NCBI RefSeq assembly: GCF_019375555.1
Contig: NZ_JAHXDN010000002.1
Location: 1 to 64,000 of the forward strand
Origin: Roseobacter insulae
GTDB lineage: Bacteria; Pseudomonadota; Alphaproteobacteria; Rhodobacterales; Rhodobacteraceae
Direction of reading: 5' to 3'
Length of the DNA: 64,000 bases
Made by a program: the position numbers and the translations under genes. Numbering within the stretch: the first letter of the stretch is position 1; each line of letters opens with the position of its first letter. The notes beneath the pieces were generated by a model. That model did no database searches. It was not told where the DNA came from and saw nothing but the letters and a program-made list of their open reading frames with translations. Below are positions 1 through 64,000 of the stretch, one piece after another.

Positions 1-50
1 CTGTTGGAGAACAGGCTACCCATAAATGAAGGACTTTTCAGGGGAGCAGG

Positions 51-530
51 TCAGACCGTTTCGCCCAACAGATGGGACAGCGCCTTCAGGCTGTTGTGCC
101 ATCCGGTGCCAACCCCGAGCCGGCCAGAGCGGGTCGAAATCTCTTTATGCTCCAACGTCAGACGGGTGGCGGCGCCCATCGGCTCAAACTGGACATCCAC
201 CTGCGATGGCGGTGTGTGTTTCACAACATCATCATGGGTCACGACCACATGGGTCCAGCTAAATCGAAGCCTCCGGGGCCGCCGGATTTCGATATAGTGG
301 CCTTCGAGACATTCCGACTTGTTGGAGGTGGTGCGCATGTGGAACCGCCAGAGCCCACCAACTTTCAAATCCAGTTCGATGGCAGACAGATCGGAGGGAT
401 CATTTCCAAACCATCGCCGCAGATCGTCCGCCTGTGTCCAGGCATCAAAAAGCCTTTCTGAGGAGGCAGGAAAAACAGCGCTGATGACAACGGGGTTTTT
501 ACCGGCCGGTGATGTCAGCAGGTCAATCAT
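51..530 (-). CDS. SRPBCC (AHSA1-type) domain protein
   Basis: This 159-residue protein has the pattern of the START-like SRPBCC fold of the Aha1 C-terminal family: an N-terminal strand with [20 protein letters not shown], the RWFG segment, a central GGLWRFHM strand, and a C-terminal helix with [15 protein letters not shown]. Such proteins bind hydrophobic ligands in a helix-grip cavity; the ligand here is unknown. The ATG at 530 overlaps the stop of the upstream arsR by 8 bases, so the two are co-transcribed and translationally coupled. An in-frame start at 548 would overlap arsR further and is less likely. ArsR plus AHSA1 is a recurrent bacterial pair, so autorepression with arsR is expected. 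The family call is firm; the function is open. Confidence 0.88.
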
Positions 531-846
531 TGTTTGTCTCTCGTGCAATCATAAGCGCCAGAGTGTCGAGGCGCTCCACCCAGAATGGCCGGTAGCTTTC
601 CAGCCAGGACACTGCATCGCTCATCGGTGCGGCAGTCAATGCGCAATGGCGTACCCGCCCGCGCTTTTCAACGGTCACAAGGCCCGCGTCCTCCAAGACA
701 TGCACATGCCGGGTCACGGCGGTCTGGGACATGTCAAAGGGCGCGGCAATGCGGGACAGGGGTAGCTCACCTTCGGCCAGCCGCATCAGGATCGCCCTGC
801 GCGTCTCGTCCCCCAGAGCGGAGAAAACAGCGTTCAGATCAGTCAT
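523..846 (-). CDS. ArsR-family winged-helix repressor
   Basis: This 107-residue protein opens with [20 protein letters not shown], the classic ArsR N-terminal helix pattern, followed by a helix-turn-helix centred on [19 protein letters not shown] and a basic wing ([12 protein letters not shown]). No cysteine pair of the metal-sensing type is seen, so it probably does not sense metals and belongs to the ArsR group paired with AHSA1 proteins. The ATG at 846 has a GAGG ribosome site about five bases upstream; a TTG four codons earlier is less likely. It is the first gene of a two-gene operon and is divergent from the DUF899 gene at 972, with two matching palindromes between them that are its likely operators. 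Confidence 0.9.
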
Positions 847-861
847 ATTACCTCGCAATAC

Positions 862-877
862 TCAACATTTATGTTGA
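862..877. promoter_or_regulatory. Probable ArsR operator, site 1
   Basis: TCAACATTTATGTTGA is a perfect inverted repeat with seven-base arms around TT. It lies 15 bases upstream of the arsR ATG, where binding would block both arsR and the divergent DUF899 gene. A second site with the same TCAACA/TGTTGA arms lies 38 bases away centre to centre. The assignment to the adjacent ArsR is inferred. Confidence 0.65.
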
Positions 878-899
878 CTAAGTGGTTGCGATGAAATAG

Positions 900-915
900 T
901 CAACACAATTGTTGA
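900..915. promoter_or_regulatory. Probable ArsR operator, site 2
   Basis: TCAACACAATTGTTGA has the arms TCAACA and TGTTGA around CAAT, matching site 1 at 862-877. It lies upstream of the DUF899 gene at 972. Two copies of the same dyad in one divergent gap support a shared repressor. Confidence 0.62.
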
Positions 916-971
916 GTAACTGACATGCACAGAGTCCGCGATCTCTGCCATCCTAAGAAGGAGTTGCCCCG

Positions 972-1664
972 ATGCCAAATCTTGTGAGCCGTGAAAACTG
1001 GCTGTCGCAGCGCTTGAAGCTGCTGGAAAAGGAGAAAAACTTCACACGGGACCGCGACGCTCTATCACATGCACGCCGCGACCTCCCGATGGTCGAAATT
1101 ACCACGCCTTACAGGTTTGCGACGGTGGAGGGGGAGAAGTCCCTGCCGGATTTGTTCGCCGATAAAGAGCAGCTTTTGGTCTACCATTTCATGTATGGTC
1201 CTGAATGGGAAAGCGGTTGCCCGAGCTGTTCCTTCTTTGTTGATAATTTCGAAGGAATCGAAACGCATCTTGCCGCGCGCAACACGGCTTTGGTGCTCGC
1301 CTCGAACGCGCCGCTTGCAACGCTTGAGGCCTATCGCGCGCGTATGGGGTGGACCATTCCATGGGTTTCCGCGCTGAACACCAGTTTTGGCGAGGATTTT
1401 GGCGTCAGCTTTCCAACGCAAGCAGATATGGATGGAAACTCCTATAACTACGGAAAGAAACCTTACGCTGGCGAAAGCCCGGGCTTGAGCGTTTTCTACA
1501 AACTGAACGACGGGCGCGTGGCGCATAGTTATTCCACCTACGGTCGGGGGCTGGACATCTTAAACGGCGCATATAATTTGCTGGATCTGACGCCAAACGG
1601 TCGCGACGAGGCAGATTTGCCATATGCGCAGGCCTGGGTACGGCGGCATGACGAATATGCCTGA
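972..1664 (+). CDS. DUF899 family thioredoxin-like protein
   Basis: This 230-residue protein matches the DUF899 family, seen in LVYHFMYGPEWESGCPSCSFF, the CPSC pair and SYSTYGRGLD near the C-terminus. The family is predicted to have a thioredoxin-like fold, and the CxxC pair sits where the redox motif of thioredoxins would be; a redox role is inferred. The ATG at 972 has a strong AAGGAG ribosome site eight bases upstream. The gene diverges from arsR and ends 12 bases before the oppositely oriented larB. ArsR, AHSA1 and DUF899 often travel together, so these three genes probably form one small regulated unit. Confidence 0.88.
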   Translation: MPNLVSRENWLSQRLKLLEKEKNFTRDRDALSHARRDLPMVEITTPYRFATVEGEKSLPDLFADKEQLLVYHFMYGPEWESGCPSCSFFVDNFEGIETHLAARNTALVLASNAPLATLEAYRARMGWTIPWVSALNTSFGEDFGVSFPTQADMDGNSYNYGKKPYAGESPGLSVFYKLNDGRVAHSYSTYGRGLDILNGAYNLLDLTPNGRDEADLPYAQAWVRRHDEYA

Positions 1665-1676
1665 TGGTTAAGGGTT

Positions 1677-2321
1677 TCAGGGGGCCAGAAGGATCTTTGC
1701 CGCGGCGGCAGCGGCACCAAACCCGTTGTCAATATTGACGCAGACAACACCGGGCGCGCAGGTGCCGAGGGCAGAGCCAAGCGCGACGGACCCATCCTTG
1801 GCCACCCCGTAGCCGACAGAGGTTGGCACCGCGATAACCGGTGCCGCAACCAGTCCCGCCACCACTGGAAACAAGGCACCCTCCATCCCGGCAACGGCCA
1901 CGATGAGCCGGGCGCGGGCGAGGTCCGGCAGGTGTTTTTCCAACCGCCACAGGCCGGCGACGCCCACATCCGCGATTATCCTGACCCGCAGCCCCATGAA
2001 TTCGGCGCTGTTTGCCGCTTCTCGTGCTACGGCGAGATCGGATGTGCCAGCCGTCACGACCATGATCTGCGGTGCTTGCGGCGGTGGTGCGGATTTCAGC
2101 AGCGTTGCCGTGCGGGCAAGAGGGTCGACATTAAGGGGAAGGTCACTCAAGGCCTCGATCTGATCGCCGGACAACCGGGTGACAAGCAGAGGCACCTTAC
2201 GTTCCTGATGCGCCTGAATGATGTCGCGAAGCTGCGCATCGGATTTGCTTTCGGCAAAAACCGCTTCCGGAATGCCCGTGCGCGCCTTGCGGGACCAGTC
2301 AAAGATCGTGTGGCGCTCCAT
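1677..2321 (-). CDS. larB: LarB, pyridinium-3,5-biscarboxylic acid mononucleotide synthase
   Basis: LarB carboxylates and hydrolyses nicotinic acid adenine dinucleotide to pyridinium-3,5-biscarboxylic acid mononucleotide, the first step of nickel-pincer cofactor synthesis. This 214-residue protein shows the PurE-like C-terminal half: MVVTAGTSDLAVAREA, an IADVGVAGLWRL segment, the AVAGMEGALF stretch, and PTSVGYGVAKDGSVAL followed by a glycine/alanine-rich tail. The ATG at 2321 shares its A with the larE stop (TGATG), so translation is coupled. It is the last gene of larA-larC-larE-larB. The ends are convergent with DUF899 12 bases away. Confidence 0.93.
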   Translation of the reverse strand: MERHTIFDWSRKARTGIPEAVFAESKSDAQLRDIIQAHQERKVPLLVTRLSGDQIEALSDLPLNVDPLARTATLLKSAPPPQAPQIMVVTAGTSDLAVAREAANSAEFMGLRVRIIADVGVAGLWRLEKHLPDLARARLIVAVAGMEGALFPVVAGLVAAPVIAVPTSVGYGVAKDGSVALGSALGTCAPGVVCVNIDNGFGAAAAAAKILLAP

Positions 2322-3094
2322 CAGGAAATTGGCACAACAAAAGCGCTGCCGCGCCGGTAGGGCTGCCATCCAACGAATCTCCGCCGGGTCGCCAGGCAAA
2401 GCTGTCGGGCTTTTTCAAGCGATGCCTCGGGCAAAGGTACGTTGGATTGGATTACAACGCCTGTCTCGGTGATCCTGCAGCGCACATCCGTCACACCGCA
2501 GGATTTTCGGAGCATCCCCTCGACGCGGTCGACAAATCGCAGGTCGGAAACCTCAATGGCAATCCCGGTTGTGATCCGGCTGGCCAGACAAGGCTGTGCG
2601 GGCAGTTCCGCGATGTCTGACAAACCGAAGTGACCGGCGATGGCCCGCACGTCGCTTTTTGCCAGCCCCACGTCAACAAAGGGATGTACGACGTGATGGT
2701 CATCCGCCGCGATCAGTCCGGGGCGATATTCGCCCAGATCATCGGTGTTTGTGCCAGCCGCGATGGGGCCGTCGACTACCCGGCGCATCGTGCCATAGAG
2801 ATTCGACTTGCAGAAATAGCACCGGTTGTGCGGGTTTGCGCGATAGGATGGATCTGCAAATTCTCCGCTGTCGATGATGTCAAGGTGCCAGCCGTGTTTG
2901 TCGGCATGTGCCCTGACCCGGTCTGTCGCCGATGGTGACACTGCGGGCGACACTGCGTGAACACAGGCGACATCCTCGATGCATCGCGACGCGGCATATG
3001 CCAGCGTCAGGCTGTCAACCCCGCCACTGACCGCTATGGTGAGCTTGCTGATGGATCTGAGGTGCCCGTCCAGCCGGGCCGAGGGATCAGTCAT
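2321..3094 (-). CDS. larE: LarE, ATP-dependent sulfur transferase of nickel-pincer synthesis
   Basis: LarE adenylates the biscarboxylate intermediate and converts its carboxyls to thiocarboxyls. This 257-residue protein has the PP-loop SGGVDS at residues 23-28 and a second conserved block PAQPCLASRI around residue 169. It carries three cysteines in positions typical of the iron-sulfur type of LarE: C92 and C95 (RCYFCKS) plus C169. The single-cysteine type, as in Lactiplantibacillus plantarum, sacrifices its one cysteine. The start at 3094 overlaps the larC stop by 8 bases; an upstream in-frame start at 3184 lies deep inside larC and is rejected. Part of the lar operon. Confidence 0.93.
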   Translation of the reverse strand: MTDPSARLDGHLRSISKLTIAVSGGVDSLTLAYAASRCIEDVACVHAVSPAVSPSATDRVRAHADKHGWHLDIIDSGEFADPSYRANPHNRCYFCKSNLYGTMRRVVDGPIAAGTNTDDLGEYRPGLIAADDHHVVHPFVDVGLAKSDVRAIAGHFGLSDIAELPAQPCLASRITTGIAIEVSDLRFVDRVEGMLRKSCGVTDVRCRITETGVVIQSNVPLPEASLEKARQLCLATRRRFVGWQPYRRGSAFVVPIS

Positions 3095-4241
3095 GGTCGT
3101 GTTCCGCTTCCGCCGCGAGGGCGCGCCTCGCCTTAAGGGTTTTCGTCCGTGCCAAGGCGTCGCTTTCCACCTTGGCGGTCGCACCAGCAGGCCGATCGAC
3201 CGATTTGACCGGCAGTCCTGAGATCGTGTCCTTGCGCCTGTTCAGTCTGTAGCGGGCGACAGTTTCAAGGCGCAGGCCGAGTGTGCTCGTCTCCGAGAAA
3301 CAGGTTTCAACGACCCGGTCGTGCATCGGCGGCGCACAGATGACGGACAGGCTGAACTGAACCCGACCTTTCTTGCCATACCCGATCGTGTAGCTGGCAT
3401 CCAGCACGCCTGCTTCCAGTCGGATACGGTCAAGCGCCACGGCAATTTCTTCGGGTGTCATGTCGTCGATTTCGAACCGGATCAGGTGTACCGTGTCGCC
3501 GGACATTGCCGGGGCGTCAAAGACCAGAAGCCGCAGAATGTTCGGGATGCCCTGCAATTGCCTGTGTCCCGCACCCGTTCCACTGTGGCCGAGCGTGCCC
3601 ACGGGCCCCAATGCGCCTTGGCTCGGGGACAGATATTTCAGGATTGCCGCCCCCGTGGGCGTGATCCGCTCGCCGTCGACGCCATCGCTGAACAACGAAT
3701 ATCCCTGCAGCAATTCAGCGGTGGCGGGGGGTGGAACCGGCACAAGGCCGTGCCGGGTTTTGACACGCCCGCTGCCCTGCGGCAATGCGCTCACCGACCA
3801 TCGCGGCGCACCGGCCTGCTCGATCAGAGACGCAGCGCCGATGATGTCTGCAAGGGAATCCCAATCAGCGATCTCGTGAAAATGCACGTCGTCTGGCGCG
3901 ACCCCGTGGCATGTTGCTTCAGCTGCCGCCAGTTCGGCAAAGATTTCAACAGCCCGTTTGCTGACGGCCGCGCGCAGCCTGCTGTTTTCTATGAAGGCCC
4001 GTATGTCCCGCCAATGAGATGTCGGCGGCGCGGAGCCAGCCGTTTGTACGGTGACACGCGTTGCGGCAAAGCCCATCTCGCGGACGTCTTCGACCGCGAT
4101 GGTCACCTGCGCCCACACGCCTGCGGCGCGCAGGTCGTCTTCCATCTGCTGCCGCATGTGCGGAAACGCAGCCAGCATCGCCGCGAGGAACATGTCACCC
4201 GCGATACCGCCCGTGACATCGAGGTGGATGTGATCGCTCAT
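3087..4241 (-). CDS. larC: LarC, nickel insertion protein (single uninterrupted frame)
   Basis: LarC is a CTP-dependent cyclometallase that inserts nickel into the pincer precursor. This 384-residue protein begins with the family signature HLDVTGGIAGDMFLAAMLAA and contains CHGVAPDDVHFHEIADWDSL, the LPQGSGRVKTRHGLVPVPPP block and, in the second half, ETNIDD-type sequence (here FEIDDMTPEEIAVALDRI). In L. plantarum the protein is made from larC1 and larC2 by a programmed frameshift; here both halves are one open frame. Its ATG overlaps the larA stop by four bases (ATGA) and its end overlaps larE by 8 bases. Confidence 0.94.
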   Translation of the reverse strand: MSDHIHLDVTGGIAGDMFLAAMLAAFPHMRQQMEDDLRAAGVWAQVTIAVEDVREMGFAATRVTVQTAGSAPPTSHWRDIRAFIENSRLRAAVSKRAVEIFAELAAAEATCHGVAPDDVHFHEIADWDSLADIIGAASLIEQAGAPRWSVSALPQGSGRVKTRHGLVPVPPPATAELLQGYSLFSDGVDGERITPTGAAILKYLSPSQGALGPVGTLGHSGTGAGHRQLQGIPNILRLLVFDAPAMSGDTVHLIRFEIDDMTPEEIAVALDRIRLEAGVLDASYTIGYGKKGRVQFSLSVICAPPMHDRVVETCFSETSTLGLRLETVARYRLNRRKDTISGLPVKSVDRPAGATAKVESDALARTKTLKARRALAAEAEHDHD

Positions 4242-5533
4242 GCTTGTCGCGCCGGTTCCGATTTCGGCACGACGTAGGGGCCTTCGGGGATGACCGCGAC
4301 GGCTTTGTCACCATGCTGAGCCATGCTACTGGCAATGGCTGTGGATAAATCAGATACGCGATCAACCCCTGTGATCCTGAAATCATCGTCCGACAGGTTC
4401 TCGGTGAAAAGCTGGATCCGACCCACGCGCATGGGTTTGAGCTGCATTTCCGTTTGCCATTCATCCACATCCGCAAAGTCCTTGGCCATCAGCGTTTGCA
4501 GAAAGGCATCAGGGCCAAGTGCCACAAGACGCTCCTGCGCGGCCCGGAAATGCTGCGATCCAATTCCTTCGGCGCAGTGGGATGCAACGATCAGTGTGCC
4601 GCCGTCTTCCAGAATGTCCAGCGGGGTCACCATCCCTTTGACAGTCTGGTAATAGGTCTGGTCCAGCGGGTAGCCGGCCGATGAGGTGACAACGGTCTTG
4701 AACTTCCTGCCCACCGGGATTTCGGTGTATCCGCGAACAAACTCCACTGCCGCCAGATGGCTTTCGATGATTTCTCCAAAGCTGCAGAACACGAGGTTTC
4801 GCTTGTCATCGATCACCGTATTGAGCGCGAAGACCTCCCCGAGTTTGCGCACGATTTCCAACTGCTCCTCGTGCAGGGGGTTACCTGCGAGATTACATTC
4901 ACGCGCCGCCGGATCCTCCATGAAGCGGGCAGAATGAAAGGTGCGGATGGTTTCGTGATGCGCCACGCCGGGGGCCACGACTTTGCGCCCGCCTGAAAAT
5001 CCGGCCATGAAATGGGGCTCGACCAGTCCCGTGGCAATTTTCAGGTCGGCCTGCACAAACCGGCGGTCAAGTTTGATCGGCACACCGCGGCCTTCCGTGA
5101 TGCCGAGGTCCACATGGTCCGCATCAACGAGGGCAAAATGGTTTTCGACGCGGACATTGTCCAACACCCAGGGGTCACCGACCAGTTCGGCCATTTCGGC
5201 GCCTTCGTTCGGGCGGTGCAACCCGGTGGCGATCAGGATTGAAATGGCGGGCAGGGGAATGCCGTTCGCGACCATGGTTTCAATCATAGGCCGCAGGAAC
5301 AGGTGATTGGGAACCGGGCGCGTGATGTCGCAGATCAGGATGCAGGCAGAGGACTTATGCTTGCACAAATCGGCAAGACACGCTGAGCCATAGGGGTTTT
5401 CAAAGGCGTCGGCAATCTGTTCACCGGGCTTTTTTGCCTTCGGAAAGGCTGGTTTCTCGATGAGGTGCGTGTCAGCCCCGGCTGGCATTTCCAGTGTTAG
5501 CCCATCACGTCCGTAGAGTAATTCTATCTGCAT
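4238..5533 (-). CDS. larA: LarA-family nickel-pincer 2-hydroxyacid racemase/epimerase
   Basis: LarA enzymes invert the carbon next to a carboxylate by hydride transfer to a nickel-pincer cofactor bound to lysine. This 431-residue protein keeps the expected residues: D69 and the TRP motif at 71-73, catalytic H106 (ATGLHRPN), H174, cofactor lysine K184 (FSGGRKVVAPG) and nickel ligand H200. The last three have the same numbers as in L. plantarum LarA. It heads the lar operon behind a good promoter. The divergent neighbour is an enolase-superfamily acid-sugar dehydratase and no lactate gene is near, so the substrate is more probably a sugar acid than lactate. That substrate is inference; the family is firm. 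Confidence 0.9.
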   Translation of the reverse strand: MQIELLYGRDGLTLEMPAGADTHLIEKPAFPKAKKPGEQIADAFENPYGSACLADLCKHKSSACILICDITRPVPNHLFLRPMIETMVANGIPLPAISILIATGLHRPNEGAEMAELVGDPWVLDNVRVENHFALVDADHVDLGITEGRGVPIKLDRRFVQADLKIATGLVEPHFMAGFSGGRKVVAPGVAHHETIRTFHSARFMEDPAARECNLAGNPLHEEQLEIVRKLGEVFALNTVIDDKRNLVFCSFGEIIESHLAAVEFVRGYTEIPVGRKFKTVVTSSAGYPLDQTYYQTVKGMVTPLDILEDGGTLIVASHCAEGIGSQHFRAAQERLVALGPDAFLQTLMAKDFADVDEWQTEMQLKPMRVGRIQLFTENLSDDDFRITGVDRVSDLSTAIASSMAQHGDKAVAVIPEGPYVVPKSEPARQA

Positions 5534-5868
5534 ATGGGCTCACTTATCTGTACCATGCGGGCGACGCATGAGGGTGTTCGAAAATTCTGCCTGAACCTTG
5601 CGGGCACTGTCAACAATCCAGCCGGACGCTTGGCGGGCGATGCAGCATGACCTCAAGGGGAATGATCTCGGACAAGTCGCTGACAAGCGCGCCCTTTTCG
5701 GTCGCAAGGATGTGGCGGTGTGGCGCAAGATCTGCGCCGTACCCAGGGCATCACCACCTTGCGAAAACCGCGTTTCATCGCAACAGTGACTGCATGCTGT
5801 CGGGTGAGCCGTCGGGACGGGTGACGTCACGTGGAATTCATCCTGCGCCACACTGGAAGAGATTGAAG
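5534..5868. other. Divergent lar/dehydratase intergenic region
   Basis: These 335 bases separate larA from the divergent dehydratase. They hold the lar promoter at 5584-5613. On the minus strand, between about 5755 and 5635, one frame reads as a protein-like stretch of about 40 residues without a start and ending in a stop; it could be a gene remnant, but I could not identify it. No intact gene is supported. Confidence 0.4.
5584..5613 (-). promoter_or_regulatory. Sigma-70-type promoter of the lar operon
   Basis: Read on the minus strand, TTGACA (5613-5608) is followed after 18 bases by CAGAAT (5589-5584). Transcription would start about 40-45 bases before the larA ATG at 5533. The -35 box is a perfect consensus match. 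No other good match was seen in this gap. Confidence 0.5.
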
Positions 5869-6966
5869 ATGATCAAGATCCTTGAGGTTCAGACGCGCCT
5901 TTTTAGACTGCCGCTGGCGGAGGTTCTGGTGGATGCCAAACATGGCGACCACCATTTCTTTGAACTGATCACTGTCACCATGCGGTTTGATGACGGAAGC
6001 ACCGGAACGGGCTACACCTATACGGGCGGCAAGGGCGGGCATGCGATTGCCGCGATGATCGATCACGATCTGAAACCGTTTCTGGAAGGACAGAACGGTG
6101 ATGACGTCGAGGCGTTGTACGAGGCGATGCAATGGCATGTACACTACGTTGCGCGGGGTGGCATCGCATCCTTCGCGATTTCCGCGGTGGATATTGCCCT
6201 GTGGGATGCCCGCGGCAAACGGCGCGAACAGGCGCTTTGGCAGATGGCCGGGGGGGCTGCGCGCAGTTGTCGGGCCTATTGCGGCGGCATTGATCTTGGG
6301 TTTGATCTGCCCAAGCTGCTGACCAGCGTTCAGGGATATCTGGAGCGCGGCTTTGACGGCGTGAAGATCAAGATCGGGTTGCCGTCGCTGGACGAAGACG
6401 TATCACGCATTGCGGCGGTGCGGGACCTCATTGGTCCGGCTGTGAATTTCATGGTGGATGCCAATTACGCCTTCTCGGTGGATCAGGCGATTTCAGCCGC
6501 CCGGGCATTTGAATCATTTAATCTGCTGTGGTTCGAGGAACCAACGATTCCGGACGATTACAAGGGGTTTGCCAAGATCGCCGAAGCGACAGGCATGCCC
6601 CTTGCCATGGGTGAAAACCTGCACACGATCCATGAGTTTCAATATGCGTTCGAGCAGGCCAAGCTGAGCTATATTCAGCCTGACGCGTCCAACTGCGGTG
6701 GGATCACCGGCTTTCTGCAGGTGGCCGCACTCTCTGAAAAACACGGGCTGCCGATTTGTAGCCACGGCATGCAGGAACTTCATGTGAGCCTTGTTTCGGG
6801 GCGCAAAAACGCCGGCCTGATCGAAGTGCATTCATTCCCGATTGATCAGTACACCGAGCGCCCCCTTGTTGTCGAAAATCACCGCGCAATCGCGCCCGAA
6901 ATTCCGGGTACGGGGGTCGTTTTCGATTGGCACAGGCTGGAGACGGAGAACCTGCTTACATCGTAG
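5869..6966 (+). CDS. Mandelate racemase-subgroup dehydratase (enolase superfamily), probable sugar-acid dehydratase
   Basis: Enolase-superfamily enzymes abstract the proton next to a carboxylate and stabilise the enolate with magnesium. In this 365-residue protein all mandelate racemase subgroup residues are visible: K166 and K168 (VKIKI), metal ligands D197 (VDANYAF), E223 (WFEEP) and E249 (GEN), then the D272/H299 dyad ([13 protein letters not shown]). Each is offset by exactly two from the mandelate racemase numbering. The sequence looks closest to talarate/galactarate-type dehydratases. The ATG at 5869 has a GGAAGAG ribosome site; longer in-frame starts lack one. It is divergent from larA, suggesting that a nickel epimerase and this dehydratase share a sugar acid. 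The exact substrate is not known. Confidence 0.85.
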
Positions 6967-7165
6967 GACCCGGCGCCGGGCAAAAGGGAATTAAGCATCG
7001 AAACTGGTTCAACAGAATCCTGAGCGTTGTAAAATAGTGCAGGGCGTCTCTTTCGTCTGCGGTGCTTTCAGCGCCCTGCGAGCCCTTCGCAGGACCCATG
7101 CCGGGATTTATTTGCGACTTTTGAAACCATGACGACGAATAAGCTAACAGGTCAGCATGGGTGAC

Positions 7166-7183
7166 ATGTCATAGAACCTTCGT
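7166..7183 (+). promoter_or_regulatory. Weak candidate Pho box upstream of phnC
   Basis: ATGTCAT-AGAA-CCTTCGT resembles the PhoB direct repeat (CTGTCAT-N4-CTGTCAT), matching six of seven bases in the first half and four of seven in the second. It lies about 60-80 bases before phnC, where a phosphate-starvation activator would be expected. The match is weak. Confidence 0.25.
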
Positions 7184-7244
7184 TTTTTTGATACAAATCT
7201 GAAGAACACGAACTCTACACAGCCCGCAATTGAAAGAGGGTTGT

Positions 7245-8039
7245 ATGCTGAGACTCACGAATCTGACCAAGTCTTTTGGCGGGAACAAGGCGGTCCAGGA
7301 CGCGAATTTGCAGGTAGCAAAACCGTCGATGATCGGGATTATCGGACGGTCCGGCGCTGGTAAGTCGACGCTGCTGCGCATGGTCAACAGGCTGACGGAC
7401 GCAACCTCGGGCCAGATCGTTTTCGAAGGCAATGACGTAACGGCGCTGGTCGGCGCGGCCAAGCGCAACTGGCAATCCCAATGTGCGATGATCTTTCAGC
7501 AATTCAATCTTGTGCCACGAATGGATGTCGTGTCCAACGTGCTGCACGGCACGCTGAACCGCCGTTCGACGCTAGCGACGATGTTCAACATGTATCCGGC
7601 CTCCGATGTGCATAAGGCGATCGATATTCTGGACCGGCTGGGCATTGCCGAGCATGCTCCGAAACGCGCCGAGGCCTTGTCGGGCGGTCAGCAGCAGCGC
7701 GTGGCGATTGCCCGCGCGCTGATGCAGGACCCCAAGATCATCCTCGCGGACGAGCCTATTGCGTCTCTGGACCCGATGAATGCTCAGGTTGTCATGCAAT
7801 CCCTGAGGCGCATCCACGAAGAAGACGGCCGCATGGTAATCGCAAATCTGCACACGCTGGACACCGCGCGTCGCTATTGCGACCGGGTTGTTGGCATGCG
7901 GGACGGCAAAATTGTCTTCGACGGCACGCCCGAGCAGCTGACCACCTCCATGGCCCGCGAAATTTACGGCGCCGATACATCGTTTTCGGAGGCGGCCACG
8001 TCGACGGAAATCCAGACGCTGGATCGCGAATACGCCTGA
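7245..8039 (+). CDS. phnC: PhnC, phosphonate ABC transporter ATPase
   Basis: This 264-residue ATPase powers phosphonate import. Walker A is GRSGAGKST, the signature is [15 protein letters not shown], and Walker B is [12 protein letters not shown]. The long insertion between the Q-loop and signature ([17 protein letters not shown]) is typical of PhnC. The ATG at 7245 has an AAAGAGGG ribosome site four bases upstream; a TTG five codons earlier is less likely. It is first in phnC-phnD-phnE-phnE2-transferase. A strong hairpin with a T run follows directly at 8047, before phnD, and could reduce read-through to the rest of the operon. Confidence 0.95.
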
Positions 8040-8046
8040 ATTCCCC

Positions 8047-8072
8047 GCTCTGCCCGATGGCAGAGCTTTTTT
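8047..8072 (+). terminator. Hairpin with T run between phnC and phnD
   Basis: GCTCTGCC-CGAT-GGCAGAGC forms an eight-base perfect stem with a four-base loop and is followed at once by six T. This is a textbook intrinsic terminator shape, placed eight bases after the phnC stop and 20 bases before phnD. Since phnD must be expressed for uptake, it may act as a partial terminator or as an RNA-stabilising processing structure. Confidence 0.7.
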
Positions 8073-8091
8073 GTTTCAAACGGAGAAAAAC

Positions 8092-9000
8092 ATGAAACAC
8101 ATCCTTGCTGCTGCTCTTACCACGTCTGCGCTGGCAACTTCTGCCGTGGCAGAAGGCGGTGCCATCACGGAATTCCGCATCGGGATCCTGGGCGGTGAAA
8201 ACGCTCAAGACCGTCTGAACAGCTACCAGTGTTTGGCCGACTACACATCCGAGGCCCTTGGCGTAGAAACCAAGCTCTTTGCGCCGGCCGATTATAATGG
8301 CGTAATCCAGGGCCTGCTGGGCGGTACCATCGATATGGCGTGGCTTGGCGCTTCCAGCTATGCCGCCGTGCACATTCAGGACCCGGAGGCGGTTGAGCCT
8401 GTTCTGGTGAAAATCAACCTTGATGGATCCTACGGGTATCACTCCATCGGTTTTGCCCGCAGGGACAGTGGCATTGCCTCTCTCGATGACATGAAGGGCA
8501 AGGTCTTCGGCTTCGGCGATCCCAACTCCACATCCGGCTATCTGATCCCCTCCATCGAGATTCCGCAGACGACGGGGGCCACCATGGAATCCGGCGACTT
8601 CTTTGGCGAAGTGAAGTTCACGGGCGGTCACGAGCAGACCATCGTCGCGGTGAACAACGGCGATGTGAACGGTGGCGTCACCTGGGCTGACGGCCAGGGC
8701 GAGTGGGAAGACGGGTATAACTCCGGTGCCTTGCGCAAGGCGGTGGATGCCGGTCTCGTCGATATGAACGACCTGGTTGAAATCTGGCGCTCCAAACCGA
8801 TCCCGGAAGGTCCTGTCGTGCTGCGGTCCGTGTTGCCCGAAGAGGTCAAGGCCAAGATGACCGCGCTGGTTGATGGTCTTTACGAAGCCGATGCTGACTG
8901 TGCCTACGGCGTGGCAGCGGGCGAGAGCCTGGGTTTCGATCCGATCACACATGAGGCCTATGTGTCCATCGTGGAAGCGCGCAAGGCAAAATCGAACTGA
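8092..9000 (+). CDS. phnD: PhnD, phosphonate-binding periplasmic protein
   Basis: This 302-residue protein is the solute receptor of the phosphonate importer. A signal peptide of about 21 residues (MKHILAAALTTSALATSAVA) precedes EGGAITEFRIGILGGENAQD. Typical PhnD features follow: the GGTIDMAWLGASSYA segment, FGFGDPNSTSGYLIPS with the phosphonate-coordinating Ser-Thr-Ser, and a late VADSDPIPEGP-type block (here WRSKPIPEGPVV). The ATG at 8092 has a CGGAG ribosome site. It lies 20 bases after the hairpin that follows phnC and is followed by phnE. Confidence 0.95.
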   Translation: MKHILAAALTTSALATSAVAEGGAITEFRIGILGGENAQDRLNSYQCLADYTSEALGVETKLFAPADYNGVIQGLLGGTIDMAWLGASSYAAVHIQDPEAVEPVLVKINLDGSYGYHSIGFARRDSGIASLDDMKGKVFGFGDPNSTSGYLIPSIEIPQTTGATMESGDFFGEVKFTGGHEQTIVAVNNGDVNGGVTWADGQGEWEDGYNSGALRKAVDAGLVDMNDLVEIWRSKPIPEGPVVLRSVLPEEVKAKMTALVDGLYEADADCAYGVAAGESLGFDPITHEAYVSIVEARKAKSN

Positions 9001-9072
9001 TTTTTCGCGACGAATAATAATCTGCGGGCCTCGGTGTGTTGCCGGGGCCTGCATCATGTTGGGGGCGCGACA

Positions 9073-9939
9073 GTGGCGGAAAACGTAGCACAGATTCAAA
9101 CGGACTACCTTGGGCAGATGCGCGCAAAACGCGTCATGAACATGATCCTCCTGATCCTGTTCGTGGCCCTGATGATGCTGGGGTTTTATACCGCCGATGC
9201 GCGTAACGCGGGTGGCTTCTGGCAGGGTTGGCACAATATTCTGGATTTCCCCGGCGACGTGGTGAGCGAGGCCGTCACGCGCGCGCATCTGCTTCCGGGA
9301 TATTTTCTGAAATACGCACCCTCGCTCCTTGAGACAATCAACATCGCGGGTGCGGCCACGCTTCTGGGCGCAATTCTCGGCCTCATCGCGTCGCTGCTCG
9401 CGACGCGGGGTCTGGCGCCGGTGGGATGGATCACGGGACCGGTGCGTCGCGTGTTGGACATTCTGCGCGCGGTACCGGAGATCGTGATTGCATTGATCCT
9501 TATTTTCCTGCTCGGAGGCGGCCCGGTACCGGCAATGATCGCAATCGCGCTGCACACGGTGGGGGCCCTGGGCAAACTCTTTTCGGAAGTGAATGAGAAC
9601 GCCTCGCTCAAACCGGTTGAGGGTTTGGCATCAGTTGGTGCGTCATGGCTGCAACGGATGTTCCTCGGTGTTGTGCCGCAGGTTGCGCCAAATTACCTCA
9701 GCTACGCGCTGCTGAGGTTTGAAATCAACATCCGCGCGTCTGCAATCCTCGGCTTTGTGGGGGCAGGCGGTATCGGGTATGATCTGCGTAACACGATGTC
9801 GTGGGGGCAGGGCAAGCTTGACGAAGCCGCAGCCATCTTCCTTTTGCTGTTCGCCACGATTGTCCTTGTCGATCAGTTATCCAGCCATCTGCGAGATCGC
9901 CTGACACACGGAGCCCGGGTGAAGGGAGCCAGACAATGA
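9073..9939 (+). CDS. phnE: PhnE, phosphonate ABC transporter permease 1
   Basis: This inner-membrane permease has about 288 residues. It shows a hydrophobic first helix (MNMILLILFVALMMLGFY), a domain with RRVLDILRAVPEIVIALIL, and the permease loop EGLASVGASWLQRMFLGVVP, followed by FVGAGGIGYDLR typical of PhnE. The GTG at 9073 (VAENVAQ) is chosen because it follows a G-rich ribosome site and removes an implausible cysteine-rich leader; a GTG at 9034 is possible. It ends with a four-base ATGA overlap with the second permease, so the two are translated together and probably form a heterodimer. Confidence 0.92.
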   Translation: MAENVAQIQTDYLGQMRAKRVMNMILLILFVALMMLGFYTADARNAGGFWQGWHNILDFPGDVVSEAVTRAHLLPGYFLKYAPSLLETINIAGAATLLGAILGLIASLLATRGLAPVGWITGPVRRVLDILRAVPEIVIALILIFLLGGGPVPAMIAIALHTVGALGKLFSEVNENASLKPVEGLASVGASWLQRMFLGVVPQVAPNYLSYALLRFEINIRASAILGFVGAGGIGYDLRNTMSWGQGKLDEAAAIFLLLFATIVLVDQLSSHLRDRLTHGARVKGARQ

Positions 9940-11225
9940 GCGCCCTGGTGATCAAGCAGCAAACCGGTCGGCTGTTCGTGATAAAACGCCTGCAGGCCTT
10001 TGCCCTGCCCGCAGCGATCTTTGCCTATCTGGCCTATGTCTTCGTAGCCTTCGACATGGCGGGTCTGAAAGACCGGGTGAGCGTGTCGAACATGACAACG
10101 CTGGTCAGCGACACTTACAGCTACAAAACCCATGTCACCCAGGATAACCGGACCGGCAACATCACCATCGCGATCGAGGGCGAAAAGAAGGGAAGATACG
10201 CGCAGGGCGACAGCCCGGATTGGGTTCAGCTCGGCGATAACACTTCCGTCGACCTTGGCGACGGGCATATTGTGACCCTTGGCCCGGATGTGAGCTACAC
10301 GGTGCCAGGCTATGGGGTTATTTCCGCAACGCCGGGCAAGCGCGGCGTCAATGCCGTTTTGCCTGCCGGCGAGACGCCTGAGTGGATCAATGCATCAAAA
10401 AACCGGATCTCGATAACAACCGACGCGGGGCGCCTCACGATCACCCGGAACCGGACCGAAGTCTTCCGGTACTTCACCGGGTGGGAGCTCTTCTTCTTCA
10501 CGCTCGACAGTCCGTTCCATGGCAAGAGCTTTGCCCAGCTTGTATCATCGGGAGAATATGCCGCGATCTGGCAGGAGTTCTGGTCTAACAAGATGTGGCG
10601 TCATTCAGACGTGGCATGGGCCTTGGCCGAGACTGTTCTGATGGCTTTCCTGGGGACTTTTGGGGCGGCGATGATCGCCTTGCCCGTCGCTTTTGTGGCG
10701 GCGAGGAATTTCACACCACTTGGCAGTGCGCGTTTCGTAGTCCGGCGGTTGTTTGACTTCCTGCGGGGCGTTGACGGGCTGATCTGGACCATCATCCTCA
10801 GCCGCGCCTTCGGACCCGGACCGTTGACCGGGTCGCTCGCCATCATGTTGACCGATACCGGCACATTCGGAAAAATCTTTTCCGAAGCGCTGGAAAACGT
10901 GGATGGCAAACAGATCGAGGGGATCACATCGACCGGCGCGAAACCGATGCAGCGTCATCGGTTCGGCGTCATCCCTCAGATCACGCCGGTGTTGTTGAGC
11001 CAGGTCCTGTACTACCTCGAAAGCAACACGCGGTCGGCCACCATTATCGGCGCGATCACGGGCGGCGGCATCGGTCTGTTGCTGACGCAGGCAATCATCA
11101 CTCAAAAGGATTGGGAAGAGGTGACATATTACATCATCCTGATCATCCTGATGGTCATGGCGATGGACACATTCTCCGGATGGCTCAGGGGGAAGCTGAT
11201 CAAGGGCGGCGCGGGTGGTCACTGA
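9936..11225 (+). CDS. phnE: PhnE2, second permease with a large periplasmic insertion
   Basis: This 429-residue permease has a first membrane helix (about residues 22-40), then a mostly polar stretch of about 130 residues rich in Thr, Asn and Asp, before the second helix and the usual core ([20 protein letters not shown], the [20 protein letters not shown] loop, [10 protein letters not shown]). The insertion would face the periplasm, and this layout is known from the longer PhnE of two-permease alphaproteobacterial systems. It overlaps phnE by ATGA and its stop shares a base with the next ATG (TGATG). The role of the insertion is unknown; contact with PhnD is a reasonable guess. Confidence 0.92.
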
Positions 11226-11839
11226 TGCCACGACTGAGTGACACTGCCCCATTTTTGCACCCTGACTGTGACATTACAGACAGCCACTTCGGCCGTTTCG
11301 TGGAAATTGGCCGGGGTTCCCGGGTCGCCTATTCAGAGGTAGGAGATTATTCCTATTGCGACCGATATGCGGATATCGCCAATGCCGAGATTGGCAAGTT
11401 TTCGAACATCGCGAGTTACGTGCGGATCGGCGCAACCGATCACCCTATGGAGAAAGCCAGCCTGCATCACTTTCACTACCGTTCCGGAGATTATTTCGAT
11501 GACGCGGCCCCCGATACCGAGTGGTTCGCGCATCGGCGCAGGCGCCGCGCATCCATCGGGCATGATACATGGCTCGGGCACGGCGCGCAGGTACGGCCCG
11601 AGGTGACGATTGGTCACGGTGCCGTTGTGGCAGGTGGCGCGATCGTGACCAAGGATGTTGCCCCCTACACGATTGTCGCGGGTATTCCCGCCAAGCCCCT
11701 GCGCCGCCGGTTTCCGGAAGAGGTTGCCGGTGCGATGCAGACGCTTGAGTGGTGGGACTGGCCGCATGACCGTCTGCGGGCGGCGCTGGAGGATTTCCGC
11801 ACCCTTTCCGCAGTCTCATTTCTGGAAAAATACGCGTAG
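11225..11839 (+). CDS. Phosphonate-locus hexapeptide (left-handed beta-helix) acyltransferase
   Basis: This 204-residue protein has imperfect hexapeptide repeats ([52 protein letters not shown]) ending in [17 protein letters not shown], the mark of xenobiotic acetyltransferase-type beta-helix enzymes. It fits the transferase family repeatedly found in phn operons, often misannotated as chloramphenicol acetyltransferase. By analogy with PhnO it may acetylate aminophosphonates before C-P cleavage; that is inference. Its ATG overlaps the phnE2 stop (TGATG). Its stop directly abuts the stop of the opposing phnM-like gene with no bases between, so there is no room for an intergenic terminator. Confidence 0.88.
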
Positions 11840-13033
11840 TTATTCGGCGGCAATTCGATGTGGCTTTTGCGGATGCGACAGGCGGTTGACGAGTTCTGCC
11901 GAAATGTAGGACCAGCGCCCGGCCGCCATCGTGCCCTCAATCTGGCGTGTTTCGGCATTGATGATCGTGAGGTCCGCCCGTTTGCCTTCGGCGATCACTC
12001 CGCGGTCTTCCAGCCCCATGATCCGCGCCGGTCTGGCCGAGATCAGGGCCCAGGCCGAGGCAAGCGGCAGGACGCCATCGTCGGCGATGCGGAAGGCGGC
12101 GCGCGCAAGCGTCGGGTAGTGGAAGTCCGACACCAGTGCCGTGCACAGGCCTTCGCGGATCAGGACCATCGCGCTGATGTTACCAGCCTGCGAGCCGCCG
12201 CGCACCACATTGGGCGCCCCCATCAGCACCGGATCGCCCCAGGATTTCGCAGCCGCCGCCGCATCGACATGGGTTGGAAATTCGCAGATCTTCGCACCGA
12301 TCATCGCGTAGCGCTCGCGGGTCCGCGCATCCGGGTCGTCATGGCTGCCGTATTTTACCCCCTGCTGGTCAAACGCGGTCGCCAGGTCACACAGATACCT
12401 TGGCACTTCCGCCGACCGCGCCTGCATGCCGTTGACCAATGCCATATGCTCTTCCGGTGTTCGCCCGGCGCGTTTGGCCCAATCGCGGATCTGGTCCGGA
12501 TGCGTGGCCGCGAGTGTGGTCGCTTCGTCCAGATGGTTGTTGAAGACGACATATCCCACACCATGTTGCTTCACGGCCTCGATCAGCCGTGCGCGGGTGT
12601 CCATCGTGTGCGTTTCACAGCGCAGCTGCACCCGTAGATCGGTCAGCATCTGCGCTTTGTATACCCGGTGTGCCGTCAGGAACTGTTCTGCAAAATCGGG
12701 CCCGCGCATCCCGCCTTCCCATGACCAGCTTTGCGCCATCCAGGCCGTTGTGACACCGCTGGTCGCCGCGTCGCGATCCGTTCCGACCAGCCCCATCTCA
12801 AGCGGGAAGGGGGCCGTCGGTCGTGGCGCGATATGGCGTTCAAACGCATCGCCATGCAGATCAATGATGCCAGGCAACAAGTAATATCCGGACAGGGTCA
12901 GCGTTTGCGACCGGGCCGAGGTGCTATGATCGCGAATCCGACCCTCCTCGATACAAATCTCACCGGAGGCGATGTCGCCATCGCGCAGGACGTGAGCGCC
13001 GATCAGGCGCAAAGGCTGGACATGCTGTTTCAT
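11840..13033 (-). CDS. PhnM-type amidohydrolase, divergent paralogue
   Basis: This 397-residue protein is an amidohydrolase of the PhnM family, which hydrolyses alpha-D-ribose 1-methylphosphonate 5-triphosphate to the 5-phosphate and diphosphate. It keeps GIIDLHGDAFERHIAPRP, YGSHDDPDARTRE, a GAPNVVRGGSQAGN block and VSDFHYPTL. It differs from the second copy at 18938 in the metal-binding region: HGDAFERH here, HTDNLERH there. It follows phnF by 67 bases on the minus strand and is probably co-transcribed with it. Two PhnM proteins in one locus suggest either redundancy or a second substrate. The family is clear; the exact substrate is open. Confidence 0.88.
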   Translation of the reverse strand: MKQHVQPLRLIGAHVLRDGDIASGEICIEEGRIRDHSTSARSQTLTLSGYYLLPGIIDLHGDAFERHIAPRPTAPFPLEMGLVGTDRDAATSGVTTAWMAQSWSWEGGMRGPDFAEQFLTAHRVYKAQMLTDLRVQLRCETHTMDTRARLIEAVKQHGVGYVVFNNHLDEATTLAATHPDQIRDWAKRAGRTPEEHMALVNGMQARSAEVPRYLCDLATAFDQQGVKYGSHDDPDARTRERYAMIGAKICEFPTHVDAAAAAKSWGDPVLMGAPNVVRGGSQAGNISAMVLIREGLCTALVSDFHYPTLARAAFRIADDGVLPLASAWALISARPARIMGLEDRGVIAEGKRADLTIINAETRQIEGTMAAGRWSYISAELVNRLSHPQKPHRIAAE

Positions 13034-13100
13034 TTCTGCTGCTCACAGTTGTTTTCCGGTGTGTTTAGCAGCTGGATGTATCGGCCATGTGACGAGAAGG

Positions 13101-13811
13101 TTAATCCGCGTCGAGGGTGAGGGTAATGCGGTCCCCGGCAAACCAGGTTTCCCCGAATTCAATGGGCCGGTTGTCCAGATCGACATTTACACCGGTTGTG
13201 TGCAGGATCGGCGCGCCTTCGCTGATCCGCAGATGCAATGCCTGTGTCGCCGTCGCGCGTTTGGCTTTCAACCGGGTCGAGGCGCGCGTGTAATCCGTCA
13301 CCCCAGCCCTGCGAACGGCTTCGGTCACCGATTTGGTTTGCTGCAGATGCAAAAGAATGTTCGGAAACCGCCGGGCGGGAAACACACTGCGGAAAACCGC
13401 AACGGGCTGACCATCGGACAGGGACAGGCCTTCGTAAACATGCACCATGTCGTCTGCGCCGAGGTGCAGGGTGTGTCTCTCGGTCGGATTTGCCAGCCGC
13501 GTCTCCAGCGAGAGGATTTCCTTTGCCGGCACCCGCCCTGCGGAGATCAGGTTTTGATGAAAGCGCACGCGTTTGCCAATCGGGTAGTCGGTCGGGACTT
13601 GCGTCACGAAGACACCGGCGCCGCGTCGGGCATGTACGATCCCCTCGTCCGACATCGATTTGAGCGCGTGCCGGACCGTATGCCGGTTCACGCCGAACCG
13701 CGAGGACAGGGTGGCTTCTGTCGGGAGCTTGTCACCCGGCACGTATTGTCCTTTTGCGATCTCTGCTTTCAGAGCTTCGGTGATCGATTTCCAAATGGGT
13801 GTGCGGGCCAT
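13101..13811 (-). CDS. phnF: PhnF, GntR/HutC-type regulator of phosphonate genes
   Basis: This 236-residue regulator has an N-terminal winged helix (GDKLPTEATLSSRFGVNRHT, VRHALKSMSDEGIV, RRGAGVFV) and a C-terminal UTRA effector domain (LSLSDGQPVAVFRSVFPARRF, ending in PIEFGETWFAGDRITL). PhnF proteins of the HutC subfamily repress phosphonate genes, with a phosphonate or phosphate-related ligand. It is divergent from phnG; the 104 bases between hold a long perfect inverted repeat that is the likely operator. The first ATG at 13811 gives the normal HutC length. The phnM-like gene follows on the same strand. Confidence 0.92.
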   Translation of the reverse strand: MARTPIWKSITEALKAEIAKGQYVPGDKLPTEATLSSRFGVNRHTVRHALKSMSDEGIVHARRGAGVFVTQVPTDYPIGKRVRFHQNLISAGRVPAKEILSLETRLANPTERHTLHLGADDMVHVYEGLSLSDGQPVAVFRSVFPARRFPNILLHLQQTKSVTEAVRRAGVTDYTRASTRLKAKRATATQALHLRISEGAPILHTTGVNVDLDNRPIEFGETWFAGDRITLTLDAD

Positions 13812-13867
13812 GTTGTCACCAAAAATTCACAGTTGCCGGGCTTGCGTCTTTCAACGGAATCACCGAT

Positions 13868-13901
13868 GATTTGTCTAGTTGTATAGTAAAGTAGACAAAT
13901 C
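13868..13901. promoter_or_regulatory. Probable PhnF operator between phnF and phnG
   Basis: GATTTGTCTA at 13868-13877 and TAGACAAATC at 13892-13901 form a perfect ten-base inverted repeat around a 14-base spacer. A further GTGTCTAGA half-site lies at 13908-13916, at the phnG start. The position suits simultaneous control of phnF and phnG. Confidence 0.65.
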
Positions 13902-13915
13902 GACAAGGTGTCTAG

Positions 13916-14368
13916 ATGATGAGCACAGATCCGGATGCGGAGCGCAAAGCGTGGATGAGCCTGCTGGCGAAATGTCGCGCGCCTGATTTGAAGCGGCTTT
14001 GGTCGGCCTATGGGGCGACACCGGGCCACAGCATCCTGCGTGCGCCGGAAGTTGGCAGCGTGATGGTGCGCGGTCGCAGCGGTGCCGTCGGATCAGCCTT
14101 CAACCTGGGGGAGATGACCATCACCCGGTGCTCGGTCAAGCTTGAAACCGGTGAGGACGGTCATGCCTACGTGCAAGGGCGCGATCCTGACAAGGCGCTG
14201 CACTGCGCCCTCGTCGATGCCTTGATGCAATCAACAGCATCGGCATCGGTCCGGGCGATCATCTTGGACCCGTTGCAAGAACTGGCACAGGCGCGTCAGC
14301 AAGCGCGCGCCTCGAAAGCCGCAGCAACCAAGGTTGATTTCTTCACAATGGTGCGGGGTGAAGACTGA
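13916..14368 (+). CDS. phnG: PhnG, C-P lyase core subunit
   Basis: PhnG is a subunit of the PhnGHIJ core complex that builds and cleaves ribose-linked phosphonates. This 150-residue protein has the family pattern RKAWMSLLAKC, PEVGSVMVRGRSGAVGSAFNLGE (split here), MTITRCSVKL and GHAYVQGRDPDKALHCALVDAL. There are two ATGs in tandem at 13916 and 13919; either may be used. Its stop shares a base with the phnH ATG (TGATG). It is first in phnGHIJKLNM. Confidence 0.95.
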   Translation: MMSTDPDAERKAWMSLLAKCRAPDLKRLWSAYGATPGHSILRAPEVGSVMVRGRSGAVGSAFNLGEMTITRCSVKLETGEDGHAYVQGRDPDKALHCALVDALMQSTASASVRAIILDPLQELAQARQQARASKAAATKVDFFTMVRGED

Positions 14369-14937
14369 TGCAGACGCAAACACTTGAGGGTGGATTCAGC
14401 AATGCACCGGTTCAGTCAGCACGCGCCTTTCGCGAGATCATGACCGCGATGGCGCGTCCCGGGGTCATTACCGCTTTGGACGGCGCCCGCGGCCCGGCAC
14501 CCCTGTCGCAGGCGGCCAGTGTACTGATCCTGACATTGTGCGATCCGGAAACGCCGATCTATCTTGCGCCATCGGTCGATGTGCCGGCTGTTCGAGCCTG
14601 GGTGACATTTCACACCGGCGCGCCGTTTGTTGCTCCGGACAGGGCGCAGTTTGCGGTTGGGACGTGGCCGGAACTGACAGCGCATGACTTCCCGATCGGA
14701 ACACCGGAATTTCCCGACCGGTCCGCGACGCTGATCGTGGAAAGCGGGCCGCTTGCGGCCAGCGGTGCGGTGCTGAAGGGTCCCGGGATCAAGACCGCAT
14801 CCGCCTTGTCCTTACCAGAAACAGCCGCTTTTCAGCGCAACGCAGCCCGCTTTCCCCTGGGCTTGGACTACTTTTTTACACATAAAGATCAATTGGCTGC
14901 GCTGCCTCGAACCACACAGGTGACCACATGTATGTAG
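14368..14937 (+). CDS. phnH: PhnH, C-P lyase core subunit
   Basis: This 189-residue protein carries PhnH patterns: GGFSNAPVQSARAFREIMTA, MARPGVI, ASVLILTLCDPETPIYLAP, and GPLAASGAVLKGPGIKTAS. PhnH is a PLP-transferase-like fold without cofactor and a structural part of the PhnGHIJ complex. Its ATG shares a base with the phnG stop, and its end overlaps the phnI start by ten bases. Length is normal for the family. Confidence 0.95.
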   Translation: MQTQTLEGGFSNAPVQSARAFREIMTAMARPGVITALDGARGPAPLSQAASVLILTLCDPETPIYLAPSVDVPAVRAWVTFHTGAPFVAPDRAQFAVGTWPELTAHDFPIGTPEFPDRSATLIVESGPLAASGAVLKGPGIKTASALSLPETAAFQRNAARFPLGLDYFFTHKDQLAALPRTTQVTTCM

Positions 14938-16010
14938 CTGTCAAAGGCGGCGAACGGGCGATAGACAACGCCCACGCCTGGCTGGCGGAGGAGCGGCGCG
15001 GGGATACCGCCGTCGCCGAGCTCTCCGTGGCGCAAATTCGTGAACAACTGAAGCTCGCGGTCAACCGCGTGATGGCGGAGGGGTCGCTTTATGACGCGGA
15101 TCTTGCCGCGCTGGCGATCAAGCAATCGCGCGGCGACCTGATCGAAGCGATATTCCTGATCCGGGCATATCGCACGACACTGCCACGGTTTGGCGCTTCT
15201 GTCCCCGTGGCAACCGATGATATGGCGTGCGACCGACGGGTGTCAGCCACGTTCAAGGATGCACCGGGGGGGCAGGTTCTCGGGCCGACCTTCGATTACA
15301 CGCACCGTCTTCTGGATTTCAAGCTGGCAGCAGAAGGCAAGGCTCCCCAAGCTCCCGAGGCCCGGGCAGAGACGGCGTCGACGCCACATATCATGAGCTT
15401 TCTGGACCGCGAGGGGTTAGTCCAGCAAGAGGATGCCTCTGACGCAACGCCGCCCGATCTGACGCGCGAACCTCTGGAACTGCCCGCCGACCGGGCGCTG
15501 CGGCTGCAATCGCTGACACGCGGCGACGAGGGCTTTGTTCTGGGCATGGCCTATTCGACGCAGCGCGGCTACGCGCGCAACCATGCTTTTGTCGCCGAAC
15601 TCAGGATCGGTACCGTGCCGGTAGAGATGGAGATACCCGAGCTGGGATTTGCCATCGAGATCGGCGACATCGAGGTGACGGAATGCGAGACGGTGAATCA
15701 GTTCAAGGGATCTAAAACCGAACCGCCGCAGTTCACGCGGGGATACGGACTGGTTTTCGGGATGTCCGAGCGCAAGGCCATTTCAATGGCGCTGGTCGAT
15801 CGCGCCCTGCGCTGGAAAGAACTGGGCGAGGACAACGTCGGCGCCCCGGCGCAGGATGAAGAGTTCGTGCTTTATCACGCTGATAACATTCAGGCGACGG
15901 GCTTTCTCGAACATATCAAGCTGCCGCATTACGTGGATTTTCAATCCGAACTGGAATTGATCCGCAAGCTGCGCCGCGAAGCAATGCCCACGCAGGAGGC
16001 CGCGGAATGA
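14928..16010 (+). CDS. phnI: PhnI, nucleosidase subunit of C-P lyase
   Basis: PhnI, with G, H and L, displaces adenine from ATP with methylphosphonate to form ribose 1-methylphosphonate 5-triphosphate. This 360-residue protein begins MYVAVKGGERAIDNAHAWL, as in known PhnI, and contains GDLIEAIFLIRAYRTTLPR, VSATFKDAPGGQVLGPTFDY, the NQFKGSKTEPPQFTRGYGL block and EDNVGAPAQDEEFVLYHADN. It overlaps phnH by ten bases and phnJ by four (ATGA). No irregularity is seen. Confidence 0.96.
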   Translation: MYVAVKGGERAIDNAHAWLAEERRGDTAVAELSVAQIREQLKLAVNRVMAEGSLYDADLAALAIKQSRGDLIEAIFLIRAYRTTLPRFGASVPVATDDMACDRRVSATFKDAPGGQVLGPTFDYTHRLLDFKLAAEGKAPQAPEARAETASTPHIMSFLDREGLVQQEDASDATPPDLTREPLELPADRALRLQSLTRGDEGFVLGMAYSTQRGYARNHAFVAELRIGTVPVEMEIPELGFAIEIGDIEVTECETVNQFKGSKTEPPQFTRGYGLVFGMSERKAISMALVDRALRWKELGEDNVGAPAQDEEFVLYHADNIQATGFLEHIKLPHYVDFQSELELIRKLRREAMPTQEAAE

Positions 16011-16876
16011 CCGAATACAACTTCGCCTATCTCGACGAACAGACAAAACGCATGATCCGCCGCGCGATCCTGAAGGGCTTGGCCATTCCAGGATACCAGG
16101 TGCCCTTTGCGTCGCGCGAAATGCCGATGCCCTATGGGTGGGGTACGGGTGGCGTGCAGGTGTCGGCAGCGGTGTTGATCCCCGATGACACGTTCAAGGT
16201 GATCGATCAGGGTGCCGACGATACCACCAATGCCGTCTCCATCCGCAGGTTTTTCGAAAAAACGGCTGGCGTCGCGGTAACAGAGGCAACGCGGCAGGCA
16301 ACCGTCATCCAGACGCGCCACCGAATTCCCGAAGAGGCTCTGACCGAGAATCAAATCCTGGTTTATCAGGTGCCGATCCCGGAACCCTTGCGCTTTCTGG
16401 AGCCTTCGGAGGTCGAAACCCGCAAAATGCACAGCCTCGAAGAATACGGCTTGATGCATGTAAAGCTCTACGAAGATATTTCAAAGCATGGCGCGATCGC
16501 GACGGCCTATGCCTACCCGGTGAAGGTCGAGGGGCGCTACGTGATGGACCCGTCGCCCATTCCCAAGTTCGACAACCCCAAGCTGGAGATGGCCGCGATC
16601 CAGATTTTTGGTGCCGGCCGTGAACAGCGCATTTACGCATTGCCGCCCTATACACAGGTCGTAAGCCTTGATTTCGACGATTATCCCTTCGAGGCGTCCA
16701 AGGCCGATCACGCATGTGATGTATGCGGTGCCGAAGACAGCTATCTCGATGAGCTGATTGTCGATGACAAGGGCGGACGCTTGTTCATGTGTTCGGACAC
16801 TGATTTCTGCTCATCGCGCCGCAGGGAGGGTCATGTCGGGGCTCAGGGCATTCCGTATGGGGAGGATGCAGCATGA
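16007..16876 (+). CDS. phnJ: PhnJ, radical SAM C-P lyase
   Basis: PhnJ cleaves the carbon-phosphorus bond, releasing methane from ribose 1-methylphosphonate 5-phosphate, using a 4Fe-4S cluster and S-adenosylmethionine. This 289-residue protein is highly conserved. The glycine that becomes the radical is G29 (AIPGYQVPF), equivalent to E. coli G32. Cluster cysteines are C237 and C240 (CDVC) and C262, and the thiyl-radical cysteine is C268 (SDTDFC), equivalent to E. coli C272. All catalytic residues are intact. It overlaps phnI and phnK by ATGA. Confidence 0.97.
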   Translation: MTEYNFAYLDEQTKRMIRRAILKGLAIPGYQVPFASREMPMPYGWGTGGVQVSAAVLIPDDTFKVIDQGADDTTNAVSIRRFFEKTAGVAVTEATRQATVIQTRHRIPEEALTENQILVYQVPIPEPLRFLEPSEVETRKMHSLEEYGLMHVKLYEDISKHGAIATAYAYPVKVEGRYVMDPSPIPKFDNPKLEMAAIQIFGAGREQRIYALPPYTQVVSLDFDDYPFEASKADHACDVCGAEDSYLDELIVDDKGGRLFMCSDTDFCSSRRREGHVGAQGIPYGEDAA

Positions 16877-17643
16877 CGCCGCTGTTGAAGGTCGAAGGCC
16901 TGTCCAAGTTTTATGGTCAGCGCATTGGTTGCTCGAATATATCCTTCGACCTTTATGCGGGCGAGGTGATGGGCATTGTCGGGGAAAGCGGGTCCGGCAA
17001 GTCGACCCTGCTGAATTGCCTTGCCGGGCATCTGACACCCGACACGGGCGCGGTACGCTTCGACACCAGAACGGATGGCTTGCGCGACACGGTCACCATG
17101 AGCGAGCCCGAGCGACGGATGTTGTCGCGCACCGATTGGGCCTTTGTCCATCAGCACCCCCGCGATGGGCTCCGGATGAATGTAAGTGCCGGTGGCAACG
17201 TCGGTGAACGGTTGATGGCAGTTGGCTCCCGCCACTATGGACAGATCAGGGAGGCGGCGACCGATTGGCTGGGACGCGTCGAGATTAACGAAGACCGTAT
17301 CGACGACCGCCCGACAGCCTTTTCCGGCGGGATGCAGCAGCGTCTCCAGATCGCGCGTAACCTTGTCACCGGCCCGCGCCTTGTCTTCATGGATGAACCT
17401 ACGGGCGGGCTGGACGTCAGTGTTCAGGCGCGGCTGCTGGACTTGCTGCGCGGTCTGGTGCGCGAGATGGGATTAAGCGCGATTATTGTGACCCATGACC
17501 TGGCCGTTGTGCGGCTGCTGGCCGATAGGCTTATGGTCATGAAAGATGGCCATGTGGTCGAGACGGGTCTGACGGATCAGGTGCTTGACGATCCGCAGCA
17601 CGCCTATTCCCAGCTTCTTGTTTCCTCTGTCTTGCAGGTCTGA
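16873..17643 (+). CDS. phnK: PhnK, ABC-type ATPase of the C-P lyase complex
   Basis: PhnK is a 256-residue ABC-type nucleotide-binding protein that docks on the PhnGHIJ core. It is not a transporter subunit. It begins [20 protein letters not shown]; Walker A is GESGSGKST, the signature is [15 protein letters not shown], and Walker B is [12 protein letters not shown]. It resembles dipeptide-transporter ATPases, as PhnK usually does. Its start overlaps phnJ by four bases and phnL begins four bases after its stop. Confidence 0.95.
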
Positions 17644-17647
17644 ACCG

Positions 17648-18328
17648 ATGATATCCGTTGAAAACGTCTCCAAATCATTCACTTTGCACAATCAGGATGC
17701 GGCCGTGATTTCGGTGATGGAGGGGGCGGGCTTCTTCGTCGGCCCGGGTGAATGTGTTGGCTTGATTGGCGCATCCGGGGCGGGCAAGTCGACGTTAATG
17801 CGGATGCTCTATGGCAACTACCTTGCGGCGTCCGGACATATTCGGATCGGCGCGGTTGACGTCGCCAGCGCGGAGCCGAGAGAGATACTGGCCTTGCGCA
17901 AAAACTCGCTTGGCTATGTAAGCCAGTTCCTGCGGGTGGTGCCGAGGGTCTCGACGCTGGATGTCGTCGCCGAACCTCTGTTAGTGACGGGCAGTGATTT
18001 CGCCAGCGCGCGTGAACGGGCGAAGGCGCTGCTTGCGCGGCTGAACATTCCCGAACGGCTTTGGTCACTAAGCCCCACGACATTCTCGGGCGGCGAACAG
18101 CAGCGGGTCAACATTGCCAGGGGGTTTGCCTACGACTACCCGGCGCTCTTGCTGGACGAGCCAACAGCCAGTCTGGATGCGCAAAACCGCGGAGCCGTCT
18201 TGGCTCTGATCCGCGAAGCCAAGCAGCGCGGCGCGGCCATTGTCGGGATTTTCCACGATGAGGCGGCCCGCGCCGCAGTTTGTGATCGGGAGATCGATGT
18301 CACCCAATTCACTCCGGGAGTGAGCTGA
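17648..18328 (+). CDS. phnL: PhnL, second ABC-type ATPase of the C-P lyase complex
   Basis: PhnL is a 226-residue ABC protein required with PhnGHI for formation of the ribosyl phosphonate. It has [23 protein letters not shown] and [11 protein letters not shown], and the short C-terminus of PhnL rather than the longer PhnK type. The ATG at 17648 lies four bases after the phnK stop; a longer in-frame start at 17585 lies inside phnK and is not supported. The stop overlaps the phnN ATG (TGATG). Confidence 0.95.
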
Positions 18329-18873
18329 TGGCGGGTGTTCTGATCGCAGTTGTCGGCCCGTCCGGTGTGGGCAAGGACACGGTGATCGAGGCGATTGTGG
18401 CACGTGACCCGCGGTTGCGCCCGGTACGACGCGTCATCACGCGGCCCACCGATGCCGGCGGGGAGACGTTTGAAGGGGTGACCAGGGAAGAGTTTAACGC
18501 CCGCAGGGCCGCAGGTGCCTTTGCGCTGGACTGGCACGCGCACGGTCTGTGCTATGGCATTCCGGTCGAGGTCGATGCAACGCTGGCCTCGGGCAGATCG
18601 CTGCTGGTCAATCTGTCGCGGGCCGTTTTACGACAGGCGCAGAACCGGTTCGCCGATTTTCGGGTTCTGTCCCTGACCGCTGACACGCAGGTGTTGAAAT
18701 CCCGCCTCGCCGCGCGGGGCAGGGAAGACGCGGATCAAATAGAAAAACGCCTCGCCCGTTCGGCAGGATCGTTCCCGATGGATATCCCGTGCATGGAGGT
18801 CGACAACAGCGGTCCCTTGGAGGAGACGGTTTCGCAGGTAGTGGCGGCACTTAACCCGGCGAGGGCGGGATGA
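18328..18873 (+). CDS. phnN: PhnN, ribose 1,5-bisphosphate phosphokinase
   Basis: PhnN phosphorylates ribose 1,5-bisphosphate to 5-phosphoribosyl diphosphate, returning the ribose to nucleotide synthesis. This 181-residue protein has a guanylate-kinase-like P-loop (GPSGVGKDT), RRVITRPTDAGGETFEGV and ALDWHAHGLCYGIPVEVD, all typical of PhnN. Its ATG shares a base with the phnL stop. The phnM gene follows after 64 bases. Confidence 0.95.
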   Translation: MAGVLIAVVGPSGVGKDTVIEAIVARDPRLRPVRRVITRPTDAGGETFEGVTREEFNARRAAGAFALDWHAHGLCYGIPVEVDATLASGRSLLVNLSRAVLRQAQNRFADFRVLSLTADTQVLKSRLAARGREDADQIEKRLARSAGSFPMDIPCMEVDNSGPLEETVSQVVAALNPARAG

Positions 18874-18937
18874 TGGAAGCAAGGCGTTTCGCGAAACCAC
18901 GCAGGTACAAGCCGCAGCACTCAGGTCCGGAAACATC

Positions 18938-20083
18938 ATGACGCAAGAAACTGTTCTTACGAATGCCAGGCTGGTCTTTCCCACCGAAGTTGTCCTCGGC
19001 ACTGTTGTTCTGCGAAATGGTAAGATCTCGGACGTGTCGGAAGGTGTCGTGTCGATCACAAACGCAATCGATTGCGCAGGCGATTACCTGAGCCCCGGCT
19101 TGATCGAATTGCACACGGACAATCTTGAGCGGCACATGAGCCCGCGCCCCAAGATCGACTGGCCACACCGCGCGGCGATCATTGCCCATGACAGGGAACT
19201 CGCCGGGACTGGAATTACAACGGTCTTTGATGCGATCCGCGTGGGGTCGATCACATCCAACACACGGAAGAGATACGGCAAATATGCGCGCCGGATGGCG
19301 GATGAGATACTTGAGATGCGCGACTGCAACGCCCTCAAGATCAGTCACCACATCCACCTGCGCGCCGAGATTTGTTCCGAAACACTGATCGAGGAACTGG
19401 ATGAATTCGGGCCGGACGACAAGGTCGGCATCGTGTCCCTGATGGATCACACACCGGGTCAGCGTCAGTTCCGCGACCTGAAGAAATTCGAAGACTATGT
19501 CTGCGGCAAAAACGGATTGTCGCGCGAAGGCTTTCCTGAATACACTGAATTTCTTTACGCCCTTCAGGAAAGGCTGGGCGAAACGCACGAACAGGCGGCG
19601 GTTGGGGCCGCAGCGCGTTACGGAGCCACCCTTGCCAGCCATGATGACACGACGGTCGAACAGGTTCGGACCAGTAAAAACCACGGTGTTTCCATTGCTG
19701 AGTTTCCGACAACCCGGGAGGCTGCAACGGCCTGTCGGTCAACCGGGATCGCGACAATCATGGGTTCGCCCAATCTGGTGCGCGGCGGGTCCCATTCGGG
19801 TAATGTGGCGGCCAGCGAGCTGGCAGAAGAAGGAACGCTCGACATCCTGTCGTCGGATTATGTGCCTGCGTCATTGTTGCAGGGGGCCTTGAAACTATCG
19901 GATATCTGGGGCGATCTGGCGCGGGCGATGGCCACCGTGACCGCAGCCCCGGCCCGGCACGTGGGTCTTGATGACCGGGGTGACATCGCCGTCGGAAAGC
20001 GTGGCGATCTGGTGCGGTTCTCGGCCATCGGAACGGCGCCGCTCATCAAGAGCGTCTGGTCACAGGGTGAGCGGGTGTCCTGA
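18938..20083 (+). CDS. phnM: PhnM, ribose 1-methylphosphonate 5-triphosphate diphosphatase (canonical copy)
   Basis: This 381-residue amidohydrolase matches canonical PhnM: SPGLIELHTDNLERHMSPRP, ISHHIHLRAEICSE, SLMDHTPGQRQF, LASHDDTTVEQV, the MGSPNLVRGGSHSGN block and LSSDYVPASLLQGA. Metal ligands expected from the family (HxD near residue 58, then later His and Asp) are present. It ends the C-P lyase operon. A second, more divergent PhnM lies at 11840-13033. No phnP gene, needed after C-P cleavage to open the cyclic phosphate, is found in the window. Confidence 0.96.
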   Translation: MTQETVLTNARLVFPTEVVLGTVVLRNGKISDVSEGVVSITNAIDCAGDYLSPGLIELHTDNLERHMSPRPKIDWPHRAAIIAHDRELAGTGITTVFDAIRVGSITSNTRKRYGKYARRMADEILEMRDCNALKISHHIHLRAEICSETLIEELDEFGPDDKVGIVSLMDHTPGQRQFRDLKKFEDYVCGKNGLSREGFPEYTEFLYALQERLGETHEQAAVGAAARYGATLASHDDTTVEQVRTSKNHGVSIAEFPTTREAATACRSTGIATIMGSPNLVRGGSHSGNVAASELAEEGTLDILSSDYVPASLLQGALKLSDIWGDLARAMATVTAAPARHVGLDDRGDIAVGKRGDLVRFSAIGTAPLIKSVWSQGERVS

Positions 20084-20384
20084 AGGACAGCGACAAACAA
20101 GCGCTTTTCCGCATTTCGTCGCGATGGGTCAGCTTGCGGTGTCGGTCGATCAGATATCGCGACCCTGACCTGCGCGGGGACTATCCGCGCGTTGCACGCC
20201 GTGATCAAGGCGGATGAATCGTTGCGAGGCTCGGTGCATCCGGCTACCCTGCGCCTGCCGTTAAGGGCGGCATCCAGGTTCGCGGAAAGCTGTCATCAGC
20301 CCCCTTGCAACTTCGAAGCCCTCTTTTGGTGTTTCTCAAGCCCGGACTAGCGAACCGTTGGGCGCAAAGATGAGGAAACCAATT
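20084..20384. other. Intergenic region after phnM
   Basis: About 300 bases without a convincing gene. A GAGGAAACC ribosome site for the ankyrin gene lies at its right end. I see no clear promoter, repeat or strong terminator here. Confidence 0.4.
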
Positions 20385-21923
20385 ATGAAACCTCTTGAAC
20401 AACTACGTCGCGATGCCAAGGCTCTGAAAAAGGCTTACGAGGCCAATGACCTGCACGCCCGTCAAAGAGTCGCAAATCATCCGCCACGCGCGGAAGGGAC
20501 ACTCTTGAAGCATGCTGATTATCTGCATGTTATCGCGCGGGAGAATTCCTTTGCCAGTTGGCCCGCTTTGAAAAGGGCGGTGGAACTGGATGGGCTGGAT
20601 CTGGCCGGGCGCCGCCAACGCCTGAAAACGGCGGTTTTCAACGGCCACTCACACGTCGTGCAGCAATTGTTGTCGGAAGATCCAGACCCCGCTTCGGGCC
20701 ACCTTGGGTTGGAAATCGCGCTTTACCGCCGGGACGCGGTTTTCCAGACACTGGCGCAGGACCCGGCGACGGCGACGCGGGATATCGGGGGCAGGGCGCC
20801 CCTCTGCCATCTGGCGTTTTCCAAGTATGTTCACATGCGCTCGGATCTGACGTCGGACATGTTGGAGATCGCCGACCGGTTGCTGGCGCTGGGGGCCGAC
20901 CCGAATGCCTCGGTTGCCGTCGCACCGGACAATGATCATCAGCTTTCCGCGCTCTACGGTGCAATTGGACATGCCAACAATATGCCGTTGGCCCGATGGT
21001 TGCTGGAACACGGCGCCAACCCGAATGACGGCGAGTCGCTCTATCATTCGACAGAACTTGGCCATCATGAAGGGTTGAAAATGCTCTTGCAGCATGGTGC
21101 CGATCCGACAGGCACGAATGCCTTGTTGCGCGCGATGGATTTCAACGATCACACCGCAGTGGCGCTGTTGATCGCAGCGGGCGCGCAGGTGGATGAGTTC
21201 AACGGCGCGCATGTGGGCGGAGAGAGGCCGTGGGTGGTGCCCGCATTGCATCAGGCCGCACGTCGCATGTCAGACCAGCAGATGATCACGCTGCTACTGG
21301 ATGCCGGTGCTGATCCCACGGCTGTCTTTGAAGGCTGCACGGCATATGGATTTGCGCGTGTTTTCGGCAATCAGGTGTTATCGAAAGCAATTGAGCAACG
21401 CGGTGTTGCGCCCGCGCTCACGTCGGACGAACGCCTGTTGGCCATGGCAGCCGATGGGCGCGATGTCGGGCCTGCGCGGGTCGTCCCGGAGAAATTGCCG
21501 CCCGCGTATCGAACCATCATTCGTTCGATCCTGCACCTGCCGGGCAAGCTGGATCATATCAGGAAGCTCGTCGAACTGGGGCTTGAGTTCGACGCGCCGG
21601 ACAGCGAGGGGCTGACGCCCGTGCAGGTGGCCGGATGGGAGGGGCTGCCGGATGTCATGGCCTTTCTGTTAAGCCTTGGTCCCGATCTGACGCATCAAAA
21701 CGGCTATGGCGGCAGCCTGCTCTCCACGATCCTGCACGGCTCGGAAAATGCACCGATGCGGGCGTCGCGAGACCATGTGAAATGCCTGCGGCTGGCGTTG
21801 CAGGCCGGGGTTCCGGTGCCACGGCGCGCGCCGGAAGTGGCAGGCGTCCCCGAACTGGCCGAGATGTTGGCGGACTGGTGTGACACCCACCCGGATCGGG
21901 TTGTCGAGGGTGGTGCGGTTTAA
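20385..21923 (+). CDS. Ankyrin-repeat protein
   Basis: This protein of about 512 residues starts with MKPLEQLRRDAKALKKAYEA, a helical head common in proteobacterial ankyrin proteins, followed by at least six ankyrin-like units. Clear examples are LARWLLEHGANPNDGESLYH, LKMLLQHGADPTGTNALLRA, AVALLIAAGAQVDEFNG, MITLLLDAGADPTAVFEGC and GWEGLPDVMAFLLSLGPDL. Ankyrin repeats mediate protein binding; no enzyme domain, signal peptide or membrane segment is seen, so it is probably cytosolic. The ATG at 20385 has a GAGGAAACC ribosome site; upstream in-frame starts at 20370 and 20358 lack one. It is convergent with dadA, with a strong hairpin between. Partner and role are unknown. Confidence 0.85.
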   Translation: MKPLEQLRRDAKALKKAYEANDLHARQRVANHPPRAEGTLLKHADYLHVIARENSFASWPALKRAVELDGLDLAGRRQRLKTAVFNGHSHVVQQLLSEDPDPASGHLGLEIALYRRDAVFQTLAQDPATATRDIGGRAPLCHLAFSKYVHMRSDLTSDMLEIADRLLALGADPNASVAVAPDNDHQLSALYGAIGHANNMPLARWLLEHGANPNDGESLYHSTELGHHEGLKMLLQHGADPTGTNALLRAMDFNDHTAVALLIAAGAQVDEFNGAHVGGERPWVVPALHQAARRMSDQQMITLLLDAGADPTAVFEGCTAYGFARVFGNQVLSKAIEQRGVAPALTSDERLLAMAADGRDVGPARVVPEKLPPAYRTIIRSILHLPGKLDHIRKLVELGLEFDAPDSEGLTPVQVAGWEGLPDVMAFLLSLGPDLTHQNGYGGSLLSTILHGSENAPMRASRDHVKCLRLALQAGVPVPRRAPEVAGVPELAEMLADWCDTHPDRVVEGGAV

Positions 21924-21939
21924 GGGTCTCTTAAAAGGT

Positions 21940-21963
21940 AGCAGCCCCTGATCAGGGGCTGCT
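21940..21963. terminator. Palindromic hairpin between convergent genes
   Basis: AGCAGCCCCTGA followed by TCAGGGGCTGCT is a perfect 24-base palindrome lying between the ankyrin stop (21923) and the dadA stop (22005). It can fold on either strand and is well placed as a bidirectional terminator. There is only a short A run on its left (TTAAAAGG), so minus-strand termination is the better supported direction. Confidence 0.6.
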
Positions 21964-22004
21964 CCCATAGTGCATGCGGGGATCGGATGCCTGCAAAGCG
22001 CTGT

Positions 22005-23258
22005 CTATGCAGCCCGCGCCCGAAGCATGTGTGGCGCATGCCCCGCGACCGGTTTCAAGGTCTCTGCAACCGACCCGGCCACGATTTGCGCCGTCGCTGC
22101 CGACAATGTCCACCCAAGGTGTCCGTGCCCGGTGTTATAAAAGACGCCCGGCGCGCGACCCCGCCCGACGCGCGGCAACATGGACGGCATCATCGGTCGC
22201 AGCCCAGCCCATGGCGTCACGTTTTCAGTGGAGATGCCGGGGAAGTACCTTTCGCACCAATCGGTCAATGGCTTGATCCTGTCCGCGCGGATGTCGCGGT
22301 TCGCGCCATTGAATTCCGCCGTTCCCGCAATCCGAAAGCGATTTGCCCCAAAGCGGCTGGCAACGATTTTTGCCCGGTCGTCCAGCAGGCTGACCCAGGG
22401 GGCTGCGCCCTGGCTTTCCGCATCATCAAGCGAGACAGTGACGGAATACCCCTTGACCGGATAGATGTTGACCCGGTCCCCCAATTGCTGCGCAAAATCG
22501 CGGCTTTGAACGCCGGCACTGACGACAACGGCGTCAAAAACCTCGTCACGTCCGCCTTCGGTGACACGCACGACGCCGTTTTCAGCTGACAGGCCATCGA
22601 CCTTTGCGCCGAACCGCAGCAGGGCACCGCGTCGCGCACATGCGCGGGCGAGGCCCATGGTGAACTTGTGGATGTCGCCGGAGCTGTCGGAGTCCGTCAG
22701 AAAGCCGCCAACAATGTCTCCCTGCAGGGCCGGCTCAATCTCGCGAATGGCTTCGGGCGACAATTCCCGGCGCGACAGGCCCCCTTCGGCCAGAAGCGTG
22801 TTGACTTTACGGGCATGTGCCAAGTCTTTCGCGTGGCTGTAGAAGTGCAGAATACCGCGGCGCTCAAGATCAAAGTCGATACCTTCGCGGTCGGCCATTT
22901 CGAACAGGACGGCACGCGCGGCAATGGCCAGGCGCACCGTCTCGATGGTGTTGCGCTTGTAGTTGGGGATGTTGGACAGGAACTCAGCCATCCAACGCAT
23001 CTTATGCAATGTAGGAGCAGGGTTGACCAGCAAGGGTGCATCCGCGTGCAGCATCCACTTGAGGCCCTTCAGAACGGTGCCCCATTGCGTCCAGACCTCG
23101 GCATTCGAGGCCGAGAGCTGCCCCCCGTTCGCAAAACTGGTTTCCATTGCGGCATAGCGATGCCGGTCGAAAACGGTGACCTCGAAACCGCGATCCAGCA
23201 GTTCATAGGCCGTGGTCAAGCCGGTGACACCCGCACCGATAACAGCAACTTTGGACAT
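22005..23258 (-). CDS. dadA: D-amino-acid dehydrogenase / glycine oxidase-like flavoprotein under a glycine riboswitch
   Basis: This 417-residue FAD enzyme of the DAO superfamily begins with the dinucleotide motif GAGVTGLTTAYELLDRGFEV and has DadA features: FANGGQLSASNAEVWTQWGT, DSSGDIHKFTMGLARAC, NIYPVKGYSVTV, GLRPMMPSMLPRVGR and a C-terminal NTGHGHLGWTLSAATA. DadA oxidises D-amino acids to oxo acids, passing electrons to the respiratory chain. The ATG at 23258 has an AGGAG site. The transcript leader holds a tandem glycine riboswitch, so the physiological substrate is probably glycine or linked to glycine excess. The enzyme family is firm; the substrate is inferred. Confidence 0.92.
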   Translation of the reverse strand: MSKVAVIGAGVTGLTTAYELLDRGFEVTVFDRHRYAAMETSFANGGQLSASNAEVWTQWGTVLKGLKWMLHADAPLLVNPAPTLHKMRWMAEFLSNIPNYKRNTIETVRLAIAARAVLFEMADREGIDFDLERRGILHFYSHAKDLAHARKVNTLLAEGGLSRRELSPEAIREIEPALQGDIVGGFLTDSDSSGDIHKFTMGLARACARRGALLRFGAKVDGLSAENGVVRVTEGGRDEVFDAVVVSAGVQSRDFAQQLGDRVNIYPVKGYSVTVSLDDAESQGAAPWVSLLDDRAKIVASRFGANRFRIAGTAEFNGANRDIRADRIKPLTDWCERYFPGISTENVTPWAGLRPMMPSMLPRVGRGRAPGVFYNTGHGHLGWTLSAATAQIVAGSVAETLKPVAGHAPHMLRARAA

Positions 23259-23299
23259 AATATGGCTCCTTGCACATGCGGCGGATGCCGCGAGCCCCC

Positions 23300-23462
23300 T
23301 CCGTGCGTGGAACCTGAGAGTTTCACCCGATCTGCGGGCTTTCTCCTACGGTGGGCCGTTCGGGCCGCTTTCCGGAGTGTTAAAACCATGCCGGTCCTGG
23401 GACCTGAGAGTTTCCGGGGCGGTTGCTCCTTCGGCGGCGGTGTCACCCGCCTTCTCCCGGCA
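23300..23462 (-). promoter_or_regulatory. Tandem glycine riboswitch
   Basis: On the minus strand two aptamer-like units occur in series. The first runs from CCGGGAGAAG (23460-23451) through CCGAAGGAG (23434-23426) to CTCTCAGGT (23410-23402). The second runs through CACCGTAGGAGA to CTCTCAGGTT (23320-23311). GGGAGA, CCGAAGG and ACTCTCAGG are the conserved blocks of glycine riboswitches. A GCGGC-ATCC-GCCGC hairpin at 23291-23278 just before the dadA ribosome site may be part of the expression platform. Glycine aptamers in tandem usually switch genes on. Confidence 0.9.
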
Positions 23463-23687
23463 TAGCCTTCACTATGAAGCTGCGGTTAGGGGCCTATGAC
23501 GATTCGTGCAACAGATTTGTTCTGCCCCCGTCGTGAACTTCACGTGATGGGCGGAATTCTGGCATTTTTGCCACCATCGAAACGGGTGCGGCTACGACAA
23601 GCCGCGCGGGCGCAGGGCCACAATACCGTTCCTGTCTGATGCCAAGTGTGATTTGAAGGGGATGAAGGTGGCGCAGACGGGGTGACG

Positions 23688-24914
23688 ATGGATTTCTCTG
23701 GCGGTGAGAAGATTGCGGGATCAGGCTTGCAGCGGGTTTGTTCCGCTGAAGAAACACTGGCGCGGATTCTGCCGATCAAGCATAAGTTCGGCATTACGCG
23801 GGTGGCGAATGTCACCGGTCTCGACAGGATATTTCTGCCCGTTGTCATGGCCATCCGCCCAAATGCCCGGTCCATCGCGATTTCGCAGGGTAAAGGCACG
23901 ACGCTGGCGCATGCCAAGGCTTCCGCCCTTATGGAAGCCATTGAAATCTGGCACGCGGAACATGTCGACCGCGAGGTGTATTTCGCAAGTGCCGACGACC
24001 TCGCCGTCAAATATCGTTTTGTCGACCTCGACAGATTGCCTGCGACCCCCGACAAGGCCTTCAAGAGAACAATGAGAATGCATTGGGTTATGGCGCATGA
24101 TCTGATGAGCGGGCAGGAAAAACTGGTCCCGCTGGAGATGGTGCATGCCGATTACACGCATCCCGTATCGACCGATGCGGGAGTGTTCCCGGCCAGCACA
24201 AACGGGCTTGCGTCGGGCAACCACATTCTGGAAGCGGTTTGCCACGCCATTTGCGAAGTTATTGAGCGGGACGCCCTGGCGGTCTGGCACCATCAGCCGC
24301 AAGAAATACAAAGGGCCTCGCGCATCGATTTGTCCTCTATCGAGGACGTGGAACTCATTACCTCCCTGCGGAAGGTCGAAACGGCAGGTCTCGATTGCGC
24401 TGTCTGGGACGTGACCTCGGATGTGGGCGTCGCAACTTTCCTCTGCGTGATCACCGATCCGGCATCGCAGGGGGAGCATCTCGGCCTTGGGTCCGGGACG
24501 CATCCGAACCCAAAGGTCGCGTTGCACCGGGCGCTGAACGAGGCCGCACAGACCCGGCTCAACTACATTTCCGGCGCGCGAGAGGACCTGTTTCACATCG
24601 AGTACTCAGCGGATGGCCGCGATCAGAAGGTGGCGGCGTATTCCCACCTGTTTGGCGCGCAGCAGGATGTGCGGCCCTTTGCGGCCACTGCGGGTGTTGC
24701 CAACAGGGACCTGCGTCAGGATCTTGAGTGGCTCAAGGACCGATTGCGCGCAGCAGGTGTCGCCGAAGTGGCGGTTGCCGATCTCACGCGGGAAGACTGT
24801 CAAATTCCGGTCGTTCGGGTGATCATACCCGGGTTGGAAGCGCCGCACGATGATGACGCTTATGTGCCGGGCCTCAGGGTGCGCGGCCTGCAGGATCAAG
24901 GCATGGCCAAGTGA
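23688..24914 (+). CDS. YcaO-domain ATP-dependent peptide cyclodehydratase/thioamidase
   Basis: YcaO enzymes use ATP to activate backbone amides, giving azolines or, with TfuA, thioamides. In this protein of about 408 residues the ATP-site signature is present: QGKG at 67-70, SALMEAIEIWHAE at 79-91 and, later, STNGLASGNHILEA with CEVIERDA (E190, E193, R194, D195). The C-terminus lacks the proline-rich tail of azoline-forming YcaOs. It overlaps tfuA by four bases. That pair is the known signature of thioamide formation, as on methyl-coenzyme M reductase and thioviridamide-type peptides. No mcr gene is near, and a repeat-bearing small protein at 27093 is a candidate substrate. A GTG two codons upstream is an alternative start. 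Confidence 0.92.
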   Translation: MDFSGGEKIAGSGLQRVCSAEETLARILPIKHKFGITRVANVTGLDRIFLPVVMAIRPNARSIAISQGKGTTLAHAKASALMEAIEIWHAEHVDREVYFASADDLAVKYRFVDLDRLPATPDKAFKRTMRMHWVMAHDLMSGQEKLVPLEMVHADYTHPVSTDAGVFPASTNGLASGNHILEAVCHAICEVIERDALAVWHHQPQEIQRASRIDLSSIEDVELITSLRKVETAGLDCAVWDVTSDVGVATFLCVITDPASQGEHLGLGSGTHPNPKVALHRALNEAAQTRLNYISGAREDLFHIEYSADGRDQKVAAYSHLFGAQQDVRPFAATAGVANRDLRQDLEWLKDRLRAAGVAEVAVADLTREDCQIPVVRVIIPGLEAPHDDDAYVPGLRVRGLQDQGMAK

Positions 24915-25684
24915 TCGTTTTCGCAGGTCCCTCGATTGCCGGAATTGACCCTGCCCTGACCGACGGTTTTGATCTCCGCCCGCCGGCTCAGCAGGGCGAT
25001 GTCTTTCTGGCCGCGCTCGATCAGCCTTTGGTGATCGGCATTATCGACGGGTATTTCGAAGGCGTCCCTTCGGTCTGGCACAAGGAAATTCTTTGGGCAT
25101 TGTCTCGGGGCATTGCGGTCTGTGGCGCATCCAGCATGGGGGCCTTGCGTGCCGCCGAACTCGACAGCTTCGGCATGCGCGGGACGGGAGAAATATACGC
25201 AGCTTACCGGGATGGCGTGTTGGAGGATGACGACGAGGTTGCTCTTTTGCACGGTCCTGCGGAGCTTGGATACCCGGGTCTGTCGCTTGCGATGGTCAAT
25301 GTCCGGGCAACGGTCGATGCAGCCCGGACTGACGGCATCGTTACCTCCAGACAGGCTGGGCTTCTGAAGGATGTCGCAAAATCGCAGTTTTACAAATCTC
25401 GTACATGGCACAGCATCCTGGCGGAAATTAACATTCAAGACTTGCCAAAAGATGCGAATACCGCGTTGCGCAGCTGGCTTGGAGAAAACGAGGTTGATCA
25501 AAAGAAGCTGGACGCGGCGGATCTGTTGACGCAGCTCTCTGACGGGGCGTTTTCGTCCTCAAGCGTCGATTTTCATTTTGAAGAAACGGACCTGTGGATC
25601 ACAGCGACACACACTTGGCGGCGCAGACGTCACACAGAACCCGAGACCGAGAGAGCCGGATACAGTTTGCTGGGTGGGTTATGA
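24911..25684 (+). CDS. tfuA: TfuA-like partner of YcaO
   Basis: TfuA-like proteins partner with YcaO enzymes in backbone thioamidation. This 257-residue protein has the TfuA core: IGIIDGYFEGVPSVWHKEIL (residues 42-61), GASSMGALRAAEL (72-84), and a GMRGTGEIYAAYRDG motif (88-102) followed by DDDEVALLHGPAELGY. The C-terminal 80 residues are less conserved and helical. It overlaps the ycaO stop by ATGA, indicating coupled translation. The name comes from the trifolitoxin locus of Rhizobium. The metallopeptidase begins 75 bases downstream. Confidence 0.92.
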   Translation: MIVFAGPSIAGIDPALTDGFDLRPPAQQGDVFLAALDQPLVIGIIDGYFEGVPSVWHKEILWALSRGIAVCGASSMGALRAAELDSFGMRGTGEIYAAYRDGVLEDDDEVALLHGPAELGYPGLSLAMVNVRATVDAARTDGIVTSRQAGLLKDVAKSQFYKSRTWHSILAEINIQDLPKDANTALRSWLGENEVDQKKLDAADLLTQLSDGAFSSSSVDFHFEETDLWITATHTWRRRRHTEPETERAGYSLLGGL

Positions 25685-25759
25685 GCCATCGGCGAATAGA
25701 CTGGTCGGAAGATTTGCTGTAGCCATATCGGGCCAACAGGTGATTGCGGGGTCGACGTC

Positions 25760-27016
25760 ATGGAAGGAACGCGTTTCAAGCTGTTTCCTCAGCCACAGTT
25801 TCTGGACAGTTATGCAGAGCCTGAGACGGTAGTTGTATCCTCCGTGGCGGGCTCGCTTGGGCCGGGTCCGTCGGATGACCGGATGTACACCATCTTTCCG
25901 ATTGGCAAGAAACAGCCCTACGGCATCTCCCCGGACGGGTCTGACGTGCAAGCGCCGCCGTGGTCGGGAGATGTCGAAGCCCCCGCCGTTCCGGATGCAG
26001 ATGGACATTTTGACTATCTGGAACCGGGCACGCCGCAGTTCGAGACCGCACATCTGTTCGGCACGGTCCGGTTTGTAATGGACATCTGGGAGGATTACTT
26101 CGGCAGGGTCATTCCGTGGCAAAGCGACAAGACGCATGATCGTTTGGAACTGACCATCCTGCCGTCGCTTGAGAATGCCTATTCCGGCTATGGCTTCATC
26201 GAAATGGGCGGTGATCGCAAAAATGGCGGTTACAAACCGTTCAGCCTGAATTTCGATGTGATCGCGCATGAATTGGGTCACGCGATCATCTATTCGGAGG
26301 TTGGGGTGCCTGATCCGCAGAACGTGACCGGGGAGTATTTCGGCTTTCATGAAAGTGCGGCCGATCTGGTGGCATTGGTATCGTCGCTTCATTTCAATTC
26401 GCTGGTTGATCTGCTGCTCGAAAACACGCGCGGCAATCTCTACATGCTGAATGCGGTCAACCGGATTGCGGAACTCTCCGACAACAAGCAGATCAGGATT
26501 GCCGCCAACGACAAACGCCTGGGCGAGTTTGCCAAGGGATGGGTGAAGGAGCACCACCTGTCACAACCCCTGACCGGCGCGTTTTTCGATATCCTCGTGG
26601 ATCTGTTCCACGAAATGCTGCTTGATTATGGGGCGATCTCGCCGGAAATGGAGGATCTGTCGGATCAGCTGCTGGCCACATCTGAATATGCGCCGGTCAT
26701 GCAGGAACTGTTTGATGACGCGTATGCCGCACATCCGGAAAAGTTCAAGATGGCACTGCTGGACGCCCGGGATATTCTGGGCACATATCTTGCCGACACC
26801 TGGCAGAAGATAAACCGGCGTGATCTCAACTTTGTGGACGTCGCGGAGATTTTTCTGGAAGTGGATCAAGAGCACACGGGTGGGCGATTTGAACGCCTGA
26901 TCCGCGGAAACTTCGATTTGCGCGACATCGGTTTTGTCGAAGTGGGCCCACAGTTGGAACCGCTTGGGAAAGACAGTCACGCAAACTCCGTGCGGACCAT
27001 GGTTCCAATGGACTGA
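25760..27016 (+). CDS. Cytosolic gluzincin-type metallopeptidase of the YcaO/TfuA locus
   Basis: This 418-residue protein has a zinc peptidase site: HELGH at residues 170-174 (zinc ligands H170 and H174, catalytic E171) and, 24 residues on, HESAAD with third ligand E198 and D202. HExxH plus ExxxD is the thermolysin-like gluzincin pattern, but the rest does not look like a standard secreted M4 enzyme. There is no signal peptide, propeptide or membrane segment, so it should act in the cytosol. Its place between tfuA and the SGAR-repeat protein suggests a maturation or leader protease; that is inference. No strong ribosome site is seen at 25760, so the start is less certain than the frame. Confidence 0.75.
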   Translation: MEGTRFKLFPQPQFLDSYAEPETVVVSSVAGSLGPGPSDDRMYTIFPIGKKQPYGISPDGSDVQAPPWSGDVEAPAVPDADGHFDYLEPGTPQFETAHLFGTVRFVMDIWEDYFGRVIPWQSDKTHDRLELTILPSLENAYSGYGFIEMGGDRKNGGYKPFSLNFDVIAHELGHAIIYSEVGVPDPQNVTGEYFGFHESAADLVALVSSLHFNSLVDLLLENTRGNLYMLNAVNRIAELSDNKQIRIAANDKRLGEFAKGWVKEHHLSQPLTGAFFDILVDLFHEMLLDYGAISPEMEDLSDQLLATSEYAPVMQELFDDAYAAHPEKFKMALLDARDILGTYLADTWQKINRRDLNFVDVAEIFLEVDQEHTGGRFERLIRGNFDLRDIGFVEVGPQLEPLGKDSHANSVRTMVPMD

Positions 27017-27092
27017 AAAAGAATAATGCGTTAACAAATAATTACAACCGACTGAACGGGAGCGAATTACGCTCTTCAAAGGATCAAATATT

Positions 27093-27590
27093 ATGTCAGA
27101 ATCACTATATGCATCCGCATCCATCGTATTATTCGGACGCGAAGTCGACGACTTGGCCGTCATCAAGAAGGGTTTGTCCACGGCCACTACATTCAGCAAA
27201 GAAGACAAGCAATTTGCGCGCATCTATGGCTTTACCTACGACGGCGTGTATTACGAAATTCCGACCCCGGTGCTCTTCATGGTAAAGGGCAAGGGGAAGA
27301 AGGCGAGCACAATTGACCTTCCCGGCCCGAACCCGAAAGAAGCGAAATTCTTCGCCAGCCTGCTGGCCTGGGAAGTGAAACAATCCGAAGACACGGTTCG
27401 GCTCGACGTGGATCAGGGCAAATTCCAGGACATGCTGCTGAGCATGCTGGGCGATGGCGTAAGCGGTGTTTCGGGTGCACGTGTTTCTGGTGCCCGAGTA
27501 TCCGGTGCCCGGGTGTCCGGCGCGCGGGTGTCGGGTGCACGTGTCTCCGGCGCGCGGATCAGCGGTGCACGGGGAGATGCCAGCGACTAG
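27093..27590 (+). CDS. Putative precursor protein with a C-terminal (V/I)SGAR repeat
   Basis: I do not recognise this 165-residue protein. The first 122 residues look globular (MSESLYASASIVLFGREVDD, then YGFTYDGVYYEIPTPVLFMV). Residues 123-160 are VSG followed by six VSGAR and one ISGAR, ending in GDASD. There is no signal peptide or cysteine. It is the last plus-strand gene after ycaO, tfuA and the metallopeptidase, 76 bases downstream, with an AAAGGAT ribosome site. A globular leader-like domain plus a short tandem core beside a YcaO/TfuA pair suggests a modified peptide precursor. The repeats lack Cys, Ser-Cys or Thr-rich patterns of azole substrates, but thioamidation acts on plain backbone amides. 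The precursor role is inference; it could also be a structural tail protein. Confidence 0.7.
   Translation: MSESLYASASIVLFGREVDDLAVIKKGLSTATTFSKEDKQFARIYGFTYDGVYYEIPTPVLFMVKGKGKKASTIDLPGPNPKEAKFFASLLAWEVKQSEDTVRLDVDQGKFQDMLLSMLGDGVSGVSGARVSGARVSGARVSGARVSGARVSGARISGARGDASD
27459..27572 (+). repeat. Tandem 15-base repeat encoding (V/I)SGAR
   Basis: After a partial unit encoding VSG at 27459-27467, seven 15-base units run without gaps from 27468 to 27572. Each encodes Val or Ile, then Ser-Gly-Ala-Arg. The codons differ freely between units (Val as GTT, GTA, GTG, GTC; Arg as CGT, CGA, CGG; Ser as TCG, TCT, TCC, AGC), while Ser, Gly, Ala and Arg are identical in all seven. Selection therefore appears to act on the peptide, not the DNA. 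Confidence 0.93.
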
Positions 27591-27606
27591 ACTGGCAAGT
27601 CAGCCG

Positions 27607-29397
27607 CTACAGACCGGCGCGTTTCAACCCGTCCAGAAAGTGCTGCACATCTTCCTCGAACTTGTCGGGCTGCACCGAGGCCCAACGATCAACTGAAAAA
27701 TTCGGATGAGCCTGCCGCACAAGTTCGGCTTGTGCGCGGGCCTCTTTCAGTTTTCCCAGATGCCCGTAGCTGGCGGCAAGAATCCGTCTGCCTTCGGTCG
27801 GATTCTGCATTTTCTGGATCGTATTGATCGCTTCTTCGTAGCGTTTGAGATTGAAGTAAGCGCCGCCCAGATGCCAGATGTACTGGTCCGGGTAAAAGGG
27901 GTTGAGACGCATCGCCTTGTGCAGCAGTTCGACCGCTTCTTCCGACCGGCCCATATGGGCAAGCGCATCGGCCATATCAGACATCAGGTCAGCGTCATTC
28001 GGATTGAGCTTCAGCGCGCGGTCGTAGGCATTGATCGCGGCGTCATGCTCCTTGCGATAGAGATGGGCAAAGCCCAGCTCACCGAACCCACGGGCATCGG
28101 ATTCGTCAAGATCGATGGCTTCGCGCGCAAAACTCAGGGCATCGTCCAATGCAATTTCGGGCTTTTCCGCCCAGTCATAGCGCCAATCAAGATTGAAGGT
28201 GCGGGACTTGGCGGCGTAGGCGCGGGCGTATCGCGCGTCGCTGCCGATCGCGTGTTCGTAAAGGTCACGCGCCTGGCGGACCTCGGGCTGAGTGTACTTG
28301 AGCACATGTCTGTGGCCCTTCAGAACAAAGCCGTAAGCCATCAGGTTGGCCGGAGGCAGCAAACGCATCCGCTCGCGCTCCGTGGCCTCGATCCGGGCGG
28401 CCGTTGCCGACACGATGATCTGGGTGATCTCATCCTGCAGATCAAAAATGTCTTCGACGTTGCGATTGTACTGATCGCCCCAGATCGTTCTGTCCTGAAG
28501 CGCGTCCAGCAGTTGCAGCGTGATGCGTATCCGCGACCCTGCCTTTCGCACCGTCCCGTCGACTGCGTAGCGCACACCCAGTTCGCGCGCCGCCTGAGCC
28601 GGGGATTTCGATCTGTCGGAAAACATGTTGGCAGAGCCGCGGGCAATGACGAAAAACTCCTGGAAGCGTGACAGGTTGGTTGTCACGTCTTCGGTCAGAC
28701 CATCCGCGAACCACTGGTCGTCCTGATCACTGCCCTGGAACCCGAAGGGCAACACGACGATGGACTGATTGGCAATCGGGCGTTCCTTGAATTCCGCCGA
28801 GTTTTCGAGATTGCGGCGCAACCCCGGGGTCATCGCCGCGGTGGTAGGATTTTCATGAACCTGGAAAACGTCGATTGTCCGGCCGATATTCTTGAAATCC
28901 TGACCGCCAAGGTACTCGTAGCCGTACTTCAGCTTGTTGCACACGTGATCATAGGCCGCGCCGGAGATGCAGACCTGCCCGGGGGCCGCAAAGGCTTCGA
29001 TCCGGGCCGCGATGTTGATGCTTTCCCCGGTGATCTCGTCGCCGCTCACCAGTACTTCGCCCAAGTTGATGCCGAAACGGAACCAGACTTTCTCGTCGTC
29101 CGGCAGCCCTTCGTTTTCATCAGCGAGGATTTTTTGCATTTCGACGGCGAAGGTCACCGCATCGACGGCGCTTTCAAATAGCATGAAGGCATTGTCACCC
29201 GCGGAGCCCTTGAATTCGCCGGAATATGAATTGATCGCGTCGCGAAATTTTTCCAGACGGTTCGTGACAGAAATCGTTGTGCCCACTTCATCAACACTCA
29301 TCATGCTGCTAAAATTGGCCACATCAGCAAAAACGATCGCAACAAGGCGACGCCTCAGGCCTCTTCCGGAACCTGATTTTTGAGCGGTACTATCCAC
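27607..29397 (-). CDS. Class III nucleotide cyclase with TolB-like domain and TPR repeats
   Basis: This protein of about 596 residues has three parts. An N-terminal class III cyclase domain has metal-binding aspartates in VAIVFADVANFS and KGSAGDNAFMLF, plus GINLGEVLVSGDEITGESIN. A middle TolB/CadC-like domain includes SIVVLPFGFQGSDQDDQWFA and GTVRKAGSRIRITLQLLDA. A C-terminal region has TPR units such as HDAAINAYDRALKLNPNDAD and EEAVELLHKAMRLNPFYP. No membrane segment is seen. The usual product would be cyclic AMP. A GTG at 29397 overlaps the upstream GNAT stop by 8 bases and is preferred; a TTG at 29457 is possible. It is convergent with the SGAR-repeat gene, 16 bases apart, so it is not in the same transcript. 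Confidence 0.85.
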   Translation of the reverse strand: MDSTAQKSGSGRGLRRRLVAIVFADVANFSSMMSVDEVGTTISVTNRLEKFRDAINSYSGEFKGSAGDNAFMLFESAVDAVTFAVEMQKILADENEGLPDDEKVWFRFGINLGEVLVSGDEITGESINIAARIEAFAAPGQVCISGAAYDHVCNKLKYGYEYLGGQDFKNIGRTIDVFQVHENPTTAAMTPGLRRNLENSAEFKERPIANQSIVVLPFGFQGSDQDDQWFADGLTEDVTTNLSRFQEFFVIARGSANMFSDRSKSPAQAARELGVRYAVDGTVRKAGSRIRITLQLLDALQDRTIWGDQYNRNVEDIFDLQDEITQIIVSATAARIEATERERMRLLPPANLMAYGFVLKGHRHVLKYTQPEVRQARDLYEHAIGSDARYARAYAAKSRTFNLDWRYDWAEKPEIALDDALSFAREAIDLDESDARGFGELGFAHLYRKEHDAAINAYDRALKLNPNDADLMSDMADALAHMGRSEEAVELLHKAMRLNPFYPDQYIWHLGGAYFNLKRYEEAINTIQKMQNPTEGRRILAASYGHLGKLKEARAQAELVRQAHPNFSVDRWASVQPDKFEEDVQHFLDGLKRAGL

Positions 29398-30010
29398 AAC
29401 CCTCTTTCCAACACGTAGGTGCAAACGACAGCTTGCAGGAATCTGCCACTTTTTCAATGACCTGATGCCGCGTGGCTAACCATTCCGCGCTCAAAATACC
29501 AGCTACTACGGTATCTTTTCTTTCGCCGTTTACAAACCAGCCCTCACGAAAGCGTCCTTCTTCCGCAAAACCAATCTTTTTTACAGCGCGCATCGTGGCC
29601 GTGTTGTCGTCTCTGTAGAATGTGGACACCCGGTGCAGGCGCAGTTGCGAAAATGCCAGATCCAGTACGGAAATGGTCATCGCGGTCGCCAACCCCTGCT
29701 TGCGGTGATCCCTGCCCACAAAGAACGGCAGAACCGCGTCCCCCTGAATGTAGTTGACCGAATCCAGCCCGGCAATTCCAAGAGGCGTGCCGCTCGTGTC
29801 CTCGGCAATGAACCAGTAGGCGCAGGGCGGGGTATCGTGCTCCAGCGATTTGCGCCAGCTGTTTTGCAAGGAATCAGGGCTCAGCGGGACGGGGAGTGTT
29901 CTGTCGAAAAGCGCCACATCCGCGAAATTCCAGAACCAGTTTTCGATCCGGGGAATGTCAACCAGTCCGAGAGGGCGCCATGTGATCGCACCTGAAATTC
30001 TATTCGCCAT
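29390..30010 (-). CDS. GNAT acetyltransferase (RimJ/RimL type)
   Basis: This 206-residue protein matches the RimJ/RimL-type GNAT fold: ITWRPLGLVDIPRIENWF at the N-terminus, AVLPFFVGRDHRKQGLATAM as the acetyl-CoA pyrophosphate loop, and TATMRAVKKIGFAEEGRFRE as the last motif. Such enzymes acetylate amino groups of proteins or small molecules; the acceptor is unknown. The ATG at 30010 has an AGGA site eight bases upstream; an in-frame start at 30052 does not. It overlaps the cyclase start and is probably co-transcribed with it. Confidence 0.85.
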   Translation of the reverse strand: MANRISGAITWRPLGLVDIPRIENWFWNFADVALFDRTLPVPLSPDSLQNSWRKSLEHDTPPCAYWFIAEDTSGTPLGIAGLDSVNYIQGDAVLPFFVGRDHRKQGLATAMTISVLDLAFSQLRLHRVSTFYRDDNTATMRAVKKIGFAEEGRFREGWFVNGERKDTVVAGILSAEWLATRHQVIEKVADSCKLSFAPTCWKEGCG

Positions 30011-30375
30011 TTTCAATATCCTACCAACCGAGTTCTGAATTTTAATCGCCAAGCGCTTGTGAACGGCGGCGAATGAGCTCGGCCAAAAAAGTACAATTAA
30101 CTGGTTAACAAGAATTCTTACTACCGTACCCGCGTGAAAAGCAATGAATTTGCACGCCTAATACTAGAATTCGGTTTGGCCTTGCCGGTCGCAATGCCGT
30201 CTTTGTGCCGGTCGGCCCTCGCCTGTATCGGGGTGGTTTTTCGCGCGTTTCAACAAGGACCGGAAACCGGAGACATCTGCGTGAAAGCGCGCGTCGGCAG
30301 GCGCTCAGACATGGCTCGCCGATCTTTTCCCACATCCGCGGTCAGACAAAGGTGAATGCAAGCATGCGCCCGGCA
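30011..30375. other. Intergenic region upstream of the GNAT gene
   Basis: This gap of about 365 bases holds no gene I can support. Near the GNAT side is an AT-rich stretch with two short palindromes, TTAACTGGTTAA at 30097-30108 and AAGAATTCTT at 30110-30119, likely within the GNAT promoter area. The remainder, toward the tetR stop, has no visible structure. Confidence 0.4.
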
Positions 30376-30942
30376 TCATGGCACCCGACGGATCAGAAGA
30401 TGCAGCGCTTCCTCAAACAGCGCCATGTCCTCCCCGGCACGGGCCGCCAGTTGAGCGCCCTCCAGCAACGACAGGGTCGCTGCCGCCTCCAGTGCCGGGA
30501 TTTCTGTTGCGCTGATCGTGCCGTCTTTTTTTCCGGTCTCGAATACCGTTTCGAGCCATCCGACCATCATCCGGCGGAACCGTCCGACTTCAGCAATGAC
30601 TTCCGGCGGCAGGCTTGCCCGTGTGGTCGAGAATGACACGCATAAACAAAGGCTTTTGCCACCGTGCAGCGCCTGTCGGTAGACATCGATCACGGCACGC
30701 AGACGATCACCGCCGGTGGCGCAGGTTTCATCAATCCGGGCGCAGGCTCTTTCCAGTGTCACCCGGTATCGCTGCATCAAGGCGAGCGCCAATGCTGCCT
30801 TGGTGGCGAAATGGTAATGAATGCTGGCCTTGCGGATGCCGACATCCTTTTCAAGGTCGGCATAGCTGAAACCGTCGATTCCCCGGGTCCGGGCCGCGCG
30901 CTCCGCGGCATTCAGCAACGCAGTTCTGGTGTCCGTGGGCAT
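30376..30942 (-). CDS. TetR-family transcriptional regulator
   Basis: This 188-residue regulator has an N-terminal helix-turn-helix (RTALLNAAERAARTRGIDGF, SYADLEKDVGIRKASIHYHF) and a C-terminal ligand domain of the TetR_C class. The ATG at 30942 follows the amine oxidase stop by one base, with a GAGAG site, so it is the last gene of a cupin-amine oxidase-tetR transcript. A TetR-like 16-base palindrome lies at 32984-32999 upstream of that operon, so autoregulation is likely. The ligand is unknown. Confidence 0.88.
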   Translation of the reverse strand: MPTDTRTALLNAAERAARTRGIDGFSYADLEKDVGIRKASIHYHFATKAALALALMQRYRVTLERACARIDETCATGGDRLRAVIDVYRQALHGGKSLCLCVSFSTTRASLPPEVIAEVGRFRRMMVGWLETVFETGKKDGTISATEIPALEAAATLSLLEGAQLAARAGEDMALFEEALHLLIRRVP

Positions 30943-30943
30943 C

Positions 30944-32011
30944 TTATCTCTCGTATCGTATGTCAATGTGTTTTAACGTGTTTTCCGCAGCTTCCAATGC
31001 GCCTTCCAGATAACCGCCGAACTGTGGCGCCGTCTCCGTACCGCTCAGAACAAGCACATCTTCCCAAGCGCCTGCCAGCTTGTGCGACCGGCCGTAGTCG
31101 GGGTGCGCATATAGCGGTGCGTGGTCCAGCCCGGTGGCTGTCCAGTGATCCAGCGCCCAGTCTTTGAGGAAGATCTGCCGGGGGACGGCGGCTTCCGGGC
31201 CGAACAATCGTCCCAACTGGGTCAGGATGTCCGCTGTCAGCCGCTCAGGATCGCGACGGGCTATTACCGGCAGGCCGATGAACCCGAAAAGCGCATAAGG
31301 ACCATCCTCGGCAGGCGATGCGTCATGCACTTCGATCATCGGACCGCATCGGCTGCTGGCATCACCGGACAAACCGGCCTCCCGCCAGAATGGCCGGTCG
31401 TACACGGCAACACCCTTTGCCTGCCCGGCCATCCACGTGGCTGTCTCGCGCATGGCCCGCAACTGGTGCTCCGGCAGGTTGGGAGTGAAGCGGATGCGAT
31501 CCACCGCCAGACGTGGCGGCAGGGCAAGGATCACTTGCCGGGCCGCGCATCTTTGGCCGGTCGAAAGCGTGGCCAGAACGCCGCCGGGTTTGCGGTCCAG
31601 CGCGGTGACGGATGTGCCGAGGTGTGTGCGGTCGTCGGCTATCATTGCGGCAAGACCACCGGTCAGGGTAGCCATCCCGCCCGCTATTCTGTAAGATCCC
31701 TGCATCGAGGCAAATCCGCGCCCGCGCTGAACCCGCCCGGTCTCGTCTTCAAAAGCCGATAGCCCCTGATACTGCTGCTCAAAGGGGGCCAGCCCCAAGC
31801 TCTGAACCAAAGCGGCCACGCGGGGTTGACCGCGCCAGTACCACGCGGGGCCCATATCGAACGCTGCCGAGTCGACAGCCTCGGTCTTGATGCGGCCCCC
31901 AAGCCTGTGGCGTGCCTCCACCAGTTGGAAATCATGCCCTGAATGGGACAGGTGCGCCGCGATGGCCAGCCCCGCCAGACCACCGCCGACTATCAGGATG
32001 TCAGCGTCCAC
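30944..32011 (-). CDS. FAD-dependent amine oxidase
   Basis: This 355-residue flavoenzyme has the FAD motif ILIVGGGLAGLAIAAHL, EARHRLGGRI, and the C-terminal LSGTETAPQFGGYLEGALEA that closes the FAD site in monoamine oxidases. Such enzymes oxidise amines to imines with oxygen. It is shorter than typical monoamine oxidases of about 450 residues, mainly in the substrate domain, so substrate prediction is unsafe. It lies 85 bases after the cupin gene and one base before tetR. No signal peptide is seen. Confidence 0.85.
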   Translation of the reverse strand: MDADILIVGGGLAGLAIAAHLSHSGHDFQLVEARHRLGGRIKTEAVDSAAFDMGPAWYWRGQPRVAALVQSLGLAPFEQQYQGLSAFEDETGRVQRGRGFASMQGSYRIAGGMATLTGGLAAMIADDRTHLGTSVTALDRKPGGVLATLSTGQRCAARQVILALPPRLAVDRIRFTPNLPEHQLRAMRETATWMAGQAKGVAVYDRPFWREAGLSGDASSRCGPMIEVHDASPAEDGPYALFGFIGLPVIARRDPERLTADILTQLGRLFGPEAAVPRQIFLKDWALDHWTATGLDHAPLYAHPDYGRSHKLAGAWEDVLVLSGTETAPQFGGYLEGALEAAENTLKHIDIRYER

Positions 32012-32096
32012 TCAGCGGCTCCTGATCCGGCCAAAGGCGCATCCCATCGGTCGGATAGCAACGAAGGTCGCTCACGAACATCATCACCATGAAGCA

Positions 32097-32765
32097 TTAG
32101 ACCGCAGGCGGTCTGGCGTGGGCGACATGACCCGTCTTGATCCAGATCTTTGCACCATCGGCACCTGCTGTGGCAGCAAGGTTCTGACCATCCGGCAAAC
32201 GGAGCCAGGACCCCTTGCGCATCTCATCCCCCCCTTCGGACAGTGTTCCGTCGATCACAAGCAGTTCGATCCCGCCCGGTTCTGCGATGCTGAGCGTCGC
32301 GCCGGGTTCGGCCATGAAATAAGTCACCTTTTCACGTTCATCACGATGCAACGTGGCTTCAGCCACGCCATTTTGCACGGTGCCCAGTTCCTTTTCCATG
32401 TCTTTTCGAAACTGGTTCCGGTCTTGCAGGTCGAATTGCCACAACTTCACGAAGATCGTACAGCCGGGGGCAGAGCCTGGCGTGTGGCGTGTGGTTGGCG
32501 GGTTCCGGACATATGTGCCTGCGGGAAAGTCGCCGTTCTCGTCCTGAAATACCCCTTCCAACACGATGAATTCCTCGCCCCCTGTATGGGTATGGGCAGA
32601 GAAGTGGCTGTCGGGTGCATAGCGGACAATTGTGGTTGCACGGGCGACCTCGCCGCCGATACGGTCCAGCATTCGTCGGTCTACACCGGGCATGGGAGAC
32701 GCCTGCCAGTCGAGGTCATCCGAGTGAACAAGGACGCGCTTTGAGAAGTCTGCGTTCAGTTCCAT
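32097..32765 (-). CDS. ChrR-like double-cupin protein
   Basis: This 222-residue protein has two cupin halves. The first carries metal-type histidines in [20 protein letters not shown] and [21 protein letters not shown]; the second contains [20 protein letters not shown] and is less metal-like. This resembles the ChrR cupin fold of anti-sigma factors, but the N-terminal zinc anti-sigma domain is absent, so it is probably an enzyme or small-molecule binder. The ATG at 32765 was chosen because the longer frame to 32843 has no family match. It heads the operon with the amine oxidase and tetR genes. Confidence 0.8.
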
Positions 32766-33214
32766 AATCTTGCTTCTTTCGTCACGAGAGGGGCTTTCCT
32801 GTTGTCCTACGCGGGCCCGGGGCCTGCAAAAGTGGCGTGCCATGCCGCTGGATGCGCCCGTTTCGACGCGAGCGTGACCTGATCAGACGGGATTTATTCA
32901 GCACGAGTGATGCGAAGGGTTGGGGCAACCTTTCATGTCCTGGAGTTTCGCATTGAGACCACACCACGAATATCATATGTAGATACCTACTAGTAGGTAG
33001 AGGATTTTACAATATGAGATTTGGATATTCGCCAACCCTTCACACGCCTGTGACCACTTGGGGATCAATGCGCAGGTCTCATGGAAAATCAGGGATCATC
33101 TTCGCACAGATATAGACACGCAGAGAAGAAGATGTCCTGTGAGGCTGCCCGTGCGCCTGGTGGGCATAGATGTGTGGCCGCCTCACAACAGGCGGGGCGG
33201 CCACGCTTCGGTTC
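32766..33214. other. Intergenic region upstream of the cupin operon
   Basis: This 449-base gap holds the palindrome at 32984-32999 and an AT-rich stretch around it that should contain the promoter of the cupin operon. No gene is supported. Confidence 0.45.
32984..32999. promoter_or_regulatory. TetR-type palindromic operator
   Basis: TACCTACTAGTAGGTA is a perfect 16-base palindrome in the 449-base gap upstream of the cupin gene. It is the size and symmetry of TetR-family operators. The tetR gene at the end of the operon is the natural candidate to bind it. On the minus strand a TATGAT-like -10 element follows at about 32979-32974. Confidence 0.6.
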
Positions 33215-34042
33215 TTATCCGGCGGCGTTGATCAACTCGACGGTTTCTTCAGTGCTCCACACAGCGTTGGCCATGTAGCGGAAGTTGATAAGCGCGGCGA
33301 GATAGCCGTCACCTTCGGGCAGCATCGCGGCCGCGGTTGCGTCGCGCACCACCGCAACTTCAAACCCGTTCTCCAGCAATTCGCGCATATGGCTTTCTGT
33401 GCATAAATTAGCCGACATCCCGGCCAGGATCACCTGATCGACCCCTCGCTTGCGCAACTGCAAGGTCAGATCATTGGTGTCGTTGCCATAGACCTTATGC
33501 GGGGATGTCACGATGGTTTTGCCATCGTGGATGTATTTCTTGTACTGAGGCATGAAATCTGCGCCAGACCCTTCAAACCCGTCCAGATTGGTGGGGCCTT
33601 TGCGGTCGAACATGCCGATCTTGTGCATGAGCTTTTCAAGCGCGCCTTCGAATTTCCAGCCATGGTCCGTAGGATAGTAATAATGGGGCGACACCGCGAC
33701 CGGGATGTCCGCCGCCTTGGCCGCTTTGAACAGGCTTTCAATGTTTTCGACCGTGTTATGTTCGGTGACGCTGGCGCCGATGACCCCCCATGTCACCCCG
33801 TCCGGATGCAGGAAGTCGATCTGCGGGTCTGTCACAACCAGCGCGGCGCGGCTGAGGTCCAGCTTCATGGTAGATGGCGGCAGCGCGGGTTCAGCCGGTG
33901 GCGCGTAGGGGCTGGTTTCCTGAGCCGATGCCGTTTGCGGGGTAATCGCTGCAGCTGCGGCGGCGGTGGTCGCTGCAATGCCGCCGCGCAATGCCGCGCG
34001 TCTTGAAATCTTTCCGTGATCTTGGTTGTCGCAATTGCACAT
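33215..34042 (-). CDS. Tat-exported isochorismatase-like cysteine hydrolase
   Basis: This 275-residue protein has a twin-arginine signal (KISRRAALRGG, hydrophobic alanine-rich stretch, then TASAQ), so it is exported folded. The mature part is a cysteine hydrolase of the isochorismatase fold, with the triad D72 (VVTDPQIDF), K183 (SPHKVYG) and C214 (GMSANLCTESHMREL). Such enzymes hydrolyse amides or vinyl ethers; the substrate is unknown. The ATG at 34042 has a strong GAGGAG site; an in-frame start at 34081 would separate the signal from the N-terminus. Export is unusual for this fold. It is divergent from the AraC gene at 34170. Confidence 0.88.
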   Translation of the reverse strand: MCNCDNQDHGKISRRAALRGGIAATTAAAAAAITPQTASAQETSPYAPPAEPALPPSTMKLDLSRAALVVTDPQIDFLHPDGVTWGVIGASVTEHNTVENIESLFKAAKAADIPVAVSPHYYYPTDHGWKFEGALEKLMHKIGMFDRKGPTNLDGFEGSGADFMPQYKKYIHDGKTIVTSPHKVYGNDTNDLTLQLRKRGVDQVILAGMSANLCTESHMRELLENGFEVAVVRDATAAAMLPEGDGYLAALINFRYMANAVWSTEETVELINAAG

Positions 34043-34099
34043 GTTTTTTGCTCCTCTGAGTGTCGGAAGTGTCGAAAACATATGAGATCAAATGTGCCT

Positions 34100-34150
34100 T
34101 TTCGTCCGGCATTTGACCTGATTTGAACTTTTGCGTTCCCTTTCGTCCGG
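34100..34150. promoter_or_regulatory. Direct repeat, candidate AraC-type operator
   Basis: TTTCGTCCGG occurs at 34100-34109 and again at 34141-34150 in the same orientation, 41 bases apart, which is about four helical turns. AraC-family proteins bind such direct repeats. The gap lies between the exported hydrolase and the araC-type gene, so both may be controlled. Confidence 0.55.
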
Positions 34151-34169
34151 AATCGGCGATGATTTCCAG

Positions 34170-35081
34170 ATGGGATATGAGCATATATTCGATGAACTGG
34201 AAATTTCGACCGACCCTTTTGCATTGTGCGAACTGCGGGGCGCTTGTGACCTTGGTCTTGGAAGGGATGCATCCGCAACACTGCATTACATTCTGGCCGG
34301 CGAGGGTGAGATCCGCCTGCATGGCAGGCCGCCGCTGCAGGTTACCAACGGCACGCTGGTGTTGGTTCCGGCCATGCAAAGCCACGCCTTGCACAGTTTC
34401 GGGACGCGCGGCGAGCCCCTGCCTGAATGCAAGCCTGCCGCGCTCAATCTGTCGCGCCTTCTGGCGATGTCCGACACTGCGGTCGATGGGCAAATGATCG
34501 CTCTATGCGCTCACGTCACCGTCGGGCTGCGCGGGATCGCGGACATTGTGGACCTCGTGCGCATGCCGTTGATCGAGCATGTAGCGCGGGCGCGTCACAT
34601 GCGATCCGCAATGCAGACACTGCTTGAAGAGGTGGCAAACCCCGGTCTGGGCAGCCGGGCCATGATCCGTGTGCTGTTGATGCAATGCATGATCGAGATG
34701 CTGCGAAAAAGGCTGGGCGCCGAAGATGGCTCATTGCACTGGATGGCCGCCCTGTCCGATCCGTCCGTGTGGAATGCCCTGCGCCAGATGCTGGACGCAC
34801 CCGACGACGCCCATTCTGTGGACAGCCTCGCCCAAAGCGTGAGGATGAGCCGTTCCGCTTTTGCCAAACGGTTCTCGGATGCCTATGGCTCGGGCCCGAT
34901 GAAACTGCTGCGCGATCTGCGCATGCGGCGGGCAGGCGTACTTTTGACAAGATCGGACCTTCCGGTGAAACGCATCGCCGAATTGGTGGGATTTTCGTCG
35001 CGCAGCGCTTTTACCCGAACCTTCGAAAACACCACCGGTCAATCGCCGCGTGCCTTCCGCGCCGCGCAGAAAGAGAAGTGA
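34170..35081 (+). CDS. AraC-family transcriptional regulator
   Basis: This 303-residue regulator has a cupin-like N-terminal sensing domain (ATLHYILAGEGEIRLHGRPP, LVLVPAMQSHALHSFG) and a C-terminal double helix-turn-helix (SLAQSVRMSRSAFAKRFSDA, then IAELVGFSSRSAFTRTFENT, TGQSPRAFR). It most resembles the AraC group with a Cupin_6 domain. The ATG at 34170 is used; the frame is open upstream to 34131, but the only starts there are weak and the direct repeat lies there. It is divergent from the exported hydrolase and probably controls it. Confidence 0.88.
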   Translation: MGYEHIFDELEISTDPFALCELRGACDLGLGRDASATLHYILAGEGEIRLHGRPPLQVTNGTLVLVPAMQSHALHSFGTRGEPLPECKPAALNLSRLLAMSDTAVDGQMIALCAHVTVGLRGIADIVDLVRMPLIEHVARARHMRSAMQTLLEEVANPGLGSRAMIRVLLMQCMIEMLRKRLGAEDGSLHWMAALSDPSVWNALRQMLDAPDDAHSVDSLAQSVRMSRSAFAKRFSDAYGSGPMKLLRDLRMRRAGVLLTRSDLPVKRIAELVGFSSRSAFTRTFENTTGQSPRAFRAAQKEK

Positions 35082-35089
35082 CGGCAGTT

Positions 35090-35491
35090 TTACTCTGGGC
35101 CGCCGGGACGAGTGAGAATGAAGCCAGCGGCCAGTGTCATGCAAACTGCCTGCACGATGAGGATTGTCCCACGGACATCAAGGGCAACACTGAGGCCAAG
35201 GGCCGCGGCCATCATGACCAGTGCCATTGCTTTGTATCGGGGGGCAATGGCGCCATATTGTTGCCATTCCGCAATCATCGGCCCAAAAACACTGTTCTGT
35301 TCCAGCCATGATTTCAGACGCGGAGAGCTTTTGCCGAAGGCAAAGGCCGCAAGAATGACAAATGGCGACGTCGGCAGAATGGGCAGCACGGCGCCGATCG
35401 CGCCTGCGATCAATGCGGCGATGCCGATGCCGAACCAGATCGGACGCCACAAGCCGGGCACCGGCATTTTACCGGATTTATCGAGCATCAT
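35090..35491 (-). CDS. YbaN-type DUF454 membrane protein
   Basis: This 133-residue protein matches the DUF454/YbaN family: an N-terminal membrane segment, GAVLPILPTSPFVILAAFAF, then GKSSPRLKSWLEQNSVFGPM, IAEWQQYGAIAPRYKAMAL and a hydrophobic end. Three membrane helices are predicted. Function is unknown. It is convergent with the AraC gene, eight bases apart. A second ATG follows immediately at codon 2. Confidence 0.88.
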   Translation of the reverse strand: MMLDKSGKMPVPGLWRPIWFGIGIAALIAGAIGAVLPILPTSPFVILAAFAFGKSSPRLKSWLEQNSVFGPMIAEWQQYGAIAPRYKAMALVMMAAALGLSVALDVRGTILIVQAVCMTLAAGFILTRPGGPE

Positions 35492-35817
35492 TTCCGAGCG
35501 TGGCCCCTGCCAAGGTCGCTCCTTTCAAGAACGTTGATTCCGTCAAATGTAGGTCTCAATCACCACTCTTACAGCAAAATTCCTGCGCCCGGGTTTCGTA
35601 AGCGTGCGCCCTGATGGCGGCCTCATCGCAGAGTTGAATTGCGGTTCTTCCGACACAAGCGACCGGCGCCCTACGGTCACCCGGGATCGGTTGATTTTCG
35701 CCAGTTTGGCCCCGGCCCGATTAACCATTTTGGGAAGTACTACCTGAAGTGGTAGCTTGGGGAATATTTTATGTCTTCAAGACCCCTATTTTTGAATAAT
35801 TATTACGGATAACCCCC
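35492..35817. other. Intergenic region upstream of the 987-residue protein
   Basis: This gap of about 326 bases holds no gene I can support. Near its right end, CTACC-TGAAGT-GGTAG forms a short inverted repeat about 70 bases upstream of 35818, followed by an AT-rich stretch that probably contains the promoter. No good ribosome site is visible before 35818. Confidence 0.45.
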
Positions 35818-38781
35818 ATGGCAAAACAAGAAAGCTTCAGATTCGTTCAACTGGTCGGGCCCCGGCCCAGACAGATTTCACCCGCATTGGATTTTCGGAT
35901 AACGCCCTTCGGCCGGCGACTTCTGGATGCCCGCGAAAGCGGTTCGGGGTCGGCCGTCTTGGCCGTCGCACGAGACTTCATCGAGGAGACCGGTGTCGAT
36001 GAAGATCGCGGTGATCGCGAATTTGCCGCCCTGCTGACGCAATTTTGCGATATGCTGGCTGATCAGTCGCCCCAGACGCTGTCCGACTACGCCAACCTGG
36101 TTTCGGAGGTGTTCGGTCGCGGTGCGCAGGATCTGCTGGAAGACCGGGTGTTTGATGCGTTTCGCGACAGGGTTTTTGACAGGCTTGTCTCTCTCAAGCT
36201 GGTGACTGATACGCATTTCGGTCGCCTGAACCGTTACGTGAAACTGCAGCGGGCAATTGCCATTCTGGAAAGAATTGCAGAAGGGGACGCGGCCCTGAAC
36301 GAGACAACGTCGCGTCGGCTGTTGCGCAGTACTCTGGAATTGCCGGCGGAAATCTTTCCGCTGCCTGCAGACCAGCCCGATGCGGTTGAGCCGCAACCGG
36401 ATGAGAGCGCGGACGAGATCGCCGCACTGTCACAAGAACTGCAGGACCTCGAGATCGCAACCGAAGAGGTGCTGACCCTTGGCGCGCATGACCTTGAGGC
36501 TTTTGGCCCGACCCCTGATCTGGAACCAGGTCGCGAGACCGCAACGCGTCCGCGCATTGATGATCTTGCCGCGCCGCGTGAGCTGGCAGCACTGCTCCCC
36601 GCGCCAGTGCAGAATTTTGAACCCGACAGCCGCGTCCTGTTGCGTGCAAGCAGCCTTGATGCCCTGTCTGCGCCGACACGCAGAGTGTTGGCGACGGTCG
36701 GGATCACCAATGAGCCGGTATCACTGAGCGGAACGCTTGGGCAACTGGAAGGGCGCTCAACCATGGTCGCTGCGCGCCTCGCGCGTTTGACGGAACAACC
36801 CGATCCGCCGCAGTTTCTGCGCATCGGGACATCGACCATCCCGACGAATGTGCCCGCGTTTCCTGCGGGCGGGTCCCTTGCCAACCCGGAACCGCCACGT
36901 GTGCCGACCAGTGTCGGCATGATACGGCCCACGCATATCGGGATATTGCGCAAGACGCAGCAACACATCCTGCGCTATGAGGCAGAGGAAATCGCCCATG
37001 TCGAAAATGTCGTCATCGGCGAGACGAAGGATCGCGAAACCCGCAGGTTGCGCAGAACCGAAGACACGGTCACGCGCGAAGAAGAGACCATTCGCGACGA
37101 AGAGCGCGATCTGCAGACAACCGAACGCACCCTGTTCCAGCGCGATGCACAACTGACCCTGAAAGAAGACCAGAAGTTCAAGCTGGGTGCGTCGGTTTCC
37201 GCAAGTTACGGCCCGGTGGAGGTCAGCGTGGACACGGAGTTTTCGACGGAGAGCTCGGCGGAGGCGATCAACCGGACCGCATCGACTTTTGCCCGCGAAC
37301 TGCTGGAAAAAACCGCGCTGCGCATCAGTGAGCGGGTGCGGCGCGAGGAGATTGTCCGGACAATTCAGGAGTTCGAGGAAACCAATCAGCACGGGTTTGA
37401 AAACGAGACCGAAGAGCACATCGCGGCGATGTTCCAATGGCTCGTCAAAGTCTACAGCGCGCAGGTTTATGACTACGGTGCCCGTCTGTTCGTGAACGTT
37501 CCCGTGCCCGAACCTCAGTTCTTTCTCCTTAACACGCTGAAAAAGCAAAAGGGTCCTCTGGCGGATCTGGTGGAGCCGGATCCGATCGACTTTTCGCCCA
37601 GTCATCTGCGATCAGACAACTACATGAAATATGTGCGCAAATATCAGGTGGATGGCATTGAACCACCGCCGCCGGCAAAGCGTATATTGTCCAAGGTTTT
37701 TCGGTACCCGGAATCCGCAGCGCCGCAAAGCGAACCGGCACCGGAGGAGATGACCAACAGCCTCGAAATGGGAATACCCAATGGATACAAGGCGGTAGAG
37801 GCATATATTATTTCGCAGCGTGGTCGCCCCAAACATGGGGAAACCACGGTCCCGGGCGGCATCCTGAGCGGTGTCACCGTTTTTATCGGTGAATCCTACA
37901 CCAGCTTTCTGTGGGATCAGTCGGGCGCCATCAAGGGCAATTATCACAAGGCTCTGGATAACGAGACGGGGTCGATCATGATCGGCCTGCATGCGCGCAA
38001 CATCCAGTCCTACGTGATCGGTATTCAGATCACATTGCTGCGCACCGGGCACGCGATGAACGAGTGGAAGCTGAAAACCTACGATGCGATTGTCGCACGG
38101 TATCAGGCGATGATGGCGGAATACCGTGAACGCAAGGCGGAACTGGAAGCGCAGGAGGGGATTGTCATCAGCGGGCGCAATCCGCTGGAAAACCGTTTAT
38201 TGGAACGGACGGAGCTGACGCGGACCGCTTTGTCGATGATCACCGGCCAGAATTTCGAGGAATTCGACGCCATCCTCGGCTTCATGGATGGCCGCATCGA
38301 TGCGGAAGAAGCTGTTCCCGAAGCGCGCTATGCCCGCTTCTTCATGAACTGCTTTGAATGGGAAAACATGACGTATCAGTTCTTGCCGTATTTCTGGGGG
38401 AGGCGGTCGACCTGGAAGGAAAAACTACTGTTGCAGGATGTCGATCCACTGCATTCCGAGTTCCTGAAATGTGGATATGCCGATGTGAACCTGCCCGTGC
38501 GCCCCGGGTTTGAAGCCGCCTTGATGCATTGGCTGGATACCGGCCTGATCTGGCAGGGCTCGGAACCTCCCGAGATTACGAACCCCAGGTATGCGCCATT
38601 CCTTGATGACCTGAGGGACCGCAGAGAAACCGAAACAGAGGCTGAAGAGGTGCCTGTTGGCGACCCGTGGGAAATTCCGGTGTACACGACGCTGGTACGC
38701 ATTCGCCCGGGTAACAGCCTGCCGGAGTGGCAGCGTGACGAGGACACGGGTGAGTTCATACCCGTGCCGGAATCCGACTGA
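35818..38781 (+). CDS. Unrecognised 987-residue protein, operon partner of the arginine deiminase
   Basis: I do not recognise this protein. The N-terminal 200 residues are largely helical, then an acidic linker (about 180-260) leads to a middle region. Residues about 385-455 are a highly charged helix (RRTEDTVTREEETIRDEERD), probably coiled coil. A following part has LGASVSASYGPVEVSVDTEF, a predicted amphipathic beta stretch, then RERV-type helices and VYDYGARLFVNVPVPEPQFF near 551. The C-terminal half contains a GGILSGVTVFIGESYTSFLW domain and further helices. No signal peptide or membrane segment is seen. It ends three bases before the deiminase ATG, so the two are one operon. It could be a structural, scaffold or large effector protein. 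Confidence 0.6.
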   Translation: MAKQESFRFVQLVGPRPRQISPALDFRITPFGRRLLDARESGSGSAVLAVARDFIEETGVDEDRGDREFAALLTQFCDMLADQSPQTLSDYANLVSEVFGRGAQDLLEDRVFDAFRDRVFDRLVSLKLVTDTHFGRLNRYVKLQRAIAILERIAEGDAALNETTSRRLLRSTLELPAEIFPLPADQPDAVEPQPDESADEIAALSQELQDLEIATEEVLTLGAHDLEAFGPTPDLEPGRETATRPRIDDLAAPRELAALLPAPVQNFEPDSRVLLRASSLDALSAPTRRVLATVGITNEPVSLSGTLGQLEGRSTMVAARLARLTEQPDPPQFLRIGTSTIPTNVPAFPAGGSLANPEPPRVPTSVGMIRPTHIGILRKTQQHILRYEAEEIAHVENVVIGETKDRETRRLRRTEDTVTREEETIRDEERDLQTTERTLFQRDAQLTLKEDQKFKLGASVSASYGPVEVSVDTEFSTESSAEAINRTASTFARELLEKTALRISERVRREEIVRTIQEFEETNQHGFENETEEHIAAMFQWLVKVYSAQVYDYGARLFVNVPVPEPQFFLLNTLKKQKGPLADLVEPDPIDFSPSHLRSDNYMKYVRKYQVDGIEPPPPAKRILSKVFRYPESAAPQSEPAPEEMTNSLEMGIPNGYKAVEAYIISQRGRPKHGETTVPGGILSGVTVFIGESYTSFLWDQSGAIKGNYHKALDNETGSIMIGLHARNIQSYVIGIQITLLRTGHAMNEWKLKTYDAIVARYQAMMAEYRERKAELEAQEGIVISGRNPLENRLLERTELTRTALSMITGQNFEEFDAILGFMDGRIDAEEAVPEARYARFFMNCFEWENMTYQFLPYFWGRRSTWKEKLLLQDVDPLHSEFLKCGYADVNLPVRPGFEAALMHWLDTGLIWQGSEPPEITNPRYAPFLDDLRDRRETETEAEEVPVGDPWEIPVYTTLVRIRPGNSLPEWQRDEDTGEFIPVPESD

Positions 38782-38784
38782 TCC

Positions 38785-41526
38785 ATGGCACCGCTCACAG
38801 TCTTTGGCGACTTTGACCAGGACGGCAGGATTTCCCGCAAGGCGCGCGAACAGGATCTGAAAAATGCGTTTCCCGGTCTCGTGGTTCTGCCCAATATTGA
38901 CGCCGACGGGCGCAGGCTGCCGCGCAAGGTGGCACCCGCAAAACCCGTGGCGCTGGATCACACGCGCACCCGCAGCGGTGCGGACAACGAGCGAGCGTCG
39001 CTTGTCGTGGCCGTGTCCGACGGCGAGGCCCGCAGCCTGCAATTCGAGGTTGATGCGGGCGGCGAGGAGTTCTTGCGGTTCACCGACCGACGGCATCGCC
39101 TGCTGCACGTCACCGCAAACCGGTTTGAGGCGCCGATCACCGGGGTGGGCGACTACAAGTTCAGTGTCGAGGCCATCAGTCTGCGCGGCTCCCCGCTGTT
39201 GGGCGCAGCTGCGCGAAGCGCTGATCCCGGTCGGTTCAACGTGACGGTTTCCGCTCTGGCAATAGACGGCACCATGCTGGCCTCGGACACATTCACCGGC
39301 ACGGTTGCGCCCTGGCTGATCATCGACAACATGGCGGTGCCAGAGCGACTGTACATGTGCCAGATCGATGAAGACGACCCTATCGAGCGGGGCAATTACC
39401 CGAGCGTTCAGGAGGTCAGCGCGCTTGTCAAAAGACTGCGCGGCGTAACCTTTTTGCCAATCCCCCATGCTGTGAACAACGGGGATGCCTGGATACAGGA
39501 TCAGTTCCAGCTGGGGGCCTGTCACGCGCCCCGCGCGTCCCTGCGCGCCATCTGCCACCTGCCACGCCTGCGCTCCAACGTGTCGCAGGATGGTATCGGC
39601 GCAAACCTTTCAACCATGACCCCGGCGCATTTCCCAAGCGCTGATCTGGGCCTTTTGCAGGATTTTTACCTGCGACCCGTGGGCGAAGCAACGGACGCAT
39701 CCGGCCGCGCGCGTACGTTCCTCTTCAAGGACAGTTTTGAACTGTCGCGGCGTCTCGATCGCCTGTGGGGCCTTTGGGGGTTAATCCGCTCCGCCTATTT
39801 CGTGCGCGATCTGCACAAGACGGCGCAGGACAAAAAGCTGGAAGAACAGCTGTTGCTCCTGAACACGCAAGGCTTTTTCGACGCGCGCGCAGCCGTGGTG
39901 CGGGCGGTCGGACGTGTGCGGCGCGTGCTGGATCGTCGCGCCAGCGCGGCGGTGAAGGATGGTCAGAAAGAAGCAATGGCGCAATTGCGCGCGTTGTTGT
40001 CGCTGCGCCTGACGCTGGTGAAGAAGACCCTGATCCTGCGGCGCGACGAGAGAAAGATCATCGTGCCCACAGACGCCTTTGGCGATCTGGTCTTCACGGC
40101 CCGGGAAATCGATGACTTTGACGAGAACCTCATCGGAAAACACGGCTCGTTGAATTTTGGCGGCAATCTTGAGGTGTCACCACCCCTCAAGGATGCGCCC
40201 TTCGGCAAAATCGCGTTCGGTGCCAATGCCGCCAGCGATACGCGGGGGGCCGATCCGGACCTCGTGCATTTTCTGGAAAGCCAGGGCGCGCAGCCGGTTG
40301 TGGACATTGAAACTGCATGGCTCGACGTGGCCCATGTGGATGAAGTGATGGCCTTCGTGCCCGCCCCCTCCACAAAGCCGGGGTCCGTAATCGCCGTGGC
40401 CTCGCCCGGGCTGGCGATGGCCATCGTGGACGCGGCCTTTGGCGTCTACATGGAAGGCGGGGGCACGATGGCAGTGGCGGCGGGGAACGACGAAAACGCG
40501 CTGCATCCGGCCCTGCGTGACAAGACAACCGACGGCGACGCGCCTGTGACCCGTATGCTGCGCGGGCGCTACTGGTTGCACCATCTGCCAAAGGACGCCT
40601 TCGCGACGATTGAACCCCCCCTGATTTACAGGGACATGGTCCGGCACTACCCGGTGGATTTCCATCTTCAGCAGGACGATTCTGAGGTGATTGCCTACAA
40701 CTCGGAACCGGGGCGTGACAGGAACTACAATGCCTCGATGTCGATCCGCGAGTTTCGATATTTTGGCCGGTTCACCAACGATTGGCTGGCCGAAAATAAA
40801 CTGACTGACCTGCACCGCACCCTGTCAGGTGCCTTTCCCGATCTGCCCCGGCTGGAGATCCCGGTGCTTTATGACGAGGTCACGTGGATCGAGGACAAGC
40901 AGACCAAGGAAATCGGGCCCGATTTCGACAATGAACAAACCTCCGCCTTCCTGCCGAACGGGGTCAACATGCAGATACTGGGGCATCATGTTCTGGTGCC
41001 ACGACCCTACGGGCCGCGCGCGGCGCCCGATGTGGCTGCGCGCATTCTCAAACGCGCGGTGCCGTCGCAGGCCAGCCTGTTTGACGCGGAAACGTTCCGG
41101 CGCCGGGGTCTGGATCGCTTGATCCACTGGATCAAGCGCCCGATCTTTCCCGGCGCCAGCGGGTCCGATTCCGCACGTATTGCGGCGCAGTTTGCGGATG
41201 GGTTCGCGGACATGACCGAAGCGGAGGTGCGCGAGGCGATCATCAAGGCCAACAAAGGCGCGTTCTCGTCCCGGCCGAACCCGGCGGATGAACTGCCTGA
41301 TCTGAAAGAGGGGTGGCGCCGGCTGTTGATCCCGGAGGGCACTGTCGATCTCTTTGAGGCTTTCATCCAGACGCGGCTAGAGGCGCTTGGGTTGAAAGTC
41401 CATTTTGTCGACACGTGGTATTATCATATCCGGCTGGGTGAGATTCACTGCGGCACGAATGTCTTGCGCCGCGCGCCGCGCCATGCCCCACGGTGGTGGG
41501 ACGCGGAGATGCGCGGGATCGGTTGA
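38785..41526 (+). CDS. Bacterial peptidyl-arginine deiminase (PAD family)
   Basis: PAD enzymes convert peptidyl-arginine to citrulline in a calcium-dependent way. This 913-residue protein carries the PAD core. The first catalytic aspartate is D239 (NNGDAWIQDQ), GNLEVSPP lies at 460-467, H517 and D519 sit in ETAWLDVAHVDE, and nucleophile C889 sits in GEIHCGTNVLRR. These match D350, H471, D473 and C645 of human PAD4. The N-terminus has the calcium-type pair FGDFDQDGRIS and NIDADGRR of the PAD middle domain, but lacks the first vertebrate domain. A mostly helical insertion of about 150 residues (about 300-445) separates D239 from the core. It follows the 987-residue gene by three bases. There is no signal peptide, so it should act inside the cell unless exported by another route. 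Confidence 0.9.
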   Translation: MAPLTVFGDFDQDGRISRKAREQDLKNAFPGLVVLPNIDADGRRLPRKVAPAKPVALDHTRTRSGADNERASLVVAVSDGEARSLQFEVDAGGEEFLRFTDRRHRLLHVTANRFEAPITGVGDYKFSVEAISLRGSPLLGAAARSADPGRFNVTVSALAIDGTMLASDTFTGTVAPWLIIDNMAVPERLYMCQIDEDDPIERGNYPSVQEVSALVKRLRGVTFLPIPHAVNNGDAWIQDQFQLGACHAPRASLRAICHLPRLRSNVSQDGIGANLSTMTPAHFPSADLGLLQDFYLRPVGEATDASGRARTFLFKDSFELSRRLDRLWGLWGLIRSAYFVRDLHKTAQDKKLEEQLLLLNTQGFFDARAAVVRAVGRVRRVLDRRASAAVKDGQKEAMAQLRALLSLRLTLVKKTLILRRDERKIIVPTDAFGDLVFTAREIDDFDENLIGKHGSLNFGGNLEVSPPLKDAPFGKIAFGANAASDTRGADPDLVHFLESQGAQPVVDIETAWLDVAHVDEVMAFVPAPSTKPGSVIAVASPGLAMAIVDAAFGVYMEGGGTMAVAAGNDENALHPALRDKTTDGDAPVTRMLRGRYWLHHLPKDAFATIEPPLIYRDMVRHYPVDFHLQQDDSEVIAYNSEPGRDRNYNASMSIREFRYFGRFTNDWLAENKLTDLHRTLSGAFPDLPRLEIPVLYDEVTWIEDKQTKEIGPDFDNEQTSAFLPNGVNMQILGHHVLVPRPYGPRAAPDVAARILKRAVPSQASLFDAETFRRRGLDRLIHWIKRPIFPGASGSDSARIAAQFADGFADMTEAEVREAIIKANKGAFSSRPNPADELPDLKEGWRRLLIPEGTVDLFEAFIQTRLEALGLKVHFVDTWYYHIRLGEIHCGTNVLRRAPRHAPRWWDAEMRGIG

Positions 41527-41585
41527 TCCGCCCGTGGGACAGATCCAATTGCGTTTCCGGGCAGTGGCGGGCTAGGCTCCGCGGT

Positions 41586-42572
41586 ATGAATACCACCTCC
41601 ACTCCCCGTTTCGCGGCGCGCCTGAACGCTTTCAAGATCGGCGCTGCAGACTACTGGCCCGGAAAAAACAAGATCACGACAGCGGATCTTTTGACGCGCG
41701 CTGCTACGGCGGGTCTGACCGCCGCCGATCTGAACTACCCCGACCACTTTGTGGACGATGATCCGACGCAGCTTCTGCGTGTGATGGATGACGGTGGCAT
41801 GGTCCTGAATGGCATGGCAATGCGCTACTACACCGACCCGGGCTACAAGCTGGGAGCCTTTACCCATCCGGAGGCCGCGGTGCGCCGTGCGGCGATTGAT
41901 GAAACGAAACGTGGTCTTGACGTTTTGGCGGGCATGGGCGGCCGGTTGATGACACTGTGGATGGGTCAGGACGGATTCGATTATTCGTTTCAGATGGATT
42001 ACGCGCGTGCCTGGGGCGATACCATCGACGCTATGATCGAGGTATGCGATCATAATCCCGACATTGATATCGCGCTGGAATACAAGCCCAATGAACCGCG
42101 CGCCTTTGCGCTGATGCCGGATGCCGCCACGACACTGCTGGCATTAAACGAAATCGGGCGCAGCAACACCGGCGTGACACTGGACTTCGCGCATGTGCTT
42201 TACGCCGATGAAATGCCCGCCTTTGCCGCCGCTCTCGTTTCACGCCATTCGCGCATTCTCGGGGTGCATCTGAACGATGGCTATGGCAAGTGGGACAACG
42301 GTCTGATGGTCGGCGCGGTGCATCCCGTTCAGACGGTCGAGTTGCTCGTTGAGCTGGAGCGAGCCGGATACGATGGCACGTTATATTTCGACACATTTCC
42401 CGATCATTCGGGCCTCGATCCGGTTGCCGAGGCGCGGGCGAACATCGAAGTGGTGCAAAAACTGCGCCTGACCGCATCGCGCCTTGTCGCAGACGCGAAT
42501 CTGCAAGCGGCGATTGCCCGGCAGGACGCGCCGACGGCCATGCGGCTCGTGCAGGCAGCGGTGCTGGCATGA
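41586..42572 (+). CDS. Sugar isomerase/epimerase-like TIM-barrel protein
   Basis: This 328-residue protein has the xylose-isomerase-like TIM-barrel pattern. Metal-binding candidates are in IALEYKPNEPR, VTLDFAHVLYA, LGVHLNDGYGKWDN and a late LYFDTFPDH. It probably interconverts an aldose and ketose or epimerises a ketose. It begins a catabolic run with a PfkB kinase overlapping by ATGA, and 59 bases after the deiminase gene. The ATG at 41586 is preferred over an in-frame start at 41493 inside the deiminase gene. The substrate cannot be assigned. Confidence 0.8.
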   Translation: MNTTSTPRFAARLNAFKIGAADYWPGKNKITTADLLTRAATAGLTAADLNYPDHFVDDDPTQLLRVMDDGGMVLNGMAMRYYTDPGYKLGAFTHPEAAVRRAAIDETKRGLDVLAGMGGRLMTLWMGQDGFDYSFQMDYARAWGDTIDAMIEVCDHNPDIDIALEYKPNEPRAFALMPDAATTLLALNEIGRSNTGVTLDFAHVLYADEMPAFAAALVSRHSRILGVHLNDGYGKWDNGLMVGAVHPVQTVELLVELERAGYDGTLYFDTFPDHSGLDPVAEARANIEVVQKLRLTASRLVADANLQAAIARQDAPTAMRLVQAAVLA

Positions 42573-43414
42573 GGCTGCTGGTCGCGGGGTCGCTGCACCT
42601 TGATATCGTCGTGCGCGCGCCACATCTGCCCGCGCTGGATGAAACCGTCGCCGGGACCGGAGTGGACTATGTCTTTGGCGGGAAGGGCGGCAATCAGGCG
42701 GTCGCCGCTGCACGTATGGGGGCGGATGCTGCGTTTCTGGGTCGCGCGGGCAGCGATGCTTTCGGCACCATCCTTCGTGCGACCCTTGCGGACAGTGGCG
42801 TGGACACGACCTTGCTTCAGGAAGACGACGGGGCGAGCGGCATGAGCACGGCAATTGTCGACGATAATGGCGACTATGGCGCTGTCATCGTATCGGCGGC
42901 CAACCTTCGGATAGACACGAGCCGCGTCAGAATTCCCGATGGCACTTCCCTGGTCTTGCTGCAAAATGAGATACCGGAAGCGGTCAACCTGGCCGTTGCA
43001 TCGCATGCCCGCAGCATTGGTGCACGCCTTTGGCTGAACGCGGCGCCTGCGAGACCCCTTTCAAGCGCGCTTCTGAGCCTCGTGGACATGCTGATCGTGA
43101 ACCGGGTGGAGGCGGCGGCATATGGCGCGCTGCCAAACTCCGTGACATGTCTGACGACACTGGGTTCAGACGGCGTCCGATATGACGGGCGTCACTCTCC
43201 CGGCTACGCTGTCGACGTGGTGTCGACGCATGGTGCCGGAGATATGTTCGTGGGCGCTTTGGCGGCAGAGGTGGTGCGGGGCGAGGAACTGGATACCGCA
43301 ATCGGCTTTGCGCAAGCCGCCGCTGCGCTGCACGTATCTTCGAGCTTGGAGGAACGGGCGCGCCTCGCGCCGGAACGGGTGTTTGAGTTTATGGAAACTC
43401 AGCCCAGACGGTAG
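42569..43414 (+). CDS. PfkB-family sugar kinase
   Basis: This 281-residue ribokinase-like enzyme has VFGGKGGNQAVAAARMGADA near the N-terminus and STHGAGDMFVGALAAE, with catalytic aspartate in GAGD, near the C-terminus. It phosphorylates a sugar or sugar acid, probably the product of the overlapping isomerase. Its last 16 bases overlap the end of the opposing lactonase gene, so the two transcripts converge. Confidence 0.85.
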   Translation: MRLLVAGSLHLDIVVRAPHLPALDETVAGTGVDYVFGGKGGNQAVAAARMGADAAFLGRAGSDAFGTILRATLADSGVDTTLLQEDDGASGMSTAIVDDNGDYGAVIVSAANLRIDTSRVRIPDGTSLVLLQNEIPEAVNLAVASHARSIGARLWLNAAPARPLSSALLSLVDMLIVNRVEAAAYGALPNSVTCLTTLGSDGVRYDGRHSPGYAVDVVSTHGAGDMFVGALAAEVVRGEELDTAIGFAQAAAALHVSSSLEERARLAPERVFEFMETQPRR

Positions 43415-44241
43415 AACCGGGCAGCTGTCCCGCCAAAGACATCGGCGCGTTCATCCGGTGTCAGATGCGCCGTAAAACGGGTGGCGAGGTCATGCCAGTC
43501 GTCATATGTCGCCTGTAGTTTGCAAACAGGCCAGTCAGACCCCCACATCACGCGCCCGGCCCCGAAGGCACCCAGAATGTGCAAGGCAAAGGGCCGGAGA
43601 TCGTCGGCCTGCCAGCCATCGTCCGCTTCGGTGACCAATCCGGACAGCTTGCAGTACCCTTCTGTTTCCTCTGCAAGACGCGAGATGCCCCGCGCCCAGT
43701 CGGAGAACGCATCTTTGCCTGCGCGCTGATCCCGGATGTGCGGTTTCATACAGTGATCGTAGACAACCCTCATGTCCGGATACCGCTTCATCAGGGTCAG
43801 GAAATTAGGGATATGTTGCGGAAACCCCAATGCATCGAAGGTCAGGTCCAGGTCGACGATGGCGCGGTAGGCCCATTGGAGATCATCGCGCAGCATCCAG
43901 TCGATGTCAGGAATATCCTGTATCATCGGGCGCACGCCCAGAAACTTTGGATGAGCGGTCAGCCGGGTCAGATGCGACAACTGGCGCGGGTCTTCGAAGT
44001 TGATCCAGCCGACAACCCCCTTGATGCTCGGTGTCGCGTCGGCCAGTCCCAGCATGTATTCCGTCTCTTCGACGGTGGCCGCGGCCTGCACCAGAACGGT
44101 CCCATCTATGCCGTGCCGGGTCAGCTTGGGGGCCAGATCGTCCGGCGCATAGGGACGGTTCAAAGTGGCATTGTCCTTCGGCATCCAGTCGTAATCGCCG
44201 CGTGCGGGCTGCCAGAAGTGCTGATGTGCATCGATCTTCAT
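43399..44241 (-). CDS. Amidohydrolase-family sugar lactonase
   Basis: This 280-residue protein belongs to the COG3618 amidohydrolases, which include L-fucono- and L-rhamnono-lactonases. Seen are MKIDAHQHFWQPARGDYDW at the start, VLVQAAATVEETEYML, GVVGWINFED, a VYDHCMKPHIRD block and GSDWPVCKL near the end. It would open a sugar lactone to the acid. The ATG at 44241 is the family start; the frame continues to 44871 but that part overlaps the divergent btpA gene. It is divergent from btpA and convergent with the kinase. Confidence 0.88.
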   Translation of the reverse strand: MKIDAHQHFWQPARGDYDWMPKDNATLNRPYAPDDLAPKLTRHGIDGTVLVQAAATVEETEYMLGLADATPSIKGVVGWINFEDPRQLSHLTRLTAHPKFLGVRPMIQDIPDIDWMLRDDLQWAYRAIVDLDLTFDALGFPQHIPNFLTLMKRYPDMRVVYDHCMKPHIRDQRAGKDAFSDWARGISRLAEETEGYCKLSGLVTEADDGWQADDLRPFALHILGAFGAGRVMWGSDWPVCKLQATYDDWHDLATRFTAHLTPDERADVFGGTAARFYRLG

Positions 44242-44388
44242 GGTGGTCACTTTCCGTCCTGGCCCACTGTCACGTTTCCTTCGTCTGGTTGCAATGGGGA
44301 CAACGCGTCCTGATCGCTGCGAGCATAATCCAGTTTCTCTTTGCGTGAACAGTCCGGCAATCCTAGTGTTGGTCGGGGAGGGCACTTT

Positions 44389-45189
44389 ATGACGAAGAAT
44401 TTCAGGCAGGTTTTCGGGGAGACGAAGCCCGTCATCGGCATGGTGCATATCGGTGCCCTGCCCGGATCGCCCCTGCATGACCCCTCCGCCGATCTGGTGG
44501 CGCAGGCACGCGCTGATCTGATGGCGCTGCAAGAGGCCGGTTTCGATGCGGTCATGTTCGGCAACGAGAACGACCGCCCCTATGAATTCCAGGTCGACAC
44601 GGCGTCGACCGCCACGATGGCGGCCCTGATAGGTGCCTTGAAATCCGACATCACAGTGCCGTTCGGGGTCAACCTCTTGTGGGACCCGATGTCGAGCATT
44701 GCTTTGGGGGTGGCAACCGGCGCCGCCTTCGTCCGCGAGATTTTCACGGGCACCTACGCGTCGGATATGGGCCCCTGGACACCGGACGCAGGCAAGGCAA
44801 TGCGCTACCGTGACAGGTTGGGGCGGTCGGATATGGCGATGCTCTACAATGTCTCTGCGGAATTTGCCCATTCGCTCGATCAGCGCCCGCTGCCCGACCG
44901 CGCCCGAAGCGCGGTGTTCTCTTCTATTCCGGATGCAGTGCTGGTGTCAGGTCAGATCACCGGGGAGGCCGCGGCCCTGTCCGACCTTGAAGCGGTGAAG
45001 GCGGTGCTGCCCGCGATACCGGTGATGGCGAATACCGGCGTGAAACAGGAGACCGTCGCCGATGTTATGGCGATTGCCGACGGATGTATCGTCGGATCAT
45101 CGTTGAAATTCGATGGCGACACCTGGAACGCGGTAGACCCCGAGAGGGCTCAGGCCTTTATGGAGACCGCCCGGAAAGCGCGCGCATGA
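44389..45189 (+). CDS. BtpA/SgcQ-family TIM-barrel protein
   Basis: This 266-residue protein starts MTKNFRQVFGETKPVIGMVH followed by IGALPGSPLHDPSADLV, the BtpA signature, and has FDAVMFGNENDRPYEF, VPFGVNLLWDP and the C-terminal MANTGVKQETVADVMAIADG. BtpA is named from photosystem I biogenesis, but bacterial members such as SgcQ sit in sugar operons. A strong GGGGAGGG site precedes the ATG at 44389. It overlaps the M42 hydrolase by ATGA, an association also seen in the E. coli sgc locus (sgcQ, sgcX). An aldolase or epimerase-like role is inferred. Confidence 0.88.
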   Translation: MTKNFRQVFGETKPVIGMVHIGALPGSPLHDPSADLVAQARADLMALQEAGFDAVMFGNENDRPYEFQVDTASTATMAALIGALKSDITVPFGVNLLWDPMSSIALGVATGAAFVREIFTGTYASDMGPWTPDAGKAMRYRDRLGRSDMAMLYNVSAEFAHSLDQRPLPDRARSAVFSSIPDAVLVSGQITGEAAALSDLEAVKAVLPAIPVMANTGVKQETVADVMAIADGCIVGSSLKFDGDTWNAVDPERAQAFMETARKARA

Positions 45190-46280
45190 AAGACCGGATC
45201 AAACGCAACCTGATGGACCTGATGCGCATCCCCGGTCTGTCCGGCCACGAGGATCGCGTCAGGCGCAGTATCCAATCTCATCTGCAAGAGATCGGCGTGG
45301 CAAGCGACGCCGACCGTCTGGGCAACCTGGTGGCCCATTTTCCCGGCGAGGGCCCCAGCGTGATGCTGTTTACGCACATGGATCAGTTGGGATTTATCGT
45401 GCGCCGGATCGAGCCAGACGGGCTGATCCGGCTGGAGCGTCTGGGCGGCGTGCCAGAGCGGGCTCTGGCGGCACAGCAAGTGCTGATCTGCGTGGGCGAG
45501 GGAAGAGACATCCCCGCAATCATTGCCACCAAAAGCCATCACGCGACCGGGCCGGATGAGAAGTACACCGTTACCCGCTATGCCGATCTTTATGTCGATA
45601 CCGGCATGGCGTCCGCCGCCGAGGTGGAGGCCGCGGGCATCCGTATCGGTTCGCCGGTTGTTTACGCACCGCACGCGACGGAGATGATCAATGACCGGGT
45701 GGCCGGGACCAGCGTGGATGACCGCGCCGGCTGTGCGGTGTTGCTGGAGATCGCGCGCGTGCTGAAAACACGCACCGACGGGCCGCCCGTGCATCTGGCC
45801 TTCACGGTGCAGGAAGAATTCAATCTGCGTGGGGCGCAACCGCTGGCGCAGAAACTGATGCCGGATATTGCGATCCAGTTGGATTTGATGCTGGCAACCG
45901 ACACGCCTGATATGGCCATGCGCGGCGATCTTACGCTTGGCGGCGGGCCGGGTATGAGTCTCTATTCGTTTCACGGGCGCGGCACGTTGAACGGCGTCAT
46001 CCCGCATCCGGCGATGGTTCACCTTTTTGAAACCACGGCCAAGGCACAAAGCATTCCGCTTCAACGCAGCGCGCAGGTGGGTGTCCTGACGGACCTGTCG
46101 TATGTCCAGCTTGTCGGGGAGGGTGTGGCCAGCATCGATATGGGATTTCCCATGCGCTACTCCCACTCGGCACGAGAGATGTGCGATCTGGGGGATCTGG
46201 TTTTGCTGGCCCGGCTACTGGAGGCAGCCCTGGCCGGGATCACGCCGCAATTCTCTCTCGACAGGGATGATTACACCTGA
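45186..46280 (+). CDS. M42-family metallohydrolase (FrvX/SgcX-like)
   Basis: This 364-residue protein has M42 features: IPGLSGHEDRVRRSI, the metal-binding VMLFTHMDQLGF, TSVDDRAGCAVLLE, HLAFTVQEEFNLRGA and ATDTPD. M42 members are aminopeptidases, deblocking enzymes or, in sugar operons, putative glycoside or glycopeptide hydrolases. Here it sits between btpA and a sugar kinase, as SgcX/FrvX do. It overlaps btpA by ATGA and its stop shares a base with the FGGY kinase ATG (TGATG). It probably releases or trims a sugar conjugate after uptake; that is inference. Confidence 0.86.
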   Translation: MKDRIKRNLMDLMRIPGLSGHEDRVRRSIQSHLQEIGVASDADRLGNLVAHFPGEGPSVMLFTHMDQLGFIVRRIEPDGLIRLERLGGVPERALAAQQVLICVGEGRDIPAIIATKSHHATGPDEKYTVTRYADLYVDTGMASAAEVEAAGIRIGSPVVYAPHATEMINDRVAGTSVDDRAGCAVLLEIARVLKTRTDGPPVHLAFTVQEEFNLRGAQPLAQKLMPDIAIQLDLMLATDTPDMAMRGDLTLGGGPGMSLYSFHGRGTLNGVIPHPAMVHLFETTAKAQSIPLQRSAQVGVLTDLSYVQLVGEGVASIDMGFPMRYSHSAREMCDLGDLVLLARLLEAALAGITPQFSLDRDDYT

Positions 46281-47770
46281 TGGCTTACACGCTTGGCATT
46301 GATATCGGCACTTACGAAACCAAGGGTGTTCTGGTCGATCTTGAAGGGCAGGTGATTGCTCAGGCCGCCCGGGCGCACAAGATGCTGGTGCCGCAGCCGG
46401 GCTGGGCGGAGCACCGGCCCGAAGAGGATTGGTGGGGCGATTTCGTCTTTGTTTGCCAAACGCTGCTGAATGAAAGCGGCATTGATGCGCAGGATATCAA
46501 GGCGGTTGCCTGCAGTGCGATCGGCCCCTGCATGTTGCCCGTTGACGCGGATGGCGCCCCCTTGATGAACGGCGTGCTCTACGGCGTCGACGGCCGGGCC
46601 GAAGCGGAGGTGCGCGAGCTGACGGCGCGCATCGGCGAGGCGACGATCATTGCGCGCTGTGGCAATGCGCTGACCTCGCAGTCGGTGGGGCCTAAGATCC
46701 TTTGGCTGAAAAATCAGCGTCGCGATATCTACGACAGGACGGCGCATGTTCTGACATCGACGAGTTTCCTGGTGCAGCGTCTGACCGGTGAGGTGGTGAT
46801 CGATCACTATACCGCGGCCAATTTCTCACCGCTCTATGACGTGCAGACGCAGAGCTGGGTGGATGATCTGGCGGATGATATTTTGCCATTGGACAAGCTG
46901 CCGCGCCTCTTGTGGTCGCACGAAATCGCCGGTCAGGTCACTTCAAGCGCTGCGGCAGAAACCGGTCTGGCCGCAGGCACCCCGGTGACGGCCGGAACAA
47001 TCGATGCGGCCGCCGAGGCGTTTTCAGTGGGCGTCGACCAGCCGGGCGACATGATGATGATGTACGGCTCGACTATCTTCATCATCTTGCGGGCCGCAGC
47101 GCAGGTCAGCGATCCGCGCATCTGGTACGCGCCCTGGCTCTTTGAAGGCGAACACGCGTCCATGGCGGGGCTGGCGACGTCCGGCACGCTAACCCACTGG
47201 TTCCGCGACCAGTTCGCACGTGATCTCCCGACAGAGACAGCCTTTGCTGATCTGGCCCGGGAGGCCGCAGCCTCGCCGCCGGGCGCAACCGGCGTGCTGC
47301 TGTTACCCTACTTTTCGGGAGAGCGGACACCGATCCATGACGTGGATGCCAAGGGCGCATTTTTTGGCCTCAACCTGACCCATACCCGCGGCGACATGTA
47401 CCGCGCGCTTATCGAGGGCATTGCCTATGGCACACGGCATGTGACCGATACTTTCGCCGATCTCGGCCAGACACCGTCGCGTCTGCTGGCAGTCGGTGGC
47501 GGGACCCGGAACCGGCTGTGGTTGCAGGCGACCTCTGACATCACCGGAATAGATCAGTTGGTTTGTGAAAAGACCACCGGAGCGAGTTACGGGGACGCCT
47601 TCATGGCCGCGCTGGCGATAGGTGCGGTCCGGCGCGGCGACATTGCCGCGTGGAATCCGGTGGCTGAGACCATCCGGGCGACGCCTGATGCGGCGTATCA
47701 AAAGAACTATGACTTGTTTCGGCGGCTTTACGAACAAACCAAAGACATCGCGGCCGAGCTCGGCAGCTGA
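46280..47770 (+). CDS. FGGY-family carbohydrate kinase
   Basis: This 496-residue kinase has the FGGY pattern: YTLGIDIGTYETKGVLVD (phosphate 1), the ACSAIGPCMLPVDADGAPL region, TAGTIDAAAEAFSVG and, near the end, LAVGGGTRNRLWLQATSDIT. Xylulokinase-like members phosphorylate ketopentoses or related sugars. It overlaps the M42 gene by one base and ends the plus-strand run from 44389. The following 213 bases are convergent with the permease gene and hold a CCCCGA-AGCCA-TCGGGG hairpin that may terminate transcription. Confidence 0.9.
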   Translation: MAYTLGIDIGTYETKGVLVDLEGQVIAQAARAHKMLVPQPGWAEHRPEEDWWGDFVFVCQTLLNESGIDAQDIKAVACSAIGPCMLPVDADGAPLMNGVLYGVDGRAEAEVRELTARIGEATIIARCGNALTSQSVGPKILWLKNQRRDIYDRTAHVLTSTSFLVQRLTGEVVIDHYTAANFSPLYDVQTQSWVDDLADDILPLDKLPRLLWSHEIAGQVTSSAAAETGLAAGTPVTAGTIDAAAEAFSVGVDQPGDMMMMYGSTIFIILRAAAQVSDPRIWYAPWLFEGEHASMAGLATSGTLTHWFRDQFARDLPTETAFADLAREAAASPPGATGVLLLPYFSGERTPIHDVDAKGAFFGLNLTHTRGDMYRALIEGIAYGTRHVTDTFADLGQTPSRLLAVGGGTRNRLWLQATSDITGIDQLVCEKTTGASYGDAFMAALAIGAVRRGDIAAWNPVAETIRATPDAAYQKNYDLFRRLYEQTKDIAAELGS

Positions 47771-47983
47771 TCGGATGGCAGGCCAAGACATCGGAAAATC
47801 CGCGTTCCGCCTTGTGTCATTGTGATGTGAAAGGGCACGCGGTTACCGCAGTTTTTCCCCTAACCTGTGGTGCTGTTAAATTGGTGACCTCGGGGTTTGT
47901 CCTGCTGATGCTTTGATTGAGTGAAAAGCGAACCGTGATGAAGCGGTTACTCAGGACAATCTCCCCGAAGCCATCGGGGTGGC

Positions 47984-48898
47984 TTATTTCACCGCTCCTG
48001 CAGCCATGCCCTTGATGATGTATTTCTCAAGGAATATCGCGACCACGACGAGCGGCATGATCGCAGCAGAGGACAGCGCGGCCATCGACCACCAATTGAT
48101 GCCTTGCGAACCGGTTTGCGAGGCCACCATGACGGGCAGAGTCTTGGCGTCGGTGGAGGTCAGCAGGGCGGCAAAGAAGTATTCGTTCCAGCACAATACC
48201 AAGCTGAGGATGAAGGCCGCGACCATGCCGGGCAGGGCAATTGGCAGCACGATCTGCACGAAAGCCCCCCAGATTCCGAGGCCATCCACCAGCGCTGCCT
48301 CTTCCAGCTCAACCGGGATACCCTGAAACTGGTCGCGCATGATCCAGATGACGATGGGCAGGACCATCAGCGTGTAGAGCAGGATCAGACCGATCCGGCT
48401 GTCGAGCAGGTCCAGGGATTTGTAAAGTACCAGAAATGGCAGCGCCAGAACCACCGGTGGCAGTATCATCTGGCTGAGGAAAAAGAACGAGATATCGGAG
48501 TTGCGCATGAAGCCGAAACGGTAATTGAAGCGGGACAACCCGTAGGCCGCCAGCGAACCGAGGATCACCGCCAGCATGGAGGCGGAGACCGCCACGATGG
48601 CGGAGTTGTAGAACCTCTTGAGAAACTCTTCGCGCACCGTCGATACTTCGCCAATCAATCGCGGTGACAGGCCCAGCGACTCCCAGCCTTTCCACCTTGG
48701 TGTGTAATCCCACCAGGGGATCATGTTGCCGCGCATGACGTCCGGGGCCAGCTTGAACGATGTGGTCAGCGTCCAGTAGATGGGAAACAGGCAGATGATC
48801 GCCCATGTGATCAGGGCCGCATAGATGGCCACTCGGCTGCTCCACCATTTCACCCGCACTTTTCGGTCGGCGTCATGATCCTTGAAAATGGCGCTCAT
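47984..48898 (-). CDS. Sugar ABC transporter permease (MalG type)
   Basis: This 304-residue inner-membrane protein has about six hydrophobic segments and the permease EAA loop (LEEAALVDGLGIWGAFVQIV, LPIALPG). The N-terminus WWSSRVAIYAALITWAIICL is the first membrane helix. It is MalG-like and pairs with the MalF-type permease whose stop it overlaps (ATGA). It is downstream in the transcript of the MalF-type gene. No ATPase is on this strand; the one at 52757 is the likely partner. Confidence 0.9.
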   Translation of the reverse strand: MSAIFKDHDADRKVRVKWWSSRVAIYAALITWAIICLFPIYWTLTTSFKLAPDVMRGNMIPWWDYTPRWKGWESLGLSPRLIGEVSTVREEFLKRFYNSAIVAVSASMLAVILGSLAAYGLSRFNYRFGFMRNSDISFFFLSQMILPPVVLALPFLVLYKSLDLLDSRIGLILLYTLMVLPIVIWIMRDQFQGIPVELEEAALVDGLGIWGAFVQIVLPIALPGMVAAFILSLVLCWNEYFFAALLTSTDAKTLPVMVASQTGSQGINWWSMAALSSAAIMPLVVVAIFLEKYIIKGMAAGAVK

Positions 48899-50001
48899 GC
48901 CGGACGTTCCATGAACCGGCTGACGGCTTTCAGAAGCAGCGTGATGAAGATGACAATCAGCACCAGATAGACCATTGCCAGCAGCGTGCCGTAACCCACG
49001 TTCGACCGGTCACGATATTCCCGGAAGATGAAGCTGGTGACCGAATCCGTCGCCCCCCCGGGTCCGCCGGAGGTGATGTTGATGATGATGTCGGCAAGCT
49101 TCAGTTTAAAGATGATGCGGATCACGATGGCCGTGACGGAGACCGGCAGCATCAGCGGGAAGATGACTTCCTTGAAGCTTTGCCATCCTGACGCGCCATC
49201 GACCTTCGAGGCTTCGATCACTTCGCGCGGCAGCGCCTGCAGACCGGCAAGAAGCATGATCATCATGAAGGGAATAAAGGTCCATGCGTCCATCGCCATG
49301 ATCATGAAGCGCGCCATTTCCGGTGTGCCGAAAAAGCTCGGACTGTCCCAGCCCAGATCACGGGCCAACCGCGCCAGCGGGCCGAAGCGTATCTCCATCA
49401 TCGATTTGCCGACCATCCAGCTGACGGCAACCGGGCTTAGCATAAGCGGTAGCAAAAACACCACGCGGAAGAACTTGCGCGCCCGTATCTGGGCATTGAG
49501 AAGCAGGGCAAGTCCGAAGGCGATCACGTATTCCACGCTGACCGCCAGCACGTAATACACCATGTTTTTCAGAGCGTTCCAGTAAAAGGCATCGCTCCAC
49601 ATCTGGCGCATGTTATCCCAGCCATTGGGTTGCGGCCCGTTGAGAGAGGCGAGGTTCCAGTTGGTGAAGGACACGTAGAGCGCAAAGAGCAACGGGAAGA
49701 CCACGAGGCTGATCACGAAAAGTGCTGCGGGGAGCACGAAGAGCGTACGTTTGCCTTTTTCGCCATTTACGACCACCTGTGCCCCGCAGAGCGCCGTCGC
49801 CCAGAGCAAATAGGCAAACAGCACCGGCCGCCATGTCGCGAAACCGATATCGCTGTGTCCGGTATCGTGCAGGAACTGCATGGCGGCGAGGAGAAAGAAA
49901 ACGGCTGCCGATCCCCAGACCATCATGCGGCCGAGGCGCCTGCGACTTTCGGAAATGTTGTCAGCCGTGACAGTGTGCAGGAGGTCGCCTTCGGTACTCA
50001 T
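48895..50001 (-). CDS. Sugar ABC transporter permease (MalF type)
   Basis: This 368-residue permease has eight or so membrane segments and the EAA loop VIEASKVDGASGWQSFKEVI, FPLMLP. It also has SFTNWNLASLNGPQPNGWDN in the periplasmic region typical of MalF-type proteins. It lies downstream of the binding-protein gene at 50911, but about 900 bases separate them and a gene of opposite orientation (50458-50793) with a terminator sits between. The transporter may therefore be transcribed in two parts. Confidence 0.9.
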   Translation of the reverse strand: MSTEGDLLHTVTADNISESRRRLGRMMVWGSAAVFFLLAAMQFLHDTGHSDIGFATWRPVLFAYLLWATALCGAQVVVNGEKGKRTLFVLPAALFVISLVVFPLLFALYVSFTNWNLASLNGPQPNGWDNMRQMWSDAFYWNALKNMVYYVLAVSVEYVIAFGLALLLNAQIRARKFFRVVFLLPLMLSPVAVSWMVGKSMMEIRFGPLARLARDLGWDSPSFFGTPEMARFMIMAMDAWTFIPFMMIMLLAGLQALPREVIEASKVDGASGWQSFKEVIFPLMLPVSVTAIVIRIIFKLKLADIIINITSGGPGGATDSVTSFIFREYRDRSNVGYGTLLAMVYLVLIVIFITLLLKAVSRFMERPA

Positions 50002-50457
50002 GCCTCGACGTTAACGATGATGTGCCCGGCTGTTAAGATGGAAAAGGCAGAGACATCTTCTGCCGTGCTGCAAGCCCGCGCGCGGCGGTTAACGCGCCGC
50101 ACGCGCAACGGCTCTCCGCAGGGTCCGGGGGTCGGATATGCGGGAGGCGGTTAACGCCTGCATCACAAGGGCAAACGGTCCTGTGACACACCGTACACCA
50201 CCTTTGCACAACCTGTGCACCGCAAAGTGTGCCGTCGGGCGATTTCGCCTGATTAAGACCGCGCACAGTATGGAAAAGTTCATCGGGGATTAATGGCGTG
50301 TTCCGGGCGTGTGGCAGCAAAAGAAAACACAGCATCGTTCAGTTTGTGCCCAGATCAACCGACGCAGCGCGCCTGCTTTACGGCTGTAATGAGCCCATCT
50401 TGCAAAATTGATGTGACGCAGCGAATGTCCGAAGGAACAAGTTTTGGAGAATGGGCG
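50002..50457. other. Intergenic region between the MalF-type permease and the NIPSNAP gene
   Basis: These 456 bases should hold the promoter of the minus-strand permease operon and of the plus-strand NIPSNAP gene. I see no gene I can support. From about 50300 toward the NIPSNAP gene the sequence becomes visibly richer in A and T than the rest of the region, which fits an inserted segment. Confidence 0.4.
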
Positions 50458-50793
50458 ATGATTTTGGAAATTCGTCACTACACAATTAAGGCAGGGCGAC
50501 GGGAAGAGTTCATCGAGTTCTTTGAGAAAAGTAATCGGCGGGCGCTTCGTGACGCAGGAATGCTGGTCTTCGGACCACTTCGTGACCTTGAACATCAGCA
50601 CAAAGTTCATTGGATTCGAGCTTTTGCGTCAATGGAAGAGCGTGAAAAGCTCAAAGGCTCATTCTACGATGGACCCGTTTGGAACAAACAAATCGAGCCT
50701 GTAGCGATGTCTATGATTGATCAGATGGCGGCGGAGTTGACGGAAACGACAACAGATTTTCAAACATTCGACGGTAGCAAAGCGCTAGCCTAA
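50458..50793 (+). CDS. NIPSNAP-family protein inserted in the sugar transporter locus
   Basis: This 111-residue protein matches the NIPSNAP ferredoxin-like fold: ILEIRHYTIKAGRREEFIEF, MLVFGPLRDLEHQHKVHWIR, AFASMEEREKLKGSFYDG. Function is unknown. The ATG at 50458 has a GGAG site eight bases upstream; an in-frame ATG at 50425 is possible. The G+C is visibly lower than that of the neighbours and the gene runs against the transporter genes around it, suggesting later insertion. A bidirectional terminator follows at 50863. Confidence 0.82.
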   Translation: MILEIRHYTIKAGRREEFIEFFEKSNRRALRDAGMLVFGPLRDLEHQHKVHWIRAFASMEEREKLKGSFYDGPVWNKQIEPVAMSMIDQMAAELTETTTDFQTFDGSKALA

Positions 50794-50862
50794 TGCAGTC
50801 GTTTCACCTTAGAGAATAAATGACAGCTAAGTCCCGCTTGGCGACATTGCGGCGGAGCAAAA

Positions 50863-50889
50863 AACGCGGCGCGCAAAGGGTGCCGCGTT
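50863..50889. terminator. Bidirectional terminator between NIPSNAP gene and binding-protein gene
   Basis: AACGCGGC (50863-50870) pairs with GCCGCGTT (50882-50889) across an 11-base loop. On the left is an A run (50859-50864) and on the right a T run (50888-50892), so it works as an intrinsic terminator in both directions. It lies between two convergent stops, at 50793 and 50911. Confidence 0.82.
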
Positions 50890-50910
50890 TTTCTGTTTAC
50901 CTGTCCCGGA

Positions 50911-52539
50911 TCACAGACCGAGTGACGCCTTGTAGAGTGCTATCTGGCTGTCGCGCCCGATCTGGTCGGTGATTTTTTCCCAGGCGGCGGCAATCGCATC
51001 CGCCGTTTCCTGGGCCGATCCGTATTGACCCGCATAGCCTTTGGCGAGTTCGTCTTCGGCCACCGAGTAGTATTGGAAGATACCCGGGATACGCGGTTCA
51101 ATCGCCGCGTTGGGATGATTGTAGCTGTCCGCGTTGGAGCCGAGGTAGTCCTCGACAAAGGCGCGGTCGTAGCCGGCCTCTTCCCACTCCTCGAACTGGA
51201 AGTGTGACTGGCGGTAAGGCTGGAAGCCCGACGGATAGGCCGACGCCCAGAGCGACAGGTCCTTGCCGCCCAGATGCGCCGCGGCGGACCATGCGGCTTT
51301 CTTCTTCTTGGCGTCGCCTTCGACGGTGGCCATGACATAGACACCCCAGCCGATGTAAGCCATGTTCGGGGCCTCGTTCATGGTATCTTCCCATGCACCG
51401 TCCTTGGCGTTGTAGACGCGGTCAGACGCCGGGTTGATCCCGAAGCCCACCACGTCACCCACAACGGATGTGTCGGATGTGCGCGCGCTGGAACCGACGT
51501 CACCCCACCACATCAGCATGGATCCGGTCCCGGCCAGGAACTGCTGGAACGCGGTTGTGCCGGGGTCGGCGTTGATCTGATCCGCCGGGTATGCGCCCGC
51601 CTCGATCAGGTCCATCACGTCCTGAATGGCCTGCACCCATGCCGGGTTGTTGACCATGGGCTTCATCGTCTCAGGATCGAAGAGCCACGCCGGGCTGTTG
51701 GGGTGCTTGGCATAGGCGGAAGCGCGGTTTTCCAGGAAATAGAAGCCGAAGCCGCCCCAGCCTTTCAGCGGGTCGAGATAGCCATGTGCGGGCAACCCGG
51801 TAAGCGGGTCTTCCTTGCCGATGAGTTCCTTGCTGACCGCGTTGATCTCCTGCCAGGTCTTGGGGACGTCCCGACCGGTGACCGAACCCTCGCCGAAGTA
51901 ATCCTTACGATACGCAAACGTATGGCAATCGCCGTCGATGGACACGCGATAGGTTTTGCCGTCCCAGGTGCCCACGGGCGCCTTGAGGTAGTCCACGTAG
52001 TCATCCATGTCGATCTGGTCCTTGACCCAGTCGGGCATCTCGGACGCCATGCCGCGGCCCAGCACGTCACCCTCGAAGGGGGCACCCATTTCGACGATGT
52101 CGAAGTCGACGGTACCGGTTGCGATGGACTGCTGCAGACGCGCGTTGTAGTCGGCCTGCGCAAGGTCGATCCAGTTGATCTTGGCGCCTGTGTAGGCCTC
52201 CCATGGTTTCAGGAAGCCGCGGAACAGGAAGTTGTGAAGGTTCTGGTTGTTAAGCCCCATGAACGTCAGTTCCACGCCGGCAAATTCTCCCTCGGCGACG
52301 TTTTCCTTCGTCGCGCCGAGGCACATTTCGCCAACCTTCTGCCAATCGCTGTCGGTCGGAGATCCGGCACCAACACCCGGAATTTTCAGGATTTCTGCGC
52401 GGACGCTGGCGTGCCCATCCGCACGTGCGGCGGCCTTGGGCATCATCGCAACGGCACCCAATGCAGCCGAGCCTTTCAACATCTGTCGGCGGCTCATCTT
52501 CTGGGCCGCTACGATATAATTATAAAGGTCTACTTTCAT
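50911..52539 (-). CDS. Extracellular solute-binding protein of a sugar ABC transporter
   Basis: This 542-residue binding protein has a Tat-like signal (MSRRQMLKGSAALGAVAMM) after a short leader, then FAGVELTFMGLNNQNLHNFL and the COG1653 fold with GTGSMLMWWGDVGSSARTSD. It would capture a sugar in the periplasm. It is larger than typical maltose-type receptors of about 400 residues. The ATG at 52539 is chosen because the GGGAGG ribosome site lies six bases upstream; the ATG at 52545 directly abuts it. The permeases lie downstream on the same strand, but beyond the inserted NIPSNAP gene and a terminator. Confidence 0.88.
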   Translation of the reverse strand: MKVDLYNYIVAAQKMSRRQMLKGSAALGAVAMMPKAAARADGHASVRAEILKIPGVGAGSPTDSDWQKVGEMCLGATKENVAEGEFAGVELTFMGLNNQNLHNFLFRGFLKPWEAYTGAKINWIDLAQADYNARLQQSIATGTVDFDIVEMGAPFEGDVLGRGMASEMPDWVKDQIDMDDYVDYLKAPVGTWDGKTYRVSIDGDCHTFAYRKDYFGEGSVTGRDVPKTWQEINAVSKELIGKEDPLTGLPAHGYLDPLKGWGGFGFYFLENRASAYAKHPNSPAWLFDPETMKPMVNNPAWVQAIQDVMDLIEAGAYPADQINADPGTTAFQQFLAGTGSMLMWWGDVGSSARTSDTSVVGDVVGFGINPASDRVYNAKDGAWEDTMNEAPNMAYIGWGVYVMATVEGDAKKKKAAWSAAAHLGGKDLSLWASAYPSGFQPYRQSHFQFEEWEEAGYDRAFVEDYLGSNADSYNHPNAAIEPRIPGIFQYYSVAEDELAKGYAGQYGSAQETADAIAAAWEKITDQIGRDSQIALYKASLGL

Positions 52540-52650
52540 TTCCATCCTCCCGGGACATGGTGATACGTTTCGTCCATGGGCAGGTGAGTGGGCGCATGTT
52601 TTTTATCTATTATTTGACAGTTGCGCCCCGTGATCCTCCCACGAAACCTC

Positions 52651-52678
52651 ACTATGATCGAGATTTACGTTAAGTCAA
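52651..52678 (-). promoter_or_regulatory. Candidate sigma-70 promoter of the binding-protein gene
   Basis: Read on the minus strand, TTGACT (52678-52673) is followed after 16 bases by CATAGT (52656-52651). The start site would be about 100 bases before the ATG at 52539. The match is moderate. Confidence 0.4.
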
Positions 52679-52756
52679 TAAAAGCTGTCAGGCGGGCGTG
52701 GACAACGTAAATACCTTTCTCTAGCATCAAAAATCGGAACCGGGGGAAAGCTGCGA

Positions 52757-53791
52757 ATGGCAGGCGTCAAAATTCAGGACATCAGAAAATCCTACGGGGC
52801 GACCGAAGTCATTCATGGTGTAAATGTCGACATTTCAGATGGAGAATTCGTGGCCCTGGTCGGGCCGTCCGGCTGCGGGAAATCCACTTTGCTGCGCATG
52901 ATCGCCGGGCTTGAACCGATCAATGGCGGCACCATCGCCATCGGCGACCGGGTCGTGAACAACCTGCCGCCAGCCGAGCGGGACATCGCGATGGTGTTCC
53001 AGACCTACGCGCTTTACCCGCATAAATCCGTGGCCGAAAACATGGGGTTCGCCCTGAAAGTGGCCAAGGCGGATCGCTCTGAGATTGACCGGCGGGTGAA
53101 GGAAGCCGCCGAGATCCTGAGCCTGACCGAATATCTTGACCGCAAGCCCCGGCACCTGTCCGGTGGGCAAAGGCAGCGCGTGGCCATGGGCCGGGCCATT
53201 GTGCGTGACCCGCAGGTGTTCCTGTTCGATGAGCCGCTTTCGAACCTCGATGCGAAGCTGCGCATTCAGATGCGCACGGAGATCAAGGAATTGCACCAGC
53301 GGCTTAAGACCACAACCGTCTTTGTCACCCATGACCAGATCGAAGCCATGACGCTGGCGGACCGGATCGTGGTCATGCAGGGCGGCAGGATCGAGCAGGT
53401 AGGCACGCCGCTTGAGCTCTATGACAACCCGGCGAACGCATTTGTGGCGACTTTCATCGGCGCGCCCTCCATGAACCTTCTGGCCGGGCACGCGGCAGGC
53501 GGGCAGGTTCAGGTGGGCGGGCGGCAATTCGCCGGGCCGGGCGGCGCGGGAAAGCAATTGCTTGGCGTGCGCCCGGAGCATCTGATCCTTGCCGACGACG
53601 GGCTGCCGATGGAGGTCAAGGTTGTTGAGCCGACCGGCTCGGAAACCATGGTTTTTTTGCGGTTCGAAGGGCAGGATGTGACGGCCGTATTCCGGGAACG
53701 CCATGCTTTCGAGAGTGGATCGACCGTTCATCTTAAGCCCGATCCGGATCATCTGCATTTCTTCGACGCCGAGACGGGCATGCGACTTTGA
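52757..53791 (+). CDS. MalK/UgpC-type sugar ABC transporter ATPase
   Basis: This 344-residue ATPase has Walker [11 protein letters not shown]-loop [13 protein letters not shown], the signature [16 protein letters not shown], Walker [12 protein letters not shown] and a C-terminal TOBE-type regulatory domain ([11 protein letters not shown]). It is divergent from the binding-protein gene and is the only such ATPase near the MalF/MalG permeases, so it probably powers that importer. A GGGGGAAAG site lies upstream of the start. It is followed after 25 bases by fucU. Confidence 0.92.
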
Positions 53792-53816
53792 CATCCCGAA
53801 CAAGAGGAGGGCTGAC

Positions 53817-54263
53817 ATGCTCAAAGGAATTGACCCGATCCTGAACGCCGACGTGCTTTATGCGTTGCGTGCAATGGGTCATGGTGACGATCTCATCATT
53901 GCCGACACGAATTTTCCGTCGGACAGTGTCGGGCGGGATACCGTTCTGGGTAAGGTTCTGCGCATTGACCGGCCTGCCGCGGAAGTGGTGAAAGCGGTGC
54001 TGTCGGTCTATCCCATCGACACCTTCGTGGATGATGCGGCCGCCCGCATGGAAGTCGTCGATGAGCCTGAAACGATCCTGCCGGTGATGGAAGAGGTACA
54101 GGCCGAAGTCAGCGCGGTTGGCGGGCCGACACTGCTCGGCATCGAACGCTTTGCATTTTACGACCGCGCCAAGCAGGCATATGCTGTGATCCAGACGGGT
54201 GAGCGCCGGTTCTACGGCTGCTTTGCCTTGCGAAAGGGCGTCGTCCCACCGGACGGAGAGTGA
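53817..54263 (+). CDS. RbsD/FucU-family sugar mutarotase
   Basis: This 148-residue protein matches the RbsD/FucU fold: MLKGIDPILNADVLYALRAM, GHGDDLIIADTNFPSDS, and AYAVIQTGERRFYGCFALRKG at the end. These enzymes interconvert sugar anomers. FucU acts on L-fucose and RbsD on ribose; the sequence looks closer to FucU. An AGGAGG site precedes the ATG at 53817. It lies between the ATPase and a PfkB kinase in one transcript, so it probably readies the imported sugar for the kinase. Confidence 0.9.
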   Translation: MLKGIDPILNADVLYALRAMGHGDDLIIADTNFPSDSVGRDTVLGKVLRIDRPAAEVVKAVLSVYPIDTFVDDAAARMEVVDEPETILPVMEEVQAEVSAVGGPTLLGIERFAFYDRAKQAYAVIQTGERRFYGCFALRKGVVPPDGE

Positions 54264-54266
54264 TCA

Positions 54267-55169
54267 ATGGGTAAAGTCGTCGTGTTGGGTGTTTTCGTTG
54301 CAGACACCGCGTATCGCGCGGACCGGATGCCGGTGATGGGCGAGACCCTCATGGGGAACACCTTTTCCCTCGGCCCGGGGGGCAAGGGCTCCAATCAGGC
54401 CGTGGCCTGCGCGCGCATGGGCGCCGATACGCATATGATATCGATGCTGGGTCAGGATGATTTCGCCAAGCTGGCGCTTGAGACGTGGGCAGAGGCGGGC
54501 GTTGTGCCGCATGTCCAGCAGCGTGAGGACAGCTATACGGGTGCCGCCTTTATCTTTATCGAGGAAAGTTCCGGCGACAACGCGATCATCATAGCTCCCG
54601 GCGCGGCGGCATTGATCAAAGCCCCCGATATCGATGCCCATGAGGACCTGATTGCCGGGGCCGATGTTTTCGTCACGCAGCTGGAACAGTCCATCGAGGC
54701 AGCAAGGCGGGGGCTGGAGATTGCCCGGCGCGCAGGGGTCGCCACGATCCTGAACCCGGCACCTGCGGCAACCCTGCCGGAGGGGATGCTGGCGCTGTGC
54801 GATTACGTGACCCCGAACGAGACCGAATGCGAGGCCCTGACCGGCGTCGCCGTGCAGAGCGCCGAAGATGCAGAGAGGGCGTGCAAGGCCTTGTGCGATT
54901 TGGGGGTGCGCACGCCGATCATCACGATGGGTGAGCAGGGCGCGTATCTTTTTGGCCATGGGCTCGTGTCGGCCGTGAACGCGGGGCCGGTCGTGGAGAC
55001 GACCGGCGCGGGCGATGCTTTCAACGGTGCTTTTGCCGCCGCCCTGTCAGAGGGTAAATCGCCGCTGGAGGCCGTGCGATATGGCGCGGCAACAGCAGGT
55101 ATTTCGGTGACGCGACCGGGGACCGCGCCGTCCATGCCGCGCCGGGCTGAAGTTGACGCGCTGATGTGA
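54267..55169 (+). CDS. Ribokinase-type PfkB sugar kinase
   Basis: This 300-residue kinase has LGPGGKGSNQAVACARMGAD, LNPAPAATLPEG, a PNETECEALTG motif typical of ribokinases, and VETTGAGDAFNGAFAAALSE with the catalytic aspartate. It follows fucU by three bases. With the mutarotase it probably phosphorylates the imported sugar, perhaps ribose-like. It is one of three PfkB kinases in the region. Confidence 0.9.
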   Translation: MGKVVVLGVFVADTAYRADRMPVMGETLMGNTFSLGPGGKGSNQAVACARMGADTHMISMLGQDDFAKLALETWAEAGVVPHVQQREDSYTGAAFIFIEESSGDNAIIIAPGAAALIKAPDIDAHEDLIAGADVFVTQLEQSIEAARRGLEIARRAGVATILNPAPAATLPEGMLALCDYVTPNETECEALTGVAVQSAEDAERACKALCDLGVRTPIITMGEQGAYLFGHGLVSAVNAGPVVETTGAGDAFNGAFAAALSEGKSPLEAVRYGAATAGISVTRPGTAPSMPRRAEVDALM

Positions 55170-55215
55170 TGCCCTTCCCGCCGCACATGGCGGTGTAGAT
55201 GGAAAGCGGGCCGCG

Positions 55216-56118
55216 TCAGGACCGGCGCGCGATCTCATGTTCGAGCCGCAGGGCCGCATCCAGCGCGACGTCGGCTTCGACTTGCTGCACCGGATCGAAG
55301 CAGGCACCCGGGATACGGCACTTGCTCGTGCCGAAAAGGCCCTGAGCTTTCCGAAGCTCTTTGAAGAACCGGATACTGATGTTCACGTCCTGGTTCGAGA
55401 AATTCAGAATCGGCAACACCCTTTCAAACAGCTTTCGGGCGTCCGTGATGTTGCCTGATTTGTAATGCCGATAGATTGCTACATAGACATGTTCCAAGCC
55501 GGTGGGGATGAAGGCGTGAACGCCCCGCGCCATGGCGTCCATCAGCTGTGTTACGGCCCATCCGCCGCAAACATTCAGCGCGCCCTTCGTCGCCTTCAGA
55601 ACCGCAGAATACTTCGGACCTGCCCGTTGGGTTTCGATCTTGAGCCATGAAAACCGCGGGATACATCCGTGCAATGCCACGATCTCATCAACGGACAGAC
55701 CGCTGCCTGTCCAGTCCAGATCCTGCACCATCACGATGTCCGGTGCGGCGGTGCCGAGTTCGCGCAAAAAATCCCTTCTGCCGGACCCAGCGAGTTCGCG
55801 CGGCAACTGGATGCAAATACCGGGAACACGGTGCGACCGGGCGAACCGGGCGAGCTCCAGGCTCTCGGATATCTGTGGCGCGGTAACACTCGCGATGAAC
55901 GGGATGCGGTTCGCCGTTGCGTCGCTTACGGTCGCGATAACGTCAGTTTTCTCGTCGAAGCTGAACGTGGAAGCCTCGCCCGCGACTGCCAGCCCTAGCA
56001 TCCCGCCGCAACCTGCGTCGATGGTGTGATGGACCAGTTTGCGCAGCGCGTCGTGATCAATCGCGCCGCTGATGTCGAAAGGTGTGTTGAGGCTCGGAAC
56101 AATGCCCTGCATATCCAT
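55216..56118 (-). CDS. DapA-family aldolase-like protein with altered active site
   Basis: This 300-residue protein has the DapA/NAL TIM-barrel layout, with LAVAGEASTFSFDEK in place of the usual GTTGE block and the Schiff-base lysine likely K160 (SWLKIETQ). The catalytic tyrosine, normally in a YNxP motif, is missing: the corresponding stretch reads IVMVQDLDWTGS. The enzyme may therefore use another acid/base or have another reaction. The ATG at 56118 has a GAGGG site. It runs in the same direction as, and downstream of, the PfkB gene at 56168, 49 bases away. Confidence 0.82.
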   Translation of the reverse strand: MDMQGIVPSLNTPFDISGAIDHDALRKLVHHTIDAGCGGMLGLAVAGEASTFSFDEKTDVIATVSDATANRIPFIASVTAPQISESLELARFARSHRVPGICIQLPRELAGSGRRDFLRELGTAAPDIVMVQDLDWTGSGLSVDEIVALHGCIPRFSWLKIETQRAGPKYSAVLKATKGALNVCGGWAVTQLMDAMARGVHAFIPTGLEHVYVAIYRHYKSGNITDARKLFERVLPILNFSNQDVNISIRFFKELRKAQGLFGTSKCRIPGACFDPVQQVEADVALDAALRLEHEIARRS

Positions 56119-56167
56119 CTTCTCCCTCTGAACCAGCCATTCTGACTGCGGCACGCCGGTTGCGCAT

Positions 56168-57046
56168 TTACCGGGTCTTTTTTAGGTGCGCATCGACCTC
56201 TGGGCGGGTTGGTGGCGCGGTGCTGCCCCACGGGCGGCTGACCTTAACTGCTGCGGCCGCATTCGCCCAGCGAACCGCTTCGATCTCGGGCATCCCACGG
56301 ACCAGGGCCAGGGTGAAGGCGCCGTGCCAGGTATCCCCGGCGCCCAGGGTATTGACGGCCTGCGTCGGAAACACCGGTACTTCGCTCAATGTCTGGCCAT
56401 CGTGGCACAGCACAGATGAGGCGCCTCTTGTCACTGCACACCACGTCCGCATTTTTTTCGCGCTATTCGAGAGTGCTGCCGCGTCGCAGGCACCTGCGAA
56501 ATCACGCAACCCCTGCTGGGAAAAGACCACATGGGTTGCAATCCCGAGGGCGTCTGAAGCGGGTTTTACCGGTGCTTCCGCGTCGAGGACGGCGGGCTTC
56601 CCCGTTTTGCGCGCCGCGTTCATGGCCACGGCGGCCAGGTCCGGCCAGCGTGTGTCCGCAAGGGCTGCGTCGAAGCGGAACGGATCGAGATGCGGGCAGG
56701 CTGGCACCTGATGCCGCCGGTTGATGACGGTCCTGTCGCCATCCGGCGTGATCAGCACCGCGGACAGCGATGTTGGTGCGTCCGGCAGAATTTGCAGATG
56801 TGTCGTGTCGATCTCTCGGCGGGCCATTTCTGCCAGAAGGAAATCCCCAAGCGCGTCAGCGCCGATTGCGCCTGCCACGCAGGCTTGCCCACCGAGCCCG
56901 GCAATTGTGGTTGCCGCGTTCAAAGCGCCGCCGCCGGTGATCATCTGTGCTGCGGATGCCCGGGTCTTGGTTCCCACGGCGGGGTAGCTTTCGATGTCAA
57001 AAACCATGTCGACCGCGATCAGCCCGGCGCAGAGAATTCGTGGCAT
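56168..57046 (-). CDS. PfkB-family kinase
   Basis: This 292-residue kinase begins MPRILCAGLIAVDMVFDIES and has ITGGGALNAATTIAGLGGQA and VNTLGAGDTWHGAFTLALVR with the GAGD catalytic aspartate. It is closer in pattern to ketohexokinase or sulfofructose kinase-like members than to ribokinase. It is transcribed with the DapA-like gene and is divergent from the second dapA at 57180. A near-perfect palindrome lies in the gap between the two. Confidence 0.88.
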   Translation of the reverse strand: MPRILCAGLIAVDMVFDIESYPAVGTKTRASAAQMITGGGALNAATTIAGLGGQACVAGAIGADALGDFLLAEMARREIDTTHLQILPDAPTSLSAVLITPDGDRTVINRRHQVPACPHLDPFRFDAALADTRWPDLAAVAMNAARKTGKPAVLDAEAPVKPASDALGIATHVVFSQQGLRDFAGACDAAALSNSAKKMRTWCAVTRGASSVLCHDGQTLSEVPVFPTQAVNTLGAGDTWHGAFTLALVRGMPEIEAVRWANAAAAVKVSRPWGSTAPPTRPEVDAHLKKTR

Positions 57047-57092
57047 CTGGGGTCACTCCTCCGCCGGCTGCCGGTTGTGCTTTTAGAGTTAT

Positions 57093-57108
57093 ATCTAACA
57101 TGTCAGAT
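57093..57108. promoter_or_regulatory. Candidate GntR (FCD) operator
   Basis: ATCTAACATGTCAGAT matches its own reverse complement in 14 of 16 bases, with a perfect ACATGT centre. It lies in the divergent gap between the PfkB gene and dapA. The GntR gene encoded downstream at 58040 is the natural regulator. A second short dyad, TTGACAGTCAA, begins at 57108. Confidence 0.5.
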
Positions 57109-57179
57109 TGACAGTCAACGCGCAGCCACTAACATGACGGTATGGTACAACTGTCTTTCCACCCATCGGACGCGTCCTC

Positions 57180-58043
57180 GTGAGCTTTGGCATTTCAGCG
57201 GCACTGCTGACGCCATTTTGCGCGGATGGCAGTATTGATCGGGCAATGCTGCGGGCGCATGCAACCGGTTTGCTGGATGATGGCCTGACCCGTGTGACGC
57301 TGTTCGGTACCACAGGTGAAGGAGCATCCATCGGTTTCACGGAGCGTTCAGAGGCGATCGCGACCGTGGTGGACAGCGGTGTTGCCCCGACAGGAATAAC
57401 CCTTGGCCTGTGTGCCTGCGCGATCCCGGACGTGCTGGCACAGGTCGGGCAGGGCCTGAGCTCTGGCATCACCGATTTTCTGCTGCCACCGCCGTTTTAC
57501 TTCAAGGGCCTGGATGACGCGGGAGTATTCGCTTGGAATGCGCAGCTGTTTCGCGACGCGGACGCCCGCGCGAAGTTCATCCTTTACAACATCCCGCAAG
57601 TGACCAGCGTACCGCTGTCTGTGCACTTGGTCCACAGATTGCGCAGGGCGTTTCCAGAGCGGGTGATGGCGATCAAGGACAGTTCAGGCGACTGGGCCAA
57701 CACGCAGGCATTGCTGAAGCACCGGGATATTCCCGTCCTCGTCGGAGACGAACGTTTGTTGCACAAGGCCGCCGCTCTGGGGGCTGCGGGGTCCATTTGC
57801 GGCATGGCAAACCTCTATCCCCGGCGCTTGCTGCAGGTGTTTGAAACGCATAAGGAGGATGCCGATCTCTGCGCTGAGGTGGACCGGATCGTATCGGTCC
57901 CCGTGATCCCCGCGCTCAAGCTGATCATAGCGCGCATAACGGGGCACGCGGACTGGGAGAATACGCGACCCCCGTTGCAGGCGCTGTCCGGCCAGGCGCG
58001 GGCTGCAATCATGGCGGGGATGTCCGGAAAGGTCACGGCATGA
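57180..58043 (+). CDS. DapA-family aldolase/synthase
   Basis: This 287-residue protein has the complete DapA/NAL active site: GTTGEGA (residues 43-49), Y136 in ILYNIP, and Schiff-base lysine K166 in VMAIKDSSGD. Members cleave or condense 2-oxo acids, including KDG-type sugar acids. The start is a GTG at 57180. It overlaps the GntR gene by ATGA and precedes a TRAP importer, which fits sugar-acid or related catabolism. Lysine synthesis is not supported by the context. Confidence 0.9.
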   Translation: MSFGISAALLTPFCADGSIDRAMLRAHATGLLDDGLTRVTLFGTTGEGASIGFTERSEAIATVVDSGVAPTGITLGLCACAIPDVLAQVGQGLSSGITDFLLPPPFYFKGLDDAGVFAWNAQLFRDADARAKFILYNIPQVTSVPLSVHLVHRLRRAFPERVMAIKDSSGDWANTQALLKHRDIPVLVGDERLLHKAAALGAAGSICGMANLYPRRLLQVFETHKEDADLCAEVDRIVSVPVIPALKLIIARITGHADWENTRPPLQALSGQARAAIMAGMSGKVTA

Positions 58044-58696
58044 TCACGGCCCCCGAACCGCGCCTGCGAGACCACGCTTACTCCAACTTCACTCAGAAAC
58101 TGCTGGCGCGTGACATTCGCCCCGGTCAGATCGTGTCGCAGCGCGAGCTGGTGGAACTGACGGGCATGCCGCTGGGCGCTATTCGGGAAATGATCCCGAG
58201 GCTAGAGGCCGATGGGCTGATAAAAACAGTGCCGAAGCGCGGGCTTCAGGTGCTGTCCATTGATCTCGATCTGGTGCGCAATGCGTTCCAGCTGCGCCAT
58301 ATTATCGAAGGCGAGGCGGTGGCTGTCTTCTGCGCGCAGGCGCCAGCCGAAGACATCGACCGCCTGACGCAAGAACATTTCGACATTCGAGAAGCGGCCA
58401 CCGCCAACATGACGCCCGCCGTTCTGCAGCGGGCACAGCAAACCGACTGGGCGTTTCATGACCTCATCATCGATGCGATGGGCAACCCGATCATTTCGGA
58501 CATTCACCGGGTGAACGCGATCAAGATCAGGCTGATCCGCAATTCGGACACGCGGATGTTGCCGGAGCTCGTTGTGCCGGTGCTGACCGAGCATCTGGCG
58601 GTGTGCGCGGCGCTGAAAGACCGCAATTGCACAGAGGCCGTCAGGGCAATTCATGCACATATCGACAGCGCAAAGAGACGTGCACTAGGAATTTAG
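58040..58696 (+). CDS. GntR-family regulator (FadR/FCD type)
   Basis: This 218-residue regulator has a winged helix (PGQIVSQRELVELTGMPLGA, REMIPRLEADGLIKTVPKRG) followed by a helical FCD domain (FQLRHIIEGEAVAVFCAQAP, AFHDLIIDAM, LTEHLAVCAAL and a late HID). FCD domains bind carboxylates, often with a metal held by Asp and His. It overlaps dapA and lies before dctP, so it probably controls the TRAP/aldolase unit through the palindrome at 57093. Confidence 0.88.
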   Translation: MITAPEPRLRDHAYSNFTQKLLARDIRPGQIVSQRELVELTGMPLGAIREMIPRLEADGLIKTVPKRGLQVLSIDLDLVRNAFQLRHIIEGEAVAVFCAQAPAEDIDRLTQEHFDIREAATANMTPAVLQRAQQTDWAFHDLIIDAMGNPIISDIHRVNAIKIRLIRNSDTRMLPELVVPVLTEHLAVCAALKDRNCTEAVRAIHAHIDSAKRRALGI

Positions 58697-58772
58697 CTAA
58701 GCATTTCGCGGGGCCGACCCGTGGAAAAACAAGCGGCATCAAGGCCGCACTACAACCGGAGGAGACATTATT

Positions 58773-59765
58773 ATGACCCCATTTACCAGACGTGCTCTGA
58801 TGGCGGTGACCGCGGCCTTGCTGGCCATCCCCGCCTACGCCGAGGACAAGATCAAGCTGCGCATGTCGACACCCGCATCAGAAACCGATCAGCGCTCGGT
58901 GGCACTTGCCGAAGTCTTTGCGCCCGCGGTTGCGGATTTTGCAACCTACGAGCCGCACTACAATGGATCGTTGATTGCGCAGAGTTCCGAACTGGAAGCG
59001 ATTGCTTCGGGAGACCTTGAAATGTCGATTGCGTCGGCGCAGGAACTGGCGCAGTTCTTCCCCGAATTCTCCATCTTCGCGACCGGCTACGTGCATCAGG
59101 ACGCCGCGCATCAGGTTGCCGTTTTCAACGATCCCCTGATGGCGCCTTTCAAACAGAAAGCGGAGGATGAACTGGGCGTCAAATTGCTGGCGGTGATGTA
59201 TTTGGGGCGGCGCCACGTGAACCTGCGCCAGACCAAGGATGAACTGACCGTGATGACGCCATCGGATCTGGCAGGTGTGAACCTGCGGATGCCCGGCACG
59301 GATGCATGGCAATTCCTTGGCAAGGCGCTGGGCGCAAACCCGACACCGATGTCGTTCACCGAAGTCTATACCGCCCTGCAAACCGGCTCGGTGGACGGCC
59401 AGGACAATCCGTTGCCAACTGTCGTGGACGCGAAGTTCTACGAAGTGACCAAGCAGATTGCCTTGACGTCGCATCTGGTCGACCTGAACTACGTCGCCTT
59501 TTCCAAGGCTGTCTGGGATGAGCTCTCGCCAGAGCAGCAGGCCACCGTTCAGGCCGCGGCCGAGGCCGCCGCGGAAAGCGGGCGGGTCAAGCAACTGGAA
59601 AAAGAGGCTGATCTGGTGTCCTTCCTCAAGGAGCAGGGTCTGGAGGTCTACGAGCCCGATCTCAAGGCGTTTCGCGACCACGTGCAGGCCCAATACGCAG
59701 GGTCCGACCTCGCGGCGAGCTGGCCCGATGGTGTGCTGGACAAGATCAACGCGCTTGGGAATTGA
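58773..59765 (+). CDS. TRAP transporter substrate-binding protein (DctP type)
   Basis: This 330-residue periplasmic receptor has a signal peptide (MTPFTRRALMAVTAALLAIP, AYAE) and the TRAP DctP fold. The carboxylate-binding arginine lies in VNLRMPGTDAWQFLGKALGA, with TPMSFTEVYTALQTGSVDGQ and DNPL. It would bind an organic acid. A GGAGG ribosome site precedes the ATG. It is followed by dctQ and dctM, with a short hairpin between dctP and dctQ. Confidence 0.93.
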   Translation: MTPFTRRALMAVTAALLAIPAYAEDKIKLRMSTPASETDQRSVALAEVFAPAVADFATYEPHYNGSLIAQSSELEAIASGDLEMSIASAQELAQFFPEFSIFATGYVHQDAAHQVAVFNDPLMAPFKQKAEDELGVKLLAVMYLGRRHVNLRQTKDELTVMTPSDLAGVNLRMPGTDAWQFLGKALGANPTPMSFTEVYTALQTGSVDGQDNPLPTVVDAKFYEVTKQIALTSHLVDLNYVAFSKAVWDELSPEQQATVQAAAEAAAESGRVKQLEKEADLVSFLKEQGLEVYEPDLKAFRDHVQAQYAGSDLAASWPDGVLDKINALGN

Positions 59766-59813
59766 TCGCTTGATCCAACAGCACAGAGGCGCTTGGACGA
59801 CGCCCCTCGATAA

Positions 59814-59838
59814 CCGGGCGGGGTGTATCTTCGCCCGG
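59814..59838 (+). terminator. Hairpin between dctP and dctQ
   Basis: CCGGGCG (59814-59820) pairs with CGCCCGG (59832-59838) across an 11-base loop and is followed by a short T run (59842-59845). It lies in the 96-base gap after the binding-protein gene, where a partial terminator would give more receptor than membrane subunits. Confidence 0.5.
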
Positions 59839-59861
59839 GTCTTTTGTGCGTGAGCCCGTTC

Positions 59862-60425
59862 ATGACCAAACTTCTTTCCGCATTGGGGCATTTCGCAAGG
59901 GCGATCGCGGCGGCCATGATGGCGCTCATGTTCCTGACCTTCGTGCTGCAGATCGCGGTGCGGTATTCCGCACGCCTTGAGTGGGTGCCGGAACAGTTTC
60001 CCTTTCTCGAACCCTCGCTGTACGGGTGGACGCTGGAATTCTGTCTGCTGTTGTGGGTGTGGCTGATCTTCTGGGGCAATGCGTTTATTGTCCGCGATCA
60101 GGACCACGTCACCTTCGATATTCTGTTCCTCGCGGTGCGGCCAGCGGTGCGGCGTTGGTTCATCATCGTGTCGGGATTGGCCATTACCGTTGGGCTGGCC
60201 CTGTCGATAGAACCCACATGGTCGAAATTCTACATCCTCCGGCTGAAAAAGACCGCGACGCTGTCCAGCGTATTTGGTGACTGGATTCGCATGCGCGACA
60301 TCTATGCGGTCTACATTCTGTTTCTGGTCGCCGTCTCCCTGCGGTATGCCTGGGCGGTCTACCGCGCCGCGCGACACGGTGTCGAGGCGCCGACACCCAA
60401 GAGCGTCGGAGACGCGCAGAAATGA
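59862..60425 (+). CDS. TRAP transporter small membrane subunit (DctQ type)
   Basis: This 187-residue membrane protein has four hydrophobic segments (AIAAAMMALMFLTFVLQIAV, LEFCLLLWVWLIFWGNAFIV, FIIVSGLAITVGLALSI, IYAVYILFLVAVSLRYAW) and the VRDQDHVTFD region typical of DctQ. The ATG at 59862 is used; an in-frame GTG at 59850 is possible. It overlaps dctM by ATGA. Confidence 0.9.
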   Translation: MTKLLSALGHFARAIAAAMMALMFLTFVLQIAVRYSARLEWVPEQFPFLEPSLYGWTLEFCLLLWVWLIFWGNAFIVRDQDHVTFDILFLAVRPAVRRWFIIVSGLAITVGLALSIEPTWSKFYILRLKKTATLSSVFGDWIRMRDIYAVYILFLVAVSLRYAWAVYRAARHGVEAPTPKSVGDAQK

Positions 60426-61717
60426 GCGTCGAGTTTTTCGTCTGCATTGCGACGCTGTTCTTTCTGGCGGGAATTGGCGCGCCCATCGCTTATGCCATTC
60501 TGATTGCGTCGCTCGGCTACCTTGCCATCGCCGGGCAGGGTATCGGCATCGCCGGCAAAGTCCTGATGGACGGGCTGTATCAAAGCTTCATCCTGCTGGC
60601 GGTGCCCTTGTTCATTGTTGCCGCCAACATCATGAATGCAGGCACGATCAGTGATCGCCTGCTCGGCTTCTGCGTCGCGCTTGTGGGCCGGTTTCGCGGC
60701 GGGCTTGGCCACGTCAACGTGGTCGCCTCACTGATCTTCTCGGGCATGTCCGGCTCTGCCGTGGCGGATGCGGCGGGCATCGGGAAAATCATCATCGAGA
60801 TGATGACCAAAAGCGGCCATTACACACGTGGATATTCAGCAGCAATCACGGCGGCGTCGGCAACAATAGGCCCGATCATTCCACCTTCTATTCCCATGGT
60901 CCTTTACGCGTTGGTGTCAAATACGTCCATTGGGTACCTGTTTCTTGGTGGCATCGTCCCGGGGCTTTTGATGGGGCTTGTGCTGATGGGCATGAACACC
61001 TTTCTGTCGCACCGGCGCGGGTTTGCGCTGGAAGATCCCGTGCCCCTGTCGGCACTTCCCGGACGCACGGTGAACGCGTTTCCCGCGCTTCTGATGCCTG
61101 CCATCCTGCTTTATGGAATCTACGGCGGTGTCACCACCCCGACCGAGGCCGCCGCCGTTGCCGCCTTCTACGCACTCCTGCTGGCATCGCTGTTCTACCG
61201 GGCCCTCAGTTTCCGTGCGCTTTACAGCATATTGGTGGAAAGCGCGCGGTCTTCGGCCGCGGTTGGCCTCGTGATCGGCGGTGCGCTGATCCTCAATTAC
61301 GTTGTCGCGTCCGAAAACATTCCCAGCCTGCTGGCCGCCCGCCTTGTCGGTCTGGAGATTGACCCCCTTCTGTTCCTGTTGGGGATCAATATCCTGTTGC
61401 TGCTGCTCGGGTGCGTGCTGGATGCCACGACGATCATTCTGGTAATCATCCCGCTGTTCCTGCCGACATGCCGGGAGCTTGGCATTGATCTGGTCCACTT
61501 CGGCGTCGTAGCCGTGGTCAATTGCATGATCGGCCTGATCACGCCACCCTACGGGATACTGCTGTTTGTTCTGAACGCTGTCACCCGCATCCCGCTGTCT
61601 GAAATCATCCGCGAAATCTGGCCCTTTCTCGCGGCGCTTTTGGTGGCGCTGCTGGGCCTTGTTGTCTGGTCTGACCTTGTGCTGTGGCTGCCACGGCTCT
61701 TCGGATATGCAGGATAG
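60422..61717 (+). CDS. TRAP transporter large permease (DctM type)
   Basis: This 431-residue inner-membrane protein has about twelve hydrophobic segments and DctM features: VASLIFSGMSGSAVADAAGI, AAITAASATIGPIIPPSIPM and, near the end, NCMIGLITPPYGILLFVLNA. Transport is sodium-driven in known members. It ends the dapA-gntR-dctPQM unit and is convergent with the PNPOx-like gene at 61759. Confidence 0.94.
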   Translation: MSVEFFVCIATLFFLAGIGAPIAYAILIASLGYLAIAGQGIGIAGKVLMDGLYQSFILLAVPLFIVAANIMNAGTISDRLLGFCVALVGRFRGGLGHVNVVASLIFSGMSGSAVADAAGIGKIIIEMMTKSGHYTRGYSAAITAASATIGPIIPPSIPMVLYALVSNTSIGYLFLGGIVPGLLMGLVLMGMNTFLSHRRGFALEDPVPLSALPGRTVNAFPALLMPAILLYGIYGGVTTPTEAAAVAAFYALLLASLFYRALSFRALYSILVESARSSAAVGLVIGGALILNYVVASENIPSLLAARLVGLEIDPLLFLLGINILLLLLGCVLDATTIILVIIPLFLPTCRELGIDLVHFGVVAVVNCMIGLITPPYGILLFVLNAVTRIPLSEIIREIWPFLAALLVALLGLVVWSDLVLWLPRLFGYAG

Positions 61718-61758
61718 CGACCAACGGCCTGATCGGGGGCCATGCGACAGGACCCGCC

Positions 61759-62412
61759 TCATCCCATCTTGAAGTCCGTCACATGGCGCGGCACCTGCAG
61801 ACCTTCGATGTTTCGGGGGTCCGGCACCGGCGCGCCGATTTCAGTCCGTACCGGAATGACCCCTGCCCAGATCGGCAGCGCATAGTCTTCCTCCTCGTCG
61901 ATCGCTCCGCCCGTGCGGATCTTGGCGCTGCCCTCCTCGATCTTCATGCCAAGCACCATCGTGGCTTTCAGATCCTGCGCGTGGTCAGGGCGCAGCATTT
62001 CGTAGCGACCGGGAAAAAGGCCGTTCACGAAGCGACCGAGTTTTTCCAGCTTGGCCTCGGGGTCTTCGACCTTGACCGCAGTTCCGAACAACATGACGGA
62101 GCGGGTGTTTGCAGAATGGTGCATGCCGGAGCGCGCCAGAACCAGACCATCCAGAATAGCCACCGTCAGGCACACATCCGCATCTCTGGACGCGCGCAGG
62201 GCCCGGCTGGCAGACGATCCGTGCCAGTAGATGTGATTGCCTTCGCGCCATTGCAGCGTCGGCGTGACATAGGGTTTGCCGTCGATGATGTATCCTACGC
62301 TGCACATCGGTTGGGCATCCAGAATGGCGTTGACCGTTTCCCTGTCAAAATGCCCGCGTTGATGCAGCCGGCGCAGGCGGGAACGGTTGGTGATCGGTAA
62401 GCTCTGGGTCAT
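61759..62412 (-). CDS. Pyridoxamine 5'-phosphate oxidase-like FMN protein
   Basis: This 217-residue protein matches the PNPOx-like split-barrel flavoprotein family: MCSVGYIIDGKPYVTPTLQW, IYWHGSSASRALRASRDADV, the CLTVAILDGLVLARSGMHHS segment and FGTAVKVEDPEAKLE. Members bind FMN, F420 or heme. The ATG at 62412 is used, since the longer frame reaches into the divergent regulator. It is divergent from a MocR regulator, 60 bases away; MocR proteins use pyridoxal phosphate, so a vitamin B6 connection is plausible but not shown. Confidence 0.87.
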   Translation of the reverse strand: MTQSLPITNRSRLRRLHQRGHFDRETVNAILDAQPMCSVGYIIDGKPYVTPTLQWREGNHIYWHGSSASRALRASRDADVCLTVAILDGLVLARSGMHHSANTRSVMLFGTAVKVEDPEAKLEKLGRFVNGLFPGRYEMLRPDHAQDLKATMVLGMKIEEGSAKIRTGGAIDEEEDYALPIWAGVIPVRTEIGAPVPDPRNIEGLQVPRHVTDFKMG

Positions 62413-62456
62413 TGGGAGGTCCTGCGTTCTGTGTTGCGGCACGACCCCTAGCGCGG

Positions 62457-62482
62457 TATTGGATATGATAAAATGGCCAATA
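62457..62482. promoter_or_regulatory. Inverted repeat overlapping the MocR start
   Basis: TATTGG at 62457-62462 and CCAATA at 62477-62482 form a six-base inverted repeat with a 14-base spacer. It spans the ATG of the regulator at 62473 and lies in the divergent gap, so it could mediate autorepression and control of the PNPOx-like gene. Confidence 0.4.
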
Positions 62483-63915
62483 TAGAACAAAAATTACAGT
62501 CCAATCTGGATGCGAAGCTCTTTGCGCTTACGCTCGACAGGCGTGCACCGAAACCCTTGCACCTGCAGTTGGCCGATGCCCTGCGTGACATTATCCTCAG
62601 CGGCGGGGCACTGTCGGGGGCCCGCCTTCCGGCCAGTCGTGGTCTTGCGGGTGAGCTGTCGGTATCGCGCATGACGGTCACCACCGCCTATGATCAGCTC
62701 CTCGGCGAAGGATACCTCTCGGCGCGACGCGGCGGGGGCACTTTCGTGGCCGACCACCTGCCACACCTTGCGCCGCCACGCGGGGTAAAACCGCGTCTTC
62801 CTCAGCGGTCAGCCGACTGGCGTCCGTTCCAACCGGGCCTGCCCGATTGGGCTCTTTTCCCGCATCGCATCTGGGCGAGACATCTGGAACGGTCGTGGCG
62901 AGCGCCGGCACCGGGATTGCTGGCACAACCGGATCCGCTGGGATGGTTTCCCTTACGTGCCGCCATCAGCGAGCACCTCTCGGCCTGGCGTGGGCTGGAA
63001 TGTGATCCCGAACAGGTGGTGATCACGGGCGGCGCATGGGACGCCTTCGACATCGTGTTCCGGGCCATCCTTGCACCCGGGCAAAATGTGGCGGTCGAGG
63101 ATCCCGGGTGGTCGCCGCTGCGCCACATGCTGACCCGATCAGACATCACTCCCGTGCCGATCCGTGTTGGTACCGACGGGCTTGATGCGCATGACATCGC
63201 CCGGGATATCGCGGCGGCGGTGGTTACGCCCTCGCGACATTTTCCAACCGGTGTCTCGATGTCTCTGGCGCGACGGGTGACGCTTCTGGATTGGGCGCGG
63301 AGCACAAGGGCGCTGATTGTCGAGGATGACTACGACAGCGAATTTCGGTATCAGGGGCAACCTTTGCCATCGCTGTCCGGTCTGGATGGTCTCCGGAACA
63401 CGCTGTACCTCGGCAGCTTTTCCAAACTGCTGAGCCCCGCATTGCGGATCGGATACCTTGTTGTGCCGACAGCACAGATCGACCCGGTCAGATCCTACTT
63501 GTCCTTGACGGGGTCCCGCGCCTCTTTGGTTCCGCAACCGGCGCTGGCAACCTTTATGGACAGTGGCGAGTTCGCAACCCATCTGCGCCGCATGCGCCGG
63601 ACCTATGCCAAGCGGCAGGCCTGTCTTGTCTCGGCGCTGGCGCCGCTTGCCGATGACCTTGTTGTCACGCCGGACCCGTCGGGCATGCACCTGTGTTGCC
63701 CGCTGGCTCCGGCGCTTGCGGACATAGCGACCGACAAGGATGTTTCCGAGCTTGGCGCGGCACATGGGCTGACCGTCAGGGCCTTGTCATCGCATGCGGT
63801 GCTGCCTGATCCGCCGCAGGGTGTCCTGCTCGGATACGCGGCTTTCGATGAGGACGCGCTGCGCGAAAGTGCCGAGGTTCTGACGGGTCTGATCCGACAG
63901 GTGCACGTCAGGTGA
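62473..63915 (+). CDS. MocR-family regulator (GntR domain fused to aminotransferase-like domain)
   Basis: This 480-residue protein has an N-terminal GntR winged helix (LQLADALRDIILSGGALSGA, LPASRGLAGELSVSRMTVTT, ARRGGGTFVADHLP) joined by a linker to a fold-type I aminotransferase-like domain. The PLP lysine is in YLGSFSKLLSPALRIGYL. Other marks are VEDPGWSPLRHML and TPSRHFPTGVSMSLARR. MocR proteins such as PdxR, TauR and GabR regulate neighbouring genes using PLP or its adducts. The ATG at 62473 has only a weak ribosome site. It is divergent from the PNPOx-like gene, its likely target. Confidence 0.92.
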   Translation: MANIEQKLQSNLDAKLFALTLDRRAPKPLHLQLADALRDIILSGGALSGARLPASRGLAGELSVSRMTVTTAYDQLLGEGYLSARRGGGTFVADHLPHLAPPRGVKPRLPQRSADWRPFQPGLPDWALFPHRIWARHLERSWRAPAPGLLAQPDPLGWFPLRAAISEHLSAWRGLECDPEQVVITGGAWDAFDIVFRAILAPGQNVAVEDPGWSPLRHMLTRSDITPVPIRVGTDGLDAHDIARDIAAAVVTPSRHFPTGVSMSLARRVTLLDWARSTRALIVEDDYDSEFRYQGQPLPSLSGLDGLRNTLYLGSFSKLLSPALRIGYLVVPTAQIDPVRSYLSLTGSRASLVPQPALATFMDSGEFATHLRRMRRTYAKRQACLVSALAPLADDLVVTPDPSGMHLCCPLAPALADIATDKDVSELGAAHGLTVRALSSHAVLPDPPQGVLLGYAAFDEDALRESAEVLTGLIRQVHVR

Positions 63916-63954
63916 CGGAGGCGTCAGGAAAGCGCTGCCCCGGGGCGAGATCGA

Positions 63955-63980
63955 CCGAAGGGGAGCAGCGCCCCCTTCGG
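63955..63980 (+). terminator. Stem-loop after the MocR gene
   Basis: CCGAAGGGG (63955-63963) pairs with CCCCTTCGG (63972-63980) across an eight-base loop, 39 bases after the stop. No T run follows, so it is a weak intrinsic terminator candidate. Confidence 0.4.
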
Positions 63981-64000
63981 CCCGCGCTGGGTCAACCTGG

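Follow-up and report, generated by a model that had tools for sequence, protein, structure and literature searches.

A conserved cassette of YcaO, TfuA, peptidase and repeat protein as a probable new family of thioamide RiPPs with a putative link to cAMP

Within a window of 64,000 nucleotides from Roseobacter insulae (the first 64,000 positions of contig NZ_JAHXDN010000002.1), we found a set of genes encoding a YcaO enzyme, a TfuA protein, a metallopeptidase and a repeat protein (Rep). Many bacteria from sea and soil share this set, in most cases next to the gene of a signalling enzyme, which suggests a new family of peptides that may take part in cell signalling. With a probability of roughly 60%, we interpret the locus as encoding a new kind of multi-copy peptide system modified by YcaO/TfuA, in which Rep would be a precursor that is thioamidated, cut and linked to a nucleotide cyclase. 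A new thioamide RiPP family with a putative connection to cAMP is the probable reading of the evidence laid out below.

Results

The modification enzymes are encoded on the forward strand by ycaO (23682–24914), for an ATP-dependent backbone-amide-activating enzyme, and tfuA (24911–25684). The overlap of the two genes that had been noted initially is borne out at 4 nt. The ycaO start then chosen, at 23688, is an in-frame ATG and stands as an alternative, but the reading frame begins at 23682. YcaO matches Pfam PF02624 (E 2.6e-82) and TfuA matches PF07812 (E 1.6e-46). Among NCBIfam models, the best for YcaO is TIGR03266, for the YcaO of McrA-glycine thioamidation, and TfuA falls to NF033432, for TfuA-related McrA-glycine thioamidation, both below their cut-offs. 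The best solved relative of YcaO is MJ1094 (E 1e-33), and that of TfuA is 6xp8 (E 1.2e-33). Judged by these matches, both enzymes are nearest to thioamide-forming relatives. The window YcaO carries ALMEAIE, EVIERDA and EAAQTR, which we take to be its ATP-binding motifs; 31 of 53 YcaO proteins examined contain all three under strict patterns, and the other 22 were assigned by profile match. A C-terminal PxPxP was absent from all 53. The genome containing the window has a single YcaO and a single TfuA, which are the pair at this locus.

After tfuA, the initial annotation had placed a cytosolic metallopeptidase, and this holds: the gene at 25760–27016 (forward strand) encodes the zinc-binding motif HELGH at residues 170–174 (26267–26281, forward strand), and no signal peptide is apparent by eye. 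Pfam matches of this protein are sub-threshold only, with M4 (PF01447) at E 0.06 and 14.2 bits against a cut-off of 22.4. Its structural model has a mean pLDDT of 87 and gave 30 Foldseek matches at E <=0.001 to thermolysin-like and M36 enzymes at 8–14% identity, the best being to M36 and thermolysin (E 8.6e-8 to ~1e-6). H170, E171, H174, E198 and D202 are invariant in 32 of 32 alignment rows, as are the columns of H, E, G and H in HELGH. The protein is thus predicted to be a zinc metallopeptidase of thermolysin-like M4/M36 fold, with HExxH and a downstream Glu. A thermolysin-like enzyme would need V, I, L or M for cleavage.

The Rep gene (27093–27590, forward strand) encodes 165 residues, for which the model predicts a folded domain followed by a disordered tail, in agreement with the globular N-terminus claimed earlier. 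Over residues 1–121 (27093–27455, forward strand) the block-mean pLDDT is 78–93, except at residues 1–10 (56) and 21–40 (63–66); over residues 122–165 it is below 50, and ~38 in the tail. Neither Pfam nor NCBIfam gives the N-terminal domain a match above its cut-off, and no fold match at E <=0.001 was found among PDB sequences, PDB structures (Foldseek) or viral models, although a weak match may be hidden because the whole model, disordered tail included, was the query. This domain is a putative new family and a putative leader domain. The tail contains the seven pentapeptide units described previously, VSGAR six times and ISGAR once (residues 126–160; 27468–27572, forward strand), a putative multi-copy core, and ends in GDASD (27573–27587, forward strand). 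The 76-nt gap between peptidase and Rep genes was considered as a site of a conserved hairpin, which was rejected because the gap is poorly conserved by eye across nine aligned loci.

The repeat is not due to chance. The longest self-match p[i]=p[i-L] (L of 4–8) among window reading frames of at least 60 aa is 25, with the next best at 5, and 20 trinucleotide-shuffled windows reached 4 (19 times) or 5 (once). Nor does it reflect fresh duplication, since all seven units differ in DNA, with a mean identity between units of 0.71, and when they are compared with the consensus unit 20 differences are seen, of which 17 are synonymous, against 16 of 45 expected for random changes (p = 8e-6). Selection acts at the level of the repeat unit. 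Over SGAR/K loci, mean DNA sharing between units is only 0.74. When 198 units from 28 distinct SGAR/K tails were aligned in register with residues left free, Gly and R/K were each present in all 198, Ala in 197 and Ser in 191. The initial annotation had described a Cys/Ser/Thr-rich core as absent; Ser is nonetheless present in each unit. The choice between R and K is uniform within each of the 30 SGAR/K loci, even though R-type and K-type genes are interspersed on the peptidase tree. The array is followed by a degenerate unit that lacks the basic residue in three SGAR genes (L001, L100 and L101).

Beyond SGAR/SGAK (30 loci), the conserved Rep domain carries tails of the classes SGGKAY, RAVMAS, GMNV, GMSV and RSPxxYA, the last of which is single and conserved. 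Homologous tails have other periods (4, 6 or 7) or no repeat, the nonrepeat class amounting to 18 loci. No APR or GPR repeat, the thiovarsolin core, occurs in the Rep tails compared. The domain is kept while the tail changes, which is the pattern expected of a leader and its core. Across 57 loci, this architecture supports the earlier proposal of a leader-like domain with a multi-copy core, a proposal that is partly supported overall. In five of the seven repeat types (SGAR/K, RAVMAS, GMNV, GMSV and SRSGG), every unit contains V, I, L or M. Cleavage before such a residue cannot hold for all types, since GRSSG lacks a hydrophobic residue and SGGKAY has only Tyr; likewise, Gly cannot be a universal site because RAVMAS units lack it.

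To describe the conservation of the set, we examined 59 loci: the window, nine from Rep searches (L001–L006, L061, L062 and L079, of which the L061 record is also a peptidase match) and 49 from peptidase searches. L110 and L004 are one record, the peptidases of L112 and L113 are nearly identical, and only seven of the 129 plasmid records among the peptidase matches were taken as peptidase-match loci. By profile, Rep is present in 57 of the 59 loci, window included. The 49 peptidase-seeded loci yielded Rep in 47 (L064 is cut by a contig end and L074 has no Rep) and both YcaO and TfuA in 44. Among the 57 Rep loci, 50 hold all four genes. The initial annotation had asked whether the repeat gene always follows YcaO/TfuA, and in 50 of these 50 complete loci the order is YcaO–TfuA–peptidase–Rep on one strand. 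The peptidase gene is found in 55 of the 57 and is codirectional with Rep in 55 of 55; YcaO and TfuA are both found in 52, with gaps at L061, L063, L104, the contig-cut L109 and, for YcaO, L068. We conclude that ycaO–tfuA–peptidase–Rep is a real cassette.

A comparison of 27 other SGAR/K loci, which omits L004 (identical to L110) and L018, a locus cut by its contig end, extends the set. Searched by tblastn with the window proteins, these loci hold YcaO, TfuA and peptidase in 27 of 27, the cyclase in 25 and the GNAT protein in 25, and Rep is present in all 27 by profile. None of the others among the 59 chosen window reading frames occurs in more than five of the 27 loci, so the conserved set at SGAR/K loci is six genes, with no transporter among them. 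In the family of the window organism, Rep is clear in 8 of 295 genomes, and these eight are also the ones with the peptidase, all of them having TfuA as well. TfuA itself is found in 13 of 290 genomes, five of these 13 having no Rep or peptidase match. A match in genome G218 (E 8e-4) was counted as chance. Weak peptidase matches were set aside (3 of 21, 6 of 13, 2 of 8 and 7 of 20, 18 altogether), and at five of these 18 (L039–L041, which are short stretches, L072 and L073) YcaO, TfuA and Rep gave no match.

Several loci lack parts of the cassette. At L061, L063 and L104, Rep (with SRSGG or GRSSG tails), peptidase and cyclase are present with no local ycaO or tfuA, and neither gene was found genome-wide in the source of L104, an assembly that is 88% complete. 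Rep of the L063 type lies on 49 Rhizobium plasmid records, and no local ycaO or tfuA was found at the four records of this type checked (L061, L063, L143 and L144). A repeat protein that occurs widely without YcaO/TfuA had been named initially as evidence against the proposed system; this case occurs in part, at L061, L063 and L104, and the four-gene order holds at 50 of 50 complete loci. At two Paracoccus loci, the stretch contains ycaO, tfuA and Rep but no peptidase, and the Nostoc peptidase (L074) is without Rep, YcaO or TfuA in its neighbourhood.

Two partners had been missed in the initial annotation. Convergent with Rep is a gene for a class III nucleotide-cyclase domain with TPR repeats (27607–29457, reverse strand; PF00211, E 6.9e-8, and TPR models), and a gene of this TPR adenylate-cyclase type, identified by its cyclase domain, is present in 51 of the 57 Rep loci. 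It lies upstream in the same direction in 17 of 17 RSPxxYA loci where a cyclase was found and in the three YcaO-less loci. Overlapping the cyclase gene is that of a GNAT acetyltransferase (29390–30052, reverse strand; PF13302, E 5e-15), for which a profile match was found in 27 of 30 SGAR/K loci and in none of the other 27 Rep loci. The L078 record does, however, annotate another GNAT gene further off. An anti-phage defence system was also considered and rejected, as PADLOC gave no convincing match for five of the six proteins and only weak cyclase/TPR matches for the sixth (best E 0.0013).

Discussion

The architecture and conservation described above suggest how the system may work. Rep would be a precursor composed of a folded recognition (leader) part of ~120 residues and a disordered string of near-identical pentapeptide cores. 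TfuA would deliver sulfur while YcaO activates one backbone amide per unit to form a thioamide, the likeliest site being the invariant Gly of (V/I)SGA(R/K). The cytosolic thermolysin-like peptidase would then cut before the hydrophobic first residue of each unit, freeing short peptides with a thioamide, VSGAR among them, whose new N-termini may be acetylated by the linked GNAT enzyme. Most likely, the TPR cyclase would sense or answer to the product, in which case the system would act by changing cAMP. A more specific version of this scheme is tentative: short, protease-resistant thioamidated peptides might control the linked cyclase by binding to its TPR domain, as a peptide-gated cAMP switch, with cores (VSGAR, VSGAK, SGGKAY, GMSV, RAVMAS and RSPxxYA) exchanged on one leader and a Rhizobium branch that dropped the thioamide step. 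To our knowledge, no thioamidated peptide is yet known as an intracellular signal.

The tail might instead be thioamidated and never released. Rep would then be an intracellular regulator whose modified tail docks to the cyclase TPR domain or to the peptidase, which would end the signal. We hold this to be possible, if clearly less probable than release. It would account for the cyclase-domain gene in 51 of 57 Rep loci, placed upstream in the same direction in RSPxxYA and YcaO-less loci, for the lack of a transporter in the conserved set, and for the single, conserved RSPxxYA tails, which do not resemble a diversifying antibiotic core. YcaO enzymes are also described as modifying folded proteins, namely uL16 and McrA (PMC13063428, PMC5589413). 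A released product is nevertheless the better fit to units that are kept alike despite synonymous drift and are uniform for R or K within each gene, and the peptidase gene is nearly always there (55 of 57).

That YcaO/TfuA acts on something else, with Rep as an unmodified partner such as a peptidase inhibitor or targeting subunit, we consider improbable. Rep and peptidase do form the tightest pair and persist together at the three loci without ycaO and tfuA. However, the only YcaO and TfuA of the window genome are both in this operon, Rep follows them at every four-gene locus, and the two Paracoccus loci retain ycaO–tfuA–Rep with no peptidase in the stretch. That YcaO gives each unit an oxazoline at its Ser, rather than a thioamide, is very unlikely. 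YcaO enzymes of other RiPPs make oxazolines, and Ser is present in 191 of 198 SGAR/K units, but the C-terminal PxPxP, whose absence weighs against an oxazoline, is missing from all 53 YcaO proteins, no dehydrogenase or E1-like gene is among the six conserved genes, and both the TfuA partner and the best family models point to a thioamide. Least probable of all is an ordinary pentapeptide-repeat beta-helix with no tie to modification: ARVSG fits an A(N/D)LxG-type register, but Pfam Pentapeptide (PF00805) scores below cut-off (E 0.015; 15.3 bits against 20.2), seven units would make under two turns of such a helix, and the tail is predicted to be disordered (pLDDT ~38) with homologous tails of period 4, 6, 7 or no repeat, which led us to reject this assignment.

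The preferred reading, a released thioamidated peptide, has its closest known case in the thiovarsolins of Streptomyces varsoviensis (VarA/VarY/VarT), where modification of multi-copy cores by YcaO/TfuA has been described (PMC6511847). As with Rep, their repeated cores end in Arg (APR and one GPR), and the thioamide lies between Pro and Arg; the products are short and N-acetylated, acetylation being ascribed to an unlinked host enzyme (PMC6511847). Since varA, varY, varT and varO are described as sufficient, that system needs no transporter gene (PMC6511847). In contrast to the present cassette, with its peptidase and, at SGAR/K loci, GNAT enzyme within the conserved set, the thiovarsolin account concerns Actinobacteria and imperfect repeats (up to five), and describes no specific protease in the cluster and mentions no cyclase (PMC6511847).

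Thioamitides (the thioviridamide group) likewise have a YcaO–TfuA pair in a peptide gene cluster. Their precursors are short with a single core, and they feature macrocycles and other tailoring genes. The six conserved genes here include no such tailoring gene. McrA glycine thioamidation in methanogens supplies the best curated models for both enzymes, below cut-off, and also targets a Gly, but a single one buried in a large enzyme, as opposed to the putative tandem tail of a dedicated neighbour (PMC5589413). In Pseudomonadota, the YcaO of E. coli is reported to thioamidate a folded protein, uL16; as described, it has no TfuA and no adjoining substrate gene, contains TPRs and belongs to another subfamily (PMC13063428).

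A 2021 antiSMASH-based survey reported 2,326 TfuA-related clusters, with more than 500 Rhizobium clusters having adjacent ycaO and tfuA (PMC8120280), and some of our loci probably belong to these. In its main text, "repeat", "protease" and "cyclase" each occur 0 times, and neither a repeat core nor a cyclase is named there for these clusters (PMC8120280). In the literature searched, whose scope left out supplements and most subscription papers, we found no published description of the cassette.

According to the same survey, all YcaO–TfuA thioamidated peptides then known came from Actinobacteria (PMC8120280). For Alphaproteobacteria, the locus provides candidates for a substrate and for a maturation peptidase, together with a mass signature that can be predicted, and named Roseobacter, Hoeflea and Nitratireductor genomes are among those that hold it. 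Peptide engineers seek such natural swapping of putative cores on a single leader domain, and with a TPR cyclase so steadily linked, the role that such peptides may have for their producers can be tested directly.

Conservation of a YcaO/TfuA cassette around a repeat protein

On its forward strand the window carries ycaO (23682-24914) and tfuA (24911-25684), which overlap by 4 nt, followed by a metallopeptidase gene (25760-27016) and by the gene for Rep (27093-27590), a putative precursor of 165 residues whose C-terminal end comprises six VSGAR units, one ISGAR unit and GDASD. The arrangement described in the initial annotation, including the seven (V/I)SGAR units, is confirmed. All three Tandem Repeats Finder rows in the window are Rep's pentapeptide array. 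Among window ORFs of at least 60 residues, exact tandem runs reach 25 in Rep and no more than 5 in any other, as against 4 or 5 in 20 shuffled windows. YcaO itself contains ISGARED (residues 296-302; window 24567-24587) directly after its EAAQTR motif, a similarity to the repeat unit that is possibly coincidental.

A genome scan yielded six named relatives (four Roseobacter, one Nitratireductor, one Hoeflea). In all six, ycaO, tfuA, peptidase and Rep are followed by two further genes, both overlooked in the initial annotation: a cyclase-TPR gene convergent with Rep, and a GNAT acetyltransferase gene. Whole-genome searches with the peptidase matched 8 of 394 genomes in the window's family, 21 of 292 in the order sample (3 weak), 13 of 337 in the class (6 weak), 8 of 249 in the phylum (2 weak) and 20 of 121 in the family f166 (7 weak), as well as 129 plasmid records, 118 of them from Rhizobium. 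Strong genome matches were confined to the window's class; one plasmid match was from Nostoc. Profiles built from the loci themselves and applied to 59 loci detected peptidase and Rep in 57 each, TfuA in 54 and YcaO in 53; the corresponding figures for the cyclase domain and GNAT are 51 and 27.

To define the extent of the cassette, 59 chosen window ORFs of at least 100 residues were compared with 27 other SGAR/K loci, the class of 30 (window included) with tails of SGAR or SGAK units. YcaO, TfuA and peptidase were conserved in 27/27, and cyclase and GNAT in 25 each; for Rep, plain tblastn requiring half the length found 17, and the profile all 27. The edge of conservation is sharp and encloses six genes, every other chosen ORF being found in at most 5 of the 27 loci.

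A common putative leader domain with variable tails

The N-terminal domain of Rep, its putative leader, was recognised in 57 loci, and the tails vary. They consist of 6 to 10 SGA(R/K) units in 30 loci, six SGGKAY units in locus L103, twelve RAVMxS in L067, four GMNV in L068, two to three GMS(V/M/I) in the Paracoccus loci L062 and L079, three SRSGG in L061 and L063, five GRSSG in L104 and an Arg-rich stretch without repeats in L065. In a further 18 loci the tail is single and conserved, of PGxRSPxxYA type. The AlphaFold model has a domain to about residue 120, confident apart from residues 1-10 and 21-40. Its tail is predicted to be disordered (pLDDT ~38), and overall pTM is 0.57. The domain had no Pfam or NCBIfam match over cut-off. 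Sequence comparison with the PDB gave nothing at E 0.1 (best hit 0.3), nor did fold comparison with PDB or viral models yield a match at E 0.001.

Some SGAK-type precursors (L011:2917-3798, L036:2906-3757, L119:6484-7320) have an additional domain inserted past residue ~30, resembling modules of phage tail fibres or head decoration (in L011, phrog_2647 at E 2.2e-7). Several loci that are not of the SGAR/K class (L061:8600-8932, L076:8690-9085, L078:8672-9040, L065:9301-9783, and L020) encode one or two extra small proteins downstream of Rep and on its strand; that of L061, the sole one scanned, had no Pfam match.

Selection on the repeat units

The seven units of the window's Rep are all distinct at the DNA level. 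Of their 20 differences from the consensus unit 17 are synonymous, compared with 16 of 45 among random changes (p = 8e-6). Across 198 units from 28 distinct tails, read in register from first to last unit with residues left free, position 1 is V in 174, I in 21, M in 2 and L in 1, and later positions are S in 191, G in 198, A in 197, and R in 118 or K in 80. The arrays of L001, L100 and L101 are followed by a degenerate unit without a basic residue. The basic residue is uniform within each gene, all R or all K, in 30/30 SGAR/K loci, and R-type and K-type genes are interleaved in the peptidase tree. This uniformity holds despite a mean DNA identity of only 0.74 between units of a gene. The units are under selection copy by copy, and a single constraint therefore seems common to all copies. 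Such a constraint is the expected outcome if every unit yields the same product.

Rep as a putative substrate of YcaO/TfuA

The closest matches of YcaO are the methanogen thioamidation model and MJ1094, those of TfuA the counterpart TfuA model and 6xp8; the scores against both models are below their curated cut-offs. In 19 of 54 cases TfuA has a C-terminal extension, giving it a length of 429-454 aa (L101, L102, L103, L114-L124, L079 and others); that of L101, the sole one scanned, had no Pfam match. A 2026 study (PMC13063428) states that, where YcaOs form thioamides outside high-sulfide settings, sulfide tends to be delivered by ThiS-type carriers and TfuA; TfuA would deliver sulfide to YcaO in this way in the window system.

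The profile of Rep's N-terminal domain gave 8 clear matches and one marginal in 295 family genomes, the same 8 genomes as the peptidase, and all 8 are among the 13 of 290 family genomes with TfuA. All 50 Rep loci with the four core genes have them in the same order and strand. The initial annotation had asked whether Rep always follows the pair, and held that its wide occurrence without the pair would count against the proposal. Every clear family genome has TfuA; yet L061 and L063 (Rhizobium plasmids) and L104 contain cyclase, peptidase and Rep with no ycaO or tfuA found within the stretch. No YcaO or TfuA match was found genome-wide in G1158, the genome of L104 (88% completeness), nor either gene within the stretches of two further Rhizobium plasmids, L143 and L144. 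In genome G805 the pair is split, with TfuA beside peptidase and Rep, and the single YcaO on a different contig near a cyclase gene. The association of Rep with YcaO/TfuA is thus strong but not absolute.

The central proposal of the initial annotation, that YcaO/TfuA act on Rep as their substrate, has good comparative support but is chemically unproven. Its remark on an absent Cys/Ser/Thr-rich core leaves out of account the Ser that each unit contains. Genome G783 has a second YcaO/TfuA pair (L134, 6329-9184), and the 74-residue ORF ahead of it could be a different precursor.

The peptidase and proposed tail cleavage

The peptidase is modelled with a thermolysin/M36 fold (pLDDT 87; Foldseek best E 8.6e-8, 8-14% identity), and H170, E171, H174 and E198 are invariant in 32/32 alignment rows. 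Thermolysin-like enzymes cleave before hydrophobic residues. Such a residue opens every SGAR/K unit, and RAVMAS, GMNV, GMSV and SRSGG-type units contain V, I, L or M. Cleavage before a hydrophobic residue would fit the window's tail type but not all relatives, because SGGKAY units offer only Tyr and GRSSG units none. The neighbours of a peptidase relative on a Nostoc plasmid (L074, 6391-14154) are a radical SAM protein and a pair of ferritin-like proteins; neither Rep nor YcaO nor TfuA was detected in that stretch, and this peptidase perhaps belongs to another system.

Relation to known systems and a possible link to cAMP

Thiovarsolin is the nearest characterised case in the sources considered. 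As outlined in PMC6511847, its cores are APR repeats thioamidated between Pro and Arg, its products are N-acetylated, and the cluster as outlined there has no specific protease. The window system follows the same plan but has a long, predicted folded leader domain, near-perfect repeats and its own peptidase and, unlike thiovarsolin as described, SGAR/K loci have their own GNAT. A survey of TfuA clusters reports over 500 in Rhizobium (PMC8120280), so some Rep loci were probably already counted there; its main text, as far as considered here, does not describe the Rep precursor, peptidase or cyclase. We rate the cassette, from sequence comparison, as a putative new variety of thioamidated RiPPs.

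A class III cyclase-domain gene is present in 51 of 57 Rep loci; in two of the six others, L018 and L109, a contig end truncates the locus. Where found, the gene converges on Rep in 27/27 SGAR/K loci, and it lies upstream, on the same strand as Rep, in 17/17 RSPxxYA loci (the single-tail class) and in the three YcaO-less loci. TPR matches were obtained in the window's cyclase and three others scanned, weakly in two. A Crp/Fnr-type regulator is annotated near L079, and a similar gene was seen by eye near L020-L022, L062 and L136. In L136 (Azospirillum brasilense p1, 558-7517), YcaO and TfuA adjoin a cyclase-domain gene and, by eye, the Crp/Fnr-type regulator, with no Rep or peptidase match in the stretch; the cyclase link therefore extends beyond the Rep precursor. 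This gene content favours cAMP signalling over a plain antibiotic cluster. On a bolder reading, the system may be a peptide-gated cAMP switch.
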